Assembly (NCBI RefSeq): GCF_040939305.1
Contig: NZ_CP162511.1
Coordinates: 310,001-374,000, forward strand
Reading direction: 5' to 3'
DNA length: 64,000 nucleotides
From: Herbiconiux sp. A18JL235
Lineage (GTDB): Bacteria; Actinomycetota; Actinomycetes; Actinomycetales; Microbacteriaceae
The notes under the pieces were generated by a model. It was not told the origin of the DNA. It did no database searches and saw nothing but the letters and a program-made list of their open reading frames with translations. Position 1 is the stretch's first letter, and each line of letters starts with the position of its first letter. Shown here piece by piece: positions 1 to 64,000 of this stretch. A program made the translations under genes and the position numbers.

Positions 1-474
1 GTCGGTCTCGGAGTCGTTCGCGACGTAGTGCTTCGGGGTGGCGCCCACACCGTTGCGCTGCACCCCCGTGACGTACGCCGCGGCGAGCTCCGAGGTGAGC
101 ACCGGGTCTTCACTGAACGCCTCGAAGTGCCGGCCTCCGAGGGGCGACCGATGCAGGTTGATGGTCGGGCCCAGCACCACGTCGACGCCCTTCCGTCGCG
201 CTTCGATCGCGCACACCGCCCCATAGCGTGCAGCGATCCGGGTGTCCCAGGACGACGACAGCGCGGTCGCCGACGGCAGGTTGATGGAGGGGCTCCGTTC
301 GTCCCAGACCTCGCCGCGCACACCGCTCGGGCCGTCGGAGACCAGGATGCGCCGCAGGCCGATCGAGTCGATCGGCCAGGTGGTCCAGAAATCGCGGCCG
401 GTGAGCAACCGCACCTTGTCTTCCAGCGTGAGCCGGTCGAGGAGCGAGTCGATTCTGTCGTCGGTCGTGGTCAT
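1..474 (-). CDS. GH3 family glycoside hydrolase (beta-glucosidase-like), N-terminal part, cut by window edge
   Basis: Only the first 158 residues lie in the window; the gene continues past base 1. The visible part matches the start of the GH3 (beta/alpha)8 domain: LTLEDKVRLLTG near residue 15, VSDGPSGVR near residue 45, GRHFEAFSEDPVLTSELAAA, and the substrate-binding KHY stretch (ATPKHYVANDSE) near the cut. GH3 enzymes remove non-reducing terminal beta-linked sugars. There is no signal peptide, so it is probably cytoplasmic. I chose ATG at 474 because AAAGG lies six bases upstream; an in-frame ATG at 480 overlaps the stop of the preceding sulfatase as ATGA. It is the last visible gene of the leftward sulfatase operon, which suggests that glycosidic cleavage accompanies desulfation. 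The sugar cannot be told from this part. Confidence 0.85.
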   Translation of the reverse strand, partial: MTTTDDRIDSLLDRLTLEDKVRLLTGRDFWTTWPIDSIGLRRILVSDGPSGVRGEVWDERSPSINLPSATALSSSWDTRIAARYGAVCAIEARRKGVDVVLGPTINLHRSPLGGRHFEAFSEDPVLTSELAAAYVTGVQRNGVGATPKHYVANDSETD

Positions 475-476
475 CC

Positions 477-1844
477 TCATCCTTTCGCGGCGGAGGCGGC
501 CCCACCGGTGTGTGCGTCGTAGAGCTCGAGCAGCGGGTCCGAGGTCTCGGTCATCCACGTCCGGAGGGCGCGGCGGGCCGCAGCGAGGGCCGCCGCGGAA
601 CGGGGGTCGTTCGACAGGTCGTGGAGACCGGCGGGATCGGCACGGAGATCGTAGAGCTCCTCGCGTCGCCGCTTCAGGTAGAAGCCGACGCGCGCGGCGA
701 TGGCCTCGTCGCGGTCCGCGGCCTCGACCATGGCGGGCCAGGTCAAGCCAGCCATGTTCTCCGCCCTGTAGTCGGTCTCGTCGTCGGCCCAACCGTTCCA
801 GATGTAGCCGTGACGAGCATCCTGCACGCACCGCATCTCGTATCGGCCCTTGCCCGCGGTCTCGTGGAAGACGGTGACCACGTGGGTGCGAGCGGGGAGG
901 GAGGGAGAGCCCTGGAGCACCGGGACGAGGCTCTCCCCGTCGATGTCACCTGCTTCGACTCCCGCTGCCTCGCAGAAGGTGGGGAACAGATCGAGCATGG
1001 TGAGAAATCGGTCACCCTCGATGCTGCCCGCCGCGACGACACCGGGCCATCGCACGATGAGTGGGGTGCGGGTCGACTGCAGGTAGCAGTTGGCCTTCGA
1101 GAACGGAAAGGCCATGCCGTTGTCGGAGAGGAAGACGACGAGAGTCGACTCGGCTTCACCCGAGGCCTCCAGTTCGCCGAGCACGGCGCCGACCACGTCG
1201 TCGCAGCGGCGGGCGGAGCTGAGGTACTCGGCGTACTCCTGCCTGACCTCGGGGAGGTCGGGCAGGTAGGCGGGTGGTGTGGCGGCCGGGCCGTCGGGGC
1301 TGAACACCTTCGACGGGCGTGGGATCGCCGCGGCGGCGTCGCCGAACGCACGTCGCTCGTCGTCGGCACCGTGGAAGGGCCGGTGCGGATCATGCGCGTT
1401 GACCATGAGGAACCACGGGCGGCCGTCCGTATTCGCGAGGAAGCGGGCCGTCTCGGCGGCATACCGGCCCGGGTCGCGGCCGAGTCCGAGCTCCCGCATC
1501 TCCACGACGGTGTCCCAGCCGAAACGCTCGACGGGTTGGAGGTGGTTCACCTTGCCGAGGATGCCTGTGACGTACCCCACCTCCGCGAGCTTCTCGGTGA
1601 GCACCGGCACGCCATCGTGGATGGGCTCGAACCCCTCGGCGCCGTTCCGGTGCGGCCACAGACCCGTCATGATCGCCGAGCGGCTGGGTTGGCAGACGGC
1701 GACCGCGACGTGGGCTCGCCCGAAGATCATGCCTTCGGCGGCCAGCATGTCGAGGGCGGGGGTCACGTCGCCCGCGCCTCCGAAGACGCCTGGCGTCGTG
1801 CCCTCCATGTCGTCGGCCGTGATGAAGAGGATGTTGGTGCGCAT
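477..1844 (-). CDS. Type I (FGly) sulfatase, cytoplasmic, heparan N-sulfatase-like
   Basis: A 455-residue sulfatase of the alkaline-phosphatase superfamily. Metal-binding Asp11-Asp12 (ITADD) are near the start, and the maturation motif C51-Q-P-S-R55 is followed by SAIMTG. A second metal site is LSDNGMAF in the middle, and the C-terminal ELYDLRADPAGLHDLSND is typical of the family. Cys51 would be converted to formylglycine by the FGE encoded at 15027-16016. GKVNHLQP and the overall length recall N-sulfoglucosamine sulfohydrolase-like S1 enzymes, but this is a weak substrate hint. The protein starts straight into the first beta strand with no signal peptide, so it should act inside the cell. 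It lies 13 bases after the preceding sulfatase and abuts the GH3 gene, in one operon. Confidence 0.9.
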   Translation of the reverse strand: MRTNILFITADDMEGTTPGVFGGAGDVTPALDMLAAEGMIFGRAHVAVAVCQPSRSAIMTGLWPHRNGAEGFEPIHDGVPVLTEKLAEVGYVTGILGKVNHLQPVERFGWDTVVEMRELGLGRDPGRYAAETARFLANTDGRPWFLMVNAHDPHRPFHGADDERRAFGDAAAAIPRPSKVFSPDGPAATPPAYLPDLPEVRQEYAEYLSSARRCDDVVGAVLGELEASGEAESTLVVFLSDNGMAFPFSKANCYLQSTRTPLIVRWPGVVAAGSIEGDRFLTMLDLFPTFCEAAGVEAGDIDGESLVPVLQGSPSLPARTHVVTVFHETAGKGRYEMRCVQDARHGYIWNGWADDETDYRAENMAGLTWPAMVEAADRDEAIAARVGFYLKRRREELYDLRADPAGLHDLSNDPRSAAALAAARRALRTWMTETSDPLLELYDAHTGGAASAAKG

Positions 1845-1857
1845 CAGCCTGGTCCGA

Positions 1858-3423
1858 TCAGCCGACGGCGCGTCGGGCCGGGATTCCGCGTGCCACGTGG
1901 TCGTCGAGCACGTCCTGCCACGGGATCACGGAGTGCTCGCGTGCCCACTGCTCGTAGACCGCGGCGAGTTCGGCAGCGAGATCCGGCTTCATGGCCGAGA
2001 GGTCGTTCGACTCGATGCGGTCGACGGCGATGTCGTACAGCTCCCACGGGCCGCCCCACTCGCGCACCAGCTTGTACCTGCCTCGGCGCACGGCGGCGTT
2101 GCCGACGTGCTCCCAGCAGACCGTGCGGTCCTGGTCGTCAGACCCGGGAGAACGCCAGGCCTCGAGGAGACTCTCACCCTCGGCGGGGTTCGGAGCCCCG
2201 AGGATGTCCATGACGGTGGGCACGATATCGGTGACGTGGCCGAGGGAATGGCTCACCGATCCACCGGTGGGGATTCCGCCGGCGGGCCACGACGCGATGA
2301 AGGGGGTGGAGATGCCGCCTTCGTGCACCCAGCGCTTCCACATGCGGAAAGGCGTGTTCGAGACGGTCGCCCAATCCTTGCCATAGCTCTGGTACGACGT
2401 GACCGGCCCCGGCATGATCGACGGGTCGTTGCCGAACGGGATGGGACGCCCGTCGAGTGTGGTGGGCGGCGCGGTGAACGGCGGGAAGAACGATTCCCCG
2501 GCCGGGAGCTCCTCGGCGCATCCGCCGTTGTCGGAGAAGAACAGGACGATCGTGTCGTCGGCGACCCCGGTGCTCTCGAGCGCGTCGAGGATGCTGCCGA
2601 CACCGCGGTCGAGCGACTCGACCTGTGCCGCGTAGACCGCCATCCGCTCGATCTGCCACGCCCTGTCCTCCTCGGGCCAGTCGGGAAGCGGCTGCTGTTC
2701 GGGGAGATGGTCGACCGCGGGCAGGATGCCCTCCTGGCGCAGCCGGGTCAGCCGCCGCTCGCGAGTCGTCGTCCACCCCTCCTCGAACCGCGCGCGATAC
2801 TTCGCGATCTCCTCCTCGCGAGCGTGCAGCGGCCAGTGCGGCGCGGTGTAGGTGAGGAAGAGGAAGAACGGCTCCTCCGCCCCGGCATGCCGCCGCACGA
2901 AGTCGGTGCCGCTGGCGGTGATGTCGTCGGTGAAGTAGAAGTCGTCGGGCAGCTCCTCGTCGGGCACCCGGGTCTCGCCCTCGGTGAGGGGCGGCTGGTA
3001 GTAGCTCGACGCGCCGGGCAGGATGCCCCGGAACTCGTCGAAACCCCGTCGGGTGGGCCAGGTGTCGCTCGGAACGGCGAACTCGCTCGCGAGGTGCCAC
3101 TTGCCGAACAGACCGGTGGCGTAGCCGCGGTCGTGGAGCAGCTCGGCGAGCGTGGGCACCTCGGTCGTGAGCGAACCGGCATAGCCGTTCGGGCGATTGT
3201 CGGTGGTGAGCACTCCGATGCCTACCGAATGAGGGTGGTGGCCGGTCAGGAGCGCCGCGCGGGAGGGGCTGCAGCGTGGGGTGACGTAGTAGGAGCTCAT
3301 CCGGATGCCGCGATCGGCGAGCCGCTGCAGCGAGGGAGTGTCGATCTCGCCTCCGAACGGGGCGATGTCGGAGAAGCCGAGGTCGTCGGCCAGGATGATG
3401 ACGATGTTGGGCTTGTGGGCCAC
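1858..3423 (-). CDS. Type I (FGly) arylsulfatase, cytoplasmic
   Basis: A 521-residue arylsulfatase-like protein. It has ILADDLGFSD at the start (metal Asp pair), the maturation motif C51-S-P-S-R55 followed by AALLTG, GKWHLAS (catalytic Lys-His), APHWPLHA, and the second metal site FFSDNGGCAEE. This set resembles the AtsA-type group of S1 sulfatases. The reading frame is open much further upstream, but the protein must start at GTG 3423: AAAGAGA precedes it at good spacing and the family homology begins with the next residues. There is no signal peptide. It sits between the TetR gene and another sulfatase in the leftward operon. Its substrate is unknown; a sulfated sugar is plausible from the neighbouring GH3 gene and importer. 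Confidence 0.92.
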   Translation of the reverse strand: MAHKPNIVIILADDLGFSDIAPFGGEIDTPSLQRLADRGIRMSSYYVTPRCSPSRAALLTGHHPHSVGIGVLTTDNRPNGYAGSLTTEVPTLAELLHDRGYATGLFGKWHLASEFAVPSDTWPTRRGFDEFRGILPGASSYYQPPLTEGETRVPDEELPDDFYFTDDITASGTDFVRRHAGAEEPFFLFLTYTAPHWPLHAREEEIAKYRARFEEGWTTTRERRLTRLRQEGILPAVDHLPEQQPLPDWPEEDRAWQIERMAVYAAQVESLDRGVGSILDALESTGVADDTIVLFFSDNGGCAEELPAGESFFPPFTAPPTTLDGRPIPFGNDPSIMPGPVTSYQSYGKDWATVSNTPFRMWKRWVHEGGISTPFIASWPAGGIPTGGSVSHSLGHVTDIVPTVMDILGAPNPAEGESLLEAWRSPGSDDQDRTVCWEHVGNAAVRRGRYKLVREWGGPWELYDIAVDRIESNDLSAMKPDLAAELAAVYEQWAREHSVIPWQDVLDDHVARGIPARRAVG

Positions 3424-3449
3424 GGGCAGATCTCTTTCGGTGGGGCGGA

Positions 3450-4103
3450 TCAGCGATCCGCGGAGCGGTCGGCCGGGCGATCCAGCAGATACGGCTCGAT
3501 GAATTTCAGGAACAGGTCGAGTTGGCCCGCGCGGTCGAAGGCGCTGGTGTCGAGCACCCACTGGGCGCCGAGGCCGTGCGCGAGGCCGAGCACCCACCTG
3601 GCGATCGTCGTCGAGGTCACCCCGTCAGGGAGTTTCGACTCGTCGACGGTCAGTGACACCATCTCCGTCATCGACACGACGAGGCTCTCGTTACGCCTCG
3701 CGAACCACTCGTGGCCCGGGTGGTCGACGGCGGTGGCCTCGGCGGCCAGGATCACGAACAACTGAACGAGCTCGGGGTTCTGGTCGTTCTCCTTCAGCGT
3801 CTTGATGTACGCCGCGAGAGGGGATTCCCCTTCGGCGATGTACTTCTCGCGCGAGGCGACGTTGCGCGCCTCGCGCTCCTGCAACACGGCCAGGAGAAGG
3901 GCCGCCTTGGTGGGGAAGTAGTGCAAGATCCCCGCCTGGGTGATACCGACCTCACGAGCGATGTCGGCGAGGCTGACGCTGTTGAATCCACCGGCCGAGA
4001 ACAGCGACGTCGACGTGTCGAGGATCTCGCGCCGTCGTGCCTCACCGCGCTTCTGAGTACTGGTCAGAGCGCGGCTGCGCGGAGTACTGGTCTCGGCCGT
4101 CAT
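3450..4103 (-). CDS. TetR family transcriptional regulator
   Basis: A 217-residue regulator with a TetR helix-turn-helix in the first 65 residues (REILDTSTSLFSAGGFNSVS, then LADIAREVGITQAGILHYFP) and a variable ligand-binding C-terminal domain. I chose ATG 4103 because TAGGAG lies seven bases upstream; an alternative ATG at 4136 overlaps the stop of the ABC ATPase as ATGA and would add 11 residues. It lies inside the leftward sulfatase/importer operon, so it is likely to control that operon, perhaps through the inverted repeat at 10662-10697 in the divergent promoter region. The ligand would then be the imported compound or a breakdown product. That link is inference. Confidence 0.9.
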   Translation of the reverse strand: MTAETSTPRSRALTSTQKRGEARRREILDTSTSLFSAGGFNSVSLADIAREVGITQAGILHYFPTKAALLLAVLQEREARNVASREKYIAEGESPLAAYIKTLKENDQNPELVQLFVILAAEATAVDHPGHEWFARRNESLVVSMTEMVSLTVDESKLPDGVTSTTIARWVLGLAHGLGAQWVLDTSAFDRAGQLDLFLKFIEPYLLDRPADRSADR

Positions 4104-4132
4104 CGTGTCTCCTACCCCTGTGATGACCTCGG

Positions 4133-5764
4133 TCATGCGATGGCCTTGTCGAGATCGGGCGTCGCCGCCAGCAATGTCCTCGTGTAAGGATGCTGGGGGT
4201 CGCCGAAGATCTGCTCGGTAGTGCCATGCTCCACGATCTGCCCCTTGAACATGACAGCCACGCGGTGGCTGATCTCCCGCACCACCGCGAGATCGTGGGA
4301 GATGAAGAGGTAGGCGAGGTCGTCAGCCTCCTGGAGTTGGCGAAGCAGGGCGAGGATCTGTTCCTGGATCGACACGTCGAGGGCGGAGACCGGTTCGTCG
4401 AGAATGAGCAGGCGCGGGTCGCTCGCCAGTGCCCGTGCGATCCCGATGCGCTGTCGCTGCCCACCCGAGAACGCCCACGGGTAGCGGTCGAGGTACTCCG
4501 GCCCGAGGCTCACCCGCTCGAGCAGTTCGACGCTCCGGTCGCGCAGATCGCGGCTGGGCACACCGGCAACGCTGAGCGCCTCGGCCAGCGACTGGCCGGC
4601 GGTCCGTCGAGGGTTCAGCGACGAATACGGATCCTGGAACACGTATTGCACGGCGCGGGCGACGCCGCGTCGTTCCTGTCCGGAGATGCCGTGGATCGAC
4701 CTGCCATCGACCTCGATCACCCCTTCGGCCGGCTCGTAGATGCCGACGATCGTTCGTGAGAGCGTCGACTTGCCGCAACCGGATTCGCCGACGAGGGCCA
4801 GCGTCTCCCCGGCGTCGACGTGCAACGACACCCCGTTCACGGCGAAGAACGGCTGGGGCGACCGGAACAAGCTGGTGCGGTGCGTGTTCACGTTCGTCTT
4901 GAGTTCCCGCACCTCCAGCACTCTGGGCCGGTCGACGGGGGCGTCATGACGCAGCGGTGCGTCCATCTTGGGGATGGCGTCCATGAGGCGAACCGTGTAC
5001 GGGTCCTGGGGGCGGGTGAGCACTGACCGTACGTCCCCGCGTTCGACGATCCTTCCGCGGTACATCACCACGACGTCGTCGCACAGCTCGGCGACCACCC
5101 CCATGTCGTGCGTGATGAACAGGATCGCGATGCCGAGCTCGTCACGCAGGTCGCGGAGGAGATCGAGGATCTGCGCTTGGATCGTGACGTCGAGAGCCGT
5201 GGTCGGCTCGTCGGCGATGAGCACCGAGGGGTTGTTGGCCAGCGCGATGGCGATGACCACGCGTTGCCTCATACCGCCGGAGAATTGGTGCGGGAACTTC
5301 GATGCCGCCTCGACCGGGTTCGGGATGCCCACCTTGTCGAGCAGCTCCACCGCGCGTTCGCCGGCCGTCCTGCCGTCCACTCCGTGGATCCGCAAGGCTT
5401 CGACGATCTGGTCCTTGATCCGCATGACGGGGTTGAGTGCCGCCTGAGGGTCCTGGAAGATCATCGCGATCTGCTCGCCGCGCACAGCCAGCATCTCCTT
5501 CTCGGAGAGTTCCGTGAGGTCGCGGCCGCGGAGCTCGATCGCGCCGCCGGTGACCCGACCGGGATGTCGGAGCATCCGCATCACGGCGCGGGAGGTGACC
5601 GACTTGCCCGAACCGGATTCGCCGACGATGCCGAGGATCTGACCGGGCCGGAGGTCGAACGAGACGCCGTCGACGGCGACGACGGGACCGCTCGGCAGAT
5701 CGAAGGTCACGTGCAGGTCGGTCACCCGCAGCAGTGGCTGCGGCGTGGGGTCTGAGCTGGTCAT
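4133..5764 (-). CDS. ABC transporter ATP-binding protein, two fused nucleotide-binding domains (DppD-DppF type)
   Basis: A 543-residue protein holding both ATPase domains of a Dpp/Opp-type importer. The first half has Walker A GESGSGKS, signature FSGGMRQR and Walker B ADEPTTALD; the second has GESGCGKS, FSGGQRQR and LDEPVSALD, each with its own H-loop (ITHDMGV, ISHDLAV). The start at ATG 5764 overlaps the stop of the permease gene as ATGA; open frame further upstream is not part of the gene. In many bacteria these domains are two separate genes; fused versions are common in actinobacteria and rhizobia. It would power uptake through the two permeases encoded just upstream with the lipoprotein at 9087-10622. 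Confidence 0.93.
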   Translation of the reverse strand: MTSSDPTPQPLLRVTDLHVTFDLPSGPVVAVDGVSFDLRPGQILGIVGESGSGKSVTSRAVMRMLRHPGRVTGGAIELRGRDLTELSEKEMLAVRGEQIAMIFQDPQAALNPVMRIKDQIVEALRIHGVDGRTAGERAVELLDKVGIPNPVEAASKFPHQFSGGMRQRVVIAIALANNPSVLIADEPTTALDVTIQAQILDLLRDLRDELGIAILFITHDMGVVAELCDDVVVMYRGRIVERGDVRSVLTRPQDPYTVRLMDAIPKMDAPLRHDAPVDRPRVLEVRELKTNVNTHRTSLFRSPQPFFAVNGVSLHVDAGETLALVGESGCGKSTLSRTIVGIYEPAEGVIEVDGRSIHGISGQERRGVARAVQYVFQDPYSSLNPRRTAGQSLAEALSVAGVPSRDLRDRSVELLERVSLGPEYLDRYPWAFSGGQRQRIGIARALASDPRLLILDEPVSALDVSIQEQILALLRQLQEADDLAYLFISHDLAVVREISHRVAVMFKGQIVEHGTTEQIFGDPQHPYTRTLLAATPDLDKAIA

Positions 5765-6675
5765 TTGCGGATCACCGTTTCGTTGAGCGCGTCGGAGAGG
5801 AGGCTGAACGACATCGACAGCAGGATGAGCACGAGCGTCGGGCCGAGGATGTACATCGGCGATTGCTCGATGAAGCGGATGCCGACGTTCAGTAGCGAGC
5901 CGAGCGACGGCTCCGGCGGCTGGATGCCGAGGCCGATGATGCTGAGGCCCGCCTCGATGAAGACCGCCACGACAACGAAGATCGCGCCTCCGACGAGGAT
6001 CGGGTCGACGGCGTTGGGCAGGATGTGGCGCACCAGGATGGTGCCCTTGCCGACTCCGAGGGTGCGGGCTGCGGTCACGTACTCCCGTTGCATCTGCTCC
6101 ATGAGTGCGGCCCGCGCCTGCCGGCCGAAGGACGGCAGGCCGCTGATGGTGATCGCCACGACGAGCGCAGCCCATCCGGGACCCATGATGAGCACGATGC
6201 AGACGCCGAGCACCACACCGGGGAATCCGAGGATGATGTCGAGCACGCGCTGCACCACGGTACCGGCGATCCTGGACAGCGCGCCGAGCAGCCCGAGCGC
6301 GGTACCGATGATCATGCTGAGCGGCACGGCCACCAGGATGATGGAGAAGTCGGTGCGGAGTCCGTAGATCGTCCTGACCAGGAGGTCGCGGCCGAGTTCG
6401 TCGGTACCGAACGGGTGCGCGAGGCTCGGGGTGAGGAAGGCGTCGCGGGTCTGCTGGTCGTATCCGCCTGGGAACAGGATCGGGGCCGAGACGGCTAACA
6501 GCACCAGCACGATCAGGATCGCCGCGCCGATGATGCCGCGCGGGGTTCTGAAGGCTGACAGATAGCGCTGAAGGGTCGCTCCGGGCGTCAACCGCCGCTG
6601 ACGGGTCTGCTGGAGGTTCACCGCTTCTGTACGAGGCGGGCTCGGCACGCGGGAGGATTTGCGCTCCATGCTCAT
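5761..6675 (-). CDS. ABC transporter permease, DppC/OppC family
   Basis: A 304-residue inner-membrane permease. A cytoplasmic N-terminal segment of about 45 residues precedes a first membrane helix (GIIGAAILIVLVLLAVSAPIL), then HPFGTDELGRDLL, the hallmark of DppC-type subunits. The core follows with its ATPase-contact loop (EYVTAARTLGVGKGTILVRHILPN) and further helices. It pairs with the DppB-type permease whose stop lies one base upstream, and its own stop overlaps the ATPase start. An internal ATG at 6669 is a possible alternative start. The cluster context points to import of a sulfated compound or oligosaccharide rather than peptides; family-5 systems are known to carry either peptides or oligosaccharides. 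Confidence 0.93.
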   Translation of the reverse strand: MSMERKSSRVPSPPRTEAVNLQQTRQRRLTPGATLQRYLSAFRTPRGIIGAAILIVLVLLAVSAPILFPGGYDQQTRDAFLTPSLAHPFGTDELGRDLLVRTIYGLRTDFSIILVAVPLSMIIGTALGLLGALSRIAGTVVQRVLDIILGFPGVVLGVCIVLIMGPGWAALVVAITISGLPSFGRQARAALMEQMQREYVTAARTLGVGKGTILVRHILPNAVDPILVGGAIFVVVAVFIEAGLSIIGLGIQPPEPSLGSLLNVGIRFIEQSPMYILGPTLVLILLSMSFSLLSDALNETVIRK

Positions 6676-6676
6676 C

Positions 6677-7624
6677 TCAGGCGTCCAATCTGACTCGGGG
6701 GTCGAGGGCGGCGAGGATCATCTCCGTGATCAGCTGAGCGAACACGGCGATGAGTACGGCTCCCATGATGAGGATCTGCACGAGCTGGTAGTCGCGCGAG
6801 TTGACAGCTTGAACGGCGAGTTGGCCGAGTCCGTTGCGGGCGAAGATCGCCTCGATGATGATGGCACCGCCGAAGAGCTCGCCGACCCTGATGCCGATGG
6901 CCACCACCGCCGCGCCGAGGCTCGTGCGAAGCACGTGGCGGAAGGTGATGCGTCGGGGTGACGCCCCTTTCGCCCTGGCGAGATCGACGAACTCCTCGCC
7001 CCTGGTGGTGCGCATCGTGGTCTGCAGGAGGCGCGCGACGGACGGGGCCTGGGACAGGCCAAGGGCGAGCGCCGGGAGCAGGAGGTATTGGATTCCGATC
7101 TCCGGGTTCTCCGTGAGCGGCACTTCACCGCTCACCGGCAGGATGCGCCAGGTGACACCGAAGAGCACGATGAGCAGCAGCCCTGCCAGGAAGGCGGGGG
7201 TGGCCAGCAGCAGCGTGTTCGTCGTGTCGACGGCGAAGCGGGCGATCTTCGATTGCGCCGACCCGCCGAGGATGCCGAGCGTGAAGCCGATGACGACGAG
7301 GAAGACCGCAGCGAGGAGCGCGAGCTCGATCGTGCTCTCCAGCCTCGTCCCGATCAGGTCGGCGACCGATCGGTTGAAGATGAACGACTCCCCGAGATTG
7401 CCTCGGAACACTCCGCCGAGCCACGTGAGGTACTGCACGACGAGCGGCTGGTCGAGGCCGAGGGACGCTCTGATCGCCTCCACCTGATCGGGTGACGCAT
7501 CCGAACCGGCGATGGTCTGGGCCGGGTCGCCGGGGGCGAACCGGGGAAGGAGGAACGCGATGATCGACGTCGCGAAGAGCACGAGGAGGATCGAGGGCAG
7601 CTTTCGCAGGAGGAACCTGAGCAT
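6677..7624 (-). CDS. ABC transporter permease, DppB/OppB family
   Basis: A 315-residue permease. It begins MLRFLLRKLPSILLVLFATS, a first membrane helix followed by PRFAPGDPAQTI, the usual DppB N-terminal arrangement. The EAA loop is EEFVDLARAKGASPRRITFRH, then IEAIFARNGLGQLAVQAVNSRDY near the C-terminus. The start at ATG 7624 shares one base with the stop of the upstream sulfatase (TGATG), so the two are probably translationally coupled. It forms the membrane channel with the DppC-type subunit encoded next. An importer permease coupled directly to a sulfatase is the strongest local evidence that this transporter brings in a sulfatase substrate. Confidence 0.93.
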   Translation of the reverse strand: MLRFLLRKLPSILLVLFATSIIAFLLPRFAPGDPAQTIAGSDASPDQVEAIRASLGLDQPLVVQYLTWLGGVFRGNLGESFIFNRSVADLIGTRLESTIELALLAAVFLVVIGFTLGILGGSAQSKIARFAVDTTNTLLLATPAFLAGLLLIVLFGVTWRILPVSGEVPLTENPEIGIQYLLLPALALGLSQAPSVARLLQTTMRTTRGEEFVDLARAKGASPRRITFRHVLRTSLGAAVVAIGIRVGELFGGAIIIEAIFARNGLGQLAVQAVNSRDYQLVQILIMGAVLIAVFAQLITEMILAALDPRVRLDA

Positions 7625-9003
7625 CAGTCGCCGCCCTCCCCATCGATCAAGGCGTGCAGTCGTGCCGCCACCTCGGGTTGCTCCCCTGACGCGTCCCGTT
7701 CTTCGAAGGGATCGGCGGCGAGGTCGACGAGATAAGGCCGCGGGAGGTCGGGGCTCGTGACCAGCTTGTGGGTGGCCGTGGTCAGCGCCCGCCACTCCCG
7801 GAGCCGAACCCAGGCGTTCGAGCCGTAGTGCCGCGCAGCCATCTCGATCTCGCGCTCTGAGCGGTCGAGGCCGGAGAGGGTCCATTCGCGGTGGGAGTCG
7901 GTGCTGCCGTCGAGCACACCGAGCACCGATCTCGCGGTCATCGGCGCCGGTACCTCGACGCCGGCGGTGTCGAGGATGGTCGCGGCGATGTCTTCGAGGG
8001 AGACGAGTGCGTCGCTGGTGGTGCCCTTCGCGCGCACCACGGGGCCGCTCACCACGAGCGGTATCCGGATGCTCGGATCGAGCGCGATCTGCTTGCCCCA
8101 GGTGCCGTGGTCACCGAGCATCTCACCGTGGTCGCTGGTGTAGATGATGACCGTGTTCTCCAGCTCGCCCTCAGCCGCGAGACGATCGATGAACGACCCG
8201 AGGTGGCGGTCGATGTTCTCGATCATCGCCGCGTACCGGCGCCGCACGTCGTCGTGGTCGCCATCGAACTCGCCGGGCGCGTGTGGGGGTGGGAACGAGA
8301 CGTCGGCCCAGTCGTCGAGCATGCGGTCGGTCACGTCCATCGGGTCGTGCGGACCGGCGAAGTTGACGACGAGGTGCCACGGTGAATCGGAGGGGCGGCG
8401 ATCGAGCATGGTATGGGCGTTGGCGGCGATCCAGTTGTCGAGATACGACTCCTCGGGGAGCGGGCTGGGCTCGACGTCGCTGTACGGTGCGTCCTTCCGT
8501 CGGTCGAAGTCCGCCCGGTGCGCGTCGGCGAGACCTGCTTCGTACAGGTGGTTCATGTAGGGGCCGTGCGGTCGGCCGTCGCGGGTCGACCAGAGCGAGT
8601 CGAACTTTCCCTCATTGTCGATGCCGTCCGACATCCCCCACTCGCCGAGCAGCCGGGAACCGTCGAGGTTCCAATCGAAGGTCGCCTTGTGCAGGTCGAA
8701 CTTCCCCACGCCCGCCACGAAGTACCCGCCCTCGTCGCGCAAGGTGCGGTAGTAGGTGGTGCTCTCGACGGGAAGGTCGTGGAAGTTGTTCGGAACAGGA
8801 GCCGAGGTGTAGTCGAGGCCGGTCGCGAGGCACGCACGTGCCGGCGCACACAACGGTGAGGGTGTCGTCGCTCGGCGGAAGGTCACGCCCGATTCCTGCA
8901 GGCGCTTGATGTGGGGAGTCCGAACGGGCAGGCCGGGCGCGCCCTCCAGCCAGTCGTAGCGGTGCTGATCGGCGATCACCAGCAGCACGTTGGGGGTGCT
9001 CAT
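7624..9003 (-). CDS. Type I (FGly) sulfatase, CxPAR type, choline-sulfatase-like, cytoplasmic
   Basis: A 459-residue sulfatase starting at ATG 9003, with GGAAGGA six bases upstream. The first metal site is VIADQHRYD, Asp-Gln rather than Asp-Asp, as in choline-sulfatase-like enzymes. The maturation motif is C52-A-P-A-R56 followed by ACLATG. Later motifs are GVGKFDLH, NFAGPHDPMDV and the metal site YTSDHGEMLGDHGTWGK. Its C-terminal YLVDLAADPFEERD is a normal ending for the family. There is no signal peptide. It lies directly between the substrate-binding protein and the permeases in the operon, so it probably acts on the imported compound first. The Ala in CxPAR is accepted by FGE-type maturases. 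Confidence 0.9.
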   Translation of the reverse strand: MSTPNVLLVIADQHRYDWLEGAPGLPVRTPHIKRLQESGVTFRRATTPSPLCAPARACLATGLDYTSAPVPNNFHDLPVESTTYYRTLRDEGGYFVAGVGKFDLHKATFDWNLDGSRLLGEWGMSDGIDNEGKFDSLWSTRDGRPHGPYMNHLYEAGLADAHRADFDRRKDAPYSDVEPSPLPEESYLDNWIAANAHTMLDRRPSDSPWHLVVNFAGPHDPMDVTDRMLDDWADVSFPPPHAPGEFDGDHDDVRRRYAAMIENIDRHLGSFIDRLAAEGELENTVIIYTSDHGEMLGDHGTWGKQIALDPSIRIPLVVSGPVVRAKGTTSDALVSLEDIAATILDTAGVEVPAPMTARSVLGVLDGSTDSHREWTLSGLDRSEREIEMAARHYGSNAWVRLREWRALTTATHKLVTSPDLPRPYLVDLAADPFEERDASGEQPEVAARLHALIDGEGGD

Positions 9004-9054
9004 GTCGGTCCTTCCGAAGGCGCGAGGTGCGGTGGCTCGCGAACGATGGGGTGG

Positions 9055-9080
9055 GGAGGGCGCCCTCTCGAGCGCCCTCC
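9055..9080 (-). terminator. Hairpin between binding-protein gene and downstream sulfatase
   Basis: A perfect 9-base-pair stem (GGAGGGCGC at 9055-9063, GCGCCCTCC at 9072-9080) with an 8-base loop lies just after the stop of the substrate-binding lipoprotein gene. No T-run follows, so full termination is not expected. Such a hairpin commonly stabilises the upstream mRNA or partly attenuates transcription, giving more binding protein than permease. That role is inferred from position. Confidence 0.6.
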
Positions 9081-9086
9081 GGTGGA

Positions 9087-10622
9087 TCACTGGGTGACGA
9101 ACGCCTTCGAGGCGTCGAGGTAGGCCCGGGTGCTCCAGGACAGATCCTGGGCGTCGTCGGCCTGGACGAACTGGCCGTCGACCCGCACGACATTGGTGGA
9201 GAACGCCTGCTCGAGCATGTACTCCGTGAGTGCGTGCAGGGCGTCGCCGTAACCGGCCTCGTCTGCGGCAAGAAGGTCGTTCCGGAGCTGCTCGTACTCA
9301 GGGGTCCAGAACTTGGAGGGATTCCCCTTGCGGAGCGAGGGCAGAGTGTTCATGAGAGTGATGGGCGCGAGACCGTTCAGGCCGTGCAGCGGCATGAAGA
9401 CCTGTCCGAGTTCACCGGCGATCTGGTTCTGGCCGAAGGTCTGTGTGTCGACGGCGTTGATGGTCGGGTTCAAACCCACTTCTTCGAGATTGTTGCGCAC
9501 GATCTCCGCAACGCTGGCGTTCGCTGGAATGCTGATGACGTTGATCGTCACGGCTGCGCCCGTCGCTCCCGCTTCCTCGAGAAGCTCCTTGGCCTTGTCG
9601 GGGTCGTAGCTGTAGAAGTCGTCGAGATCGGACGGATAGTCGGTGGAGGTCTCGTCCCAGAAGACATCGGTGGGAGTGGCTGCATCGCCGAAGACCTGCG
9701 ACGCGATGCGGTCCCGGTCGATCGCGTAGTTGAGCGCCTGGCGAGCCTCGACCTTGTCGAACGGCGCCTGGCTGACGTCGATTCCCAAGGGGTAGACGCT
9801 GCCGGAGGTGTTCACGATGGTGTATCCGCTGCTCGCGCCGATCGAGTTCACGTCTTGCGGGTTCATGCCGATGGCTACGGAGGAGCGACCACTTCTCACG
9901 GCATTCAGCATGGCGGTGCTGTCGGTGATGACGGCGACGTCGATCCCGTCGAGCAGGGGCTCGTCGCCCCAGTAGCCGTCGTAGCGATCGAGCTTCAACT
10001 CCGATCCCGGAGTCCAGCTGGTGAACGTGAACGGCCCGGTGCCGACCACTTGGGATCCGTCGGCAAGGCCCGCCGCGGTCTCCTGGTCGAGGATGAACGT
10101 CTGTTCGAAGAAGTCGAATAGGTTCGGGATCGGTGCGGAGAAGGTGATGGTCAGCTCGGTCGGGCTGGTCACCTCGATCCCTGAGAACATCTTCGCGATG
10201 TAGGAGGTCTGCGAGCTGGATTCGGCCGCCGTCTCGAAGGAGTACTTCACGTCGTCTGCGGTCATCTGCCGCCCGGTCTGGAAGGTCACGTCGTCGCGAA
10301 GTGTGATGTCGATGGAGAGTCCGTCGTCGGCGACCTTCCACTCCTTCGCCAACAGCGGCTGGGGATCGCCGTCGGCGTCGAGGAGTGTGAGCGTCTCGAA
10401 GACGTTCGCTGCCCAGGAGAAATTGCCGAGGCGGCCGGACTGGACGTTGTTGGGCTGCGCATCGGAGCTCTGCGCGATGGTCAGCCTTCCGCCGGCGACC
10501 GGGGTCGAGGAGGCCTCTGCGGCGGAGTTGACTGCCGACTGGCAGCCGGTGAGCGTCAAGGCTAGGGCGGCGGCGCCGGCGGTGACGCCGGTGAGCAACC
10601 TGAATCTGCGGGACTTCAACAT
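9087..10622 (-). CDS. ABC transporter substrate-binding lipoprotein, family 5 (DppA/OppA-like)
   Basis: A 511-residue lipoprotein. A basic start and hydrophobic stretch lead to the lipobox LTG-C27, so it would be anchored outside the membrane. The mature part has the family-5 pattern: GGRLTIAQSSDAQ at the start, LAKEWKVADDGLSIDITLRDDVTFQTGRQMTADDVKYSFE near residue 110, VVGTGPFTFTSWTPGSELKLDRYDGYWG near 200, and ARQALNYAIDRDRIASQVFG near 300. It is the first gene of the leftward operon and would capture the substrate for the DppB/DppC/ATPase genes downstream. Family 5 includes peptide, nickel and oligosaccharide binders; the sulfatase context favours a sulfated carbohydrate or small sulfate ester. 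Confidence 0.93.
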   Translation of the reverse strand: MLKSRRFRLLTGVTAGAAALALTLTGCQSAVNSAAEASSTPVAGGRLTIAQSSDAQPNNVQSGRLGNFSWAANVFETLTLLDADGDPQPLLAKEWKVADDGLSIDITLRDDVTFQTGRQMTADDVKYSFETAAESSSQTSYIAKMFSGIEVTSPTELTITFSAPIPNLFDFFEQTFILDQETAAGLADGSQVVGTGPFTFTSWTPGSELKLDRYDGYWGDEPLLDGIDVAVITDSTAMLNAVRSGRSSVAIGMNPQDVNSIGASSGYTIVNTSGSVYPLGIDVSQAPFDKVEARQALNYAIDRDRIASQVFGDAATPTDVFWDETSTDYPSDLDDFYSYDPDKAKELLEEAGATGAAVTINVISIPANASVAEIVRNNLEEVGLNPTINAVDTQTFGQNQIAGELGQVFMPLHGLNGLAPITLMNTLPSLRKGNPSKFWTPEYEQLRNDLLAADEAGYGDALHALTEYMLEQAFSTNVVRVDGQFVQADDAQDLSWSTRAYLDASKAFVTQ

Positions 10623-10661
10623 CGTTGTTGTTCACTCCTCATCGGTGAGAGATTGGTGCTG

Positions 10662-10697
10662 TTGCAAAAACCTAGTGAGTAGATAGTAGGTTTGCAA
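10662..10697. promoter_or_regulatory. Divergent promoter region with imperfect inverted repeat (candidate operator)
   Basis: The 103-base gap between the two divergent sulfatase operons contains TTGCAAAAACCTA at 10662-10674 and its near-mirror TAGGTTTGCAA at 10687-10697. The arms match except for two extra A bases, and the spacer is AT-rich (gtgagtagatag). The position between divergent starts suits a shared operator, plausibly for the TetR protein encoded at 3450-4103. I could not assign -35 and -10 boxes with confidence. Confidence 0.55.
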
Positions 10698-10725
10698 GTG
10701 CAGATTTCGCGAGGAGGCGATGAAG

Positions 10726-12159
10726 ATGACCGAGGGTCGACCCAATGTGCTCTGGATCATGGCTGACGAGCTGCGGGCAGACGCCCTCTCGTGCTACGGG
10801 AATGCGCACCCCGAGGTACGCACCCCGAACATGGACGCGCTCGCCGCATCCGGTGTGCTGTTCGAGCGCGCGTTCGCGTCGTCGCCCGTCTGCGTGCCTG
10901 CTCGTCAGGCGATGCTCTCGGGGGTCAGTCCGCTCATCAGCGGGGTGGTCAACAACGAGGGGTACACGCCGGCCGGATTCGAGCCTCCCGAGATGTTCCC
11001 CGAGATCTTCGCCGCGGCCGGCTGGTCGACGGCCAGCTACGGCAAAGAGCACCTCCCGGGGGGACGGTCGCCCTGGCAGCTCGACGACCACACCGGTTCG
11101 GGAATGCCGGAGTTGCTCGCAGTCGCCCGCGCTCACGGAGTGCCGATGCGGCGCTCGCCCGGTATCGGGCACGTCTATGACGCGGTGCTCCCCGCAGGGG
11201 CCGCTACGGGCTCCGAGGTGATCACCGAATCGGTGATCACGGCCCTGGCTGCGAGCGAGTCGCCCTTCCTGCTCCGCGCCAGCTACGTGCAGCCCCACAA
11301 GCCGATGGTCGTGCCGGAGCCGTGGGCGAGTCGGTACGAGGGGGTCGAGTTCGACGTGCCACGCGACCCCGACGCCGCGCAGAACGAGTTCGAGCGGGAG
11401 TGGGGCAGGCTCACCAGAGGAGCCGAGCTCAGCGACGACGAGCTCCAGCTGTCGTTCCAGCGCTACCACGGCTGCGTCGCCTGGCTCGACGATCAGGTCG
11501 GGCGCATCCTCGAGGCGCTCGACCTGGCTGGGCTGCGGGAGTCGACGATCGTGGTGCTCGGCACCGACCACGGTGCTTCGCTCGGTGAGCACGGCATCCT
11601 CGCCAAGCACACCTTCGCGCCGGAGAGTCATCGTGTGCCGCTCATCATCTCCTGGCCGGGTACTCTGCCGGCCGGGCAGCGACGCGGCGACCTCGCCGTG
11701 AGCGAGGATCTCGCGACGACCGTGCTGGGGCTTGCCGGGCTGCCCCGCGCGTCGACGATGACGGGCCGTGATCTCTTCGCCGACCCTGCCCCCGACACGG
11801 TGCTGTCGGTCATCGGGTACGGAGAGCCGTCGAGCCGGGCCTTCCCCAATCGCGACGAGGGCGGCTGGCGAGACGGACGCGGCTGGCCCCAGCGAGTCTG
11901 CGCCCGCACCGTGCGCTACCGCTTCGACGCAACGACTCGAAGGGCGGGGGAGCCGGTCAGCGTCGACGAAGCCGGGGCCTTTCTCGCCGACACGGTCCTC
12001 GATCCGAACGAGCGGGTGAACCGCATCCACGACCCGTCCTACTCCGACGTGGCGGAGGCCCTCGCAGAGACGGTCTCCACCGCGGCCGCGCGCCTTCCCG
12101 TCGGAGTCGTCGACGCCGACGATTTCGACCGCACCCGAGGCCGCACCGGCGCCGTCTGA
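10726..12159 (+). CDS. Type I (FGly) sulfatase, CxPAR type, cytoplasmic
   Basis: A 477-residue sulfatase and first gene of the rightward operon. I chose ATG 10726 because AGGAGG lies eight bases upstream; an ATG at 10720 is too close to that site. The first metal site is IMADELRAD (Asp-Glu), and the maturation motif is C56-V-P-A-R60 followed by QAMLSG. Then come YGKEHLPG (catalytic Lys-His in a modified GKEH form), YVQPHKPM, and the metal site GTDHGASLGEHGILAKH. The C-terminus is atypical: a region about a new-line-of-sequence extension (GAFLADTVLDPNERVNRIHD) replaces the usual YDLxxDP stretch. There is no signal peptide. The substrate is unknown. Confidence 0.9.
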   Translation: MTEGRPNVLWIMADELRADALSCYGNAHPEVRTPNMDALAASGVLFERAFASSPVCVPARQAMLSGVSPLISGVVNNEGYTPAGFEPPEMFPEIFAAAGWSTASYGKEHLPGGRSPWQLDDHTGSGMPELLAVARAHGVPMRRSPGIGHVYDAVLPAGAATGSEVITESVITALAASESPFLLRASYVQPHKPMVVPEPWASRYEGVEFDVPRDPDAAQNEFEREWGRLTRGAELSDDELQLSFQRYHGCVAWLDDQVGRILEALDLAGLRESTIVVLGTDHGASLGEHGILAKHTFAPESHRVPLIISWPGTLPAGQRRGDLAVSEDLATTVLGLAGLPRASTMTGRDLFADPAPDTVLSVIGYGEPSSRAFPNRDEGGWRDGRGWPQRVCARTVRYRFDATTRRAGEPVSVDEAGAFLADTVLDPNERVNRIHDPSYSDVAEALAETVSTAAARLPVGVVDADDFDRTRGRTGAV

Positions 12160-12204
12160 GCGTCGCGCCCACCACCATCCGCATCACCATCGAAGGAGAA
12201 CAAG

Positions 12205-13701
12205 GTGACCGACTCACCGAGACGCCCCAACATCGTCTTCGTCCTCACCGACGACCATGCAGCGCATTCCATCGGCGCCTACGGCTCGGTCGTCAACGAG
12301 ACCCCGCACATCGATGCCATCGCCGACGCCGGGGTGAGGCTCGACAACTGCTTCGTGACCAACTCGCTCTGCTCGCCCAGCCGCGCGTCCATCCTCACCG
12401 GCACCTACAGCCACGTGAACGGAGTCACCACGCTCTGGACGCCCATCGACGCCTCCCAGCCCACCTTCATCTCGCAGTTGAAGGCCGCCGGGTACCGCAC
12501 CGGCATCGTGGGCAAGTGGCACATGGGAGAGGAGGAGCTGTCCAACCCGAAGAACTTCGACTACTGGGACGTGCTGATCAATCAGGGGGAGTACCTCGAC
12601 CCGCGTTTCCTGTCGCCCGACGGGGTGCGCCATGAGCCCGGCTACGCGACCGACGTCATCACCGATCTCGCGTTGCGCTGGGTGGAGAGCCTCGACGGCG
12701 ACGAGCCGTGGTGCCTGTTGATCTGGCACAAGGCGCCCCATCGTCCGTGGGAGCCCGACGAGAAGCACAAAGACATGTACTCAGACCCGATCCCGGTGCC
12801 GGGCACGTTCTGGGACGACATGAGTACCCGCTCGGCGTCGGCCCGCCGTGCTCTCATGTCGATCGCCGACTACATCAACAGCGAGGACCTGAAGGTCGAC
12901 CCGCCCGAGGGCCTCAGCTACGAGGAGCTCGCGCTCTGGAAATACCAGCGCTACATGGAGGACTACCTCCGCTGCGTCGCCTCCGTCGACGACAACGTCG
13001 GCCGGGTCACCGACTGGCTGCGCGAGCGTGGTGACCTCGAGGACACCGTCATGATGTACTCCTCCGACCAGGGCTTCTTCCTCGGCGATCACGGTTGGTT
13101 CGACAAGCGCTTCATGTACGAGGAGTCGCTGCGGATGCCTCTCGTGATGAGCTATCCGCGTGCCATCCCGGCTGGTACGGTGCACGACGGCATCGTCACG
13201 AACGTCGACTTCGCCCGGACCATCCTCGACGCTGCGGGAGTGGAGCCGCACGAGCGGATGCAGGGGAGGAGCTTCTGGGGAGACCTCGTCGGCCGGCCGT
13301 CGAGCCCGCCCGCCGAAGGCATGTACTACCGGTACTGGGAGAACGACGACTGGTTCCACAAGGCGCCGGCTCACTACGGCTACCGCGACAGCCGGTACAA
13401 GCTGATCTACTACTACAACACCGGGTACGGGCTGCCGGGCAGTGGATTCTTCGAATACCCGGCCGAGTGGGAGCTGTTCGACCTGGAGGTCGATCCGCAC
13501 GAACTGAAGAATGTCTACGACGACCCCGCCTACGCCGAGATCCGCGACGGCCTCAAAGAACGAATGCTTGAGGCGCAGGCGGCAGTGGGTGACGAGCCTT
13601 GGGATGGCAGGCAGCCCGATGCGGATGAGCGGGCCTCCGTGATCGCACGGTTCACCGAGTCGCCCGGCATGAACCCGGTCGTGCCCACCGGCCCGCGATG
13701 A
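12205..13701 (+). CDS. Type I (FGly) sulfatase, CSPSR type, GlcNAc-6-sulfatase/iduronate-sulfatase-like, cytoplasmic
   Basis: A 498-residue sulfatase from GTG 12205, with GAAGGAGA about six bases upstream. It shows VLTDDHAAHSIGAYG at the start, the maturation motif C56-S-P-S-R60 followed by ASILTG, GIVGKWHMG, HKAPHRPWEP, and the metal site YSSDQGFFLGDHGWFDKRFMYEE. The C-terminus ELFDLEVDPHELKNVYDDP is standard. This pattern is closest to the S1 group that includes N-acetylglucosamine-6-sulfatases and many polysaccharide sulfatases; the specific bond is not predictable here. It lacks a signal peptide. Its stop overlaps the next sulfatase start as ATGA, so the two are translationally coupled. 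Confidence 0.92.
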   Translation: MTDSPRRPNIVFVLTDDHAAHSIGAYGSVVNETPHIDAIADAGVRLDNCFVTNSLCSPSRASILTGTYSHVNGVTTLWTPIDASQPTFISQLKAAGYRTGIVGKWHMGEEELSNPKNFDYWDVLINQGEYLDPRFLSPDGVRHEPGYATDVITDLALRWVESLDGDEPWCLLIWHKAPHRPWEPDEKHKDMYSDPIPVPGTFWDDMSTRSASARRALMSIADYINSEDLKVDPPEGLSYEELALWKYQRYMEDYLRCVASVDDNVGRVTDWLRERGDLEDTVMMYSSDQGFFLGDHGWFDKRFMYEESLRMPLVMSYPRAIPAGTVHDGIVTNVDFARTILDAAGVEPHERMQGRSFWGDLVGRPSSPPAEGMYYRYWENDDWFHKAPAHYGYRDSRYKLIYYYNTGYGLPGSGFFEYPAEWELFDLEVDPHELKNVYDDPAYAEIRDGLKERMLEAQAAVGDEPWDGRQPDADERASVIARFTESPGMNPVVPTGPR

Positions 13702-14957
13702 ACGGCGACCCCGGTGCGCGCAGGCCGAACATCCTCTGGATCTCCACGCACGACATCAACCCCGACCTCGGCGCCTATGCAGGGGTCTGGCCGGGCGCTG
13801 ATGCCGCGCGCACGCCGAACCTCGACAGACTGGCAGCGGAGGGGGTGCGATTCGACCAGGCGTTCGCGACGACGCCGGTGTGCGCCCCATCGAGGTCGGC
13901 GCTCATGACCGGCTGCCACCCGATCTCCATCGGCACTCACAACATGCGCACCAAAGCGGTGCCGCCGCCCGAGGTCAGATTGCTCTCGGAGTACTTCCGT
14001 ATGGCGGGCTACTACGCCACCAACAACTGGTTCACCGATCTGCAGGTGCATCTCCCCGGAACGGCTTTCGACGAGTGCTCCGACACGGCGCACTGGCGCG
14101 GCCGGCCCGACGTGGAGACGCCGTTCTTCGCGGTCTTCCACGGGATGGCGACGCACGAGGCGCAGCTCTACCTGGCCGACGCGGAGTTCGACCGCATCAC
14201 CGCCGGCCTGCCGGAAGCGCATCGGCACGACCCGGCGTCGGTACCCGTTCCTCCCTACCATCTCGACACTCCGGAGTTCAGGAAGGCGTGGGCGCGGTAT
14301 CACGATCTCGTGTCGGTGATGGATGCGTGGGCGGGCGGGTTGCTCCGGCAGCTCGACGACGACGGACTCGCCGACGACACCATCGTCGTCTTCTGGTCAG
14401 ACCACGGAGCCGGCTTGCCCCGCATGAAACGCGCTGCCACCGAAGCGGGGCTGCGAGTGCCGATGATCGTGAGGTGGCCGGCACGCCTGGCCGGGGGTCA
14501 GGTGCGCACCGACGTCGTGCATCTCGCCGACCTCGGCCCCACCATGCTCACGCTGGCCGGACTGCCCGTGCCCGAGCACGTCCAGTTCTCACCGTTGTTC
14601 GATGGAGAGGGCCGACCGGTCGAGCAGGGAGAGTACGCCTTCGGCGGTCGTGATCGCATGGACGAGCAGCAGGACAGCTCGCGCACGGTGCGCGATGAGC
14701 GGTACCGCCTCATCCGGCACCGCCACCCAGACCGTTCGCCGCTGCAGTATCAGCACTTCGCCGACCGCTTCCCGACCTGGCGCGCTCTCAGAACGGCAGT
14801 CAACGGCGAGGCGCGTCAACGCGCTGCCGGGCTCGTTCCTGATGTGATGACCCCTGTGCAGCGGCGGGCCACCGGTCCAGGGAAACCCGAGCTCGAGCAT
14901 ACCCGAGGGAACGACCATCTGGGTGCGGGCGTGGCGGCTCGGAATCACCCCCAGTGA
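13698..14957 (+). CDS. Type I (FGly) sulfatase, CAPSR type, SGSH-like, with atypical short C-terminus
   Basis: A 419-residue sulfatase starting in the ATGA overlap with the preceding gene. Motifs are ISTHDINPDLG (a single metal Asp in the first site), C62-A-P-S-R66 followed by SALMTG, THNMRT, and the metal site FWSDHGAGLPRMKR. The THD and HNMR elements resemble heparan N-sulfatase-like enzymes. After LQYQHFADRFPTWRALRTAV the protein ends in about 35 residues without the ELYDLxxDP segment expected there, and neither alternative frame restores it, so a recent simple frameshift is not evident. It has no signal peptide and precedes the FGE gene by 69 bases. Confidence 0.88.
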   Translation: MNGDPGARRPNILWISTHDINPDLGAYAGVWPGADAARTPNLDRLAAEGVRFDQAFATTPVCAPSRSALMTGCHPISIGTHNMRTKAVPPPEVRLLSEYFRMAGYYATNNWFTDLQVHLPGTAFDECSDTAHWRGRPDVETPFFAVFHGMATHEAQLYLADAEFDRITAGLPEAHRHDPASVPVPPYHLDTPEFRKAWARYHDLVSVMDAWAGGLLRQLDDDGLADDTIVVFWSDHGAGLPRMKRAATEAGLRVPMIVRWPARLAGGQVRTDVVHLADLGPTMLTLAGLPVPEHVQFSPLFDGEGRPVEQGEYAFGGRDRMDEQQDSSRTVRDERYRLIRHRHPDRSPLQYQHFADRFPTWRALRTAVNGEARQRAAGLVPDVMTPVQRRATGPGKPELEHTRGNDHLGAGVAARNHPQ

Positions 14958-15026
14958 CGCGGTGGCCGTGCCGGGGCCCTCTGCCACGCACGGGATACTG
15001 GAAGCATCGCGAGAAGGGATGGGCGC

Positions 15027-16016
15027 ATGAGTGACGAGTCAGGGTGCGGGCCGGGATGCACCTGCGGCGCTCCGGGCCGCTCGCAGTTCCTGACGATCGG
15101 ATCGGCCCCGCCGAGCGCAGCCGCCTCGCAGCCCGAACGCGCGGAGTCGCCCCACCCCGTCGAGCAGATCCTCGTTCCCGCGGGTTCGTTCACCATGGGC
15201 GACTCCTCGGGCGACCGCAACGCCGCCGACGGCGAGGTGCCGCTGCACGAGGTGCGCACCGATGCGTTCAGCATCGACGCGACGACGGTCACGAACGACG
15301 CCTTCGCGCGATTCGTGGAGGCGACGGGCTACGCGACAGAGGCGGAGACCTTCGGTTTCTCCGCCGTCTTCCATCTCGCGCTCGCCGCCGCGCCCGACGA
15401 CATCGTGGGCCGACCACCGGGAACCCCGTGGTGGTTCGGCGTGCGGGGAGCCGACTGGCGCCACCCGGGAGGCCGGGAGTCGTCGATCGAGGAGCTCGGC
15501 GAGCATCCGGTCGTTCATGTCAGCTGGAACGACGCCGTCGCCTACTGCGCGTGGGCCGGGCGACGGCTGCCCACCGAGGCCGAGTGGGAGTACGCCTCCC
15601 GTGGTGGTCTCGTCGGTGCGAAGTACCCGTGGGGTGACGACGAGGTGGATGCCGGGGGCTGGCGGGCGAACATCTTCCAGGGCCGGTTCCCTGCTGAGAA
15701 CACGGTCGAGGACGGCTACCTCACCACCGCCCCGGTGCGCACCTTCGAGCCGAACGGGTACGGCCTCTGGCAGACCGTCGGGAACGTCTGGGAGTGGTGC
15801 TCGGACTGGTACTCGCCCCGCTACTACGCTGACTCGCCGGTGCACGGCCCCGCGGGCCCCGAGACCGGAGACGCGAGGGTGATGCGCGGCGGCAGCTACC
15901 TGTGCCACATCTCGTACTGCAACCGGTATCGCAACTCGGCGCGGTCGCAGAACACCCCCGATTCGTCGATGGGGAACGCGGGCTTCCGCACCGTCGCCCT
16001 GGAGGTCGCCGCATGA
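15027..16016 (+). CDS. Formylglycine-generating enzyme (aerobic sulfatase maturase, SUMF1 family)
   Basis: A 329-residue FGE. It oxidises the Cys of CxPxR in sulfatases to formylglycine using oxygen and copper, so it should activate all six sulfatases of this locus. The FGE-sulfatase domain runs from about residue 46 (VPAGSFTMGDSSGDRNAADGE) to the end. It includes VVHVSWNDAVAYCAWAGRRLPTEAEWEYA, GNVWEWCSDWY, and the catalytic pair C293 and C298 in GGSYLCHISYCNRYR, spaced as in Streptomyces FGE. An unusual N-terminal segment has C7, C11 and C13 (CGPGCTCG), recalling the N-terminal Cys pair of human SUMF1. No signal peptide is present, matching the cytoplasmic sulfatases. Its stop overlaps the next gene as ATGA. 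Confidence 0.96.
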   Translation: MSDESGCGPGCTCGAPGRSQFLTIGSAPPSAAASQPERAESPHPVEQILVPAGSFTMGDSSGDRNAADGEVPLHEVRTDAFSIDATTVTNDAFARFVEATGYATEAETFGFSAVFHLALAAAPDDIVGRPPGTPWWFGVRGADWRHPGGRESSIEELGEHPVVHVSWNDAVAYCAWAGRRLPTEAEWEYASRGGLVGAKYPWGDDEVDAGGWRANIFQGRFPAENTVEDGYLTTAPVRTFEPNGYGLWQTVGNVWEWCSDWYSPRYYADSPVHGPAGPETGDARVMRGGSYLCHISYCNRYRNSARSQNTPDSSMGNAGFRTVALEVAA

Positions 16017-16387
16017 GCGACGAGCAGAAGCCGCAGCGCCGGTTCCCGTCGTCGGTGTTCGGGCGCGGCGGTGAACCGGATGCGCGGTTCAGCCTGGCCA
16101 ACGAGCGCACCTTCCTGGCGTGGATCCGCACGGGCCTCGCGTTCCTCGCCGGCGGCGTCGCCCTCGAGGCCCTCGGTCTCGGCATCCACCCCGGGTTCCG
16201 GCTCGCCGCCTCGCTCATCCTGATCGTCGCCGGGCTCCTCACCCCCCTGCAGGGCTGGTTCGGCTGGATGCGTACCGAGCGCGCGCTGCGCCTCGGCACA
16301 CCGCTGCCGAGTGCACCGCTCGCGCTGCCGCTCGCGATCGTCGTCGGGGTGGTGGGCGTGCTCGTGCTGGTCGGGGTGCTCGTGTGA
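16013..16387 (+). CDS. DUF202 family small membrane protein (YidH-like)
   Basis: A 124-residue protein with the DUF202 signature ARFSLANERTFLAWIRTGLAFLAGGVALEAL, where the RTFLAWIRT stretch leads into the first of three predicted membrane helices. The function of the family is not established. It starts inside the FGE stop codon (ATGA) and its own stop overlaps the next gene as GTGA, so FGE and both DUF202 proteins should be made together. The coupling suggests a role linked to sulfatase maturation or sulfate handling, but this is inference. Confidence 0.88.
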   Translation: MSDEQKPQRRFPSSVFGRGGEPDARFSLANERTFLAWIRTGLAFLAGGVALEALGLGIHPGFRLAASLILIVAGLLTPLQGWFGWMRTERALRLGTPLPSAPLALPLAIVVGVVGVLVLVGVLV

Positions 16388-16746
16388 GCGTCTTCGACCC
16401 CGGGCTCCAGCCCGAGCGCACCGCCCTCGCCTGGCGGCGCACAGCCCTCGCGCTGCTCGTCGGATCGCTCGTCGCCATGCGCATCCTGCCCGAGGTGTTC
16501 GGCACCTGGGCCGTCGCCCTTGGCCTCGCCGGCCTGCTCGCGGCGGGGGCTCTGCTCTGGGCGGTGCATCGGCGCTACGACACCCACCACCGCCTGCTCA
16601 CCGAGGAGGGCGACCGCACGCCCCTCGCGGGCGGGAGGCTCATCGCGGCCATGACCGTGTTCTGCGTCGCCGCCGCGGCGCTCACCCTCGCGCTCGTCAT
16701 CGCGATGGCGGCGACGGGGTTCTCCTTCCTCGCCGTCGACCGCTGA
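16384..16746 (+). CDS. DUF202 family small membrane protein, second copy
   Basis: A 120-residue protein from GTG 16384, in the GTGA overlap with the first DUF202 gene. The motif PERTALAWRRTALALLVGSLVAMRIL opens the domain, and three hydrophobic helices follow, the last near the C-terminus (AAMTVFCVAAAALTLALVIAMAA). DUF202 proteins often occur as unequal pairs, suggesting a hetero-oligomer. It is the last gene of the rightward sulfatase operon; a separate regulator gene starts 37 bases later. Confidence 0.87.
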   Translation: MSVFDPGLQPERTALAWRRTALALLVGSLVAMRILPEVFGTWAVALGLAGLLAAGALLWAVHRRYDTHHRLLTEEGDRTPLAGGRLIAAMTVFCVAAAALTLALVIAMAATGFSFLAVDR

Positions 16747-16783
16747 GCGCGGGGCACCCGGGCGACCGGCGCATAATCGAAGG

Positions 16784-17485
16784 GTGAACCGCACGGATCG
16801 GCTCTTCGGACTCGTGGAGGAGTTGAGGGCGGCGTCGCCCCGCCCCTCGAGCGCGCGGCGCCCCGCCGTGCGGTTCGAGGTGTCGAGCCGCACCATCGAG
16901 CGCGACATGCTGGCGCTGCAGGAGTCGGGACTGCCGATCTGGGCCGAACCCGGCAGAACCGGCGGGTACGTCATCGACGCCACCGCGACGCTCGGGCCGA
17001 TGCGGTTCACCCTCGACGAAGCGCTCGCCGTGCTGATCGGCCTCGGTGGCCTCCGGCACAGCCCCTTCCGCCACGCGGCTCGCACCGCGGCCCGCAAGGC
17101 GCTCGCGGCCATGCCCGACGATCACTCCGCCCGGGCGGTCGCCCTGGGCTCGCGCATCCACTTCCTCGAAGACGACACGCCGACCGCCGCGGCGCCGGCC
17201 GACTTCGCTCGAGCGCTGCTCGCCGATCGCGTCGTCAGACTGCACTACCGCGACGGCACCGGAGCGGAGTCGTGGCGCGAGGTCGAACCCCTCGGGTCGA
17301 TCGACAGAGACGGCGCCTGGTACCTCGTCGCCTGGTGCCGCACCCGAGACGGCGTGCGCGCCTTCCGCAGCGACCGGATGCTCGCACTGGAGATCACGGA
17401 CGAGCGCCCGGTCAGGCGCGCACTCGCCGCCTCCGATCTCGCGATCGAGTACGGGCGGCTGCGTTCGGTCGTCGACTGGGACTGA
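16784..17485 (+). CDS. Helix-turn-helix regulator with WYL domain (YafY/DeoR type)
   Basis: A 233-residue regulator starting at GTG 16784. An N-terminal winged helix (FEVSSRTIERDMLALQESGLPIWAEPGRTGGY) is followed by a WYL ligand-binding domain, visible as VVRLHYRDGTGAESWREVEPLG and DGAWYLVAWCRTRDGVRAFRSDRM around residues 150-205. WYL proteins sense small ligands or nucleic acid. A CATAAT-like box lies a few bases upstream, so the transcript may be nearly leaderless. Its target is not obvious; it may control the VOC gene downstream or itself. Confidence 0.9.
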   Translation: MNRTDRLFGLVEELRAASPRPSSARRPAVRFEVSSRTIERDMLALQESGLPIWAEPGRTGGYVIDATATLGPMRFTLDEALAVLIGLGGLRHSPFRHAARTAARKALAAMPDDHSARAVALGSRIHFLEDDTPTAAAPADFARALLADRVVRLHYRDGTGAESWREVEPLGSIDRDGAWYLVAWCRTRDGVRAFRSDRMLALEITDERPVRRALAASDLAIEYGRLRSVVDWD

Positions 17486-17584
17486 GCCGAGCGCGGAGCA
17501 TCTGCCGAAACACCGACAGGACGTCGTCGCGCCCGGGGGCGATCGTGGTTCTCTCACGTCCCCATCGCATCCGGAGGTACCCCC

Positions 17585-17962
17585 GTGTCCATGTCGTTCG
17601 CATCCATCCGTATCGTCACCGCCGATCTCGACGGCATGGTCGCCTTCTATGAGAGGATCACCGGTCAGAAGGCCGAGCGGCCCGCGCCGCCCTTCGCGCA
17701 CTTCGGCGGCCCGGGCGCGAGTCTGGCCATCGCCGACGTGTCGACCGTCGCGATGCTGGGCGGTGCGATGGAACCCGCAGCGAATCGCTCGGTCCTCATC
17801 GAGTTCGAGGTCGACGACGTCGACGGGGACTTCGCCGCGCTGCATCCCGCCGCCGCCGACGTCGTGCTCGCTCCGACGACCATGCCGTGGGGCAACCGGT
17901 CGGCCCTGGTGCGCGACCCCGACGGGAATGTCGTCAACCTGTTCAGCCGTCCGGCGGGGTGA
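17585..17962 (+). CDS. VOC (glyoxalase/bleomycin-resistance fold) family protein
   Basis: A 125-residue protein, the size of one VOC module pair. GTG 17585 is supported by GGAGGT eight bases upstream; an ATG at 17591 is possible. It shows SIRIVTADLDGMVAFYERITG at the start and LVRDPDGNVVNLFSRP at the end, the usual positions of metal-binding edges in this fold, although the first metal His is replaced. The fold covers dioxygenases, isomerases and drug-binding proteins, so no reaction can be assigned. It stands 99 bases after the WYL regulator, on the same strand. Confidence 0.88.
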   Translation: MSMSFASIRIVTADLDGMVAFYERITGQKAERPAPPFAHFGGPGASLAIADVSTVAMLGGAMEPAANRSVLIEFEVDDVDGDFAALHPAAADVVLAPTTMPWGNRSALVRDPDGNVVNLFSRPAG

Positions 17963-18029
17963 GGCGAGGGATGCCGCGGCCCGGCGGCGGGGCGCGCGCG
18001 AGCGGGGGGTTCTGAGCGATAGTAAGAGC

Positions 18030-20024
18030 ATGACCAGCGCCGAGACCTCCCGCACCGTCGACGTCGTCGAGCTCGGCATCGCCGAGATGCTCGACGCCCT
18101 CGAAACGGGCGCGGTGACGAGTGTGGAGCTCGTCACCGCATACCTCAACCGCATCGCCTACTACGACCGCACCGGTCTCTGCCTGCATGCCATCGCGGTG
18201 CTCGACCCGAGCTGCCTCGAGCAGGCGGCGGCGTCGGATGCCCGTCGGCGCGCAGGGCGGGCCGGCCCGCTCGAGGGCGTTCCGTTCACCGTCAAGGACA
18301 GCTACAAGGTGAAAGGGCTGACGGTGGCCTCGGGCAGCCCTGCCCTGGCCGAGCTGGTGGCGACGGAGGACGCCGCGACGGTGGCGCAGCTGCGTGCGGC
18401 GGGCGCGGTGCTGCTCGGCAAGACGAACATGCCGCCGATGGCTGCAGGGGGGATGCAGCCGGGCGTCTACGACTACGCCAGGAGCCCGTACCACCCGCAG
18501 TTCTTGACGGCCGCGTACGGATCGGGGTCGTCGAACGGCTCCGGCACCGCCACGGCGGCGAGTCTGTGCGCGTTCGGGATGGCCGAGGAGACGGTCTCCT
18601 CCGGGCGCGCGCCCGCCTCGAACAACAGCCTCGTGGCCTACACGCCGTCGCGTGGGGTGCTGTCGATCCGCGGCAACTGGCCGCTGCGGCCGAGCTGCGA
18701 CGTCGTGGTGCCGCACACCAGAACCGTCGACGACCTGCTCCACGTGCTCGACGTGCTCGCCGTCGACGACCCCGATCGCTCGGGCGACTTCTGGCGGCAG
18801 CAGACGGCCGTGGAGCTGCCGTCGCCCGAGTCGGTGCTCCCGCATCCGCTCGCCCGACCGCGGCCCGAACGACTCGACGGGTTGCGCATCGGTGTGCCCC
18901 GCCTCTACATCGGTGAAGACCGGGTGCCGCTCGTGCCGCCCGTCATCCGCCCCTCGGTGCGGGCCCTGTGGGACCGTGCTGCCGACGACCTGCGGGCGCT
19001 CGGCGCCGAGGTGGTCGAGGTCGACTTCCCCGTCGTGTCGAACTACGAAGAAGACCGGCCGGGTGCCCAGGGGCTCGCCGAGCGCGGGCTCGTGCCGCCC
19101 ACCTGGCGGGCCCTCGAGGGCGGTCCGGTGACGGCCATGGCGCTCGACGGGTTCCTCCGAGACAACGCCGACCCCGGGCTCCACTCCTGGGCCGACGTCG
19201 ACGGCGACACCGTGTTCCCGGTCGAGGATGCGCCTGTGCCGGTGTGGATCACGCGCGCCAGGGGCGGCTTCGACTGGCAGCGGCTCGCCGAACTCGTGAA
19301 GCAGGGCCTGCCGGGCAGCTACGACGAGGTGCCCGGCCTCGACCACCTGCTGCGCGGCCTCGAGGAGGCACGCCGGGTCGACTTCGAGGAGTGGATGCGC
19401 GACCAGGGTCTCGATCTGATCGTCTTCCCCGCGGCGGGCGACGTCGGGCGAGTCGATCTGTTCGAGCGACCGGAGAGTCTCGAGGCGGCCTCGCGCAACG
19501 GTGTCGTGTACTCGAACGGCAACCGGGTGATCAGGCACCTCGGCATCCCGACCGTCACGGTGCCGATGGGCTTCATGGGCGACCTCCAGATGCCGGTCGG
19601 GCTCACCTTCGCGGGGCCCGCCTACAGCGACGACGCGCTGCTCGACCACGCTTCGGCCTACGAGCGGGCGACGCGGCGGCGGCAGCCCGCGTTCCTCACG
19701 CCGACCCTCCCGTCGAACCAGATCGAGTTGCGGGAAGGGCTGACCGCCGGCGATCCAGGGGCGGATGCGACCCCCGAGACCGTCGTGGTCGTCGCGAAGG
19801 AGCGGTCGTGGGAGGTCGAGGTGCGGCTCGCCGCCGATGCGCCGGTGTCCGCGCAGGTGTGGGCCGACGGTCACATCCTCCGCCGCGCCGAAGGGGAGAA
19901 CGGTGTCTACCGGGGTCGGGTCTCGCTCGCCCGCAAGCGCCTGTTCGACGAGATGATGGTGGTCGTGCGCACGACCCCGGCAGCGGCGTCACTCTCGCTC
20001 ATTCCGCTTCCGCAGAGGGAGTGA
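18030..20024 (+). CDS. Amidase-signature family hydrolase with C-terminal extension
   Basis: A 664-residue protein of the amidase signature family, which cleaves amides with a Ser-cisSer-Lys triad. Candidate residues are K89 (GVPFTVKDSYKVKG), S167 or S168 (GSGSSNGSG) and S191 (EETVSSGRAPAS). The usual GGSSGG and GGSIR motifs are altered to GSSNGS and SSGR, while triad positions are kept. Typical members have 450-510 residues; this one has about 90 extra at the C-terminus (from about residue 575) that look beta-rich. I see no signal peptide. The start at ATG 18030 has only a weak AAGAG ribosome site. No neighbour hints at the substrate. Confidence 0.87.
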   Translation: MTSAETSRTVDVVELGIAEMLDALETGAVTSVELVTAYLNRIAYYDRTGLCLHAIAVLDPSCLEQAAASDARRRAGRAGPLEGVPFTVKDSYKVKGLTVASGSPALAELVATEDAATVAQLRAAGAVLLGKTNMPPMAAGGMQPGVYDYARSPYHPQFLTAAYGSGSSNGSGTATAASLCAFGMAEETVSSGRAPASNNSLVAYTPSRGVLSIRGNWPLRPSCDVVVPHTRTVDDLLHVLDVLAVDDPDRSGDFWRQQTAVELPSPESVLPHPLARPRPERLDGLRIGVPRLYIGEDRVPLVPPVIRPSVRALWDRAADDLRALGAEVVEVDFPVVSNYEEDRPGAQGLAERGLVPPTWRALEGGPVTAMALDGFLRDNADPGLHSWADVDGDTVFPVEDAPVPVWITRARGGFDWQRLAELVKQGLPGSYDEVPGLDHLLRGLEEARRVDFEEWMRDQGLDLIVFPAAGDVGRVDLFERPESLEAASRNGVVYSNGNRVIRHLGIPTVTVPMGFMGDLQMPVGLTFAGPAYSDDALLDHASAYERATRRRQPAFLTPTLPSNQIELREGLTAGDPGADATPETVVVVAKERSWEVEVRLAADAPVSAQVWADGHILRRAEGENGVYRGRVSLARKRLFDEMMVVVRTTPAAASLSLIPLPQRE

Positions 20025-20036
20025 GCGCCTCCCCGG

Positions 20037-20672
20037 TCATCCCTGCAGCACCCGTGCCACCGCCTGGGCGCGGGTCTCCACGCCGAGCTTGGCGAAGACG
20101 GCGTTCACATGGCTCTTCACCGTGGCCACGCTCAGCACGAGGCGGGCGGCGATCTCGGTGTTCGTGCATCCGTCGGCGATGAGCCCGAGCACCTCGGCCT
20201 CTCGTTCGGTGAGGGCCGGGATGCGCCGGCGCACCGCCGCGGCCGAGGTGCCGCCGCGGGACACACCGGAGAGCACCGCGTCGCGCACGAGCGGCGAGAG
20301 TGTCGTCTGGCCCGAGGCGACGGCGCGCACGGCGGCCTCGAGCTGCTGGCGCCCGGCGTCTTTCGTGAGGTAGCCGCGGGCGCCGGCGCCGAGCGCCTGG
20401 GCGATCGACTCATCGTCGGCGAAGGTGGTGAGCACGAGCACAGCCGTGCCGGGGTGCTCCTGCACGATGCGCCGGGTCGCGGCGGCCCCGTCGAGCCGGG
20501 GCATCCTGAGATCCATCAGCACCACGTCCGGTTGCGCGGAGGCCACCAGCTCGAGCGCCGCGAGCCCGTCCTCCGCCTCGCCGACCACCTCGATGCCGTC
20601 GAGGAGGCCCAGCACGGTCACCAGGCCGTCGCGCACGATGGCCTGGTCGTCGACGACGGCGACTCTGATCAT
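20037..20672 (-). CDS. Two-component response regulator, NarL/LuxR type
   Basis: A 211-residue response regulator. The receiver domain has D8-D9, phosphoacceptor D54 (VVLMDLRMPRLDG), T83 region and K104 (GYLTKDA). The C-terminal LuxR DNA-binding domain begins PALTEREAEVLGLIADGCTNTEIA and continues LSVATVKSHVNAVFAKLGV. Its ATG at 20672 overlaps the stop of the histidine kinase gene as ATGA, so the pair is translationally coupled. Its targets may include its own operon with the membrane protein at 21887-22450. Confidence 0.95.
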   Translation of the reverse strand: MIRVAVVDDQAIVRDGLVTVLGLLDGIEVVGEAEDGLAALELVASAQPDVVLMDLRMPRLDGAAATRRIVQEHPGTAVLVLTTFADDESIAQALGAGARGYLTKDAGRQQLEAAVRAVASGQTTLSPLVRDAVLSGVSRGGTSAAAVRRRIPALTEREAEVLGLIADGCTNTEIAARLVLSVATVKSHVNAVFAKLGVETRAQAVARVLQG

Positions 20673-21835
20673 GAGGCGACCACCTCCATCCGGATCGTGA
20701 AGCGGCCGGCGTCCCGGGAGACCTCGAAGCGGGCCCCCGGGAGCGTTTCGGCGCGCTCGCGCATGCCCGCGAGGCCGGAGCCGGTTCCCGAGGCGGCGAG
20801 GGGAGTCGTCGCGGTCGCCCCGATCGCGTTCGACACGGTGAGCACGACCCGACCGCCTGCGTGCCGGAGGTCGAGGGCGATCGGCAGGCCGGGGGCGTGC
20901 TTGCGGGCGTTGGTGAGGGCCTCCTGCGCGGCTCGCCGCACGGCTTCGGCCGACGCGGCGGTGAGCCTGGCGCCCTCCAGCTCGATCGCACCGTCGATCA
21001 AGACCCCGAGGGAGCGCTCCTGCGCGACGAGCGCAGCCACCTGCTGCTCGAGCGTCGCCGCCTCGACCTTCCCCGCGGGTTCCTCCCGGAGGGTGAGCAC
21101 CGCGCGCCTGGCCTCGTCGAGCCCGTCGGCGGCCATCGCCCGGGCCGCCCGGGCGCGGGCGAGCACGTCGTCGGTCTTGCCGGCCTCGACGAGCGCCTCC
21201 AGCGCATCCAGTTGCACGACCAGGGCCCCGAGGGAGTGGGCGAGCGTGTCGTGCAGGTCGCGGGCGATCCGCGCGCGCTCGTCGAGGGCGGCCGAACGGG
21301 CGCGTTCGGTCTGGGTGGCGAGGCGCTGCTCGACGAGGCGCTGCTCGGCGAGCCGCGCGCCGGCCTGCTGCCGTCTCGTCACCCCGAGGAGCACGCCGAG
21401 CAGCACGAGCCCGAGGCCCGCGACGAGCATCCCGAGGGGCGGGGCGGTGATCAGGGAGACGACGGCGATCGCCGCGGCGCACGCCACGGCGGCGACCCCG
21501 CCGACAGCCCAGGGCAGCGAGGTGTCGGCGAAGAGACCGACGAGGCCGACGATCATCGGCACCACGGTGATCATCGAGGTGGGGACGGCGGCGAGCGAGC
21601 CGCCCGCAACCAGGATGCCGAGCGCCACGATCCGCACCGCTGCCGGAGCCCGGGCCGGGAGGGCGGCGATCGCGACCCAGGCGGCGAGGGCCACACCGGT
21701 CGCCGCCGGCACCCAGGGTGCGAGCTCGCGCCCGCCGAACACGACGGCCCAGCCGATGAGCACGACACCGACGAGCGCCAGGGCCCTCGACAGAGGGCTC
21801 CTGGTGCCGGCCGAGGTCGGTGGCGCCGTGCTCAT
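20669..21835 (-). CDS. Sensor histidine kinase, NarL/DesK type (HisKA_3)
   Basis: A 388-residue membrane kinase. About six hydrophobic segments occupy residues 15-150, then a coiled region and the dimerisation domain with phospho-acceptor H195 (DERARIARDLHDTLAH). The ATPase domain has the N box QEALTNARKHA and G box GSGLAGMRERAE. I chose ATG 21835; an upstream ATG at 21874 would add 13 residues. It is coupled to the response regulator downstream. The signal is unknown; the multi-helix input without a large extracellular loop suggests membrane or intramembrane sensing. Confidence 0.93.
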   Translation of the reverse strand: MSTAPPTSAGTRSPLSRALALVGVVLIGWAVVFGGRELAPWVPAATGVALAAWVAIAALPARAPAAVRIVALGILVAGGSLAAVPTSMITVVPMIVGLVGLFADTSLPWAVGGVAAVACAAAIAVVSLITAPPLGMLVAGLGLVLLGVLLGVTRRQQAGARLAEQRLVEQRLATQTERARSAALDERARIARDLHDTLAHSLGALVVQLDALEALVEAGKTDDVLARARAARAMAADGLDEARRAVLTLREEPAGKVEAATLEQQVAALVAQERSLGVLIDGAIELEGARLTAASAEAVRRAAQEALTNARKHAPGLPIALDLRHAGGRVVLTVSNAIGATATTPLAASGTGSGLAGMRERAETLPGARFEVSRDAGRFTIRMEVVAS

Positions 21836-21886
21836 CCTCGAATCCTGCCGTACTCCGTGTGCCCGGTGCAGCATCCGAGTCGCCGC

Positions 21887-22450
21887 TCAGGCGAGCGAGC
21901 GCATCGGTCCGCGCGATGCGCGCCACAGGATGACGCCCGAGCGCACGGCGCGGTTCACCGCGAACAGCACCAGCAGGACCCCTCCGGCCTGCGCGAGGTG
22001 CCCGCCGACCGACGACTCCCAGACGGTGAAGCCGATGCGGGCGGCGATGAGGGCGAGCCAGAGCACGAGGCCGAACCAGCCGTTGCGGGTCTCGAACAGC
22101 GGGGGCGTGGCGCGACGTGCACCGGGAGTGGTGCCCGGATGCTTCGCCGCACGTGCCCGCCAGGCGGCGAGCCCTTCGTCGCTGATCGGCCGCAGGTGGG
22201 CGACGAGACCGATCAGCGCGCCGACCATGGCCCCCATGGCCAGCTCGAGTACGAGCAGCGCGACGTCTGTGGTGTCGAACGCGGCGGTCTGGCCGCCGGA
22301 GACCATCATCGCGACCCCGACGACGGCGAGCACGGTGGGTCCACGGAAGAGGCGGGCGGGGTCGACCGCCGACCAGGAGGTCTGCTTGATGCTCAGCCAG
22401 ACGAGCGCGGCGAGGAGGAGGACGATGGTGGTGAGGTCGGGAGGCGTCAT
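21887..22450 (-). CDS. Membrane protein of unknown function, kinase operon
   Basis: A 187-residue protein with four to five predicted membrane helices: TTIVLLLAALVWLSIK at the start, TVLAVVGVAMMVSG, VALLVLELAMGAMVGALIGLV, WFGLVLWLALIAA and AQAGGVLLVLFAVNRA. A loop near residue 100 holds SDEGLAAWRARAAKHPG. I do not recognise a characterised family, although similar small proteins of the DUF1453 kind are often found with kinase pairs. It precedes the histidine kinase by 51 bases on the same strand and may work with the sensor. I chose ATG 22450; an upstream start at 22489 is less likely. Confidence 0.75.
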   Translation of the reverse strand: MTPPDLTTIVLLLAALVWLSIKQTSWSAVDPARLFRGPTVLAVVGVAMMVSGGQTAAFDTTDVALLVLELAMGAMVGALIGLVAHLRPISDEGLAAWRARAAKHPGTTPGARRATPPLFETRNGWFGLVLWLALIAARIGFTVWESSVGGHLAQAGGVLLVLFAVNRAVRSGVILWRASRGPMRSLA

Positions 22451-22566
22451 GGCTCCACGATCCCGCCGCGGAGGCCACGCATCCACCACCCCAGGGTGGA
22501 ACCCGGGTGGAGATCGACGCCAGGCGGCTGGTGAACCACCCCGGCACCCGGCAGACTGGAGAGATC

Positions 22567-22866
22567 ATGCAGCAGATCACCGTCGACCAACTCGCCGCTC
22601 TGAACGACGCCCACGTCATCGACGTGCGCGAACCCGACGAATTCGCGAGCGGTCACGTGCCAGGCGCGACGAACATCCCCGTGTCGCAGCTCGGCGAGCG
22701 GTTCGGCGAGATCCCCACCGACACGACGGTGCACGTCATCTGCCAATCCGGCGGGCGCAGCGCCCGCGCCACTGAGGCGCTCGCCGCCGCCGGGGTCGAC
22801 GCCGTCGACGTCGCGGGCGGCACCTCGGCCTGGCGGTCGGGCGGGCACCCGGTCGAGCCCGCCTAG
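22567..22866 (+). CDS. Single-domain rhodanese-like protein
   Basis: A 99-residue rhodanese domain with active-site Cys59 in the loop C-Q-S-G-G-R (59-64), which fits a persulfide-carrying sulfurtransferase. The substrate-side motif VIDVREPDEFASGHVPGATNIP is complete. I chose ATG 22567, preceded by GGAGAG at short spacing; an open frame runs 20 codons further upstream to a GTG. It is transcribed divergently from the membrane protein and kinase genes and ends at the hairpin at 22867-22883. Its cytoplasmic sulfur-transfer role has no evident partner here. Confidence 0.92.
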   Translation: MQQITVDQLAALNDAHVIDVREPDEFASGHVPGATNIPVSQLGERFGEIPTDTTVHVICQSGGRSARATEALAAAGVDAVDVAGGTSAWRSGGHPVEPA

Positions 22867-22883
22867 CGGTCGCTCAGCGACCG
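22867..22883 (+). terminator. Short palindrome immediately after the rhodanese gene
   Basis: CGGTCGCT-C-AGCGACCG is a perfect inverted repeat with a single central base, directly after the rhodanese stop and 18 bases before the AraC gene. It could form a short terminator hairpin (6-bp stem, 5-base loop) or be an operator for the AraC gene. There is no T-run, so termination is uncertain. Confidence 0.4.
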
Positions 22884-22900
22884 TCTGGCATGATTCGATC

Positions 22901-23851
22901 ATGAACGACGAGGCGCTGCAGAGGTTCAGCCTCGGAGGTGCTGACGTCGACGCGGCGAAGCAGCTCTACGAGAGCGGGTACCACGGCGCCGACTTCCGCA
23001 TCGAGAAGACCGGGCAGAGCTTCGCCTACCGGCACACGATGGCCGGCACGGCTGAGATGTCGTTCCGGTCGTCGGCGATGGGCGGTCGCGTGCGGGGACG
23101 ATTGGAGGCGAGCCCGGACTACTTCGTCACCTGGCTGCACTCCGGGGGCGCCACGGTCACGATGAACCGGCAGGAGGCGACGTGGGGCAGCGGCACGCCG
23201 TGGATCTTCCCCTCCAATGCGCCGTTCGAATTCGAGACCCTCGACTTCCGGCAGAGCATCCTCGCCTTCGACGGCGCCTACCTCGAGCGCATCGCCGTCG
23301 AGGTGGAGGGAGTGGTGGAGGGGCCGGTTCGCTTCCACTTCGCCACCACGCCGTCGGCAGCCGACCTGATCGCGTGGCGTGCCGTCGTCGACGAGGGGGC
23401 GGCGCTCGTGCTCGGCGGGAGTCCGACCCCGTTGCAGATGGCCGAGATGTCCCGCCGCACCGTGCTCGCGATGCTCGCGGTGTTCCCGCATGACCGTGCC
23501 CGCCCGTCTCCTGAGGTACTGGCTCCCCGCAACGCCAGGCTCCGTGCGGCGATGGAGCACCTGCAGGCCCACGCCGACCAGCCCGTGACCCCGGCGGATG
23601 CCGCCGAGGCCGCCGGGCTCTCGCCGAGAGGGCTGCAGCAGGCCTTCCAGCGCCACCTGGGAATCACGCCCACCGTGTACCTGCGGCAGGAGCGCCTCGA
23701 GAGGGCTCGCGTCGATCTGCTCGCGAGCGCGTCCCACGAGACCACCGTGGCCTCGATCGCCGCGCGCTGGGGCTTCACGCACCTCGGCCGCTTCGCCATC
23801 GCCTACCGGGAGCGTTTCGGCGAATCACCCCGCCACACGCTCGCCCGCTGA
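22901..23851 (+). CDS. AraC family transcriptional regulator
   Basis: A 316-residue regulator. The N-terminal half, with SFRSSAMGGRVRGRLEASPDYFVTW, resembles the AraC_binding_2 (cupin-like) type. The C-terminal 100 residues hold two helix-turn-helices: VTPADAAEAAGLSPRGLQQAFQRHLGITPTVYLRQERLERAR, then TTVASIAARWGFTHLGRFAIAYRERFGESP. No ribosome site is clear, so it may be leaderless. Its 3' end overlaps the convergent acyltransferase gene by 27 bases. Its ligand and targets are unknown. Confidence 0.92.
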   Translation: MNDEALQRFSLGGADVDAAKQLYESGYHGADFRIEKTGQSFAYRHTMAGTAEMSFRSSAMGGRVRGRLEASPDYFVTWLHSGGATVTMNRQEATWGSGTPWIFPSNAPFEFETLDFRQSILAFDGAYLERIAVEVEGVVEGPVRFHFATTPSAADLIAWRAVVDEGAALVLGGSPTPLQMAEMSRRTVLAMLAVFPHDRARPSPEVLAPRNARLRAAMEHLQAHADQPVTPADAAEAAGLSPRGLQQAFQRHLGITPTVYLRQERLERARVDLLASASHETTVASIAARWGFTHLGRFAIAYRERFGESPRHTLAR

Positions 23852-25024
23852 CGCGGCGACCCGGCGCCCCGCGTCGTCCGGCCGACCGCTGCGGCGGGCC
23901 TTCGCGCGGTAGCTGTGGAGGATGGCGCGCTGCATCGGCAGCTCGACGCCGCGGTGGATGAGGAGCGCCAGGGCGACCGCCACGGCGAGGGCGAGGGTTG
24001 TCAGCAGGGCGCCCTGGGGCCAGGGGAGGAGCGGATGCCCGTCGGGCCAGGGCGCGGCAAGAGCGCCGATCACGAGGAGATGCACGACGTAGAAGGCGAA
24101 GGACGCGCGGCCGAACGTCTGCCAGAGGGGCGTGGTGAGGCCGGTCGGGAGGCCGCGCCGGTCGCTCTCGGCGAGCGAGGCGATGAGAAGGGTGAACGCG
24201 AGCACCGCGAACGCCGGCCCTGGCGACACCTCGGTCGCGGGCAGGGCGGGAGCGGCGGAGGCGAGGTAACCCGCGACCGCGAACGCGACGGCGGTCATCG
24301 GGCGCGGCGGCCGCCAGGCGCCGCTGCGGAGGAGCAAGGCGGCGCAGATGCCGACCACGAACTCGGGGAGCCGCAGGATCGGCGAGGAGTACGACGCCAG
24401 CGCATCGGGGGCGGCACCGGCGATCCACGGCGCGATGGCGGTGACGACCGAGCACAGGGCGACGGTGACGACGAGGGCGGTCACGCTCACCCGGTAGAGC
24501 ACCCGGATGAGCAGGGGGAAGCAGAGGTAGAAGAAGGCCTCGCACACGAGTGACCAGCTGACGGGGTTGCCCGCCTGCCACCAGGCCGGGTTCCAGGCGC
24601 TGACGAGCGCGATGTCGGCGACGAACGGTGCGACGGCGGTCGTGGCGATGACGGGGACGAGGGTCGCGCCGACGACGACGGCGAGGGCGACACCGACCAG
24701 GTGGGTCGGGTAGACCCGCGCGACGCGGCGCATCCAGAAGTCGCCAGGGCGCTGCCCCGGCTTGTGCGACCAGGTCAGCACGAACCCCGAGAGGACGAAG
24801 AACATCGCCACCCCCGCCGACCCGGGGGCGAAGAACGTCGCCCAGAGCTCGGCCGACCCTCCTGCGAAGTACTGCACGGCCATCACGTGATCGCCGAAGA
24901 TGAGCATCGCCGTCACCCACCGCAGCCCCGTCAGCGACGGCAGCACCGCCGCCGCGGCACCCGCCGCCCCCGCCGCCCCCGCTGGGGCCGTCGGGGCTGG
25001 GGCGAGCGTCGGACGTGCGGGCAT
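23825..25024 (-). CDS. Membrane acyltransferase family protein (OafA/YrhL type)
   Basis: A 399-residue acyltransferase-3 family protein with about ten hydrophobic helices. It starts with an Ala/Pro-rich stretch (to about residue 27), then LPSLTGLRWVTAMLIFGDHVMAVQYF. AVQYF is unusual; the family normally has R-x10-H, here R35 and H46. FFVLSGFVLTW follows. Family members acetylate or acylate surface polysaccharides or antibiotics across the membrane. Nothing around it suggests a target. The end overlaps the convergent AraC gene. Confidence 0.9.
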   Translation of the reverse strand: MPARPTLAPAPTAPAGAAGAAGAAAAVLPSLTGLRWVTAMLIFGDHVMAVQYFAGGSAELWATFFAPGSAGVAMFFVLSGFVLTWSHKPGQRPGDFWMRRVARVYPTHLVGVALAVVVGATLVPVIATTAVAPFVADIALVSAWNPAWWQAGNPVSWSLVCEAFFYLCFPLLIRVLYRVSVTALVVTVALCSVVTAIAPWIAGAAPDALASYSSPILRLPEFVVGICAALLLRSGAWRPPRPMTAVAFAVAGYLASAAPALPATEVSPGPAFAVLAFTLLIASLAESDRRGLPTGLTTPLWQTFGRASFAFYVVHLLVIGALAAPWPDGHPLLPWPQGALLTTLALAVAVALALLIHRGVELPMQRAILHSYRAKARRSGRPDDAGRRVAASAGERVAG

Positions 25025-25062
25025 GCCGGGGACCCTACGCGCACATCCCCCGTTTCTCCCCC

Positions 25063-25100
25063 GAAAAGTGCGTGAAGAACTCAGTCTTCACGCACTTTTC
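25063..25100 (-). terminator. Perfect 16-bp hairpin downstream of the aldehyde dehydrogenase gene
   Basis: GAAAAGTGCGTGAAGA (25063-25078) and TCTTCACGCACTTTTC (25085-25100) form a perfect 16-bp stem with a 6-base loop (actcag). It lies after the leftward aldehyde dehydrogenase stop and before the acyltransferase start. On the minus strand the right arm ends in TTTT, so it may act as an intrinsic terminator, although most of the T bases are in the stem. It could also be a dispersed repeat element. Confidence 0.65.
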
Positions 25101-25134
25101 ACGGGAGAACGGGTGGGCGGGGGCGCCCGACGGG

Positions 25135-26592
25135 TCAGGCGGGGCGGTAGCCCGTGGTGGCCGGGGGAGCCGCGTGGCGGATCATGAGGTGGCGGGTGAC
25201 GGAGTAGTCGAGCAGCGGCTCGATCGACATGTCCTTCCCGAAACCCGAGCCCTTCACGCCGCCGTGCGGCGCCTCCGACGCGATCGGGAGGTGGTCGTTC
25301 ACCCAGGTCACGCCCACGTCGAGCTGGTGGCTGACCCGGATGGCGCGGGCCACGTCGGTGGTCCAGACCGACGACGCCAGACCGTAGGCGCTGTCGTTGG
25401 CCAGCCGGATCGCATCCTCCTCGGTCTCGAAGGGCAGCGCCACGAGCACCGGCCCGAACACCTCGCCCTGCACGATCTCGGAGTGCTGCGGCGCCCCCAC
25501 GATGAGCGTCGGCGGGAAGTACGATCCCGCGCGCTCCAGCGGCGCCCCACCGGTGAGCACCTCGGCGCCCTCGGCGACCGCGCGGGTGACGAAGCCGTGC
25601 ACCCGGTCGCGGTGCTGCGCCGAGATGAGGGGGCCGACGTCGGTTCCGGCATCCATCGGGTCGCCGACCGTGATGCCCTCGAGCTCGGCGCGCAGCGCGG
25701 CGACGGCGTCGTCGAAGCTGTCGCGCTGGATGTAGACGCGGGTGGCGGCCGTGCAGTCCTGCCCCGTGTTGTAGGTGGAGCCGAGCGCGAGCGCGTGGGC
25801 CATCGGCGCGATGTCGGCGTCGGAGAACACGATCGCCGGCGCCTTCCCGCCGAGCTCGAGGTGCACGCGCTTTACACCGTCGACGGCACCACGCATCACC
25901 GCCTTGCCCGTGGTTGTCGAGCCGGTGACGCTCACCATGTCGACCCCGGCGTGGCCGGCGAGCGCGCTGCCGACCTCGGAGTGGCCGGTGACCACACCGA
26001 GCACCCCGGCCGGCAGGCCGCAGGCGGCGGCGAGCTCGGCGAGCCGCAGGGTGGTGCCCGGGGTGGGCGGAGCGGGCTTCAGGATGACGGAGTTGCCGGC
26101 GGCCAGCGCCGGCCCCGCCTTCCAGACGGCCATGATGAGCGGGAAGTTCCACGGTGTGATGCCCGCGACCACACCTACGGGCCGCCGGGTGAGCACCGAG
26201 GTGAAGCCCTCGCTGAACACCCCGGCGCCGGTGCCGTCGAGCGAGCGCGCCGCACCCGCGAAGAACCGCAGATTGTCGGCGGCGAACGGCAGCTCGCCGT
26301 CGAGGCCCGTGAGGTAGGGCTTGCCCGACTCGCGGGTCTCGATCTCGGCGAGCTCGGCCGCGTTCTCCTCGATCGCGTCGGCGAGCTTCAGCAGGATGCG
26401 CGCGCGGGCCCCCGGGGTCTGGCCCGCCCAGCCGGGTGCGGCGGCGCGGGCGGCGGCGACGGCCTCGTCGACGTCACCGGTGCCCGACTGGGTGAGGGTC
26501 GAGGCGGCGGCGCCGGTCGACGGGTCGATGAGCTCGACGGTCTCGCCCGCTCCCGCGCGGTACTCGTTGCCGATGAAGGTCCCTGAGGTCAT
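25135..26592 (-). CDS. NAD(P)-dependent aldehyde dehydrogenase, gamma-aminobutyraldehyde dehydrogenase-like
   Basis: A 485-residue ALDH with all key residues: N149 (ITPWNFPL), K172 (ILKPAPPTPGT), E246 (HLELGGKAP) and nucleophile C280 (NTGQDCTAATRVYI). NTGQDCTAATR occurs in gamma-aminobutyraldehyde and related amine-derived aldehyde dehydrogenases. It would oxidise aldehydes made by the FAD amine oxidase upstream to acids. The start at ATG 26592 is fixed by homology; open frame further upstream is not coding. It follows the oxidase by 58 bases on the same strand. The exact amine-derived aldehyde is inferred from context. Confidence 0.93.
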   Translation of the reverse strand: MTSGTFIGNEYRAGAGETVELIDPSTGAAASTLTQSGTGDVDEAVAAARAAAPGWAGQTPGARARILLKLADAIEENAAELAEIETRESGKPYLTGLDGELPFAADNLRFFAGAARSLDGTGAGVFSEGFTSVLTRRPVGVVAGITPWNFPLIMAVWKAGPALAAGNSVILKPAPPTPGTTLRLAELAAACGLPAGVLGVVTGHSEVGSALAGHAGVDMVSVTGSTTTGKAVMRGAVDGVKRVHLELGGKAPAIVFSDADIAPMAHALALGSTYNTGQDCTAATRVYIQRDSFDDAVAALRAELEGITVGDPMDAGTDVGPLISAQHRDRVHGFVTRAVAEGAEVLTGGAPLERAGSYFPPTLIVGAPQHSEIVQGEVFGPVLVALPFETEEDAIRLANDSAYGLASSVWTTDVARAIRVSHQLDVGVTWVNDHLPIASEAPHGGVKGSGFGKDMSIEPLLDYSVTRHLMIRHAAPPATTGYRPA

Positions 26593-26650
26593 GGTCGTGT
26601 GTCTCTCTGTCTGGTCGCTGCGGGGTCGTTCCGCAGCGGGGGGAGGAGGG

Positions 26651-28069
26651 TCAGGAGTTGAAGCCGAGCCCGAAACGGTCGAGGGTGCGCAGCCACAGGC
26701 CCCGACGACCTTCGTGGTCGTCGGCCGAGAGGATGCGCGAGCGGGTGAACTGCACGATGGGGTTCCGGAACGGCTCCGGCGGGATGGGGAACGGGCGCTT
26801 GCGCACGATCTCGTACCGCGTGCGCGAGGTGGGCTCGCCGGCCAGCAGGTCGAGCGCGACGTCGGCCGAGAACCGGGCCGCCCCCACCCCGAGCCCGGTG
26901 TGCCCGGCGGCATAGGCGAGGTCGCCGCCGAGCGCCGTGCCGTAGGCGGCGGTGAAGCGGGTGGTCGAATCGATGGGGCCCGCCCAGCGGTGCGTGAACC
27001 GCAGCCCGGCCAGCTGGGGGAAGGTGTCGAAGAACTGCCGCGCCAGCAGCCCGTGCGAGGCGTCGTTCTGCTCGAGCGCGGGGCTCACCTTGCCGCCCCG
27101 ATAGTACAGAGCGTCCCATCCGCCCCACAGGATGCGGTGGTCGGCGGTCATCCGGAAGTAGTGGAACTGGTTGCCCGCATCCGTCAGCCCCTGCCGCTCG
27201 TTCCAGCCGAGCGTTGCGCGCTGCTCGGCGTCGAGCGGTTCGGTCATCAGCACGTGGTCGTAGAGCGGCATGATCCAGGTGCGCAGCCGCTTGAGCGGCG
27301 AGGGGTAGGCAGCGGTGGCGACCACGGCCCGGCGTGCGGTGACCGTGCGTCCGTTCGCGCGCATCCGGATGCCGCCCGCCGAGCGCTCGATCGAGGTCAC
27401 CGGGGTCGCTTCGAACACCCGGGCGCCGCGCTCGCGGAGAACGCGGGCCATGCCCCAGGCCAGACGGGCCGGGTCGACCATGGCGGTGCCGCCGCGGGCG
27501 CGGAGGCCGGCGAGGAAGCGGGGGGAGTGCACGTCGGCCTGCACCGTCGCGCGATCCTGCAGCTCGACGTCTTCGCCGAACGAGCGGGCGAGCGCGGCGG
27601 CCTCGCCGAGGGCATCGACCTGCCAGGGCTCGATCGCCAGCGTGGTCTTGCCCGTGAGGCGCAGGTCGCAGTCGATCCCGGCGGCAGTGATCTGCTGCAC
27701 CAGCTCGGCGAGGTTGCGGTCGCCCTCCTCGTGCAGGGCGTCGAGGTCGCGAGGCCAGAGGTGCTTGCCGTGGGCGAGCCCGTGGGTGAGCGAGGCGGCG
27801 ACGAAGCCGCCGTTGCGCCCGCTGGCGCCGAAGCCGATGTGCTCGGCCTCGAGCACCACGACGTCGAGACCCGGGTCGCGGTCGAGGGCGCGCCAGGCCG
27901 ACCAGAGGCCGGTGAAGCCACCGCCGACGACCACGAGGTCGGCGGTGATGTCGGCGGCGAGCGGCTCGCCCGGGGCGGGGGCGTCGGGCTGGTCGGTCCA
28001 GAACACGGTGGGCTCGGCGTCGGCGAGGGAGCGCGCGACGTCGGGGGAGAGGCCCGCGTCGAGGGTCAC
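26651..28069 (-). CDS. FAD-dependent amine oxidase of the DAO family (gamma-glutamylputrescine oxidase-like)
   Basis: A 472-residue flavoenzyme. An N-terminal FAD-binding fold starts with ADLVVVGGGFTGLWSAWRAL near residue 42, then VVLEAEHIGFGASGRNGG, typical of the DadA/PuuB group. The C-terminal YAAGHTGLGVGAARFSADVALDLL is the usual FAD-contact end. It starts at GTG 28069 in the GTGA overlap with the glycosyltransferase stop. It would deaminate an amine or gamma-glutamyl-amine to an aldehyde for the ALDH downstream. Uptake of a polyamine by the Pot-like importer at 30.2-34.1 kb fits this role. No gamma-glutamyl-putrescine synthetase is seen here. Confidence 0.9.
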   Translation of the reverse strand: MTLDAGLSPDVARSLADAEPTVFWTDQPDAPAPGEPLAADITADLVVVGGGFTGLWSAWRALDRDPGLDVVVLEAEHIGFGASGRNGGFVAASLTHGLAHGKHLWPRDLDALHEEGDRNLAELVQQITAAGIDCDLRLTGKTTLAIEPWQVDALGEAAALARSFGEDVELQDRATVQADVHSPRFLAGLRARGGTAMVDPARLAWGMARVLRERGARVFEATPVTSIERSAGGIRMRANGRTVTARRAVVATAAYPSPLKRLRTWIMPLYDHVLMTEPLDAEQRATLGWNERQGLTDAGNQFHYFRMTADHRILWGGWDALYYRGGKVSPALEQNDASHGLLARQFFDTFPQLAGLRFTHRWAGPIDSTTRFTAAYGTALGGDLAYAAGHTGLGVGAARFSADVALDLLAGEPTSRTRYEIVRKRPFPIPPEPFRNPIVQFTRSRILSADDHEGRRGLWLRTLDRFGLGFNS

Positions 28070-29430
28070 GAGCGGCCCTCCGCGGTGAGCTCGGCGGTGC
28101 CCGCGCCCGCGGCAGCGGCGCTCGCCGCGGCACCCGCGGCAGCGGCCTCGATGAGGTCGGCGGCCCGGCGCACGCCGTCGGCGGCCCGGATGCGCTCGCC
28201 GGCGGCCGCGACGCGCTCGCGCAGCGCGGTGTCGCCGAGCAGCTCGGCCAGCGCCGAGGCGAGCTCCTCGTCGGTGAAGGAGTAGGTCGACAGGCGCCGC
28301 CCGAAGCCGCGCTCGTGCACCCGCTGGGCGTTGTCGTACTGGTCCCAGAACAGCGGCAACAGCACCATGGGCTTTCCGAAGTGCATCGCCTCGGTGACGG
28401 TGTTGTTGCCGCCGTGGGTGATCACCAGGTCGACGGCGGGGATGATGGAGGTCTGCGGCAGGAACTCGGCGCCCCACATGTTCTCGGCCAGTTCGATCTC
28501 GTCGTGCAGCGGACCCTTCGACACGATCAGGTTGTACGGCAGGGTCGCCAGCACACCGATCACGCGCCGCATCAGCGAGACGTCGGCGCTGCCGAGCGAA
28601 CCGAGGCTGAAGTACACCAGCGGCCTCGCACCGTCGAGGAAAGCCTCGGGGAGGCCGGCCGGCGCATCCGTCTCCCGCACCGAGGAGTCGAGCCGGTGCC
28701 ACGAGGCGCCGAGCGGACGGGCGTCGGTGTAGTCGAGCTCTTCGGGGTAGACGTAGAGGTTGAGGTCGCCCTCGGGGAGGAATTCGAGCTCGGGCAGCGG
28801 CGCGGCGCCGTTCTGCTGCACCCAGGCGTCGAACGAGCTCCACAGCTCGCGGTGGGTGCGGTCGTACTCGGCACGGAAGGAGGCGTGTCCTGCGGTGTCG
28901 TCTTCGGCGAGGCCCGAGAAGGCGGGGGCGATCGAGTCGCCGGGGACCTCGAGCGGGTTGCAGGAGACGATCCGCACGAACGGCACGCCGGCCGTGGCCA
29001 GTGCCGGGAAGAGCAGCACGTTGTCCTCGACGATCGCGTCGGGCCTCGTGCGCTCGATGATGGCCTCGAGCGCCGGCTGGCAGTACTTCGCGCCCTCGAC
29101 GAGCTCTTCCCAGATGGGTCGGATGACCGTGTCGAGCTGGGCGTCGGTGGGCCTGGCGAACTCGGGCGAGATCTCGCGGATGTAATCCTTCCAGAACGCC
29201 CCGGCATCGGGCTCCGGCGCATCCGGGCCCGCCGACTCGGCGGGAGGCGCGAGGTCGACCAGGTCTTCCTCGAAGCCGAGCGCGGTGAGCTTTCCCGCCC
29301 ACGAGGCCTCGGCGGCGAACACCACCCGGTGCCCGCGGCGCAGCAGCTCGTTGCCGATGCCGATGCAGTTGTTCGTAGGGCCGTAGGCGCTCTCCGGCAT
29401 GAAGAGGAAGGTGTACTGCTCTCCGGTCAT
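28066..29430 (-). CDS. GT1 family glycosyltransferase (macrolide/UGT type)
   Basis: A 454-residue UDP-sugar-type glycosyltransferase. The acceptor half begins YTFLFMPESAYGPTNNCIGIGNELLRRGHRVVF. The donor-binding signature is at residue 325 onward: VDLVITHGGNNTVTEAMHFGKPMVLLPLFWDQYDNAQR. The Ala-rich tail (residues 415-454) is low complexity. I chose ATG 29430 because AGGAG precedes it by seven bases; an ATG at 29448 is upstream of that site. It is coupled to the amine oxidase downstream (GTGA), an unusual link. Possible jobs are detoxifying or tagging the amine substrate, or glycosylating an unrelated small molecule. Confidence 0.92.
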   Translation of the reverse strand: MTGEQYTFLFMPESAYGPTNNCIGIGNELLRRGHRVVFAAEASWAGKLTALGFEEDLVDLAPPAESAGPDAPEPDAGAFWKDYIREISPEFARPTDAQLDTVIRPIWEELVEGAKYCQPALEAIIERTRPDAIVEDNVLLFPALATAGVPFVRIVSCNPLEVPGDSIAPAFSGLAEDDTAGHASFRAEYDRTHRELWSSFDAWVQQNGAAPLPELEFLPEGDLNLYVYPEELDYTDARPLGASWHRLDSSVRETDAPAGLPEAFLDGARPLVYFSLGSLGSADVSLMRRVIGVLATLPYNLIVSKGPLHDEIELAENMWGAEFLPQTSIIPAVDLVITHGGNNTVTEAMHFGKPMVLLPLFWDQYDNAQRVHERGFGRRLSTYSFTDEELASALAELLGDTALRERVAAAGERIRAADGVRRAADLIEAAAAGAAASAAAAGAGTAELTAEGRS

Positions 29431-29451
29431 CTCATCGCTCCTGCGCAATAG

Positions 29452-29475
29452 TTCTTTGAATGCGGATGTAAAGAA
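29452..29475. promoter_or_regulatory. Divergent promoter gap with TTCTTT/AAAGAA inverted repeat
   Basis: The 146-base gap between the glycosyltransferase and TetR genes contains TTCTTT at 29452-29457 and AAAGAA at 29470-29475, a mirror pair over 12 bases. On the minus strand a TTTACA-like -35 and TATTGC-like -10 fall around it, so a TetR protein bound here could block the leftward operon. The assignment is tentative. Confidence 0.45.
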
Positions 29476-29576
29476 AGAGTAGGCCCAGAGGTGCGCGATG
29501 TCAGCGCTCGGGCTCGTAATATTGAACCGGGTCCGAAACTACGGTCGGATGCCGATCGGCAGTGGGAGGAGCGCTC

Positions 29577-30182
29577 GTGGCACGACCGAAGCGTCAGGAG
29601 CAGCGTCGCAGCGAGATCGTCGCGGCGGCCCAGCGCGCCATCGCCCAGCACGGCCCCGACGGAGCCCGGCTCAACCGCGTTGCCGAGGAGGCCGGGCTCA
29701 CGAGCGGCGCGGTGCTCTACTACTACCCCGACATCGACGAGCTCGTCATGGAGGCCAACCGAGCCGGCATGGAGCGCTTCTACGACGACCGGGTGCGCAT
29801 GCTGGAGAGCCTCGACGACGACCCCGTGCTGCGGCTGACCCGGCTGATCGACTCGGGTCTTCCCTCCGACCACGCCGACCCCGAGGTGCGCCTGCTCTGC
29901 GAGCTCGGCGGCTCGGCCGGCCGCAACCCGGTGATGGCCACCCTCCTCACGGCGCTCTACGACCGCCAGGTGGGCATGTACCAGATCGTCCTCGAGCAGG
30001 GCGCCGCCCGCGGGGTCTTCACGCTCACCGCTCCGTCGCTCTCCATCGCCCGCAACCTGGTGGCGCTCGAAGATGCCTACGGCTACCGGATGGTGGCGCG
30101 CCACCCCACGATCGACCACGCCGGCGCGCGCGCCCTCATCGTGGAGTACGCCCGGCAATCGACCGGTCACGCGCTGGCCTGA
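29577..30182 (+). CDS. TetR family regulator (BetI-like), polyamine/amine operon
   Basis: A 201-residue TetR regulator starting at GTG 29577, with GGAGGAG six bases upstream. The HTH is RRSEIVAAAQRAIAQHGPDGARLNRVAEEAGLTSGAVLYYYPDIDELV; the C-terminal domain resembles BetI-type ligand domains. It is divergent from the glycosyltransferase-oxidase-ALDH operon and its 3' end overlaps the end of the Pot-type ATPase gene by 16 bases. It is likely to control the divergent operon. Confidence 0.92.
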   Translation: MARPKRQEQRRSEIVAAAQRAIAQHGPDGARLNRVAEEAGLTSGAVLYYYPDIDELVMEANRAGMERFYDDRVRMLESLDDDPVLRLTRLIDSGLPSDHADPEVRLLCELGGSAGRNPVMATLLTALYDRQVGMYQIVLEQGAARGVFTLTAPSLSIARNLVALEDAYGYRMVARHPTIDHAGARALIVEYARQSTGHALA

Positions 30183-31252
30183 GCGGCGGTCGCGCGGTCG
30201 TCGACCACTACGACCGAGCGCTCGTGGTCGATGCGCAACCCCACCTGGTCGCCGCGGCGGGCGGTGCTGGTGGCGTGCACCGTGCATCCGATCGGTTCCG
30301 GTCGCCCGGGCACGGCCACCGAGAGGGTCGACGAGCCGCCGAGGAAGTAGCTGTCGATCACGGTGCCGTCGAGCGCGCCGGTGCCCGGCTCGACGAGGTG
30401 CACGTCTTCCGGCCGCACCACGAGCGTCGCCGCCGTACCGACCGCGAGCTCGTGCGCCGCGCGCAGCATGCCGAGGCCCGGCACGTCGACGCCGCCCGCC
30501 ACCGCCGTGCCGTCGAACATGCTCGACGTGCCGATGAAGTCGGCAACGAAGCGGGTGCGGGGGCGGGAGTACAGGCCCACCGGGGTGTCGAGCTGCTCGA
30601 CGGCGCCGGCGTTCAGCACGGCCACCCGGTCGGCCATCGACATGGCCTCCTCCTGGTCGTGCGTCACCACCACGAAGGTCATGCCGACCTCGTGCTGCAA
30701 CCGCTTCAGCTCGAGCTGCATGTCGGCACGCACCTTGCGGTCGAGCGCCGAGAGCGGCTCGTCGAGCAGCAGCAGCCGGGGGCGCTTCACGATGGCGCGG
30801 GCGAGCGCCACGCGCTGCCGCTGGCCGCCCGAGAGCTGCGCCGGCCGACGCTTCGCGAAGGCGGCGAGCCCGACTGTGTCGATCGTCTCGCCCACCCGGT
30901 TGCGGATGTCGGCCTTCCCCATCCCCTGCGCCTCGAGACCGTAGGCGATGTTCTTCTCCACCGACAGGTGCGGGAACAGCGCGTACGACTGGAACATCAT
31001 GTTCACCGGGCGCTTGTGGGCCGGCAGCCGGGTGAGGTCGGCGCCGTCGAGGAGCACCTCGCCGGCCTCCGGCGTCTCGAAGCCCGCGATGGAACGCAGC
31101 AGCGTGGTCTTGCCGCAGCCCGAGGGGCCGAGCAGGGCGAAGAACTCGTTGTCGGCGATCGTGAGGTCGATGTCGCGCAGGGCGCGCACGGCGCCGTAGG
31201 AGTGGCTGACGCCCTTGATCTGCAAGAGGGGTGCGGGTGACTCGGTGCTCAT
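30167..31252 (-). CDS. ABC transporter ATP-binding protein, PotA/CysA-like
   Basis: A 361-residue ATPase. Walker A is GPSGCGKT, the Q loop is MMFQSYALFPHLSV, the signature is LSGGQRQR, Walker B is LLLLDEPLSALD and the H-loop is VTHDQEEAMSMADRV. After the NBD, from about residue 240, a TOBE-type regulatory domain contains VVRPEDVHL and FLGGSS. It would energise the two permeases encoded upstream (overlapping starts and stops throughout). The system looks like spermidine/putrescine PotABCD. Last gene of the operon; overlaps the convergent TetR gene. Confidence 0.94.
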   Translation of the reverse strand: MSTESPAPLLQIKGVSHSYGAVRALRDIDLTIADNEFFALLGPSGCGKTTLLRSIAGFETPEAGEVLLDGADLTRLPAHKRPVNMMFQSYALFPHLSVEKNIAYGLEAQGMGKADIRNRVGETIDTVGLAAFAKRRPAQLSGGQRQRVALARAIVKRPRLLLLDEPLSALDRKVRADMQLELKRLQHEVGMTFVVVTHDQEEAMSMADRVAVLNAGAVEQLDTPVGLYSRPRTRFVADFIGTSSMFDGTAVAGGVDVPGLGMLRAAHELAVGTAATLVVRPEDVHLVEPGTGALDGTVIDSYFLGGSSTLSVAVPGRPEPIGCTVHATSTARRGDQVGLRIDHERSVVVVDDRATAAQASA

Positions 31253-32019
31253 AGTGCTTCCGTGACGCGGGTGAGGCGCTGTGCGCCGAGAACGGCGACG
31301 ACGCTGACGAACAGGAGGACGGTGGCGAGTGCGTTGATCTCGGGTGTCACACCGAACCGCACCATCGAGTAGATGACGATCGGCAGGGTGGGCGTGGTGG
31401 GCGCCGCCGTGAAGAACGCGATCACGAACTCGTCGAGTGAGAGGGTGAGGCTGAGCAGCGCGCCCGCGGCGATGCCGGGGCCGAGCTGGGGCAGCGTCAC
31501 CCTGAGGAAGGTGCGCACGGGGCCGGCGCCCAGGTCGCGCGACGCTTCTTCGAGGCTCGGGTCGAGATGCGACAGTCGCGCCAGCACGATCGCCGTCACG
31601 AAGGCGATCGAGAACGCGGCGTGCGAGAGCAGCACCGAGTAGAGACCGAGCGTGAAGCCGAGCAGCGAGAACAGGCTCAGGATGCCGATGCCGAGCAGCA
31701 GGTCGGGCAGCAGCGCGGGCGTCAGAGCGAAGGCCCGCACGAGCCCGCCCTTGGTGTGGCGCTGGATGCCCACCGCGAACAGGGTGCCGACCACGGTGGC
31801 GATCGCCGTCGAGCCCGTCGCCACGATCAGGGTGTTGACGAGCCCCTCGCGGATGCGCTCGTCGCCCGCCAGTTCGGCATACCAGTCGAGCGTGAAGCCG
31901 CGCCAGACGAAGAGGTTCGACGAGTCGTTGAACGACAGGATGACGACCACGACGATCGGCAGGTACAGGAAGACGAAGGTCAGCCAGAAGGGAATGCGGA
32001 TGAAGCGCGACCTAAGCAT
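31249..32019 (-). CDS. ABC transporter permease, PotC-like
   Basis: A 256-residue permease with six helices. It starts MLRSRFIRIPFWLTFVFLYLPIVVVVILSFND, with the usual ILSFND of PotC subunits, and the EAA-loop is LEEASRDLGAGPVRTFLRVTLPQLGPGI. ATG 32019 overlaps the stop of the PotB-like gene by eight bases, and its own stop overlaps the ATPase start. It partners the PotB-like subunit. Open frame further upstream is not part of the gene. Confidence 0.93.
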   Translation of the reverse strand: MLRSRFIRIPFWLTFVFLYLPIVVVVILSFNDSSNLFVWRGFTLDWYAELAGDERIREGLVNTLIVATGSTAIATVVGTLFAVGIQRHTKGGLVRAFALTPALLPDLLLGIGILSLFSLLGFTLGLYSVLLSHAAFSIAFVTAIVLARLSHLDPSLEEASRDLGAGPVRTFLRVTLPQLGPGIAAGALLSLTLSLDEFVIAFFTAAPTTPTLPIVIYSMVRFGVTPEINALATVLLFVSVVAVLGAQRLTRVTEAL

Positions 32020-32974
32020 CGGCCACCGCCTGACCCTGCGTCTGTCCCTGGGCCTGGCGCCTGCCACCGCGTCGCCGACCCGGGCCATCCGTCAGTCTCT
32101 TCGACAGCCGCGACTGGAGGAACAGCAGCACGAGGAGCGACACCGTCAGCACCAGCGCCAGTGCGGCGCCGAAGGGCCAGTCGCGCGCCTCGAGGAACTG
32201 GTCGCGGATGAGGTTGCCGACGAGCACCGTCTTGCCGCCGCCGATGAGCTCGGGGATGACGAAGTTGCTCATGGCGGGGACGAACACGAACACGCACCCG
32301 GTGAGGATGCCGGGGATCGACAGCGGCACCGTCACGGTGCGGAACACCCGGAACGGGCTCGCCCCGAGGTTGGTGGCGGCCTCGCCGAGCTGCTTGTCCT
32401 GGCTGGAGAGGGAGGAGTAGAGGGGGAGGATCATGAGCGGCAGGTAGGTGTAGACGAGGCCGACCACCACGGCCTGCGGCGTGTAGAGCATCGAGATCGG
32501 CTCCCGCGTGATGCCGAGGGCCTGCAGGGCCTGGTTGATCCAGCCGGCGTTGTTGAGCAGCAGGATCCACGCGTAGGTGCGGATGAGGAAGTTGGTCCAG
32601 AACGGCAGCAGCACCGCGATGAGCGCGATGGTGCGCCAGCGGGGGCTGAGCCTCGTGATCATGAGCGCCGTCGGGTAGCCGATGAGGAGGGCGAGGGCGG
32701 TCACCGCGGCGGCGATGCCGAGGGAGTTGGCCACCACGCCGAGGTAGAGCGGGTCGAACAGGCGGATGAAGTTGTCGAAGGTGAACTCGAACACGACGCC
32801 GCCGAAACGGCCGCGCTCGAACAGCGAGTAGGCGGTGATGAGCAGCACCGGCACGAACACCAGCAGGGTGGTGAAGAGGAGGCCGGGGCCGAGGAACGGC
32901 AGGCCGGCCAGCCGGCCCCGCGCCCGCCGAGTGGGGGCGGAGGGCGCGGGGCCGGCGGTGGTGGACTGGGTCAT
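32012..32974 (-). CDS. ABC transporter permease, PotB-like
   Basis: A 320-residue permease. The N-terminal cytoplasmic stretch (TTAGPAPSAPTRRARGRLAG) leads to LPFLGPGLLFTTLLVFVPVLLITAYSLFERG, then SLGIAAAVTALALLIGYPTALMI. The EAA-type loop is KQLGEAATNLGASPFRVFRTVTVPLSIPGI. The C-terminal tail is basic (GRRRGGRRQAQGQTQG). ATG 32974 overlaps the stop of the binding protein gene as ATGA. It is one subunit of the putative polyamine importer. Confidence 0.93.
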   Translation of the reverse strand: MTQSTTAGPAPSAPTRRARGRLAGLPFLGPGLLFTTLLVFVPVLLITAYSLFERGRFGGVVFEFTFDNFIRLFDPLYLGVVANSLGIAAAVTALALLIGYPTALMITRLSPRWRTIALIAVLLPFWTNFLIRTYAWILLLNNAGWINQALQALGITREPISMLYTPQAVVVGLVYTYLPLMILPLYSSLSSQDKQLGEAATNLGASPFRVFRTVTVPLSIPGILTGCVFVFVPAMSNFVIPELIGGGKTVLVGNLIRDQFLEARDWPFGAALALVLTVSLLVLLFLQSRLSKRLTDGPGRRRGGRRQAQGQTQGQAVADA

Positions 32975-34059
32975 CCGGCCATGATCTCCGTGGCGAGACG
33001 GGTGTACTCCGTGCTGAAGTCACCCACGTCGACGACGGTCTCCTGCTCGAGCAGGGTGGAGGGATCGATGGCGAGGTTCGGGAACTGTTCGATGAGCGCC
33101 GGGTCGAGCGACTCCACGGCGGCCTGGTTGGGCACGGCGTACAGGATGCTCGACGCCACGTACGACTGCACGTCGGCTTCGAGGATGTAGTTGACGAAGG
33201 CCATCGCCGCCTCCTTGTTCTTCGACGACTTCAGCACCGTCATGGTGTCGACCCAGAGGTCGCTGCCCTCCTTCGGCAGCACGAACTCGACAGTGGGGTC
33301 TTCGGCGATGGCGTAGTTGCACCAGCCGTCCCACGCCTCGACCATTGCCGCCTCGCCCGAGACGAGCTTGCTGTAGAACGTGGTGTCGTCGAAGGCGAGG
33401 AGGGTGTCCTTGGTCTTCTGCAGCTGCTCCTTCACCTTCTCGAGCACCGCGGGGTCTTCGGAGTTGACCGACTCGCCGAGCATCTTGAGGGCGGGCAGGG
33501 CCATCCAGCGCTCGGTGGAGAGCATGGTGGTCTTGCCCTCGAGCTCGGGCGCCGGGTTCAGCAGGTCGTTCCAGGAGGTGGGGGCGAAGCCGGTGAGGTC
33601 GGGTCGGTAGCACAGGCCCGTGGTGCCCCAGGCGTAGGGCTCGGAGTAGGCGTTGCCCTCGTCGTAGGCGAGCTCGAGCGCCTCGGGGTAGAGGTTCTTC
33701 TCGTTCGGGATGAGGCTCTTGTCGAGCGGCTGCAGCAGACCCGCCTCGTTGAGGGCCTGGGCGTACTGGCCAGAGACGAAGGCCACGTCGATGCCGGGGT
33801 CGGCGCTCGCCGTGAGCTTGGCCACGATCTCCTCGTTGGTGGCGTGGTTCACGATGGTGACGGGCACGCCCGTGGCGGCCTCGAAGTCCTCGGCCAGCGT
33901 CTCGGGGTAGTAGTCGGCCCAGATGCTCACCGTGAGGCTCTGCTTCGTGATGTCGGCCTCGGGGTCGATGGTGTCACTCGAGGAGCTCGCGCAGGAGGTG
34001 AGCGCGAGCGCCGTAGCCGCTGCTCCTGCGAGGATCGCTCCGGACTTGATGAAACGCAC
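32971..34059 (-). CDS. Spermidine/putrescine-type substrate-binding lipoprotein (PotD-like)
   Basis: A 362-residue lipoprotein with the lipobox ALTS-C23. I chose GTG 34059, supported by AGGAGG five bases upstream; frame open to 34128 is not needed. The mature part has LTVSIWADYYPETLAEDFEAATGVPVTIVNHATNEE, AYSEPYAWGTTGLCYRPD, and AMVEAWDGWCNYAIAED, resembling PotD/PotF-like extracytoplasmic binders. Ligand residues were not resolved, so substrate is polyamine-like by family only; a related amine or compatible solute is possible. First gene of its operon. Confidence 0.92.
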   Translation of the reverse strand: MRFIKSGAILAGAAATALALTSCASSSSDTIDPEADITKQSLTVSIWADYYPETLAEDFEAATGVPVTIVNHATNEEIVAKLTASADPGIDVAFVSGQYAQALNEAGLLQPLDKSLIPNEKNLYPEALELAYDEGNAYSEPYAWGTTGLCYRPDLTGFAPTSWNDLLNPAPELEGKTTMLSTERWMALPALKMLGESVNSEDPAVLEKVKEQLQKTKDTLLAFDDTTFYSKLVSGEAAMVEAWDGWCNYAIAEDPTVEFVLPKEGSDLWVDTMTVLKSSKNKEAAMAFVNYILEADVQSYVASSILYAVPNQAAVESLDPALIEQFPNLAIDPSTLLEQETVVDVGDFSTEYTRLATEIMAG

Positions 34060-34140
34060 TGGGGCCTCCTGTGTCGGGTGGACAAGATCGTGGTTGGCCG
34101 ATTGTTGCATCAGGCAGCAACGAATCACAATGCTCCAGGC

Positions 34141-34206
34141 CGCGTCGAGACCCGGAATTTACATAATTGTTCGAATTGCGATTCAAGGAATAGGTACGGT
34201 GGGATC
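34141..34206. promoter_or_regulatory. AT-rich divergent promoter between PotD-like gene and sugar kinase gene
   Basis: In a very GC-rich window this stretch is strikingly AT-rich (TTTACATAATTGTTCG near 34159-34174). It contains the palindrome GAAT-TGCG-ATTC at 34173-34184. It must hold the promoters of both divergent genes. I could not assign exact boxes; TTTACA and TAGGTAC are candidates. Confidence 0.45.
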
Positions 34207-35409
34207 ATGATCGGCAGGCTGAGTACAGGGGGCGGTGCCCTGCACCTGGGCAGTGACGGTGCGGTGTCTGTGCTCCGGTCGGACGGATCCCCGGCGGTCG
34301 CCGGAGACGGGGTCGGCGCCGAGCTCGTGCTCGCAGCACTGGGTCGTCGGCCCGCCGCATTCCGCGGTGCGGAGCGGGCGCTCGGGGTCGACATGACCAA
34401 CTGGGCCGTGGTCGTCGATGAGACCTGGCTGGTGAAGGTCCCCCTGGTGTGGGGCGGTTCGGAGCGGACGGTGCGGCAGCTGGCGAGGCTCGCCGCCGGC
34501 GGGTCGCGCTCGGCCGGTCTCTCGCCGCGACTCGGCGGCCTCGTGCCGTGGGAGCTGCCGGGCCGCGAGGCCGCGAGCGCGGCGATCGTCACCGAGCTCG
34601 TTCCCGAGGCCACCGACGGCTGGACCTGGGCCGTCGACGACGTGCTGTCCTGGCTGGAGGGCGAGGCGCCGGAACCCGAGTGGCCCGCAGAGCTGGGCGA
34701 ACTCGTCGCCGAGCTCCACGCGGCGCTCTCCGCCGAGGCCCGCGGCGAGGTCGCCGCATCACCCTCCGGCGACCTCCGGGAACGCATCCTCGACGCCCTC
34801 GCCACCGCACTCGAGCTGGTCGAGGGCGACACCCGGGTGCGATGGGCGAACCGGATGCCGCGGCTGCGCGCCCTCGTCGACGATGCACCGTCGTCGCCGG
34901 GTGGTGTGCGGTTCCCCGTGCACGGCGACCTGCACGTCGGCCAGTTCCTGCGCACGACGGGGCCCGACGGGAGCCCTCGCTACCTGGTGGTGGACTTCGA
35001 CGGCGACCCGCAGCATCCCGAGCGCGAGCTCGACATCGCCGCGGTCGACGTCGCCCACCTGCTGGTGTCGGTCGACCTCGTGGGCTCGATCGTGCAGCGC
35101 CGCCTCGGCCGGCGCGACGAGCGGGTGCTGTCGTGGGCCGGGCGGGCCAGAGCTACGCTGCTCGAGGCGTACCGGTCGGGCCTTGAGGCCCGCGACCTCG
35201 GCCGCGCCTCCGGGTCGCCGCTGTTCGACGAGCGAGCGGTGCCCGCCCTCGAGGTCGAGCAGTTCGCGCGCGAGCTCGCCTACGCGCGTCGCTACCTGCC
35301 GCGCTGGGAGTACGCCCCCGACGGTGCGCTCAGCGCCCGCTACGCCCCGGCCGACGACGCCCAGACGGAGGAGAATCCATGGACACCACCCGCTTCATCG
35401 ACGACCTGA
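34207..35409 (+). CDS. Maltokinase-like sugar kinase (aminoglycoside-phosphotransferase fold), glucosamine kinase candidate
   Basis: A 400-residue protein of the APH/maltokinase fold. The N-terminal cap has WLVKVPLVWGG (nucleotide-binding Lys77). The catalytic motif is H239-G-D241 (VHGDLHVGQFLR) and the metal motif D263-F-D265 (VVDFDGDP). Known relatives include trehalose-pathway maltokinases and, in actinobacteria, maltokinase-like glucosamine kinases. The ATG at 34207 has a weak ribosome site. Its 3' end overlaps the SIS-domain gene by 31 bases, so they are one unit. The SIS partner favours an amino-sugar kinase role, but this is inference; plain maltokinase remains an alternative. Confidence 0.8.
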   Translation: MIGRLSTGGGALHLGSDGAVSVLRSDGSPAVAGDGVGAELVLAALGRRPAAFRGAERALGVDMTNWAVVVDETWLVKVPLVWGGSERTVRQLARLAAGGSRSAGLSPRLGGLVPWELPGREAASAAIVTELVPEATDGWTWAVDDVLSWLEGEAPEPEWPAELGELVAELHAALSAEARGEVAASPSGDLRERILDALATALELVEGDTRVRWANRMPRLRALVDDAPSSPGGVRFPVHGDLHVGQFLRTTGPDGSPRYLVVDFDGDPQHPERELDIAAVDVAHLLVSVDLVGSIVQRRLGRRDERVLSWAGRARATLLEAYRSGLEARDLGRASGSPLFDERAVPALEVEQFARELAYARRYLPRWEYAPDGALSARYAPADDAQTEENPWTPPASSTT

Positions 35410-36404
35410 CCGAGATCCCGGCGGCGTTCGAGCGCCTGGCCGCGGCGCTCGAGGGGGCGGCCGGTTCCGCCGCAGACCCCACCCTCGGCGACCTCGCACG
35501 CGCCCGCACGCTGGTGGCGACGCCCGGCGCGCGGGTCCTGGTGCTCGGGATGGGCTCGAGCACCTACGCGGCGTCGGTGGCGGCCAGGAGAGCGCGGATG
35601 CGTGGGCACTCGGTGGTGGTCGAGCTCGCGAGCACGGTGGAGCTGCCGGCAGCAGCATCCGATCTCGTCGTGGTGGCGGTGTCGGCGACCGGCCGGAGCG
35701 CCGAGACGCTGGCCGCGATCGAGCCGTACCGCGGCACCGGCCGGCTCGTCGCCGTGACCAATGACGCGTCGTCGCCGCTCGCCGACGCCTCCGACCTCGT
35801 GGTGCCGCTCGTGGCGGGGGCCGAGGTGAGCGGTGTCTCGTGCCGCACCTTCCGGCACACCTTCCTCGTGCTCGAGGCGCTGTTCGGCCTGGCGGCGCCC
35901 GAGGCGCTCGCCGCGACAGCCCGAGCGGCGGCCCGCTCGTCGGCGGCGCTGCTCGCGAGCGCGCCGGAGTGGCTCGACCAGGCCACCGAGCTGCTGCTCG
36001 GCCCGCACGGCACCTGGCTGCTGGCCCCTGTGGAGCGCCTGTCGTCGGCGCAGCAGGGGGCGCTGATGATGCGCGAGGTGCCCCGCCGCCCCGCCTACGC
36101 CAGCGAGACCGGCGACTGGTCGCACGTCGACGTGTACCTCTCGAAGACCCTCGACTATCGGGCGCTCCTCTTCGCGGGCTCGCGCTGGGACGACCAGGCA
36201 GCCGAGTGGCTCCGCGACCGGGCCGCCACCCTCGTGACCGTCGGCCCCACGCCGCTCGCCGCCTCCGCCGCCCTCGCCCTGCGCTACCGGGGCGACGACG
36301 ACCTCGCCGTCGCCCCGCTCGTCGAGACCCTCGTGGCCGAACTCCTCGCCGCCCACTGGTTCGCGGCAGACCCGACCTTCGCCTGGGCCCCGTCCCTCAC
36401 CTGA
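35379..36404 (+). CDS. SIS-domain protein (sugar isomerase/aminosugar deaminase-like)
   Basis: A 341-residue protein with two sugar isomerase (SIS) domains, as in the isomerase half of GlmS and AgaS-like deaminases. The first has VLVLGMGSSTYAASVAARRA (phosphate-binding Ser/Thr) and VVVAVSATGRSAETLAAIEPY; the second includes ASETGDWSHVDVYLSKTL. Strong ribosome site GGAGGAG six bases before ATG 35379. It overlaps the kinase gene. A kinase plus SIS deaminase could turn glucosamine into fructose 6-phosphate. There is no glutaminase domain, so it is not a complete GlmS. Confidence 0.8.
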   Translation: MDTTRFIDDLTEIPAAFERLAAALEGAAGSAADPTLGDLARARTLVATPGARVLVLGMGSSTYAASVAARRARMRGHSVVVELASTVELPAAASDLVVVAVSATGRSAETLAAIEPYRGTGRLVAVTNDASSPLADASDLVVPLVAGAEVSGVSCRTFRHTFLVLEALFGLAAPEALAATARAAARSSAALLASAPEWLDQATELLLGPHGTWLLAPVERLSSAQQGALMMREVPRRPAYASETGDWSHVDVYLSKTLDYRALLFAGSRWDDQAAEWLRDRAATLVTVGPTPLAASAALALRYRGDDDLAVAPLVETLVAELLAAHWFAADPTFAWAPSLT

Positions 36405-36516
36405 GAAGACTGTGGCCTGGGGCCGGTGCGGGCGGCGAGCTTTCGGTGTCTGATGAGACGGCCTCCTTCGCGCAGCGATCTCCTCGACGCTGCGCGCCTG
36501 TCCCGAAAGCGTGGTC

Positions 36517-38568
36517 ATGACCCTCTCCCTCCCCTATCCCCTCGGTTTCTCGACCCTCGACGGCCGACACAACTTCGCCCTCTACTCGGAGACCGCCGAC
36601 GCGGTGTTCGTCTGCCTGTTCGGCGAGGACGGGGCCGAGACCCGCGTTCGACTCACCGAGCGCACGGGTCATGTCTTCCACGGCTTCGTCGACGGGGCCG
36701 ACGTGGGCAGCCGCTACGGCATCCGTGTCGACGGCGCCTGGAACCCGGGTGAGGGGCTGCGGCACAACGTCCAGAAGCTGCTGCTCGACCCGCACGCCAC
36801 CGCCATCGAGGGCGAGTGGGAGTGGGAGGCCGACAACCAGGCGTTCTTCGCCCACGACTTGAACGACCCGCAGGCACTGAACGACACCGACTCGGCGCCG
36901 TTCAGCCCCCGCTGCGTCATCGTCGACGACGACTTCGACTGGGGAGACGACAGGTCACCGCGCCGGCTCCTCAGCGAGACCGTGATCTACGAGACGCACG
37001 TCAAGGGCTTCACGCAGCTGCACCCGGAGGTGCCGGAGGAGATCCGCGGCACCTACGCGGGTCTCGCGCATCCGGCCGCCCTCAAGCACTTCACCGACCT
37101 CGGGGTGACCGCCGTGGAGCTGCTCCCGGTTCACCAGTTCGTGCAAGACAGCCACCTTGCCGAGAAGGGCCTCCGCAACTACTGGGGCTACAACTCGATC
37201 GGCTTCTTCGCGCCGCACAACGAGTACGTGAGCGAAGCCGCAGGCCAGGGCGGCGGTCAGGTGCGCGAGTTCAAGCAGATGGTGAAGGCGATGCACGAGG
37301 CCGGGCTCGAGGTCATCCTCGACGTCGTCTACAACCACACCGCCGAGGGCAACGATCTCGGGCCGAGCCTGAGCTTCAAGGGCATCGACAACGCTGCCTA
37401 CTACCGGCTGGTGGAGGGGGACGAGGAGCACTACTTCGACACCACGGGCACCGGCAACAGCCTGAACGTGGGGCACCCGGCCGCCCTCGGCCTCATCATG
37501 GACAGCCTGCGCTATTGGGTCACCGAGATGCACGTCGACGGCTTCCGCTTCGACCTCGCCACCACGCTCACGCGGCAAGGCGGCGACGCGGAGCTGCACA
37601 GCGCCTTCCTCACCCTGATCCAGCAAGACCCGGTGCTGGCACCGGTGAAGATGATCGCCGAACCCTGGGACACCGCGGGTTACCAGGTGGGCGGCTTCCC
37701 GGCCGACTGGTCGGAGTGGAACGGCAAGTTCCGTGACGACGTGCGCGACTTCTGGAACGGCACGGATGCGGTGCTCGGCACCCTGGCCCAGCGCGTGCTC
37801 GGCTCTCCCGACGTCTACGAGGCCGACCGGCGCTCACCCCTGTCGAGCGTGAACTTCATCACCGCGCACGACGGATTCACCCTGCACGACCTCACCGCGT
37901 ACAACGACAAGCACAACGCGTCGAACGGCGAGGACGGCAACGACGGCGAGAGCGACAACAAGTCGTCGAACGGCGGGGCGGAGGGGCCGACCGACGACCC
38001 GGCCGTGAACGAGCGCCGCGACCGCAAGCGCCGCAACCTGCTCGCCACGCTCCTGCTGTCGGCCGGCGTTCCGATGCTGCTCGGCGGCGACGAGCTGGGC
38101 CGCACTCAAGGTGGCAACAACAACGCCTACTGCCACGACGACGAGACGTCGTGGTTCGACTGGCGAGCGGTCGACGAGGAGCTGCTCGCCTTCACCCGCG
38201 ACCTGATCGCGCTGCGTCGCGACAACGCGGCCCTGCACCCGGCATGGTTCCGGCAGGCGCCGGGCACCGAGGATGCGCAAGACACCGTGCGACTCCTCCG
38301 CTCCGACGGCGAGGAGTTCGGCGACGACGACTGGGACAACCCCGACGCCCGGTCGATCGTGTTCGTGTTCGAGCATCCGTCTGCCGACTCGTTCGCGCTG
38401 CTCCTGAACGCGGCCGAGAACGGCGTGGAGTTCGTCGTGCCCGCGGCGCCGGGCGACGAGTGGGAGCTCGCACTGTCGAGCGACCCCGGCCAGGAGGTGA
38501 GCGCGCCCGTCAGCACCCTCATCGGCCGTGACGGCTCGTTCACCCTGCTGCGCTCCCGCGCGAGCTGA
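36517..38568 (+). CDS. glgX: Glycogen debranching enzyme GlgX (GH13)
   Basis: A 683-residue isoamylase-type enzyme that hydrolyses alpha-1,6 branches in glycogen. It begins with the CBM48-like N-terminal domain (PLGFSTLDGRHNFALYSETADAVFVCLF), followed by the GH13 barrel: VIYETHVKGFT, LEVILDVVYNHTAEG, nucleophile Asp in DGFRFDLATTL, acid Glu in MIAEPWDT, and ITAHDGFTLHDL. The acidic insert NGEDGNDGESDNKSS is normal for GlgX. The length agrees with the family. A GTG at 36511 is an alternative start. It begins 112 bases after the SIS gene, in the same direction. Confidence 0.95.
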   Translation: MTLSLPYPLGFSTLDGRHNFALYSETADAVFVCLFGEDGAETRVRLTERTGHVFHGFVDGADVGSRYGIRVDGAWNPGEGLRHNVQKLLLDPHATAIEGEWEWEADNQAFFAHDLNDPQALNDTDSAPFSPRCVIVDDDFDWGDDRSPRRLLSETVIYETHVKGFTQLHPEVPEEIRGTYAGLAHPAALKHFTDLGVTAVELLPVHQFVQDSHLAEKGLRNYWGYNSIGFFAPHNEYVSEAAGQGGGQVREFKQMVKAMHEAGLEVILDVVYNHTAEGNDLGPSLSFKGIDNAAYYRLVEGDEEHYFDTTGTGNSLNVGHPAALGLIMDSLRYWVTEMHVDGFRFDLATTLTRQGGDAELHSAFLTLIQQDPVLAPVKMIAEPWDTAGYQVGGFPADWSEWNGKFRDDVRDFWNGTDAVLGTLAQRVLGSPDVYEADRRSPLSSVNFITAHDGFTLHDLTAYNDKHNASNGEDGNDGESDNKSSNGGAEGPTDDPAVNERRDRKRRNLLATLLLSAGVPMLLGGDELGRTQGGNNNAYCHDDETSWFDWRAVDEELLAFTRDLIALRRDNAALHPAWFRQAPGTEDAQDTVRLLRSDGEEFGDDDWDNPDARSIVFVFEHPSADSFALLLNAAENGVEFVVPAAPGDEWELALSSDPGQEVSAPVSTLIGRDGSFTLLRSRAS

Positions 38569-38649
38569 CCTCAGTGGCGGGTGGCGCCGCACGCGAGCGC
38601 GGTCAGCGGGGCGCTGTTATCAAAGCTTCGCCGGGAGACGGCTCGGTTA

Positions 38650-39657
38650 TCACAGAATGGCGTGGAATTTCGGGCCGGGTCCGGCGTTCGCTGGCCGGTC
38701 ACCTGCCAAGATCCCGGGCATCTCGTCGAGGCTGACGGCGGCTGCCACCAGCGGCCGAGGATCGACAGAATCGTCTGCGAAGCTCGCGATCGTGCCTTCG
38801 ATTCCACCTGATGCGCTCAGAATGCCTACAGCGGTGACGTCGGCGAGCGCCAGGGCGCGGGTATCGATGAGGCTTGGCGTTCCCGCCAGCCCGACGTAGA
38901 CCACTCTCTTCCCGGGCTCGACCAAGCCGAGGGCCCTGGCCGGTAGTGTTGCCGCGTTGGATGCTTCGATAACCGCATCCCACGGTAGGTCGGGAAGTTC
39001 TGCCTCGGTGACAGCTTGGGCGAATCCGAGGCCCCTGGCGAAATCGAGCGACCGCACATTGCGCCCGAGGATGTGCACCTCGGCTCCCTGGGCCCGGGCA
39101 AAGAGTGCGCACAGGAGTCCGATCGTGCCGCTGCCCGTGATGAGCACACGATCTCCCGCCGACAGGTTGGCGGCACTCACCGACCTGAAGGCGTTTCCCC
39201 CGGGTTCGACGAGTGCACCGGCTGTGTCATCGACGGAATCGGGGAGAGCGTGCAGTGCGCGGGCGGGCACGGCGACCTGTTCGGCGAGCGCTCCCGGTTT
39301 GCCTCCGCGGACGCCCAACTCGTATCGAAACTCACACACACGCTGGAATCCCGATCGACAGCGTCGGCAGCGACCGCACCCGAGCATCGTGTCGCCGGTG
39401 ACACGACGTCCGACCCACGAGGTATCGACATCTTCTGCCACTGCAGAGACGACGCCCATCCATTCGTGTCCGATGCGCACGGGGTATTCCGCGTTACCGT
39501 CGTGAAGGTATTGCATCTCGCCGGAGTAGAACTCCATGTCCGTGCCGCAGATGCCGGCTCGCCGGACGTCCACGATAACTTCGCCGGCGGCTGCCTGCGG
39601 TGGGTCGACCTCCTGAACCTCTGCTCGGTGGGGCCCGGTGATGATCAGGGCTTTCAC
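38650..39657 (-). CDS. Zinc-dependent medium-chain alcohol/polyol dehydrogenase
   Basis: A 335-residue MDR enzyme. Catalytic zinc ligands are in GICGTDMEF and RIGHEWMG; structural zinc Cys residues form CGRCRRCRSGFQRVC. The NAD-binding motif is VLITGSGTIGLLCALFARAQGA. It starts at GTG 39657, overlapping the stop of the rhamnosidase gene (GTGA). The placement at the end of the GH78 operon suggests oxidation of a released sugar or polyol, for example an aldose to aldonate or polyol to ketose. The exact substrate is unknown. Confidence 0.9.
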   Translation of the reverse strand: MKALIITGPHRAEVQEVDPPQAAAGEVIVDVRRAGICGTDMEFYSGEMQYLHDGNAEYPVRIGHEWMGVVSAVAEDVDTSWVGRRVTGDTMLGCGRCRRCRSGFQRVCEFRYELGVRGGKPGALAEQVAVPARALHALPDSVDDTAGALVEPGGNAFRSVSAANLSAGDRVLITGSGTIGLLCALFARAQGAEVHILGRNVRSLDFARGLGFAQAVTEAELPDLPWDAVIEASNAATLPARALGLVEPGKRVVYVGLAGTPSLIDTRALALADVTAVGILSASGGIEGTIASFADDSVDPRPLVAAAVSLDEMPGILAGDRPANAGPGPKFHAIL

Positions 39658-41867
39658 GGTGACGTCTCCAATCGGATCTCGTAGGCGCCGCTGACGGCGT
39701 GGCTGGTGCCATCGGGCAAGCGGATGGACGCCGTGACGGATTGGGGCACCGTCCCGAAGAAGACGATGCCTGTGTCATCCCGCCGCCAGGCCGAGTGAAT
39801 CCACCCATGCGGTGTCTCATGACTTCCTGAGACGGCCGCCACGCCGGGCGGACACTTCGGTCGAAGCAGCACTTTGCGCCACGCTATCGACGTGTCGTCT
39901 TGGCGGATCCCGGCGAGACTCCGCTGCATCCAGTCAAGGACCGAGGCGTACATGAAATGGTTCTGGCTGAACCCATAGGTCGGGCCGTCCCAGGTCTCGG
40001 TGAGGCTCGTTGCTCCGTGGGCCGCCATGTACCCGAAACCCGGGAGGTGGTCACGGTGGCACAGACTGTGCAGGAGATCGTGGCGGTCACGTACGCTCAG
40101 CGCTTCGTACAGTGCGGGCAGAGCGATGGAGCCGATCGCCTCCAGAGAGAACTCCGGCATGCCGACGACGTTCTCAAGACGGTCCAAGATGTAATCGTCA
40201 TGGTCGGCCACCGCACGTGATCCATGGAGGACAGCGAGCTCGGCCGGAGTACCGACCCAGGCGGGGTGAGCGAACGTCTGACGGACGATGGCGTGCCTAA
40301 GGTGCATCCTCTCCTGTTCCCAACGGTCTTCGCCACCCTGCTCCAGCGTGTTGTCAATCTCCGACGCGATCGAAAGCAGCTTGTAGAGGCTGGCGCTCGA
40401 CGTCAGGGCCACCGAGCGGCGTGGCTCGATCGGATGCCCCTCGAACTTGGTCTCGCCATTCGTCGCGACCGACTTTCCCGTGAAGTCCCCGAGGCCTACC
40501 CGAAGCATCCCATCCGAGTCGCGCAGCGCGAGCAGGTGATCGAGGTAGCGCCGTGCCGTGGTCGAGGTGCGCTCGAGGAGGCGCAGGTCCCCGTACTCCA
40601 GATAGAGCAACCAGGGCAGGACGACGATCGCCCCGCCCCAGTTCGGGTCGGTCTGCCATTCATCGGGAAAGACATCGAGCTCGGGCACGAAGAGGGGGAT
40701 GTTCCCAGACGGCTGCTGTGCCTCGACCATGAGGGTGACCATGTTTTCCAGGACCGGTCGAAGGTGGAGTGCGCGGACGAGCGACGTAAACTGAAGGTGG
40801 GTCTGCTCCAGATATCCGAGCTTCTCTCTCTGCGGGCAGTCGGTCAAGACGGAGAACGCGTTCGAACGGATGCTTCGCTCCGACATCTCGTAGAGCGTGT
40901 TGAGTCGATCGTCACTTGAGTGGAACGATCCAGCTCGTTCGGCGGCCGAACCGACGATGTGAGAGCGGACGTGACGCGGGTCGAACTCGTCGATGTCGCC
41001 GGTTATCTCCACGTAGCGGTACCCGTTATAGGAGAAACGGGGTCGCCAACGAACTGGACTGCCGCCGCTTGTCACCCGGTGGTAGACCGGGCCCCATCCT
41101 TGGGTGGTCGGGTCGATTCGGAGACCGTCGAGGAGTTCGGCGGGGCGGACACGGATCTCGCTGCTCGGAGGCACAACGACCTCGATTAGGCCCGAGTGGG
41201 TGAAGCCGAAATCGACGACGACAGCGGGAGATCCGTCTGAGGCAGACGGTGCACGCCACCAGCTCACGGGAAGCCGGGTCTCGATCTGCCTTGTGGGCGG
41301 GGCGATTCGCGGGCGCACGGTGAGTTCGTCGAGGATCAACTCGCGAGCCGGCCCCCAGCTGAGGATCTCTTCCGCCGTGTAGTTCAGGGCAAGACGATCG
41401 TCGTACTCCTCGCCACCCACCCAGCTACTGAGGGCGGTCGCGTGTGTAGACGCACCCCAGTTTCGGCCTGTCTCCAACCTGTGAACACCTCGAGACGAGT
41501 CGATCGACACAACTGCTCTGAGAGCGGGGCTGCCGAGCGACGTGGTGAGCTTGCTCCAGCGGTCGGAGGGGAGATGGTGACTGGGGCCGGAACCCAGCTC
41601 GACGACGATCGTGTTGGTGCCCGAGCGCACGTAGCGCGAAAGAGTGAGGTGAATCAGCTCGACACTCTTCCTCGGGTCTGAGTACCCCGGGAAAAGTACT
41701 TCTTCCGTGATGGATTGGCCATTGACGACCACATTCGCCACACCGCGGCATGCCAGGTCTATCGAGGCAGACCGGGGCTCATTGCTCTGAAACACGACTC
41801 CGAAGGCGGGCAGATCGTTATCGGTGCCTGCGATCCACGATGCCTGGCCGAGGCTATCGTGCGTCAC
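39654..41867 (-). CDS. GH78 family alpha-L-rhamnosidase-like protein
   Basis: A 737-residue protein with the GH78 arrangement: N-terminal beta-sandwich region (GVANVVVNGQSI, then YVRSGTNTIVVELGSG), concanavalin-like part with YNGYRYVEITGD, and a C-terminal (alpha/alpha)6 barrel. The catalytic-site motif is VLTDCPQREKLGYLEQTHLQ, with the general-acid Glu, and ETWDGPTYGFSQNHFMYASVLDWM near the end is also characteristic. The start is uncertain: I used GTG 41867, which overlaps the upstream gene by 14 bases, without a clear ribosome site. There is no signal peptide, so it should act on imported rhamnosides. Confidence 0.88.
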   Translation of the reverse strand: MTHDSLGQASWIAGTDNDLPAFGVVFQSNEPRSASIDLACRGVANVVVNGQSITEEVLFPGYSDPRKSVELIHLTLSRYVRSGTNTIVVELGSGPSHHLPSDRWSKLTTSLGSPALRAVVSIDSSRGVHRLETGRNWGASTHATALSSWVGGEEYDDRLALNYTAEEILSWGPARELILDELTVRPRIAPPTRQIETRLPVSWWRAPSASDGSPAVVVDFGFTHSGLIEVVVPPSSEIRVRPAELLDGLRIDPTTQGWGPVYHRVTSGGSPVRWRPRFSYNGYRYVEITGDIDEFDPRHVRSHIVGSAAERAGSFHSSDDRLNTLYEMSERSIRSNAFSVLTDCPQREKLGYLEQTHLQFTSLVRALHLRPVLENMVTLMVEAQQPSGNIPLFVPELDVFPDEWQTDPNWGGAIVVLPWLLYLEYGDLRLLERTSTTARRYLDHLLALRDSDGMLRVGLGDFTGKSVATNGETKFEGHPIEPRRSVALTSSASLYKLLSIASEIDNTLEQGGEDRWEQERMHLRHAIVRQTFAHPAWVGTPAELAVLHGSRAVADHDDYILDRLENVVGMPEFSLEAIGSIALPALYEALSVRDRHDLLHSLCHRDHLPGFGYMAAHGATSLTETWDGPTYGFSQNHFMYASVLDWMQRSLAGIRQDDTSIAWRKVLLRPKCPPGVAAVSGSHETPHGWIHSAWRRDDTGIVFFGTVPQSVTASIRLPDGTSHAVSGAYEIRLETSP

Positions 41868-43068
41868 GAGCGAGGAAACGGCCGAGGACGACCGCGGCAG
41901 CTGACGACCATCCGTGCATCGGAACGGCCGGGAAGCGCTCCACAGGGAGATCGATGTCGGGCGCAGCGACGTTGTATCGCTCCCACAATGATCCGGTGAG
42001 CGCGAACCGCTCGAGTTGCACCTGCACGAATCGTGCCGCCTGTGGTGCGGCCACGTCATCTCGACCGTAACGACGGAGCGCATCGAGAACGATGATCTGC
42101 TCGGGCGGCCACCCGGACGGGAACTGCCACTGCACCCAATTCCATTCCGGATGCGGGCTCGGCCACTCCGACGCGGTCGATGCCCACCCTCCCGGTTGAG
42201 CGTAGGGCATGAGCTTGGCGATGGCACGAGCGCCCTGTCTCGGTGATGCGACGCCGGCCCACAGTGGCCAGACCGAGCTCAACCCTGTGACCTTCGACGG
42301 GCGCTTTTCGACCCAGTTGTATTCGACATACTGCCCTGCGCGCTTGTCCCAGCAGAGTTCATTGATGAGTCTGATCCGACGGCTTGTCTCTGCCCGCCAG
42401 CGAGCGGCGCGCTCAGGAGCCGCCCACCTCTCGCACATCTCGGCCAGTGCCCGCGCGGTGGCGACGAGGGCTGAGTTCGTGATGAGGGGTACGAATCTTC
42501 GGACATCTCCCTCGAACAACGGTGTGAAGTCGAGGCCGGTCTCGGCCTCCGAGGCGAGTTCGGGCCGAAGACTCGGGTCTCCCAGATCGCGGTTCGTCGT
42601 CAAGCCTGTCGACGTGACGTGATGATCGGCGCCCCAGTAGTCGTTGTACTCGGCCTCCAGCGCCGTGATGGCCCGTGATGCAAGACTCGCGTCTGGCTGT
42701 CGCTCAAGCAGGGCTGCTGCGATGGGGGCCAGCAGCGGCGGCTGGGAGCGTGTGAGGTAGAAGGTTCGGTTGCCGTTCAACACCATCCCGTAGGTCTCGA
42801 TCATGTGGAGTTGGTTCTGCACATGGCCCCGGACGATGTCGAGGCGGTCGTGTTCGAGGAGGGCGCGATTGATGAAATAGGTGTCCCACCCGTACATCTC
42901 GGGGAATGCCGCCTCGGAACCGCCGGCGGAGCTGTACGGGTGAGGGAGCGGCAAGAGGGTGCCGTCGGAGTCCGCTTCCGTCGCTGTCGACAGGTCGCCG
43001 TCCCACCAGCCGCGGATAGTCTCATCGAGTGACCGCCACGAGCGGATGAGGTCCTTGTCCGGATTCAT
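41854..43068 (-). CDS. GH37 trehalase-like intracellular glycosidase
   Basis: A 404-residue (alpha/alpha)6-barrel enzyme with GH37 hallmarks: SEAAFPEMYGWDTYFI, MVLNGNRTFYLTRSQPPLLAP, the acid Asp180 in SEAETGLDFTPLF, QFPSGWPPEQ, and LWERYNVAAP, where Glu is the expected base. It is shorter than the roughly 550-residue characterised trehalases and lacks a signal peptide. Because of the GH78 neighbour, the substrate may be another alpha-glycoside. It starts in an ATGA overlap with the GntR gene and overlaps the start of the GH78 gene. Confidence 0.85.
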   Translation of the reverse strand: MNPDKDLIRSWRSLDETIRGWWDGDLSTATEADSDGTLLPLPHPYSSAGGSEAAFPEMYGWDTYFINRALLEHDRLDIVRGHVQNQLHMIETYGMVLNGNRTFYLTRSQPPLLAPIAAALLERQPDASLASRAITALEAEYNDYWGADHHVTSTGLTTNRDLGDPSLRPELASEAETGLDFTPLFEGDVRRFVPLITNSALVATARALAEMCERWAAPERAARWRAETSRRIRLINELCWDKRAGQYVEYNWVEKRPSKVTGLSSVWPLWAGVASPRQGARAIAKLMPYAQPGGWASTASEWPSPHPEWNWVQWQFPSGWPPEQIIVLDALRRYGRDDVAAPQAARFVQVQLERFALTGSLWERYNVAAPDIDLPVERFPAVPMHGWSSAAAVVLGRFLARDAR

Positions 43069-43760
43069 GGTGCGGTCGACTGCCCTTCGAGGTTGTCGGC
43101 TAGGTCGGCCTTCATGGCCATCGCTGCACCCTCCGGGTCGACTGCGGCGATGCGATCGCGAATCTGAGCGTGTCGCTCGATTGCCGTCTGGACGTCTCCA
43201 CCCGCGCGGACGTACTCCGCCCAGACGGTCAGACGCGACTGGGTCAACAAGGAGTTGAGGCCTTCAAGCACGTACCCGTAGAGCGGATTCGCGATACGAG
43301 CCACGGCGAGGTGGAATTCGACGTCGGCCGCGAGCATCTCCTCCTCCGTGGTCGCACCACTCATGCTGTGCAGGATGTCAGACAAGTGGGCGACATCGAG
43401 CATGGAGGCGCGCCCGGCGGCTAGACGCGCCGCGTCGACCTCCAGCAGCTCTCGGAATCCCTGGAGATCGGAGAAGGATACGTCGCGCGCGTTGAGGCGG
43501 TAGGCGAAGACTCGGCCCAAGGTCTCTTCGCCGGGGACACGGAGCATCCCCTCGCGCCCCTGCTGGCGATTAAGTAGACCGCGCCCGGTGAGCTCAGCTA
43601 GGGCCTCCCGCACCACAGGGCGGGACACGTTGAACTCCTTGGCCAGCTCGTGCGTCGGCGGGATCAAGTCTCCTGCGGAGAGCCCACGAGTCGTGAACAA
43701 GTCCTCGATCGCATCCGCAAGGGATGGGTTCGGCGTTGTCTTGGGCGCCGGCGCGTTCAT
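43065..43760 (-). CDS. GntR family transcriptional regulator, FadR subfamily
   Basis: A 231-residue regulator. The winged HTH is SAGDLIPPTHELAKEFNVSRPVVREALAELTGRGLLNRQQGREGMLRV; the C-terminal FCD helical domain includes LQGFRELLEVDAARLAAGRA and AADVEFHLAVARIANP. FadR-type FCD domains bind sugar acids or other carboxylates, often via metal. It is the first gene of the leftward arm and faces the rightward operon across 184 bases. It probably represses both arms; the ligand may be the sugar-acid intermediate made or used by the dehydratase at 43945. Confidence 0.94.
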   Translation of the reverse strand: MNAPAPKTTPNPSLADAIEDLFTTRGLSAGDLIPPTHELAKEFNVSRPVVREALAELTGRGLLNRQQGREGMLRVPGEETLGRVFAYRLNARDVSFSDLQGFRELLEVDAARLAAGRASMLDVAHLSDILHSMSGATTEEEMLAADVEFHLAVARIANPLYGYVLEGLNSLLTQSRLTVWAEYVRAGGDVQTAIERHAQIRDRIAAVDPEGAAMAMKADLADNLEGQSTAP

Positions 43761-43783
43761 CTAGTCCTCCTGAGCATGCCTTC

Positions 43784-43798
43784 AGTGTGTCACACACT
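43784..43798. promoter_or_regulatory. Perfect palindrome upstream of the GntR gene (candidate operator)
   Basis: AGTGTGT-C-ACACACT is a perfect 7+1+7 inverted repeat about 25 bases before the GntR start, in the divergent control region. FadR-type GntR proteins bind short palindromes of this size, so autoregulation here is plausible. The assignment rests on position and symmetry only. Confidence 0.55.
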
Positions 43799-43861
43799 TG
43801 TATGCCTTGTCGATCGTTCGGTTGCGGCGTTCACCACTTTGTTGGGTGATTTCGGATTAAC

Positions 43862-43890
43862 TTGACATATAAGTATCGGTAACGGTTTAC
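43862..43890 (+). promoter_or_regulatory. Rightward promoter with TTGACA box and GTAA-CGGT-TTAC operator-like repeat
   Basis: A consensus -35 TTGACA at 43862-43867 lies in an AT-rich part of the divergent gap. Seventeen bases later is GTTTAC, a weak -10, embedded in GTAACGGTTTAC (43879-43890), an inverted repeat (GTAA/TTAC) resembling LacI-type operators. It would drive the operon starting at 43945. Confidence 0.5.
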
Positions 43891-43944
43891 TCCTTGGAGA
43901 TCTACTTGACTGTCAGGTGGACGACGAATCCGACGGGGGATTGA

Positions 43945-45120
43945 ATGCGCATCGATTCTGTAGACCTCTTCTACGTAGCGATGCCGACCATCCTCGACAT
44001 CGGTGACGGAAGCCAGGATGCGCTTCTCGTGCGAGTGCAAGCGGATGGGTTTGTCGGTTGGGGGGAGTGCGAGGCGTCACCGTTGACCTCCATCGCGAGC
44101 CTGATCGCCCCCATGTCGCACAGCGCATGCAAGCCGGTCGGCGCGAATCTCCTCGGTGCGACGATCACCGACCCGGCTGACATCCGGGCGCTGGGGGAGC
44201 GAGTTCGCTGGGATTCGTTCGATCTTCTCCAAGCTGCTCACACGTGGTCCGGAATCGACATCGCGCTGTGGGATCTTTTGGGAAAGCAACGCGAAGTGCC
44301 TGTTCACGAGCTCCTCGGGCCCGAGCCTGCACAGCCCAAGCTGCCCTACGCGTCGGTTCTCTTCGGGCAGGACCCAGAGCAGACACTGAGCATCGCGAAG
44401 GAGGCGGCTGCCTCGGGATTCGCTGCGGTGAAATTCGGCTGGAGCGACTTCGGGCGGGGTACCGTGGCCGAAGACATCGAGCAACTGGCTGCTGCACGTG
44501 AGGGAATCGGCGAGGATGTCGAGTTCATGGTCGACGCCGCGATGGCCTGGGGTGATGACGCGGTATCGGCCTCGAAGCGCATGAAGTCTCTCCACGACTT
44601 CCGCGTGCTCTTCCTCGAGGAGCCGTTCGTCCCCGGCGCGACGCGTGCGTATCGAGAACTCGCACTCTCCAAAGGTCGGGTCGGTATCGCCGCGGGCGAG
44701 GGCTCGTCCTCGTACGAGGCGGCGATCTCGATGATCGACGATGCCGGCGTCGACTACGTTCAAGTCGACGCCGGTCGTGTGGGCGGTATCACCGAGGCCT
44801 TCCGAGTGGCCTCTTATGCTGCTCGCGCCGGAGTCAGCTACATCAACCACACCTTCACGACTCATCTCGCCCTCTCCGCCTCCCTGCAACCGTTCGCGTT
44901 CGACGCGAACTCCGGCTGGTGCGAGTATCCGCTGATGCCGAGCTCGCTGGCGCAGGCCCTGACGATCGACGGAGTCCCCGTCGGCGCGGACGGCCGCGTG
45001 CGCATACCCGAGGCGCCCGGTTTAGGTGTCACCATCTCCGAGGAGGCGATCCGCTCACACCTCGTCGACGTCGAGATCTCTGTCGACGGCACCAGGCTCT
45101 TCTCGAGCCCGAGACTCTAA
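43945..45120 (+). CDS. Enolase-superfamily enzyme (mandelate racemase/sugar-acid dehydratase group)
   Basis: A 391-residue enzyme of the mandelate racemase subgroup, whose members abstract the proton next to a carboxylate; many dehydrate sugar acids. N-terminal capping domain to about residue 130, then the barrel with catalytic Lys163 (AAVKFGW), metal ligands D197 (FMVDAAMAW), E225/E226 (FLEEPF) and E252 (GEGSS), D275 (YVQVDAGRVGG) and catalytic H302 (INHTF). KxK is only partly kept. GGGGGA precedes the ATG. It heads the rightward operon. Placed next to rhamnosidases, a rhamnonate- or other aldonate-dehydratase role is plausible but unproven. Confidence 0.88.
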   Translation: MRIDSVDLFYVAMPTILDIGDGSQDALLVRVQADGFVGWGECEASPLTSIASLIAPMSHSACKPVGANLLGATITDPADIRALGERVRWDSFDLLQAAHTWSGIDIALWDLLGKQREVPVHELLGPEPAQPKLPYASVLFGQDPEQTLSIAKEAAASGFAAVKFGWSDFGRGTVAEDIEQLAAAREGIGEDVEFMVDAAMAWGDDAVSASKRMKSLHDFRVLFLEEPFVPGATRAYRELALSKGRVGIAAGEGSSSYEAAISMIDDAGVDYVQVDAGRVGGITEAFRVASYAARAGVSYINHTFTTHLALSASLQPFAFDANSGWCEYPLMPSSLAQALTIDGVPVGADGRVRIPEAPGLGVTISEEAIRSHLVDVEISVDGTRLFSSPRL

Positions 45121-45129
45121 GGAATCACG

Positions 45130-45840
45130 ATGAACATTCTCGCCATAGGCGCCCACCCCGACGACGTAGATCTGCTCTGCGGAGGCACCCTCGCGCTCTA
45201 CGCGCAGGCCGGCCACGTCGTGACCATCGCCGTGGCAACCGACGGTCGTGTGGGTGAACAGGGCGACGACATCGCCGCGACGATCATCAGACGCCGAGCC
45301 GAGGCGGAAGCGTCGTGCGCGGTGATCGGTGCGCGACTCATCTGGATGGGCTACGAGGACGAATGGCTCATGGACGACCGTGAGACGCGCACGCGATTCA
45401 TCGATGCCTTTCGGGAGAGCGCTGCAGACATCGTGCTGGCGCACAGTGTGGGCGACTATCACCCGGACCATCGGACGGCAGGAAAGCTGGCGCTCGATGC
45501 GCAGATCCCGTCCGCCGTCCCGCGGGTGCGAACCACGCATCCCTCCCTGCCGAAGATCCCCGCCCTCTACACGATGGACACTGTGGGTCAACTCGAGAAC
45601 GATCTCGACGTGACGGTCGACATCTCCTCGGTCATCGACATCAAAGAGCAGATGCTTCGCAGCCACGCCAGCCAAGAGGATTGGCTCGAGCACATCTACG
45701 GGATGGCCTACGTCGACTTCATGAGGAGTCAGGCCGCACGACGGGGCGAGATGTCGGGGCTGCAGTACGCGGAGTCATTTCGACAAGTGCCTACGTACCC
45801 GCCCAGTCGACCGGACATACCGCTCCTCGGTGACCTCTGA
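45130..45840 (+). CDS. PIG-L family zinc-dependent deacetylase (LmbE-like)
   Basis: A 236-residue PIG-L protein. Zinc/catalytic motif A8-H9-P10-D11-D12 near the start and H111-P-D-H114 (DYHPDHR) further on form the family metal site. Members remove N-acetyl groups from GlcNAc-containing molecules. It follows the dehydratase gene by nine bases. Its presence suggests that the imported glycoside carries an N-acetylated sugar or other acylated amine. Confidence 0.92.
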   Translation: MNILAIGAHPDDVDLLCGGTLALYAQAGHVVTIAVATDGRVGEQGDDIAATIIRRRAEAEASCAVIGARLIWMGYEDEWLMDDRETRTRFIDAFRESAADIVLAHSVGDYHPDHRTAGKLALDAQIPSAVPRVRTTHPSLPKIPALYTMDTVGQLENDLDVTVDISSVIDIKEQMLRSHASQEDWLEHIYGMAYVDFMRSQAARRGEMSGLQYAESFRQVPTYPPSRPDIPLLGDL

Positions 45841-45873
45841 CGCTTCCAACAAAACCCACGAGAAAGGTTCGAT

Positions 45874-47157
45874 GTGACCAGAAAATTGCGCACCATGACC
45901 GGTGCTGTGCTCGCGGCCGCGGCCGTCCTGATGACGGCGTGCTCTGCGAATCCGACGACGTCGACGAGCGACGGTGAGGTTTCGGGATCCATCCGGTTCT
46001 CAATCTGGTTCGGTGAGGGGGATCGGGAGATGTGGGACAAGGTCATAGACGACTTCGAGTCCCAGAACCCCGGCACGGAGGTTGCCTTCGAGCCCCTGGA
46101 GTACGGCGCGTACTGGACGAGACTGAACACCCAGCTGGCCGGCGGCACTGCTCCTGACGTCATCGGGATGCAGTATCAGCAAGGCGTCCTCGGGCCGGAA
46201 GGTCAGCTCGAACCGCTCGGCCCGTCTCTCGGTGACGATTTCGCTCAGGTGCCCGAGACTCTCCTATCAGCGGGGATCACGGAGGTCGATGGCGAAGACC
46301 AGCAATACGCGCTGCCCTGGCGTTTCGTGGGAGGGTCGCTCTACGGGAATCTCTCCGCCATGGAAGCCGCCGGGGTCGAGATCCCCACCGAGGGTTGGAC
46401 AGTGGATGAGTTCCTCGCAGCCGCACAGGCGCTCACCACCGACACCACGTATGGCACCTCTGTTCCGTCGCTGACCATGGCCACTTCCCTCGAATCGGCC
46501 TTCGGAGCCGCCCCCGTATCGGCTGACGGCAAGACTGCGACCTACGACACCCCGCAGATGCTGGAAGCGAAGACGTTCCTGCGCGACCTGGTGTGGAAGT
46601 ACAAGGTCGCACCGCATCCTGCAGACCTCTCGACGCAGGCCGACCCGTTCGCGTCGGGCGCGGTCAACATGGCTTTCATGGGTAGTTGGATGTCGCCCGT
46701 CTATCGATCAATCGAGAACTTCGACTGGGATATCCTGCCCAACCCGAGCGGCTCTGTAGACGCGAAGAACTACGCCGGCCCCGACATGATCTCCGTGACG
46801 ACAGGAAGCAAGAACAAGGCCCTTGCCGAAGCATTCGTCGAGTTCATCGTCTTCGACCAGACGGCACAGGAGCTCATCGGCCAAACGGGTGCCCCGGTGC
46901 TGACCGACTATCTGAACGATCCCGCGCGCATCGAGGCGGAAGCTGCAGAGAAGCCGTCGAACTACGGCTACTTCGTACAGCAGGCCAGTGACAACGGCGA
47001 TCCGTGGACCTTCGCGCTTCCTCAGTCGCAGGAACTCGGCAAGCTCGAAGCCGATGCCGATTTCAAGATCCTCGCCTCAGCTGACTCCGACATCGCCGGC
47101 ATCCTCGCGGAGCTTGACACCGCAGCTCAGGCCGAGCTCGACTCGTCCAACGAATGA
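45874..47157 (+). CDS. Sugar ABC transporter substrate-binding lipoprotein (family 1)
   Basis: A 427-residue lipoprotein starting at GTG 45874, with GAAAGG six bases before. Lipobox LMTA-C23. The mature part follows the sugar-binding family 1 pattern: GSIRFSIWFGEGDREMWDKVIDDFESQNPGTEV, GGTAPDVIGMQ near residue 95, and AFMGSWMSP and TTGSKNKALAEAFVEFIV in the second half. It would capture the oligosaccharide for the two permeases encoded next; the permease start overlaps its stop as ATGA. No ATPase gene follows, so a shared MsiK-type ATPase elsewhere is likely. Confidence 0.94.
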   Translation: MTRKLRTMTGAVLAAAAVLMTACSANPTTSTSDGEVSGSIRFSIWFGEGDREMWDKVIDDFESQNPGTEVAFEPLEYGAYWTRLNTQLAGGTAPDVIGMQYQQGVLGPEGQLEPLGPSLGDDFAQVPETLLSAGITEVDGEDQQYALPWRFVGGSLYGNLSAMEAAGVEIPTEGWTVDEFLAAAQALTTDTTYGTSVPSLTMATSLESAFGAAPVSADGKTATYDTPQMLEAKTFLRDLVWKYKVAPHPADLSTQADPFASGAVNMAFMGSWMSPVYRSIENFDWDILPNPSGSVDAKNYAGPDMISVTTGSKNKALAEAFVEFIVFDQTAQELIGQTGAPVLTDYLNDPARIEAEAAEKPSNYGYFVQQASDNGDPWTFALPQSQELGKLEADADFKILASADSDIAGILAELDTAAQAELDSSNE

Positions 47158-48047
47158 CGGTCGCCCAGAAGGGCGCTCGGCGCAGATCGAGCGTCGCCGG
47201 TGCGAGGGGGTGGACTCTCCTCTTCCTCGCCCCGGTGACGATCGGCATCGCCGTCGTCTACTACGCAGCGCTACAAGGGATCGCGCTCGGGTTCACCGAC
47301 TGGAACGTCATCAGCGACCCCGAGGTGATCGGGCTGCAGAACTATCAGACGCTGGTGAACGATCCCCGCTTCTGGACGGCGATCCGGAACACAATGGGCA
47401 TCGTCCTCATCACCGTCCCTGTGAAACTCGCCATCGGGCTCGTGTTCGCTCTCGCGCTCAACAGGGTGATCAGATTCGGCAACTTCTTCCGACTGGCCCT
47501 GTTCTTCCCTTTCACGTGCTCGGTCGTGGCGGTGTCATTCATCTGGAAGTACTTCTACGACGCCGATGGTGCTCTCAACCGCATCCGTGAGGCCTTCGGC
47601 TGGGGGAAGATCGCGTGGATGGACCCCTCCATCGCACTGTGGTCAGTCTCGGCAATGATCGTCTGGTCAGGCGTCGGATACATCGCTCTGCTGTTCCTGT
47701 CAGGTCTCCAGTCCATTCCTCGGCAGTACTACGAGGCAGCGATCATCGACGGAGCGGGCGCCTTCGCGCGATTCCGTCACATCACCTTGCCGTTGCTGAC
47801 CCCCACGACATTCTTCCTCGTCGTGATCTCGCTCATCGCAGCGTTTCAGACCTTCGGCGAGGTGTACATCCTCGTCGGGCCGCTTGATTCGACCCTCACC
47901 CTCATGTCGTACATCTACGAACGCGCGTTCGCGGGTTTCGAGATGGGGTATGCCTCGGCCATCTCGGCGGTCCTGATCGGGCTCATCCTGATCGTCACCC
48001 TGGTACAGCTGTGGATGCAACGGAGGTGGGTCTCCTATGACAATTGA
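47154..48047 (+). CDS. Sugar ABC transporter permease, MalF/UgpA-like
   Basis: A 297-residue permease with six helices. Start WTLLFLAPVTIGIAVVYYAALQGIALGFTDWNV, then RFWTAIRNTMGIVLITVPVKLAIGL, and the ATPase-contact EAA loop QYYEAAIIDGAGAFARFRHITLPLLTP. The start overlaps the binding-protein stop. The second permease starts within its last 11 bases. It would import the binding protein's oligosaccharide ligand. Confidence 0.95.
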   Translation: MTVAQKGARRRSSVAGARGWTLLFLAPVTIGIAVVYYAALQGIALGFTDWNVISDPEVIGLQNYQTLVNDPRFWTAIRNTMGIVLITVPVKLAIGLVFALALNRVIRFGNFFRLALFFPFTCSVVAVSFIWKYFYDADGALNRIREAFGWGKIAWMDPSIALWSVSAMIVWSGVGYIALLFLSGLQSIPRQYYEAAIIDGAGAFARFRHITLPLLTPTTFFLVVISLIAAFQTFGEVYILVGPLDSTLTLMSYIYERAFAGFEMGYASAISAVLIGLILIVTLVQLWMQRRWVSYDN

Positions 48048-48939
48048 TGTCGTTCAGACAGAATCCGATACCTCGCCGCGCGATTCCGCTCCGCCGCCGG
48101 TCAGGAGCAGGAGTCGGTCGCGGGGGCGCCGAGTGGAGGCGGCTCTCGCCTACTTCGTGCTCACGATCGGAGCGTTGCTGATCCTCGGTCCGTTCGTCGT
48201 CACGATCCTGACGAGCTTCCGCACGTCGGCCGACATGGCAGTCAATCCCGGCCTGTGGCCGGCGGAATGGACACTCGACAGTTACGTCACGGCCTTCACG
48301 GAGGTTCCGCTGGCGCGGATGATCCTCAATGGACTCTTCATCTCGACCGTCGCGACGGCCGGTGGACTGCTCGCCAGCCTCCTCGGCGCATTCGCTTTGG
48401 CCAAACTGAAGTTCCGGGGCCAGCGAACGTACTTCGGGCTCGTGTTGTTCACCCTCCTCATCCCAGGGACCGTCACTCTCATACCGCTCTACATCATCAT
48501 CCGATCGCTCGGCCTCATCGATTCACCGTGGGCACTCATCCTGCCCCTGTGGACAGGCAGCGCCTTCGCGGTGTTCTTCCTGCGGCAACACCTCATGACG
48601 ATGCCGGTCGAGCTGTACGAGGCCGCGATCTTGGATGGATGTTCTACCCCGGGGGTCGTCTTCCGCATCTTTCTCCCCCTCCTACGTGGACCTCTTAGTA
48701 TCTTGGCAATCCTGAACTTCCTCGCGTCGTGGAACGATCTTCTCGGGCCGCTCGTATACCTCAGTTCGCCCGATCAAATGACACCGACGGTCGGATTGAC
48801 GTACTTCCAAGGTCAGTACACGTCGAATCTCCCGGTCATCCTCGCCGGTGCACTCGTCATCGTGATCCCGACGACGATCATCTTCTTGCTCTTCAGCAGA
48901 CAGGTCCGTGAGGGCCTCGCCATCTCAGGATTGAAATGA
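48037..48939 (+). CDS. Sugar ABC transporter permease, MalG/UgpE-like
   Basis: A 300-residue permease. A cytoplasmic Arg/Ser-rich stretch (about 35 residues) precedes AALAYFVLTIGALLILGPFVVTILTSFRTSADM. The EAA loop is ELYEAAILDGCSTPGVVFRIFLPLLRGPLSILAI, followed by NFLASWNDLLGPLVYL typical of MalG. It overlaps the MalF-like gene by 11 bases and is followed after seven bases by the 846-residue protein. Confidence 0.95.
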   Translation: MTIDVVQTESDTSPRDSAPPPVRSRSRSRGRRVEAALAYFVLTIGALLILGPFVVTILTSFRTSADMAVNPGLWPAEWTLDSYVTAFTEVPLARMILNGLFISTVATAGGLLASLLGAFALAKLKFRGQRTYFGLVLFTLLIPGTVTLIPLYIIIRSLGLIDSPWALILPLWTGSAFAVFFLRQHLMTMPVELYEAAILDGCSTPGVVFRIFLPLLRGPLSILAILNFLASWNDLLGPLVYLSSPDQMTPTVGLTYFQGQYTSNLPVILAGALVIVIPTTIIFLLFSRQVREGLAISGLK

Positions 48940-48946
48940 GGCCGTC

Positions 48947-51487
48947 ATGGGCGTGATGTTGTCCGTCGCTGGTTCGATCGGCGAAGTGGTCCGAGCGGAT
49001 GGCGCTGACGCCGTCGAAATCTCCCCGGGCACGTGGCAGGTGACGTGGGTTGAGGACGACCCAGAGATACTCACCTTCGATTACGCGGCGCACACCCTCA
49101 CGATCCGCCCGTCCGACCTCCGGGCGGGCATCCCGATCGTCGTCCGCGGTGTCGATGTGGCGATCGTGTCGGGGGCAGACCCGACGTCGTTCGCAGAACA
49201 TCGGGAGCGCGTGCACGGTGTGCGCGTCGACGACTCCTCGAGTCACCGCGAAGCGACCTTCGAGAGCGCTGCTGCCTCAGCGCGGAGCCTCCAGGTCCCT
49301 ACCTGGCTCGGTCTCGGTCGGAACATCGAACTCTTCGCAGTGGGGTTCCGGGGAATCGGAGCCACCCGCCAGAGCGAATTGCTCTGGGACTGGATCGCTC
49401 CCCAATGGCACGGAGAAGGAGTGCCGATGCCCGAAGCCGACGATCAGCCGGTTCGTTACCAGTACATGGTGGGTCGCGGAATCAGTACGCAGCACGTCAT
49501 CCGGCGGTCGCTGCAGGACGGATGCCTGCCGATCCTTCACGCGGAGATCGAGGATGGGCCCCTGACCTATCGGATCATCCAGTTCGTCGGCCCGCTCATC
49601 GGTTCGGCCGCGGAAGTCGAGGGAACTCCCTCTCTCGTGGCCGATACCCACTCCTTCGGCGCGACGTTGACGGATGAGCAACGAGACCACGCCAGACGCT
49701 TGGAGGCCGGCCGCGCCGCGAAGGACGCGCTTGTCTGCCACACTCGCATCGAGGTGACCAATCCCAGCGCCACGCCGCGATACGCCTTCCTCACGCTTCC
49801 GGTGCCGTTCGTCGGTGACTCTCACTTTCCCGTCGGCCACGAGTTCGACGCTGCCACAGGAACCGCGGCGTACACCAGCGGCCGCCGCTATCTGGCGGCG
49901 ACGGTGGACGGAGACCCTGCAGGAGGCCCGCAGATCAGCCGGCTGCTCTATCCCGGTGAGTCCATGACTGTCGAGATGTGGATTCCGCACGAGCCCCTAG
50001 GGGTCGAGGACGCAGAACTCCTCTGCGCTCTTTCGAGCGATCTCATGAGGTCAGATGTCATCGAGCACTGGCGTGCGGCGTTGTCGCAGAACGCAGAGTT
50101 CGACCTACCCGACCGTCGGCTCACCGACATGGTTCGGGCCGGCTTCGCGCATCTCGACCTGATCACGTACGGCGACAGCGGCGGGGCGCTTGCTGCGACC
50201 GTGGGTTTGTACGCACCCATCGGTTCTGAGAGCTCACCCATCATCCTCACCTTCGATTCGCTCAACCGCCCGGACCTCGCAGAGCGGTCGCTCCAGTACT
50301 TCCTTGACAAGCAGCGACCCGACGGCTCAATTCAGAACTTCAACGGCTACATGCTGGAGACCCAAGCGGTGCTCTGGACACTCGGTGAGCACTACCGGTA
50401 CGTGTGCGATGACCGATGGGCCGAGCAGATCGCCCCCGGAGTGATTCGGGCAGTCGACTTCCTCCGCCGGTGGCGTGAGGACAGCTCCTCCAGCCAGGGC
50501 GGTCTCCTCACCGGGAAGACCGCAGATCCTGACGACGAGACCGGCTCGTTCATGCTCAACGGCCTCGCGGCTGCGGCTCTTGTCCGCGCGGCGGAACTGA
50601 TTCAGACGTGTGACCCAGAGCGTTCCGCATCGTGGCGCGGAGAGGCGGAGGCCCTCGTGGCAGACGTACTCGCAGCGCTTCACGACGCGGTCGCCGCCTC
50701 GCCACTCGTCCCTGTCGCAGACGGCCTCTGGACCAAGAGCGTTCCACCATGGCCGGGGTACCCGGGCGTGCTCGCGCTCAACCCCCTGCAGAACGAGTGG
50801 TACTCCCACGGCAGTGTCTCGCTCCGCGACAGTCTGCTCGGCCCGTTGTGGCTGGCCTTCTACGAGGTGTTGGACGTCGATGATCCCCTCGTCACCGACA
50901 TGCTGCGCTATCAGGCCGACATTCTCTTCCACGAGAACCTGGCCTTCAGTCAGCCGTATTACAGTCCTCATCCCCGACTCCACCTCCTTCGTGGGGAGCG
51001 CGAGCAGTTCCTCCAGGCCTACTTCACCGGCATTGCGGGCCTCGCCGACCGCGAGACGTATTCGTTCTGGGAGCATCTGTACGGTCTCAGTCCGCACAAG
51101 ACCCATGAGGAAGCCTGGTTCCTGATGCAGACGAGGTGGATGTTGTATCTCGAAGACGGCGATGTGCTTCGTCTTCTCGCCGGGATCCCGTCGTCCTGGC
51201 TGGAGCCGTCCCAGCACATCGGGCTCCACCGGGTATCGAGTCACTTCGGGGTCTTCGACTTCGATCTCACCGTCGACGAACGTGGCGAAGTCATTGAAGT
51301 GTCCTGGCTCTTCGCGTCGCCGGATCGGGCGCCCTCAGAACTACGAATCTCTTTGCCCGGAGTCGGTGAGGCGCTGGTGGACGGCGTGGCTGGAGGACAT
51401 TTCGACCCCCTCGACCAGACGCTCGTCGTTCGCCTGTCCGGGGGCGCGACTCGTGGAAAACTCCTGCTCCCTCCGGCGAAATCATGA
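48947..51487 (+). CDS. Large unassigned protein, probable (alpha/alpha)6-barrel glycosidase
   Basis: An 846-residue cytoplasmic protein that I cannot assign to a named family. The first 380 or so residues look beta-rich. The rest resembles a six-hairpin barrel: FDLPDRRLTDMVRAGFAHLD, ADRETYSFWEHLYGLSPHKTHEEAWFLMQTRWMLYLEDGD and a final beta part after LLAGIPSSWL. The best carboxylate candidates are around TGSFMLNGLAA and ETYSFWEHL. It starts at ATG 48947 with GAGG five bases before, has no signal peptide and overlaps the next GH78 gene as ATGA. It likely acts on the imported oligosaccharide. A known but divergent GH family is possible. Confidence 0.7.
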   Translation: MGVMLSVAGSIGEVVRADGADAVEISPGTWQVTWVEDDPEILTFDYAAHTLTIRPSDLRAGIPIVVRGVDVAIVSGADPTSFAEHRERVHGVRVDDSSSHREATFESAAASARSLQVPTWLGLGRNIELFAVGFRGIGATRQSELLWDWIAPQWHGEGVPMPEADDQPVRYQYMVGRGISTQHVIRRSLQDGCLPILHAEIEDGPLTYRIIQFVGPLIGSAAEVEGTPSLVADTHSFGATLTDEQRDHARRLEAGRAAKDALVCHTRIEVTNPSATPRYAFLTLPVPFVGDSHFPVGHEFDAATGTAAYTSGRRYLAATVDGDPAGGPQISRLLYPGESMTVEMWIPHEPLGVEDAELLCALSSDLMRSDVIEHWRAALSQNAEFDLPDRRLTDMVRAGFAHLDLITYGDSGGALAATVGLYAPIGSESSPIILTFDSLNRPDLAERSLQYFLDKQRPDGSIQNFNGYMLETQAVLWTLGEHYRYVCDDRWAEQIAPGVIRAVDFLRRWREDSSSSQGGLLTGKTADPDDETGSFMLNGLAAAALVRAAELIQTCDPERSASWRGEAEALVADVLAALHDAVAASPLVPVADGLWTKSVPPWPGYPGVLALNPLQNEWYSHGSVSLRDSLLGPLWLAFYEVLDVDDPLVTDMLRYQADILFHENLAFSQPYYSPHPRLHLLRGEREQFLQAYFTGIAGLADRETYSFWEHLYGLSPHKTHEEAWFLMQTRWMLYLEDGDVLRLLAGIPSSWLEPSQHIGLHRVSSHFGVFDFDLTVDERGEVIEVSWLFASPDRAPSELRISLPGVGEALVDGVAGGHFDPLDQTLVVRLSGGATRGKLLLPPAKS

Positions 51488-53853
51488 TCACGGCTCGGCG
51501 TCTAGCGGTCGGTGGCTCCTCGAATCCGGTTCCGGAGTCCTCAGGTGCGCATTGGAGCGAGCGCGGCACCTGGGATGCGATGTGGATCACCTCGGTACAG
51601 CAGACCGAGGGCGTCTTCGGCTTCCGACTGAGCTTCAAGACAGCGCACCCTGAGCGACTCGTCTTGCACGTTTCGGCCGACGAGCGGTTCGAACTGTACC
51701 TGGACGGGCAGCTCCTCGACACGGGCCCGGGGCCGGCCGACCGTGTCGCGTGGGCCTTCGTTACGCTGGAAGCAGAGGTGCCCGCCGGACACCACCACCT
51801 CGCGGCTCGAGTCTGGCGCTTGGGTGATCGCGCTCCGTACTCCCAGATGAGTGCCCATCGTCTCGGGTTCATCCTTCAGAGCGAGGGTGTGAGCCCCCCT
51901 CTGCACACCGGACACGCGCCCTGGGTGGTTGCTCCACTCGCGGGCATCCGCTTCAGCGAGAGCGATTCGACCCGGGCGGCGGGATGGAACTCCCACTTCG
52001 ACGGCAGCGCCTACCCCTCAGGGTGGGAGGTTGGCGAGGCTCGTGCCCAATTCGGTCCTCCCGTCGTTCTCGAGCGCGGACGGAGCGCACAGGACGCAAA
52101 CGAATATTCACTGTCGACGCGGCTTCTCGTTCCCACCCGACTCCCGGCTCAGCAGCGCTCCTCGCGAGGCCTCGGAACCGTCCGAGCGGCAACATTTCTC
52201 GACCGTGACGCGGTCGCGGGCGACCACCTTCTGAGTGCACTCGTCGATCTGATCGAGAGCGGAAACGACACGGTCGTCCCGCCGGGCGTGGCCGTGGAGC
52301 TGATCTGTGACCTCGAGGACTACATCTGCGCTTACACCCGGCTCACGGCCGAAGGAGGTGAGGGGGCCCGTATAGGCGTGTGGTGGCAAGAGAGCTTGTA
52401 CGAACACGACGGACAGAAAGGCAACCGGGACATCGTTGCGGGGAAGGTGTTTCCGGATGGCGAACGCAGTTCGGCGCCTGCCGGGCACACCTTCATCGCC
52501 GGGGGCGGACCCTGCTCGTTCTCGACACTGTGGTGGAATGCCGGTCGATACATCCGGTTCGTCGTCGACACCACCGGCGCGTCACACCCGACGAGGATCG
52601 CGGCATTGACACTTCTCGCGACCCGCTATCCCTATGACAGCCGCGCAGGAGTCGAGCCCTCTGATCCGGATCTCGCTTGGGTGGTGGAGGTGTGCACCCG
52701 CACCCTTCACAATTGCTCGCACGAGTCGATGATGGACTGCCCCTATTACGAGCAACTCCAGTACGTTGGGGACTCGCGAATGCAGGCGCTCCTCGCGTAC
52801 GCCACAACAGACGACGACCGTCTCGCACGCGCTGCAATCGAAGCGTTCGATCGCAGCCGCTCCCTTCCTTCTGGCCTGACGGCGAGTCGATACCCCAGCC
52901 GGGTTCGTCAAGAGATTCCCGGCTTCTCCCTGTGGTGGGTGGCCATGGTGTACGACTTCGCCCTGTGGCGCGGGGATGAGGTGTTCGTCAGATCGATGCT
53001 CCCCGGCGTGCGAGCGGTGCTGGATGTCTTCTACGCACACCTTGATGGCGAAGGTCTCCTGAGGCCGCCGAACGGATGGCAGTTCGTCGACTGGGTCGAC
53101 GACTGGGCGCAGGGCGTTCCGCCGGGGGCCCAGGCGGGGCAGCCGTACGCTCACCTGCAGTTCCAGTACGCCCTTGCCCTGGCGATGGGCGCGCAGGTGG
53201 AGGAATGGATGGGGGAACCTCACCTGGCGGAGATGCACACGGAGCGGAGGCGCCATGTGCTGAGCGCGGCCGAGAGGTTCTTCTGGGACGACCAGAGAGG
53301 GGTGTACGCCGACGATGTGGCGCACAGCGCGTTCAGCGAGCATGCTCAGGCTTTGGCCGTTCTCGCCGGGGCCGCTCACGGGTCTAAGGGGCTCGCGCGA
53401 GTGCTGACGGACGACCAGGCCGCAAAGGCCAGTCACTACTTCGCGTTCTACGTGATCGAGGCGCTCGGGGTCGTGGGTGACCACCGCCAGATCAGGGCAC
53501 AACTGCAGCGTTGGACAGCTCTTCGCCCGACAGGTCTCCTGACCACGCCTGAGGAGCCTGAGCCCAGTCGTAGTGATTGCCACGCATGGTCGGCCCATCC
53601 GATCGTCCATCTCGCGACGACGGCTGTCGGAGTGAAGCCGGCGGCCCCGGGGTGGTCGAAGATTCGCATCAGCGATCCCGTGCGCGGAATCGGTGAGCTC
53701 CGAGTCTCGATCCCGACTCCGCGGGGTGTTCTCCACGCCGACTTCGTCGGGGGTTCCGCCGCCTACCGATGGCAAAACGGCGACCATCTCAGCTCCGATG
53801 ACCTCATCAATCTCAGTTCCAGCACGTCTCAGCCAAGAAGGAGAGTTCAATGA
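51484..53853 (+). CDS. GH78 family alpha-L-rhamnosidase-like protein, second copy
   Basis: A 789-residue protein. An N-terminal carbohydrate-binding-like domain (FRLSFKTAHPERLVLHVSADERFELYLDGQLLDTGPGP) is of the type seen in rhamnosidases. The catalytic barrel has DCPYYEQLQYVGDSRMQALLAYAT around residue 418, the GH78 acid-site region (DCPxxExxxxxGD). It ends with a normal C-terminal beta-sandwich (IRISDPVRGIGELRVSIPTPRGVLHADF). It lacks a signal peptide. It differs strongly from the GH78 protein at 39654-41867, including Tyr-Tyr for Gln-Arg in DCPxxE, so the two probably cut different rhamnosides. Confidence 0.88.
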   Translation: MITARRLAVGGSSNPVPESSGAHWSERGTWDAMWITSVQQTEGVFGFRLSFKTAHPERLVLHVSADERFELYLDGQLLDTGPGPADRVAWAFVTLEAEVPAGHHHLAARVWRLGDRAPYSQMSAHRLGFILQSEGVSPPLHTGHAPWVVAPLAGIRFSESDSTRAAGWNSHFDGSAYPSGWEVGEARAQFGPPVVLERGRSAQDANEYSLSTRLLVPTRLPAQQRSSRGLGTVRAATFLDRDAVAGDHLLSALVDLIESGNDTVVPPGVAVELICDLEDYICAYTRLTAEGGEGARIGVWWQESLYEHDGQKGNRDIVAGKVFPDGERSSAPAGHTFIAGGGPCSFSTLWWNAGRYIRFVVDTTGASHPTRIAALTLLATRYPYDSRAGVEPSDPDLAWVVEVCTRTLHNCSHESMMDCPYYEQLQYVGDSRMQALLAYATTDDDRLARAAIEAFDRSRSLPSGLTASRYPSRVRQEIPGFSLWWVAMVYDFALWRGDEVFVRSMLPGVRAVLDVFYAHLDGEGLLRPPNGWQFVDWVDDWAQGVPPGAQAGQPYAHLQFQYALALAMGAQVEEWMGEPHLAEMHTERRRHVLSAAERFFWDDQRGVYADDVAHSAFSEHAQALAVLAGAAHGSKGLARVLTDDQAAKASHYFAFYVIEALGVVGDHRQIRAQLQRWTALRPTGLLTTPEEPEPSRSDCHAWSAHPIVHLATTAVGVKPAAPGWSKIRISDPVRGIGELRVSIPTPRGVLHADFVGGSAAYRWQNGDHLSSDDLINLSSSTSQPRRRVQ

Positions 53854-56000
53854 AGAACCACATCAGAGTGCTCGGTGCGTTGAGCGCAGTGGGGGCTCTA
53901 GCCGCCACCATCGCCTTCGCGCCGAGTGCGGAGGCGGTCTATGTCGAACCGTCGGCACCAGATCGTCAGTTTCCCGTGGGGATATTCTTCCCGCCCGATC
54001 CGACACAGACGTCGGTCGAGGAGTACGCGAGGATCGCGGAGTTCGGTGCCAACTTCATCGTTGGGACCAACGAGGTCGTGACTCATGGAACCAACCTCCA
54101 CGCTTTGGATGCCGCAGCAGCAAACGGAATCCAGGTACTCGCCCACGACTGGGGGCTCGTCTTCAGGACGGAACGGGTTCGGAGCGGGGCGGCCGGGGAC
54201 GCGACACCGGTGCGACGCGACAACGTCGTCGGTCAGACGTTCTCGTTGCCGGCAGGGGCCGGTTGGACGGCCGGTGTCATCGGCGTTCCTGTCGACCGCG
54301 ACAGCTGGAAGAGTCACGCACGCCTCAAGCTCTGCCTCTACGACACCCCGACCAAAGCGACGCTCTGGGGATGCGATACGGTGACCGGGCCGCCACCCAC
54401 CGATCTCGCCGAATTCGCCGTCAATTCCCCAACGATCTCAGCGGCCAGCGCCTACCTCGAGTTGACGACACCCGACAACTACGACATCGCGGTGGAGGGT
54501 TCTGCCGCAGACAGCTACAGCGGTGGAGACAGGTACGTCAACGGCGCCGTCGAGACCGGGGACCTCGCCTTTGAGGTGCGACTGTCCACCACAGATCAGA
54601 CGTTCACCGAGACGGCACGGCCGTCGGATGAGTACCTGGAGTCTTTGGTCGACGACTACTCCGACCATCCGGCCTTCCTGGGGTACCACATCAAGGACGA
54701 GCCGGCTCGCAACACCTTCCCGGCGGTCTCTGCAGCGATCGAGAAGCTCCGTGTCGAAGATCCGGACAACATGTCGTACGTCAACCTGCTTCCGACGTAC
54801 GCTACGCAAGAGCAACTCTTCGGCGGGGCGCCGCAGGTGTCGACGGCAGACACTGTCTCGTCCACCCGCTCTGTAGGACAGACGTTCCGGACGCGCCCCG
54901 ACCAGACGTCACTGACCTCCCTGCAGTTCTACATCGACAGCCGGAGTTCGATTCAGAGCGGGACCCCGCTGACCGTCACCCTGTGGGACTCGCCCGCCAA
55001 GGCCACCCAGGTGGCGCAGGGCAGCTTGACCTCATTCGGGACACCCGCGACCGACTTTCCGACCATTCCGATTTCGGCAGTGGTGACGCCATCGACCGAC
55101 TACTACATCGAGCTGAGCTACGCCGGCACCAACGAAATCGGTGGTGTCGTTCATTCCCCGCTCGGAACCGAATGGGAGACCGACGGCACCGGATACCTGG
55201 CCGGAGCCGCCGCCGACTGGGATCTGTGGTTCGCTGTCGATCAGACGATCGTTCCGTTCAGCTACGAGGACTACGTCTACCGGTGGATGCGCACCAATCC
55301 CGACGTGCTCGTGTTCGATCACTACCCCTTCGTGAATGCCGAGATCAGAGGAGATTTCTACTCCAACCTCGAGATCATTCGTCGGCAGGCGAGCGAAGGC
55401 GATGTGCCGTTCTGGTCGTTCCTGCAATCCTTCGGCACCGAGGAGGGATGGCGCATCCCCTCCGAAGGCGACATGGCCCTGCAGTTCTACGCCAACCTCG
55501 CTTATGGGGCGAAGGGGCTCATCTACTTCACGTACTACACCCCGCCGGACCTCTCGTGGAACGAGAACTTCCTCGACGGGCTCATCCGCAGAGACGGGAC
55601 CGAGAACGTGACCTATGCCTCGGGGCAGGCGAACAACTCTGTTGCCTCCGCCTGGGCGGACGTGCTCAACACCGCGGAATCGACGGGCGTCTACCACGTC
55701 GGTTCTGTCCCGTCGGGCTCACTCGGAGTTCCGTCTTCGTTCGCGCTGCAGCCCACATCGACGGGTACCGCACTCGTCGGGGCGCTCAGTAACGCCGATG
55801 ATCAGTATGTGATGGTCGTCAATAAGAACAACGTCGAGTCGCAGACCATATCCTTCAGTGTCGCTGGATCGCCGACATCGTTGGACGAGGTCTCGAAGCT
55901 AGACGGGAGCCTGGCGCCGGCGAGTGGCTACACAGCCTCCTCCGGTACGCTGCAGGTTACGCTGCAGCCAGGTGAGGGGCGTCTGTTCCGCTTGCCGTAG
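53850..56000 (+). CDS. Secreted TIM-barrel glycoside hydrolase-like protein with two inserted beta-sandwich modules
   Basis: A 716-residue exported protein. Signal peptide ends near AEA-V30. Barrel strands are visible as FPVGIFFPP (42), ANFIVG (68), IQVLAHDW (94), AFLGYHIKDEPARN (275; D283-E284 are acid candidates), PDVLVFDHYPFV (484), VPFWSFLQSFG and AKGLIYFTYYTPP. The barrel is interrupted by modules at about residues 123-248 and 336-466, which resemble each other. It overlaps the upstream gene as ATGA and ends the operon. Its role could be extracellular trimming of the polysaccharide or glycoside whose products the ABC system imports. The family is not identified. Confidence 0.75.
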   Translation: MKNHIRVLGALSAVGALAATIAFAPSAEAVYVEPSAPDRQFPVGIFFPPDPTQTSVEEYARIAEFGANFIVGTNEVVTHGTNLHALDAAAANGIQVLAHDWGLVFRTERVRSGAAGDATPVRRDNVVGQTFSLPAGAGWTAGVIGVPVDRDSWKSHARLKLCLYDTPTKATLWGCDTVTGPPPTDLAEFAVNSPTISAASAYLELTTPDNYDIAVEGSAADSYSGGDRYVNGAVETGDLAFEVRLSTTDQTFTETARPSDEYLESLVDDYSDHPAFLGYHIKDEPARNTFPAVSAAIEKLRVEDPDNMSYVNLLPTYATQEQLFGGAPQVSTADTVSSTRSVGQTFRTRPDQTSLTSLQFYIDSRSSIQSGTPLTVTLWDSPAKATQVAQGSLTSFGTPATDFPTIPISAVVTPSTDYYIELSYAGTNEIGGVVHSPLGTEWETDGTGYLAGAAADWDLWFAVDQTIVPFSYEDYVYRWMRTNPDVLVFDHYPFVNAEIRGDFYSNLEIIRRQASEGDVPFWSFLQSFGTEEGWRIPSEGDMALQFYANLAYGAKGLIYFTYYTPPDLSWNENFLDGLIRRDGTENVTYASGQANNSVASAWADVLNTAESTGVYHVGSVPSGSLGVPSSFALQPTSTGTALVGALSNADDQYVMVVNKNNVESQTISFSVAGSPTSLDEVSKLDGSLAPASGYTASSGTLQVTLQPGEGRLFRLP

Positions 56001-56008
56001 GGAAAGTA

Positions 56009-56047
56009 CACACAGGGGTCCTCTGCAAATCGGGAGACCCCTGTGTG
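56009..56047 (+). terminator. Hairpin after the rightward glycoside operon
   Basis: CACACAGGGGTC (56009-56020) and GACCCCTGTGTG (56036-56047) form a perfect 12-bp stem with a 15-base loop, directly after the stop of the secreted enzyme. It lies between convergent genes and probably ends transcription from both sides. No T-run is seen. Confidence 0.65.
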
Positions 56048-56093
56048 CGCTGCACATCAGAGCACGATTTCCGCCGGAATGCCCGGCACGCCC

Positions 56094-57462
56094 TCAGAGC
56101 CCCAGCACGCGCTCCAGGTACGGGTTGCGGAAGCGGCGCTCCGGGTCGAGGGCGTCGGCGAGGGCCGCGAAGCGGGGGAGGGACGGATAGAGGGGCGCGA
56201 TGGTCGCGGCGTCGGCGGCGAACCACTTGCCCCAGTGCGGGCGGGCCTCGAAGGGGGCGAGTGCCTCCTCGAGTTCGGGGAGCAGCTCCCGCACGGAGTC
56301 GGGCTGGTTCTTCCACGTGAAGTGCAGGGCGACCGAGTCGACGCCGCGCGTCGGGCTCAACCACTGCGCATCGCCCGCCACGGTGCGGATCTCCGACACC
56401 AGCAGGTGGGGCCGGATGCGCGCCCCGAGCGCCCGCACCGCTGAGATGGCGGAGACGGTGACGGCCCGGTCGACGAAGTACTCCGTCTGGATCTCGTCGC
56501 CGTTCGAAGGCGTCGCATCGATGCGGAAGTGGGGGAGGCGCTCACACCACGGCCCGACGACACCACCCTGCACCGTCGTGTTGTCGTGCCCCTCGTCGGC
56601 CGGCGACATCACCTTCTCACCCGCCGAGACCGCGCCGAAGTAGCCGAGACCCGGGTCGATCGCGGGCGTGAGAGGCGCCTCCGACGACGACACCACCGAC
56701 TTCACCCACACCTGGTGCGGCCCGGATTCTCGCCAGTCGGTGAACAGGCTCACCGAGTACGCGCCGCCCATCACGGCGTCGAAGTCGGACTCGACCGACG
56801 ACCACGGGAGATCGAGATAGACGTCTTGGCGCATCCGGTAACTCGGCACGATGCGGAGGGTCAGTCGCGTCACGACGCCGAGTGCGCCGAGGGCGATGAC
56901 GGCACCCGGGAAGCGCTCCGGGTCGCCGCTCTCGGTGAGGGTGACGAGTGAGCCCGAACCGTCGATCAGCTCGACGCCGACGACCGCCGCCGAAAGGTTG
57001 CGGTTGCGCTCGCCCGATCCGTGGGTGCCGGTGGCCGTCGCTCCTCCCACCGAGATGTGGGGCAGCGAGCCCATGTTCTCGAGCGCCCACCCGTGCTGCT
57101 CGAGGTGGGTGGCGAGGGCGGCGTAGCGGGTGGCTGAACCGACGGTGACGGTTCGCGCATCCGGGTCGATCTCGATCGAGGCCTCGTCTCCCGAGAGGGC
57201 GGCGAGGCTCAGCAGCAGCCCGCCCTCGCCGGGGTCGGCGATGTCGTTGAAGGAGTGGCGCGAGCCCAACGCGCGCACCCGAGAAGCGGATGCGACCAGC
57301 CGCTGCGCCTCGGCGATCGAGGCTGGTTCGGCCAGGCGATCGGCGGCATAGCGGTGGGTGCCGGCCCAGTTGTCGCCGGGCGACCCGGCGGCCCCATCGG
57401 CGCCGCCCGCCGGTGCGGCCGCCCCGCCCGAACGTGCGCCCTGCGCGGCGACCCCGCCCGCC

Positions 57463-57470
<8 letters not shown>
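56094..57470 (-). CDS. FAD-dependent alditol (xylitol) oxidase-like enzyme
   Basis: A 458-residue flavoprotein of the vanillyl-alcohol oxidase fold, closest to actinobacterial alditol oxidase AldO. DNWAGTHRY (33-41), then RVRALGSRHSFNDIAD with H72 as the likely covalent-FAD His, and GSLPHISVGGATATGTHGSGERN. The N-terminal 30 residues are Ala/Gly-rich and unlike AldO. It starts at GTG 57470, overlapping the aldo/keto reductase stop by eight bases. It would oxidise a polyol to an aldose using oxygen. Coupling with the reductase suggests paired redox steps on one compound. Confidence 0.9.
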
Positions 57471-58485
<1,015 letters not shown>

Positions 58486-58540
58486 CTACCGATCATGCCA
58501 CGCAGGGTGGGAGCGGGTGCCGATCGCCGGAACTATTCAG

Positions 58541-58576
58541 TTGCGCTGTATATCGGTCGACTGTACAGTTGAACTG
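58541..58576 (+). promoter_or_regulatory. PadR promoter with overlapping palindromes
   Basis: TTGCGC (58541-58546) and TACAGT (58564-58569) are a well-spaced -35/-10 pair (17 bases). CTGTACAG (58561-58568) and CAGTT-G-AACTG (58566-58576) are palindromes overlapping the -10, fitting PadR autorepression. Confidence 0.6.
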
Positions 58577-58592
58577 AGGAAGAGAGGTCGTC

Positions 58593-58937
58593 ATGAGGGA
58601 TCCATACCTGCCGCTCACCGAGACGGTCGCGTACACGCTGCTGGCGTTGGTCGAGCCCGGCCACGGGTACGCGGTGATGGCGCGGGTGGAGTCCATGAGC
58701 GACGGGGAGGTGAGGCTCGCGCCGGGCACGATGTACGGCGCCCTCGAGAACCTCGAGAAGCAGAAGCTGATCGCGCGGGTGGCGAATGCCGACGCGCGTC
58801 GCAAGGTCTACCAGATCACCGAACTCGGATACCGGACACTCGCCCGAGACGCCGAACGCATGGCACATCTCGTGAGCCTGTTCGAGAACACCCGCGGCGA
58901 CGCGAGCGCACGGGACGAGAAGGAGGAGCAACGATGA
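58593..58937 (+). CDS. PadR family transcriptional regulator
   Basis: A 114-residue winged-helix regulator: ETVAYTLLALVEPGHGYAVMARVESMSD, LAPGTMYGALENLEKQKLIARVA, RRKVYQITELGYRTLARDAERM. The ligand-binding dimer helix is short, as in PadR subfamily 2. GAGAGG lies five bases before ATG 58593. It is coupled to the DUF2812 membrane protein (ATGA), a common pairing in Gram-positive bacteria, where the PadR repressor senses membrane-active compounds. Confidence 0.94.
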   Translation: MRDPYLPLTETVAYTLLALVEPGHGYAVMARVESMSDGEVRLAPGTMYGALENLEKQKLIARVANADARRKVYQITELGYRTLARDAERMAHLVSLFENTRGDASARDEKEEQR

Positions 58938-59563
58938 GCACGTCATTCAAGATCTTCGCCGACTTCGACAAAGAGGAGCGGTGGCTCAACCAGCAGGTGG
59001 CCGAGGGGCGCCTCGTGAGCAAGGCGGGCCCGTTCTACCGCTTCGCCCCGATCGAACCCGGTTCGGCCGTGGTGCGCGTCGACTACCGGCCCACCATGAG
59101 TGCAGCCGACTTCGACGACTACGTCGCCCTCTTCACCGACTCGGGCTGGCGACACCTCGCCGGCACCCGCACGAGCGGCACGCAGTACTTCGCCGCCTCG
59201 GCCGAGCGTGCCGACACCGAGATCTTCTCCGACACCTCGTCGAGGGCGTTGCGCTACCGCCGGGCCCTCGGTGTCACCGGCGGCATCGCGGCTCTGTACC
59301 TGCTCCTGGTGTTCGTGCTCGTCGTCTCGGGCAACGGCGTCTTCTCCTCCCTGTTCACGCCCGGCGACTGGTATCTCACCCCGGGTCTCTGGCAGAAGGA
59401 GGGCTGGGCCTTCGTCGGTGCATTCCTCTTCGAGACCCCGTTCGTCATGCTCCGCCTCGGCGGGCCGGTGCTGCTCGTCGTGGCCTGCGGCGTCATGCTC
59501 GCAACGGTCGCCCACCAGTGGCGGTTGTACCGCCGTGCCTCGGCGGTCGGCCGGACGGCCTAG
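58934..59563 (+). CDS. DUF2812 domain membrane protein, coupled to PadR
   Basis: A 209-residue protein. The N-terminal DUF2812 domain (FKIFADFDKEERWLNQQVAEGRLVSKAG, then FRFAPIEPGSAVVRVDYRP) is followed by two membrane helices: GVTGGIAALYLLLVFVLVVSG and FVMLRLGGPVLLVVACGVMLAT. DUF2812 members usually follow PadR genes; their job is not known. ATG 58934 overlaps the PadR stop. It converges with the GH2 gene, whose end is two bases away. Confidence 0.92.
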   Translation: MSTSFKIFADFDKEERWLNQQVAEGRLVSKAGPFYRFAPIEPGSAVVRVDYRPTMSAADFDDYVALFTDSGWRHLAGTRTSGTQYFAASAERADTEIFSDTSSRALRYRRALGVTGGIAALYLLLVFVLVVSGNGVFSSLFTPGDWYLTPGLWQKEGWAFVGAFLFETPFVMLRLGGPVLLVVACGVMLATVAHQWRLYRRASAVGRTA

Positions 59564-59564
59564 C

Positions 59565-61577
59565 TCACAGGCGCTCCGAGGTGCACGCGGGATGCTCGGC
59601 GAAGAGCGCCCCGAGCGCGAGCGCCGCGGGCTTCGGCCGCCCCCACCAGTCGAGCAGTGCAAGACTCACCGCGCACGGGAACGAGTCGTGCCCGAGCCAC
59701 ACCACGAATCCCGCGCACGACGGGAAGCGCTCGAGGGTGGTGCGGGCGGCGTAGCCGAGCAGGCGTGCCTGGCGTTCGGCGCTCTCGGCGACCCACTCCT
59801 CCACCTGCTGGGCCGGGTCGGCGGAGTCGAAGCGGGTGAGCCACCAGCCCGAGGAGTGCGTCCAGCGCTGCCGCAGCGCTGCTCGGTCGGGCGCGTCGAG
59901 CAGGTCCATGGCGGCGAGCAGGTCGAGCGGGCTCGCGCCCGCCACCCCTACCTCCGAGCGCAGCACCGCATCGTCGCCGTTCCAGTAGGCGCGCCACTCT
60001 GCGTCGTCGCCCGAGAATTCCCAGGGGCCGTGCACGTCGTGGTGGAGGCCGAGGCCGAACTCGCGTGCATCCGCTTCGAATCGCGGCCCGGTGGGCGAGG
60101 TCGCCACCGAGCGCCGGCCCGGGTCGGCGGCCTCGAGTGCATCGCGGGCGGCGGCGAGGGCTGGGTGCCCGAAGTCGAGGGGGGCGCCGGGAACCGCCGG
60201 GGCCGTCACCCGGGTGAGTTCGTTGCCCCCACCCCAGAGGGCCAGGCTCGGGTGGTGGGAGAGCCGCTCGGCGTAGGAGGTCGCGATGGCGGCCAGTTCG
60301 GCGGCGAACACGTCGTCGGCAGGGGGCTCGTTGTCAAGCCCCGATGAGCTGAGCGGCAGCTCCTGCCAGACCAGCAGCCCGAGCTCGTCGCAGAGCTCGT
60401 AGAAGACCTCCCGCTCGGCGCCGGCCCCTCCCCACACGCGGATGAGCGTGAAGCCCAGGTCGCGGTACGCCGTGAGGCGCGTGCGGTACTCCTCGTCGCC
60501 GACGTCGGCGAAGTCGGGCCGGATCGGCACCCAGTTCACCCCGGCGAGGAACACCGGCGACCCGTTCACGACGCAGAGCCAATGGTCGGCGGCGGCGGGG
60601 GCAGCGGATGTCGCCTCCCACCGCAGCTCGCGGAACCCCACCCTGCGGCGCAGTTCGTCGAGCACGGTGCCGTCGGCCGCGAGGAGACGCACGAGCACCT
60701 CGTAGAGCCCCTGCCCGTTCTTCGGCCGCACCTGCCAGAGCGCGGGATCGGGCACCTCCAGCACTCCGCCGGCTGAGCCCAGTCGCGCGGTCGCCGCGGC
60801 GGATGCGGGGGTGCTCTCGCCTTCGACCGGCACCGTCTCGACGGCAGACACCGTCACGTCGAGCCAGAGTTCCGGGTCGATGCCGTCGCCCCCGTCACGC
60901 TCGAGGTGCACCCTGCCGACCCGCGCATCCGTGTCGTACCCGGCGCTCACCCGCAGCCCGTCGAGCGACGCCCCGACCGGCCCCAGCTCGAGCACGGGCG
61001 GGGCGGTGATGGCGGTCTGCACGATGCGCGGCGTCCAGTCCCAGCCGTAGTAGAACCGCGGCTTCCAGTCGCGGATGCGCGACGACCAGCCGTTCTGCCC
61101 CAACCCGTCGGGCACGGTCGTGAAGACGATCGAGAGCGTCGACCCACCGGCACGCACGGCGTCGGTCAGGTCGAAGCGGTGCGGCGTGAACGAGCCCTCG
61201 AAAGTGCCGACGACGGCCTCGTCGACGAGCACGGTTCCGGCGTGATCGAGGCCGGGGCAGACGAGTTCGACGAGGTCGTCGGGATGCTCGTCGAGCCACA
61301 CGGAGGCCTCGGCGGGGAGGGGGCGGCTGTACGTCCAGTGCCGGTGCTCGATCCACTCACTGAGGCGCGACTGCTCACCGTGCCAGGGCGCTACGGCGAG
61401 GCCCGCTGCGGTGAGCGCGCCGCGCACCGAGCCGGGCACCGTCGCCGGGGCGGGCCCCGCATCCGGGTTCTGCACCTTCGCGCGCTCGGGGGTGAGGCCG
61501 AGCTCCCAGTCGTTCTGCCGCCACCCGCGCAGCTCCCAGGTGCCGGAGACATCGAGGCGCAGCCGGCGCTCAGGCAT
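59565..61577 (-). CDS. GH2 beta-mannosidase-like enzyme
   Basis: A 670-residue GH2 enzyme. The N-terminal domain begins RLRLDVSGTWELRG and continues VCPGLDHAGTVLVDEAVVG, then the beta-sandwich NGWSSRIRDWKPRFYYGWDWTPRIVQT, and the barrel with the acid/base in LALWGGGNELT and the nucleophile Glu in VLRSEVGVAG. The latter order suits beta-mannosidases. It is shorter than the usual 800-plus residues because a normal C-terminal domain is largely missing. No signal peptide. It starts at ATG 61577, overlapping the GH130 stop by eight bases. Mannose chains are the likely substrate. Confidence 0.88.
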   Translation of the reverse strand: MPERRLRLDVSGTWELRGWRQNDWELGLTPERAKVQNPDAGPAPATVPGSVRGALTAAGLAVAPWHGEQSRLSEWIEHRHWTYSRPLPAEASVWLDEHPDDLVELVCPGLDHAGTVLVDEAVVGTFEGSFTPHRFDLTDAVRAGGSTLSIVFTTVPDGLGQNGWSSRIRDWKPRFYYGWDWTPRIVQTAITAPPVLELGPVGASLDGLRVSAGYDTDARVGRVHLERDGGDGIDPELWLDVTVSAVETVPVEGESTPASAAATARLGSAGGVLEVPDPALWQVRPKNGQGLYEVLVRLLAADGTVLDELRRRVGFRELRWEATSAAPAAADHWLCVVNGSPVFLAGVNWVPIRPDFADVGDEEYRTRLTAYRDLGFTLIRVWGGAGAEREVFYELCDELGLLVWQELPLSSSGLDNEPPADDVFAAELAAIATSYAERLSHHPSLALWGGGNELTRVTAPAVPGAPLDFGHPALAAARDALEAADPGRRSVATSPTGPRFEADAREFGLGLHHDVHGPWEFSGDDAEWRAYWNGDDAVLRSEVGVAGASPLDLLAAMDLLDAPDRAALRQRWTHSSGWWLTRFDSADPAQQVEEWVAESAERQARLLGYAARTTLERFPSCAGFVVWLGHDSFPCAVSLALLDWWGRPKPAALALGALFAEHPACTSERL

Positions 61578-62712
61578 CGGCCGCGCCCGAACCACTCGCG
61601 GCACGTGTGCCGGCCCCGTCGGCGCCACCCGCGCCGTCGCCCGCAGACGGTTCCGTCGCCTTGTAGAAGTACAGCTCCCGGCTGTACTCGGCGGCATCCC
61701 ACCCCTGCGCGAAGTACAGCTCGCCACCGAACTCGGCGAGGCCGCCCCAGGCGAGCGACCCGCCGCGGTGCAGCTCGCGCTGGGTGAAGGGCGCGTCGAC
61801 GCTGTAGAGCGCCTGGCCCGCGGCGAGCTCGCCCTCGGCGTCTTGGTAGAAGAAGTCGAGCACCAGGTCGCCCGAGTCGTCGTGCCCGGTGACGGCGCAG
61901 GCCACCTCGAACAGGGTGCCTCCCCACTCGCCGAGGTCGAGGTACTCCTGTGGCTCGAACCGCCAGGTCACCAGGTCGTCGGAGCGGCCCACGTAGCGCA
62001 CGCCGTTGCAGCCCTCGGAGAGGTACATGAGGTACTCGCCGCCGATGCGCACCGCCTCGCCCTTGGTGTTGCGCGGAATGACCGCACCCTTCACCCAGAG
62101 CCTCGTGATCTCGTACGGCACGACGACGCCGCGCTTCTCCCAGTGCACCAGGTCGTCGGAGACGGCGACCATGATGTCGCAGCCGATGCCCTCGAGCGGG
62201 TGGCCGAAGGAGGGGTAGCGCTCGTTCTCCTCGGTGCCCTCGAAGTCCCAGATGCCGTTGTAGAACAGCACGTAGCGCCCGTCGTCGCGCTTGTAGATCT
62301 TCGGGTCTTCGACGCTCAGCACCTCGTTGTCGCGGGTGGGGTAGACGATCGGGTTGCCCGGGTCGTCGACCCAGCCGCCCGCCGCCGTGTAGCTCGCGTG
62401 GCCGATGCGGCTGCACATCGACTCCTTGCGGGGGGATGCGCGGTAGAACAGGTGCAGCGTGTCGCCTTCGACGAGCAGCGACGGGTTGAACACGAAGCCG
62501 TCCTTCCAGCCGATGCCGGTGGGGTCGGGCCACTCCCCGGGCTGGGTGAAGGTGAGCGAGTCGTCGCGCCGGAACGGGCCGATCGCCCAGTCGGGGCGGT
62601 CGGGGTAGACGGCCGAGAACTGGTCGGTGGTGATGTAGGAGATGAGCGGGTCGTCGAAGCGGGTCGCGGTCTCGTAAGCGGCGCGCAGCAGCTCGGTGGA
62701 GATCGGGTGCAT
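61570..62712 (-). CDS. GH130 family beta-mannoside phosphorylase/hydrolase-like enzyme
   Basis: A 380-residue five-bladed propeller-like enzyme. GFVFNPSLLVEGDTLHLFYRASPRKE, RIGHASYT and the family marker SVEDPKIYKRDDGRYVLFY point to GH130, which cleaves beta-1,2- or beta-1,4-mannosides with phosphate or water. It is coupled to the GH2 gene and precedes it. The tail after about residue 355 is low complexity (Ala/Gly/Ser-rich). There is no signal peptide. It belongs with the importer genes upstream. Confidence 0.88.
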   Translation of the reverse strand: MHPISTELLRAAYETATRFDDPLISYITTDQFSAVYPDRPDWAIGPFRRDDSLTFTQPGEWPDPTGIGWKDGFVFNPSLLVEGDTLHLFYRASPRKESMCSRIGHASYTAAGGWVDDPGNPIVYPTRDNEVLSVEDPKIYKRDDGRYVLFYNGIWDFEGTEENERYPSFGHPLEGIGCDIMVAVSDDLVHWEKRGVVVPYEITRLWVKGAVIPRNTKGEAVRIGGEYLMYLSEGCNGVRYVGRSDDLVTWRFEPQEYLDLGEWGGTLFEVACAVTGHDDSGDLVLDFFYQDAEGELAAGQALYSVDAPFTQRELHRGGSLAWGGLAEFGGELYFAQGWDAAEYSRELYFYKATEPSAGDGAGGADGAGTRAASGSGAADA

Positions 62713-62721
62713 GGGTGGTTC

Positions 62722-63555
62722 CTATCCTTTGACGGCCGAGCCGACGTCGGTCGACACGAAGTGGCGCTGGAAGACGATGAAGAGGATGACGACGGGTGCC
62801 GCGAGCACGACAGCGCCGGCGAGCACCGCCCCGTAGGGGTTGGCGGTGGAGGCCGCCACGTTCGTCACGTAGTTGGCGAGCGAGACGGCGAGCGGCTGCA
62901 TCGCCGCGTCTTTGGTGATGAGGAAGGGCCAGAGGAACTCGTTCCACGGCCCGATGAAGGTGAGCAGCACCGCCGTCACGAGTGCCGGCCGCACGAGCGG
63001 CAGGGCCACCCGCCAGAGCAGCTTCAGTTCACCCGCCCCGTCGATGCGCGCGGCGTCGAAGAGCTCGCGCGGCAGCTGCAGGAAGTACTGCCTGAAGATG
63101 AGCACCGCCGTGGAGTTGATGGCGAAGGGCAGGATCATGCCGAGATAGTTGTCGCTCAGCCCGTAGTTGCGTGCGATGAGCACGTAGAGCGGAATCATGA
63201 GCAGCTGGAACGGCACCACCTGCACCAGCAGCACCAGCGCGAAGGTCGCCCCGCGCCCGCGCCACGTGAGGATCGCCAGCGCATACCCGGCGAGCACTCC
63301 GAACACCACGGTGAACAGCACGACGCCGCCGGTGAAGATGCCGGAGTTCACGAGGCCCGCCAGAAGATCGATGCGACTGTTGATGGCCTCGTAGTTCTGC
63401 GTGGTGAGGTTCCCCGGCGAGGGGAACGCGCCCGCCACCGAGGTGTCGGGGCTGGCCTGGAGCGAGCCGACCACCATGTAGTAGAAGGGGAAGAGGAAGA
63501 CCACCGCCCCGAGGCCGAGCACGACCGCTCTGAGTGCGATCTGCATCCTGGTCAT
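62722..63555 (-). CDS. Sugar ABC transporter permease, MalG-like
   Basis: A 277-residue permease. Start MTRMQIALRAVVLGLGAVVFLFPFYYMVVGSLQ, middle FATFALVLLVQVVPFQLLMIPLYVLI, EAA loop ELFDAARIDGAGELKLLWRVALPLVRP, then TFIGPWNEFLWPFLI. The start overlaps the stop of the MalF-like gene (ATGA). It would help import the mannoside used by the GH2/GH130 enzymes downstream. The binding protein presumably lies past the window edge. Confidence 0.94.
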   Translation of the reverse strand: MTRMQIALRAVVLGLGAVVFLFPFYYMVVGSLQASPDTSVAGAFPSPGNLTTQNYEAINSRIDLLAGLVNSGIFTGGVVLFTVVFGVLAGYALAILTWRGRGATFALVLLVQVVPFQLLMIPLYVLIARNYGLSDNYLGMILPFAINSTAVLIFRQYFLQLPRELFDAARIDGAGELKLLWRVALPLVRPALVTAVLLTFIGPWNEFLWPFLITKDAAMQPLAVSLANYVTNVAASTANPYGAVLAGAVVLAAPVVILFIVFQRHFVSTDVGSAVKG

Positions 63556-64000
63556 TCGTCTCTCCCTCCGGCGAAGCGGCGCTGCAGCAGCGCCACGATG
63601 AGCACGGCGATCGTGAGCACGATGCCGAGGGCGGCGGCGAAGCCGGGATGCCCCTGCTGGATGCCGCGCTGGTACATGATGAGCACCGGCGAGGCTGAGG
63701 CACCGTTCGGGCCGCCACCCCCGGTGAGCAGGTAGGGCTCGGTGAACAGGTTCGCCCCGATGACGGTGGAGAGCATGAGCACCAGAACCGTGGCCTGTCT
63801 GACGCCAGGGACGGTGACGGAGAAGAAGCTCCGCACTGCCCCGGCGCCGTCGGTGGAGGCCGACTCGTACAGCTCGCGCGGCACGTTCTGCAGCGCCGCG
63901 AGGTAGAGCAGGATGTAGAACCCGAGCTGCTTCCAGGTGACGAACAGGGCGATGGTCGGCATGGCGAGAGTCGGGTTGACCAGCCACGACGGATCGGGTG
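63552..64000 (-). CDS. Sugar ABC transporter permease, MalF-like, 3' part, 5' end beyond window
   Basis: The coding frame runs to the window edge; WLVNPTLAMPTIALFVTWKQLGFYILLYLAAL and ELYESASTDGAGAVRSFFSVTVPG are the end-half of a MalF/UgpA-like subunit, including the EAA loop. The Met at 63962 lies inside the reading frame and is not the real start. It partners the MalG-like permease. Confidence 0.92.
   Translation of the reverse strand, partial: PDPSWLVNPTLAMPTIALFVTWKQLGFYILLYLAALQNVPRELYESASTDGAGAVRSFFSVTVPGVRQATVLVLMLSTVIGANLFTEPYLLTGGGGPNGASASPVLIMYQRGIQQGHPGFAAALGIVLTIAVLIVALLQRRFAGGRDE

Follow-up and report, generated by a model that had tools for sequence, protein, structure and literature searches.

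A family-5 ABC importer encoded among cytosolic sulfatases in Herbiconiux: a probable import-first system for organosulfate utilisation

In Pseudomonas, the AtsRBC system and an arylsulfatase achieve import first and desulfation inside the cell for the supply of sulfur, by means of an ABC importer different in type from the one considered here and a single sulfatase. Egan et al. (2016) reportedly described the sulfatase clusters of Bifidobacterium breve UCC2003 and the use of GlcNAc-6-sulfate. B. breve employs its own transporter type and an anaerobic maturase. In the accessible portion of another report, B. breve UCC2003 is described as growing on a sulfated sugar for which it has an intracellular sulfatase (PMC7326374); the gene island analysed here likewise belongs to an actinobacterium, and whereas the B. 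breve substrate is a known sulfated monosaccharide, the island combines six to seven sulfatases with a Dpp-type importer of family 5 and a formylglycine-generating enzyme (FGE). In the heparan loci of Bacteroides thetaiotaomicron and Pedobacter heparinus, as far as the available part of the source describes them, S1_11 sulfatases (in P. heparinus also S1_8) cooperate on small products, being periplasmic and acting after lyases and GH88 enzymes (PMC10154612), whereas the island sulfatases show no export signal and a search for GH88 did not find this family. Sulfate esters and sulfonates are named as the major forms of soil organic sulfur in the consulted part of one source (PMC4267179), and in Rhodococcus qingshengii IGTS8 a set comprising AtsA1, TauD and ROK appears upon replacement of sulfate by dibenzothiophene; the accessible part of that proteome study names sulfatases, without mention of a dedicated ester importer or of a sulfate-ester importer next to AtsA1 (PMC8557817).

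The window, i.e. the stretch of 64,000 nucleotides of the Herbiconiux sp. A18JL235 genome that was analysed, contains two tight divergent gene runs which together hold six sulfatase genes (S1 to S6 in coordinate order), the importer and the FGE. On the minus strand, the gene of a family-5 solute-binding lipoprotein (9087..10622) is followed by S3 (7624..9003), a DppB-type permease (6677..7624), a DppC-type permease (5761..6675), a fused DppD-DppF type ATPase with two ABC domains (4133..5764), a TetR-family regulator (3450..4136, overlapping the ATPase gene through ATGA), the AtsA-like S2 (1858..3423) and S1 (477..1844). This operon ends with a GH3 family glycosidase which starts 2 nt past the S1 stop, has its 5' part in the window (1..474, recognised there by Pfam Glyco_hydro_3) and runs on to genome position C1:307976 (832 aa, counted from the start codon adopted). 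Beyond a shared divergent promoter region (10623..10719), the plus strand carries S4 (10720..12159), S5 (12205..13701), S6 (13698..14957, overlapping S5 through ATGA) and, as the last gene of the operon, the FGE (15027..16016). The likely starts of S2 and S3 are 3423 (GTG) and 9003 (ATG; alternative 9090, GTG), while the S4 reading frame starts at 10720, with 10726 being its next ATG. A preliminary description had placed one sulfatase, fused, between the binding protein and the permeases; S3 does lie between the binding protein and DppB, but the reading frames merely overlap, the DppB start codon with the S3 stop (TGATG) and the binding-protein gene with the longer form of S3 (GTGA).

Whole-genome searches (the genome being 99.99% complete) retrieved seven sulfatases and one FGE, all within the island. 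The seventh sulfatase (S7), which is AtsA-like and preceded by an MFS permease gene, is located upstream of the window. The seven genes span approximately 19 kb, and seven points placed at random were never as tight in 200,000 trials.

All six sulfatases of the window exceed the PF00884 cut-off by a wide margin and display, from S1 to S6, the formylglycine Cys motifs CQPSR, CSPSR, CAPAR, CVPAR, CSPSR and CAPSR; S7 also exceeds this cut-off and carries a C-x-P-x-R motif. The six thus comprise CxPSR and CxPAR groups, as the preliminary description had stated, and their identity is 21-37% over aligned parts, in agreement with the diversity it had claimed. Its more specific labels fared unequally. 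The GlcNAc-6-sulfatase-like label fits S5 by similarity, its nearest solved relative being the GlcNAc-6-sulfatase BT4656 (5g2v; 1.3e-112), and the alignment retains DKR and two His, which may include the S1_11 recognition triad. In S1_11 GlcNAc-6-O-sulfatases this triad consists of His, Asp and Arg, according to the part of the source available (PMC10154612). For S1 the nearest solved relative is SGSH, a heparan N-sulfatase in which Arg282 replaces the Lys of O-sulfatases, as the consulted portion of its description states (PMC4014121). Since S1 and its ortholog in a second genome of the genus (G009) have Lys at this position, S1 is SGSH-like by similarity only, and an N-sulfatase reading of it was rejected. 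None of the six qualifies as choline-sulfatase-like, with a best score of 153.6 bits against a TIGR03417 cut-off of 433.45. The nearest folds of S2 are 7all and the Pseudomonas aeruginosa arylsulfatase (S2 model of moderate quality, pLDDT 71.7), and the nearest solved relative of S6 is the S1_8A sulfatase 9bb9. The maturase that such type I sulfatases require is co-encoded: the FGE has 6muj as its best solved match (1.6e-123), to which it aligns with both Cys of the C-x4-C pair, which we take to be the active-site pair.

No export signal was found in any of the six Cys-type sulfatases of the window, as had been claimed, nor in any of the seven sulfatases of the island, in contrast to what is expected of an exported polysaccharide-utilisation locus. 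This result was obtained with our own hydropathy test (not SignalP) and a Tat motif, applied to all in-frame starts up to 150 residues ahead of the catalytic fold; as a control, a closely related test was positive for all 26 binding proteins. The suggestion that this lack is unusual was not borne out, because it is the rule in the family: among the Cys-type sulfatases of 40 family loci, hand-picked and thus non-random from the matches listed, with already fetched loci and the window genome skipped, 0/56 had a possible signal. Further baselines gave possible signals in 0/6 sulfatases of the genus, 1/30 of a best-match set and 0/23 of those beside related importers. The cytosolic sulfatases of this family also adjoin other transporters, such as MalF/G-type permeases in 9 of the 40 loci, which counts against the explanation proposed below.

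The importer has the subunit make-up and the fold of E. coli DppABCDF. Its binding protein exceeds the SBP_bac_5 cut-off and adopts the family-5 fold, with DppA among the fold matches, and for the transporter the closest annotation models are those of dipeptide, nickel and oligopeptide systems. An attempt to read the ligand from the fold search was rejected, as, among the matches listed, receptors for sugar-opines, peptides, nickel and sialic acid fitted the binding-protein model about equally well, with no discrimination among these receptor families. Unlike DppA, the window protein possesses neither R383 nor D436 (precursor numbering), the residue pair changed in entry 8z1z and which we take to be peptide contacts. 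At the D436 position it has N, and the 19 clade proteins aligned have A, G, V or N; the gap at its R383 position says little, being shared by every aligned protein except DppA. Against this argument, GsiB and more distant family-5 proteins likewise do not have the DppA contacts, and a member of the wider group (G404) does have Asp at the D436 position.

In a quick tree, with long-branch warnings outside the clade, the binding protein falls into a clade of 21 rows (SH-aLRT 99) whose members, among the matches listed, belong to the order of the window, Nocardiaceae and Streptomycetaceae, and a sulfatase lies no more than 7 kb away at every one of its 20 testable loci. Retaining the best 80 matches of the binding-protein scan, 86 loci were collected, 66 of which were testable, the other 20, which showed no sulfatase and had a flank shorter than 7 kb, having been dropped. 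Among these matches, a Cys-type sulfatase lies within 7 kb at 20/21 loci scoring at least 200 bits versus 4/45 below that score (Fisher 5e-12, relatedness being ignored). Five short-flank loci with a sulfatase were retained (L029, L222, L032, L045 and L059), and the first two of these, from G009 and G013 of the same genus, entered the count via their sulfatases, so that both biases favour the linkage; recounted without the five, the linkage among the matches listed is 16/17 at 200 bits or more, 1/6 at 150-200 and 2/38 at 100-150 bits. One of the latter two is a Streptomyces locus (L109), excluded from the tree, at which the binding-protein match is split in two. A counterexample is a Jiangella locus (L050, 202 bits), where the transporter is present and no sulfatase was found within 9 kb on either side.

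The linkage appears in several gene arrangements, and the usual partner of the importer is an AtsA-like sulfatase, the type represented by S2. Four Streptomyces loci (L041, L042, L046 and L048) hold SBP-B-C-D-F-FGE-AtsA as one same-strand run. Within the genus, G013 has a minimal module, SBP-DppB-DppC-DppDF-TetR-AtsA with a divergent FGE, whereas G009 presents on two short contigs the identical order from FGE to S1, with 81-97% protein identity and the GH3 gene past the contig end.

Considered as a whole, the island is probably best explained as a system for organosulfate utilisation in which import comes first. The sequence of family-5 ABC uptake and cytosolic desulfation, as proposed in the preliminary description, is supported by the conserved linkage, the co-encoded maturase and the loss in the clade of the DppA contact Asp. 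In such a system, the Dpp-fold importer would bind a small sulfate ester extracellularly and import it intact, the FGE would generate formylglycine from the active-site Cys of each sulfatase in the cytosol, the sulfatases would strip the sulfate groups, and the GH3 enzyme would next cleave the desulfated glycoside. The binding protein, permeases, ATPase, TetR regulator, AtsA-like sulfatase and FGE would form the core of a sulfate-ester uptake module, presumably enlarged in the window lineage with sulfatases nearest to carbohydrate enzymes, and this enlargement would allow the use of more than one sulfate position or of a number of related esters. The imported compounds would be small and sulfated, perhaps sulfated sugars.

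A narrower form of this explanation, which we regard as quite possible without favouring it, is a pathway in which sulfated oligosaccharides freed by other organisms are imported, desulfated by sulfatases acting in sequence and finished by the GH3 enzyme. The similarities of S5, S1 and S6 to BT4656, SGSH and S1_8A, respectively, and the location of GH3 within the operon are consistent with a glycan as substrate. Moreover, genes resembling S5 and S6 again accompany a family-5 importer in G469 (L116) and in G082 (L217-L218), in the latter together with GH3 (60% identity) and FGE, and in G404 the importer-sulfatase module is flanked by two PL8 polysaccharide lyases. On the other side are the O-sulfatase Lys of S1 and the distance of S1, S3 and S4 from solved enzymes, which is too large for naming a substrate. 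In addition, a search for GH88, whose control gave a match, did not find this family, and neither did a search for PL8, where the control gave no match anywhere and absence is thus not established; a heparan or chondroitin pathway is consequently unsupported.

In the other narrower form, the module would serve sulfur scavenging only: small aryl or alkyl esters would be imported, sulfate would be the product that matters, carbon would be secondary, and the extra sulfatases would make a wider choice of esters accessible instead of taking apart a single glycan. The AtsA-like type of the usual partner and the MFS permease gene ahead of the AtsA-like S7 agree with this, as does the genomic context in Streptomycetaceae, where the module adjoins TauD and ROK genes and thereby points to organosulfur scavenging; TauD is also found in R. 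rhodnii. The neighbour scan covered 59 genes from 12 named loci, 58 of them taken from a list of 80 and one being an additional gene of L037, with genes opposite the module excluded by eye, and TauD is present at 9/20 clade loci versus 0/67 other loci searched. The Streptomycetaceae copies resemble the AtsA1, TauD and ROK set that proteomics detected in IGTS8, as given in the accessible part of that study (PMC8557817). The island, unlike IGTS8, has TetR and IclR, and TauD was not found in the host genome, in the loci nearest to that of the window or in those of Nocardia and Aldersonia, so that the Streptomyces context is not directly transferable. The negative TauD search in this genome, the GH3 gene in the operon and the proximity of S5 to a GlcNAc-6-sulfatase fit carbohydrate use better, and scavenging alone would not obviously call for seven enzymes; this form is accordingly possible but rather doubtful. 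That an ordinary peptide importer happens to sit among sulfatase genes, as its annotation and its fold match to DppA might suggest, is very improbable given the linkage across different arrangements, the embedding of S3 by overlapping codons and the missing DppA contact Asp.

Returning to the import-first system, cytosolic sulfatases as such were already known and the new point is their link to the importer; no description of an importer-sulfatase family was found among titles and abstract openings of the literature, a weak indication since open-access publications only were covered. As this importer type adjoins sulfatase genes in several actinobacterial families, it constitutes a testable candidate family of sulfate-ester importers, which occurs in well-studied genera such as Streptomyces and Nocardia and, if confirmed, would render the dipeptide or nickel transporter labels on these genes wrong. 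The fullest version of the proposal, namely that an actinobacterial clade of so-called peptide importers imports sulfate esters and has here grown into a purely intracellular pathway, in which a multiply sulfated glycoside is imported intact and its sulfates are removed successively by up to seven sulfatases, is tentative and on balance unlikely to hold in its entirety. The direction of change would be from a minimal to an expanded module, and the system may serve the supply of sulfur or of carbon.

With respect to regulation, the TetR protein may act on one operator between the divergent operons, switching importer, sulfatases and maturase jointly. A possible operator is the inverted repeat TTGCAAAAACCTA...TAGGTTTGCAA (10662..10697), a pattern which occurs at one place in the 4.3 Mb genome, where a regulon search yielded no second copy. 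A scan of promoters and terminators revealed no excess over shuffles. The repeat was not seen in G013, though this genome has its own TetR; the TetR gene is kept in both G009 and G013, and in G009 the divergent promoter region is nearly identical to that of the window.

Two divergent operons, separated by a common 97-base spacer, make up the island. The minus-strand operon encodes, in order of transcription, a family-5 binding lipoprotein, the sulfatase S3 (7624), DppB, DppC, a fused DppD-DppF ATPase, a TetR protein, the sulfatases S2 (1858) and S1 (477), and a GH3 glycosidase whose gene is truncated by the window edge. The plus-strand operon encodes S4 (10726, with its start at 10720), S5 (12205), S6 (13698-14957) and FGE (15027-16016), the maturase of formylglycine (Cys-type) sulfatases. 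Many neighbouring genes in both operons overlap or almost abut, with a TGATG junction at S3/DppB, ATGA junctions at DppC/ATPase, ATPase/TetR and S5/S6, and a GTGA junction where the binding-protein gene meets S3 in its longer form. The region upstream of the window encodes an MFS permease, a seventh sulfatase (S7, 49% identical to S2) and an IclR regulator. Sequence composition, together with a placement among Actinomycetota in the binding-protein tree, suggests an actinobacterial host. Across the whole host genome (4.3 Mb, 99.99% complete, with the window at 310001-374000 of contig 1), a PF00884 search recovered seven sulfatases (S6 being counted from two matches), all inside approximately 19 kb, a tightness never reached by seven randomly placed points in 200,000 draws; a PF03781 search recovered a single FGE. 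The latter aligns across most of its length, including the C-x4-C pair (presumably that of the active site), to the solved FGEs 6muj and 2q17, which we take to be from Streptomyces coelicolor. The spacer holds an inverted repeat (10662-10697), the sole such place in this genome, which is identical in the congeneric genome G009 and absent from the congeneric G013. The TetR protein is the likely candidate to bind this repeat, and a single switch would control import, desulfation and maturation.

An alignment of four binding proteins was used as query to scan 84,980 species genomes; the best 80 loci were taken and six further genome loci were added, 66 loci being testable in that a sulfatase was seen or both flanks measured at least 7 kb. 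A Cys-type sulfatase was located within 7 kb in 20 of the 21 testable loci whose binding protein scored at least 200 bits, in 2/7 at 150-200 bits and in 2/38 at 100-150 bits, counts which include short-flank loci with a sulfatase as well as G009 and G013, both originally found via their sulfatases, and which become 16/17, 1/6 and 2/38, respectively, once these are removed. In a quick maximum-likelihood tree of 85 binding-protein rows, a clade of 21 rows (SH-aLRT 99) unites the window, G009, G013, the related genomes G023, G088 and G469, seven Nocardiaceae and eight Streptomycetaceae; 20 rows are sulfatase-linked, the remaining contig (L038) being too short to judge. A wider clade of 26 rows, which adds three Chloroflexota rows, Jiangella and the genome G404, contains 23 linked, two unlinked and one untestable row. 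Placement of the sulfatase varies by lineage, being upstream and divergent in all seven Nocardiaceae loci, downstream and co-oriented in the seven Streptomycetaceae loci with intact matches (with FGE between in four), and otherwise arranged in the remaining linked loci; the link has therefore been retained despite changes in layout. S2 or S7 is the closest counterpart of the partner sulfatase in every sulfatase-bearing clade locus except L033, whose sulfatase is closest to S3. At L109:10001-17571 (Streptomyces sp. WAC08241), the matches to the binding protein and to several adjacent genes fall into separate fragments, as if frameshifted.

When in-frame starts upstream of the catalytic fold were examined for S1 to S7, none yielded a candidate signal stretch, and the preliminary description was thus correct in observing sulfatases without export signals. 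In a related test, whose control detected a signal in 26/26 binding proteins, export signals were found in none of the Cys-type sulfatases of the genus (0/6), beside related importers (0/23) or of the family (0/56, from 40 hand-picked loci), and in 1/30 of a further set. Because of these baseline sets, the lack of export signals represents the normal state here and does not stand as a special feature of the island. Among the family loci L177-L216, a sulfatase lies within approximately 6 kb of MalF/G-type sugar importers in 9/40 and, in 3/40, of genes related to the MFS permease found upstream of the window; import-first use of sulfate esters through other transporter types may therefore be common.

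Gene order from FGE to S1 is unchanged in G009, at 81-97% identity and across two contigs. G013 carries only the binding protein, DppB, DppC, the ATPase, TetR and an S2-like sulfatase, together with a divergent FGE. Relative to G013, the window island additionally contains S3 between the binding protein and DppB, S1 and GH3 downstream of S2, and the genes S4-S6, which separate FGE from the common promoter region, reflecting either gain in the window lineage or loss in G013. Other module copies are mostly small. In G469, from another family, S7-like, S5-like (69%) and S6-like (41%) sulfatases surround the importer, and the genome G082 holds S5-like (72%), two S6-like (61%), GH3 (60%) and FGE (69%) genes, here in the company of different family-5 binding proteins that are more remotely related; the S5, S6, GH3 and FGE types thus recur together. 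In four family genomes (L217-L221), an S5-like sulfatase (71-72% identity) adjoins a more distant family-5 importer, with varying combinations of GH3, a nucleoside-hydrolase-like gene, rhamnosidase and GH42 in the vicinity.

With regard to the ligand, R383 and D436 of E. coli DppA presumably contact the peptide. They form the pair altered in entry 8z1z, according to its title. The D436 position is occupied by A, G, V or N across the 19 clade rows aligned, and by Asp in G404, outside the 21-row clade. The R383 position is a gap in these 19 rows, which is weak evidence because every other protein aligned, GsiB included, is also gapped there. This residue pattern speaks against a DppA-like receptor, without proving a sulfate-ester receptor. 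A His three residues ahead of the D436 position (H413 in the window protein) is retained in 18/19 aligned clade rows.

TauD is encoded beside the module in 9/20 clade loci, namely that of R. rhodnii and those of all eight Streptomycetaceae whose flanks were searched, and in 0/67 other loci searched, while ROK regulators occur in 10 clade loci and two others. According to PMC8557817, an AtsA1-TauD-ROK group appears in Rhodococcus IGTS8 once dibenzothiophene is supplied for sulfur in place of sulfate. This group and the TauD/ROK neighbours point to organosulfur scavenging as a basic role of the module. In G404 the importer-sulfatase module is flanked by two PL8 polysaccharide lyases (L117:7167-9644 and 17767-19866), a pair that points to polysaccharide use in at least one lineage; G404 possibly harbours a lyase-import-desulfate system. 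By eye, the first of these lyases has a Tat-like RRHFL start. In the window's genome neither TauD nor GH88 was found, and neither was PL8, but the control for the PL8 search was also silent.

Among the individual sulfatases, S6 is nearest to the S1_8A sulfatase 9bb9 (9.8e-50), a structure possibly from the lambda-carrageenan study PMC12549532. S5 is nearest to 5g2v, the GlcNAc-6-sulfatase BT4656 (1.3e-112), and retains a DKR and histidine pattern. The predicted structure of S2, of moderate model quality, fits 7all and the P. aeruginosa arylsulfatase at 31% identity, and S3 and S4 gave numerous sulfatase matches at lower scores. S1 is nearest to SGSH (2.8e-43), yet has Lys at the position of SGSH Arg282, a residue highlighted in PMC4014121. 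The choline-sulfatase cut-off was reached by none of the six window sulfatases. The NNPKTD region of L116 reads NNWFTD in S6, in the orthologous protein of G009 and in two relatives from G082, for which reason S6 is possibly unusual; its activity may be altered, or another residue may be used instead. In all four proteins, Phe replaces the L116 Lys in this NNxKTD region close to the active site.

Import followed by desulfation in the cytosol is the best reading and, as a step by itself, very likely; the whole statement of an import-first organosulfate island is probable, and the chances that the substrate is a glycan are about even. Systems of this kind are already known in outline from B. breve, and likewise from Pseudomonas. 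Based on a search of the open-access literature, novelty appears to lie in the clade of family-5 importers tied to sulfatases and in its enlargement to a seven-sulfatase island.

A second sugar locus, in which codon bias is weaker, extends from 38650 to 56000, encoding a dehydrogenase, a trehalase-like enzyme, a GntR-FCD regulator, a mandelate-racemase-like enzyme, a PIG-L deacetylase, a family-1 sugar-type binding protein and a rhamnosidase-like enzyme (51484-53853); two large proteins (48947-51487 and 53850-56000) gave no Pfam match at the threshold used. GH130-like genes are present at 61570-62712 and at L032:832-3009, and G023 carries two such genes near its importer-sulfatase module.
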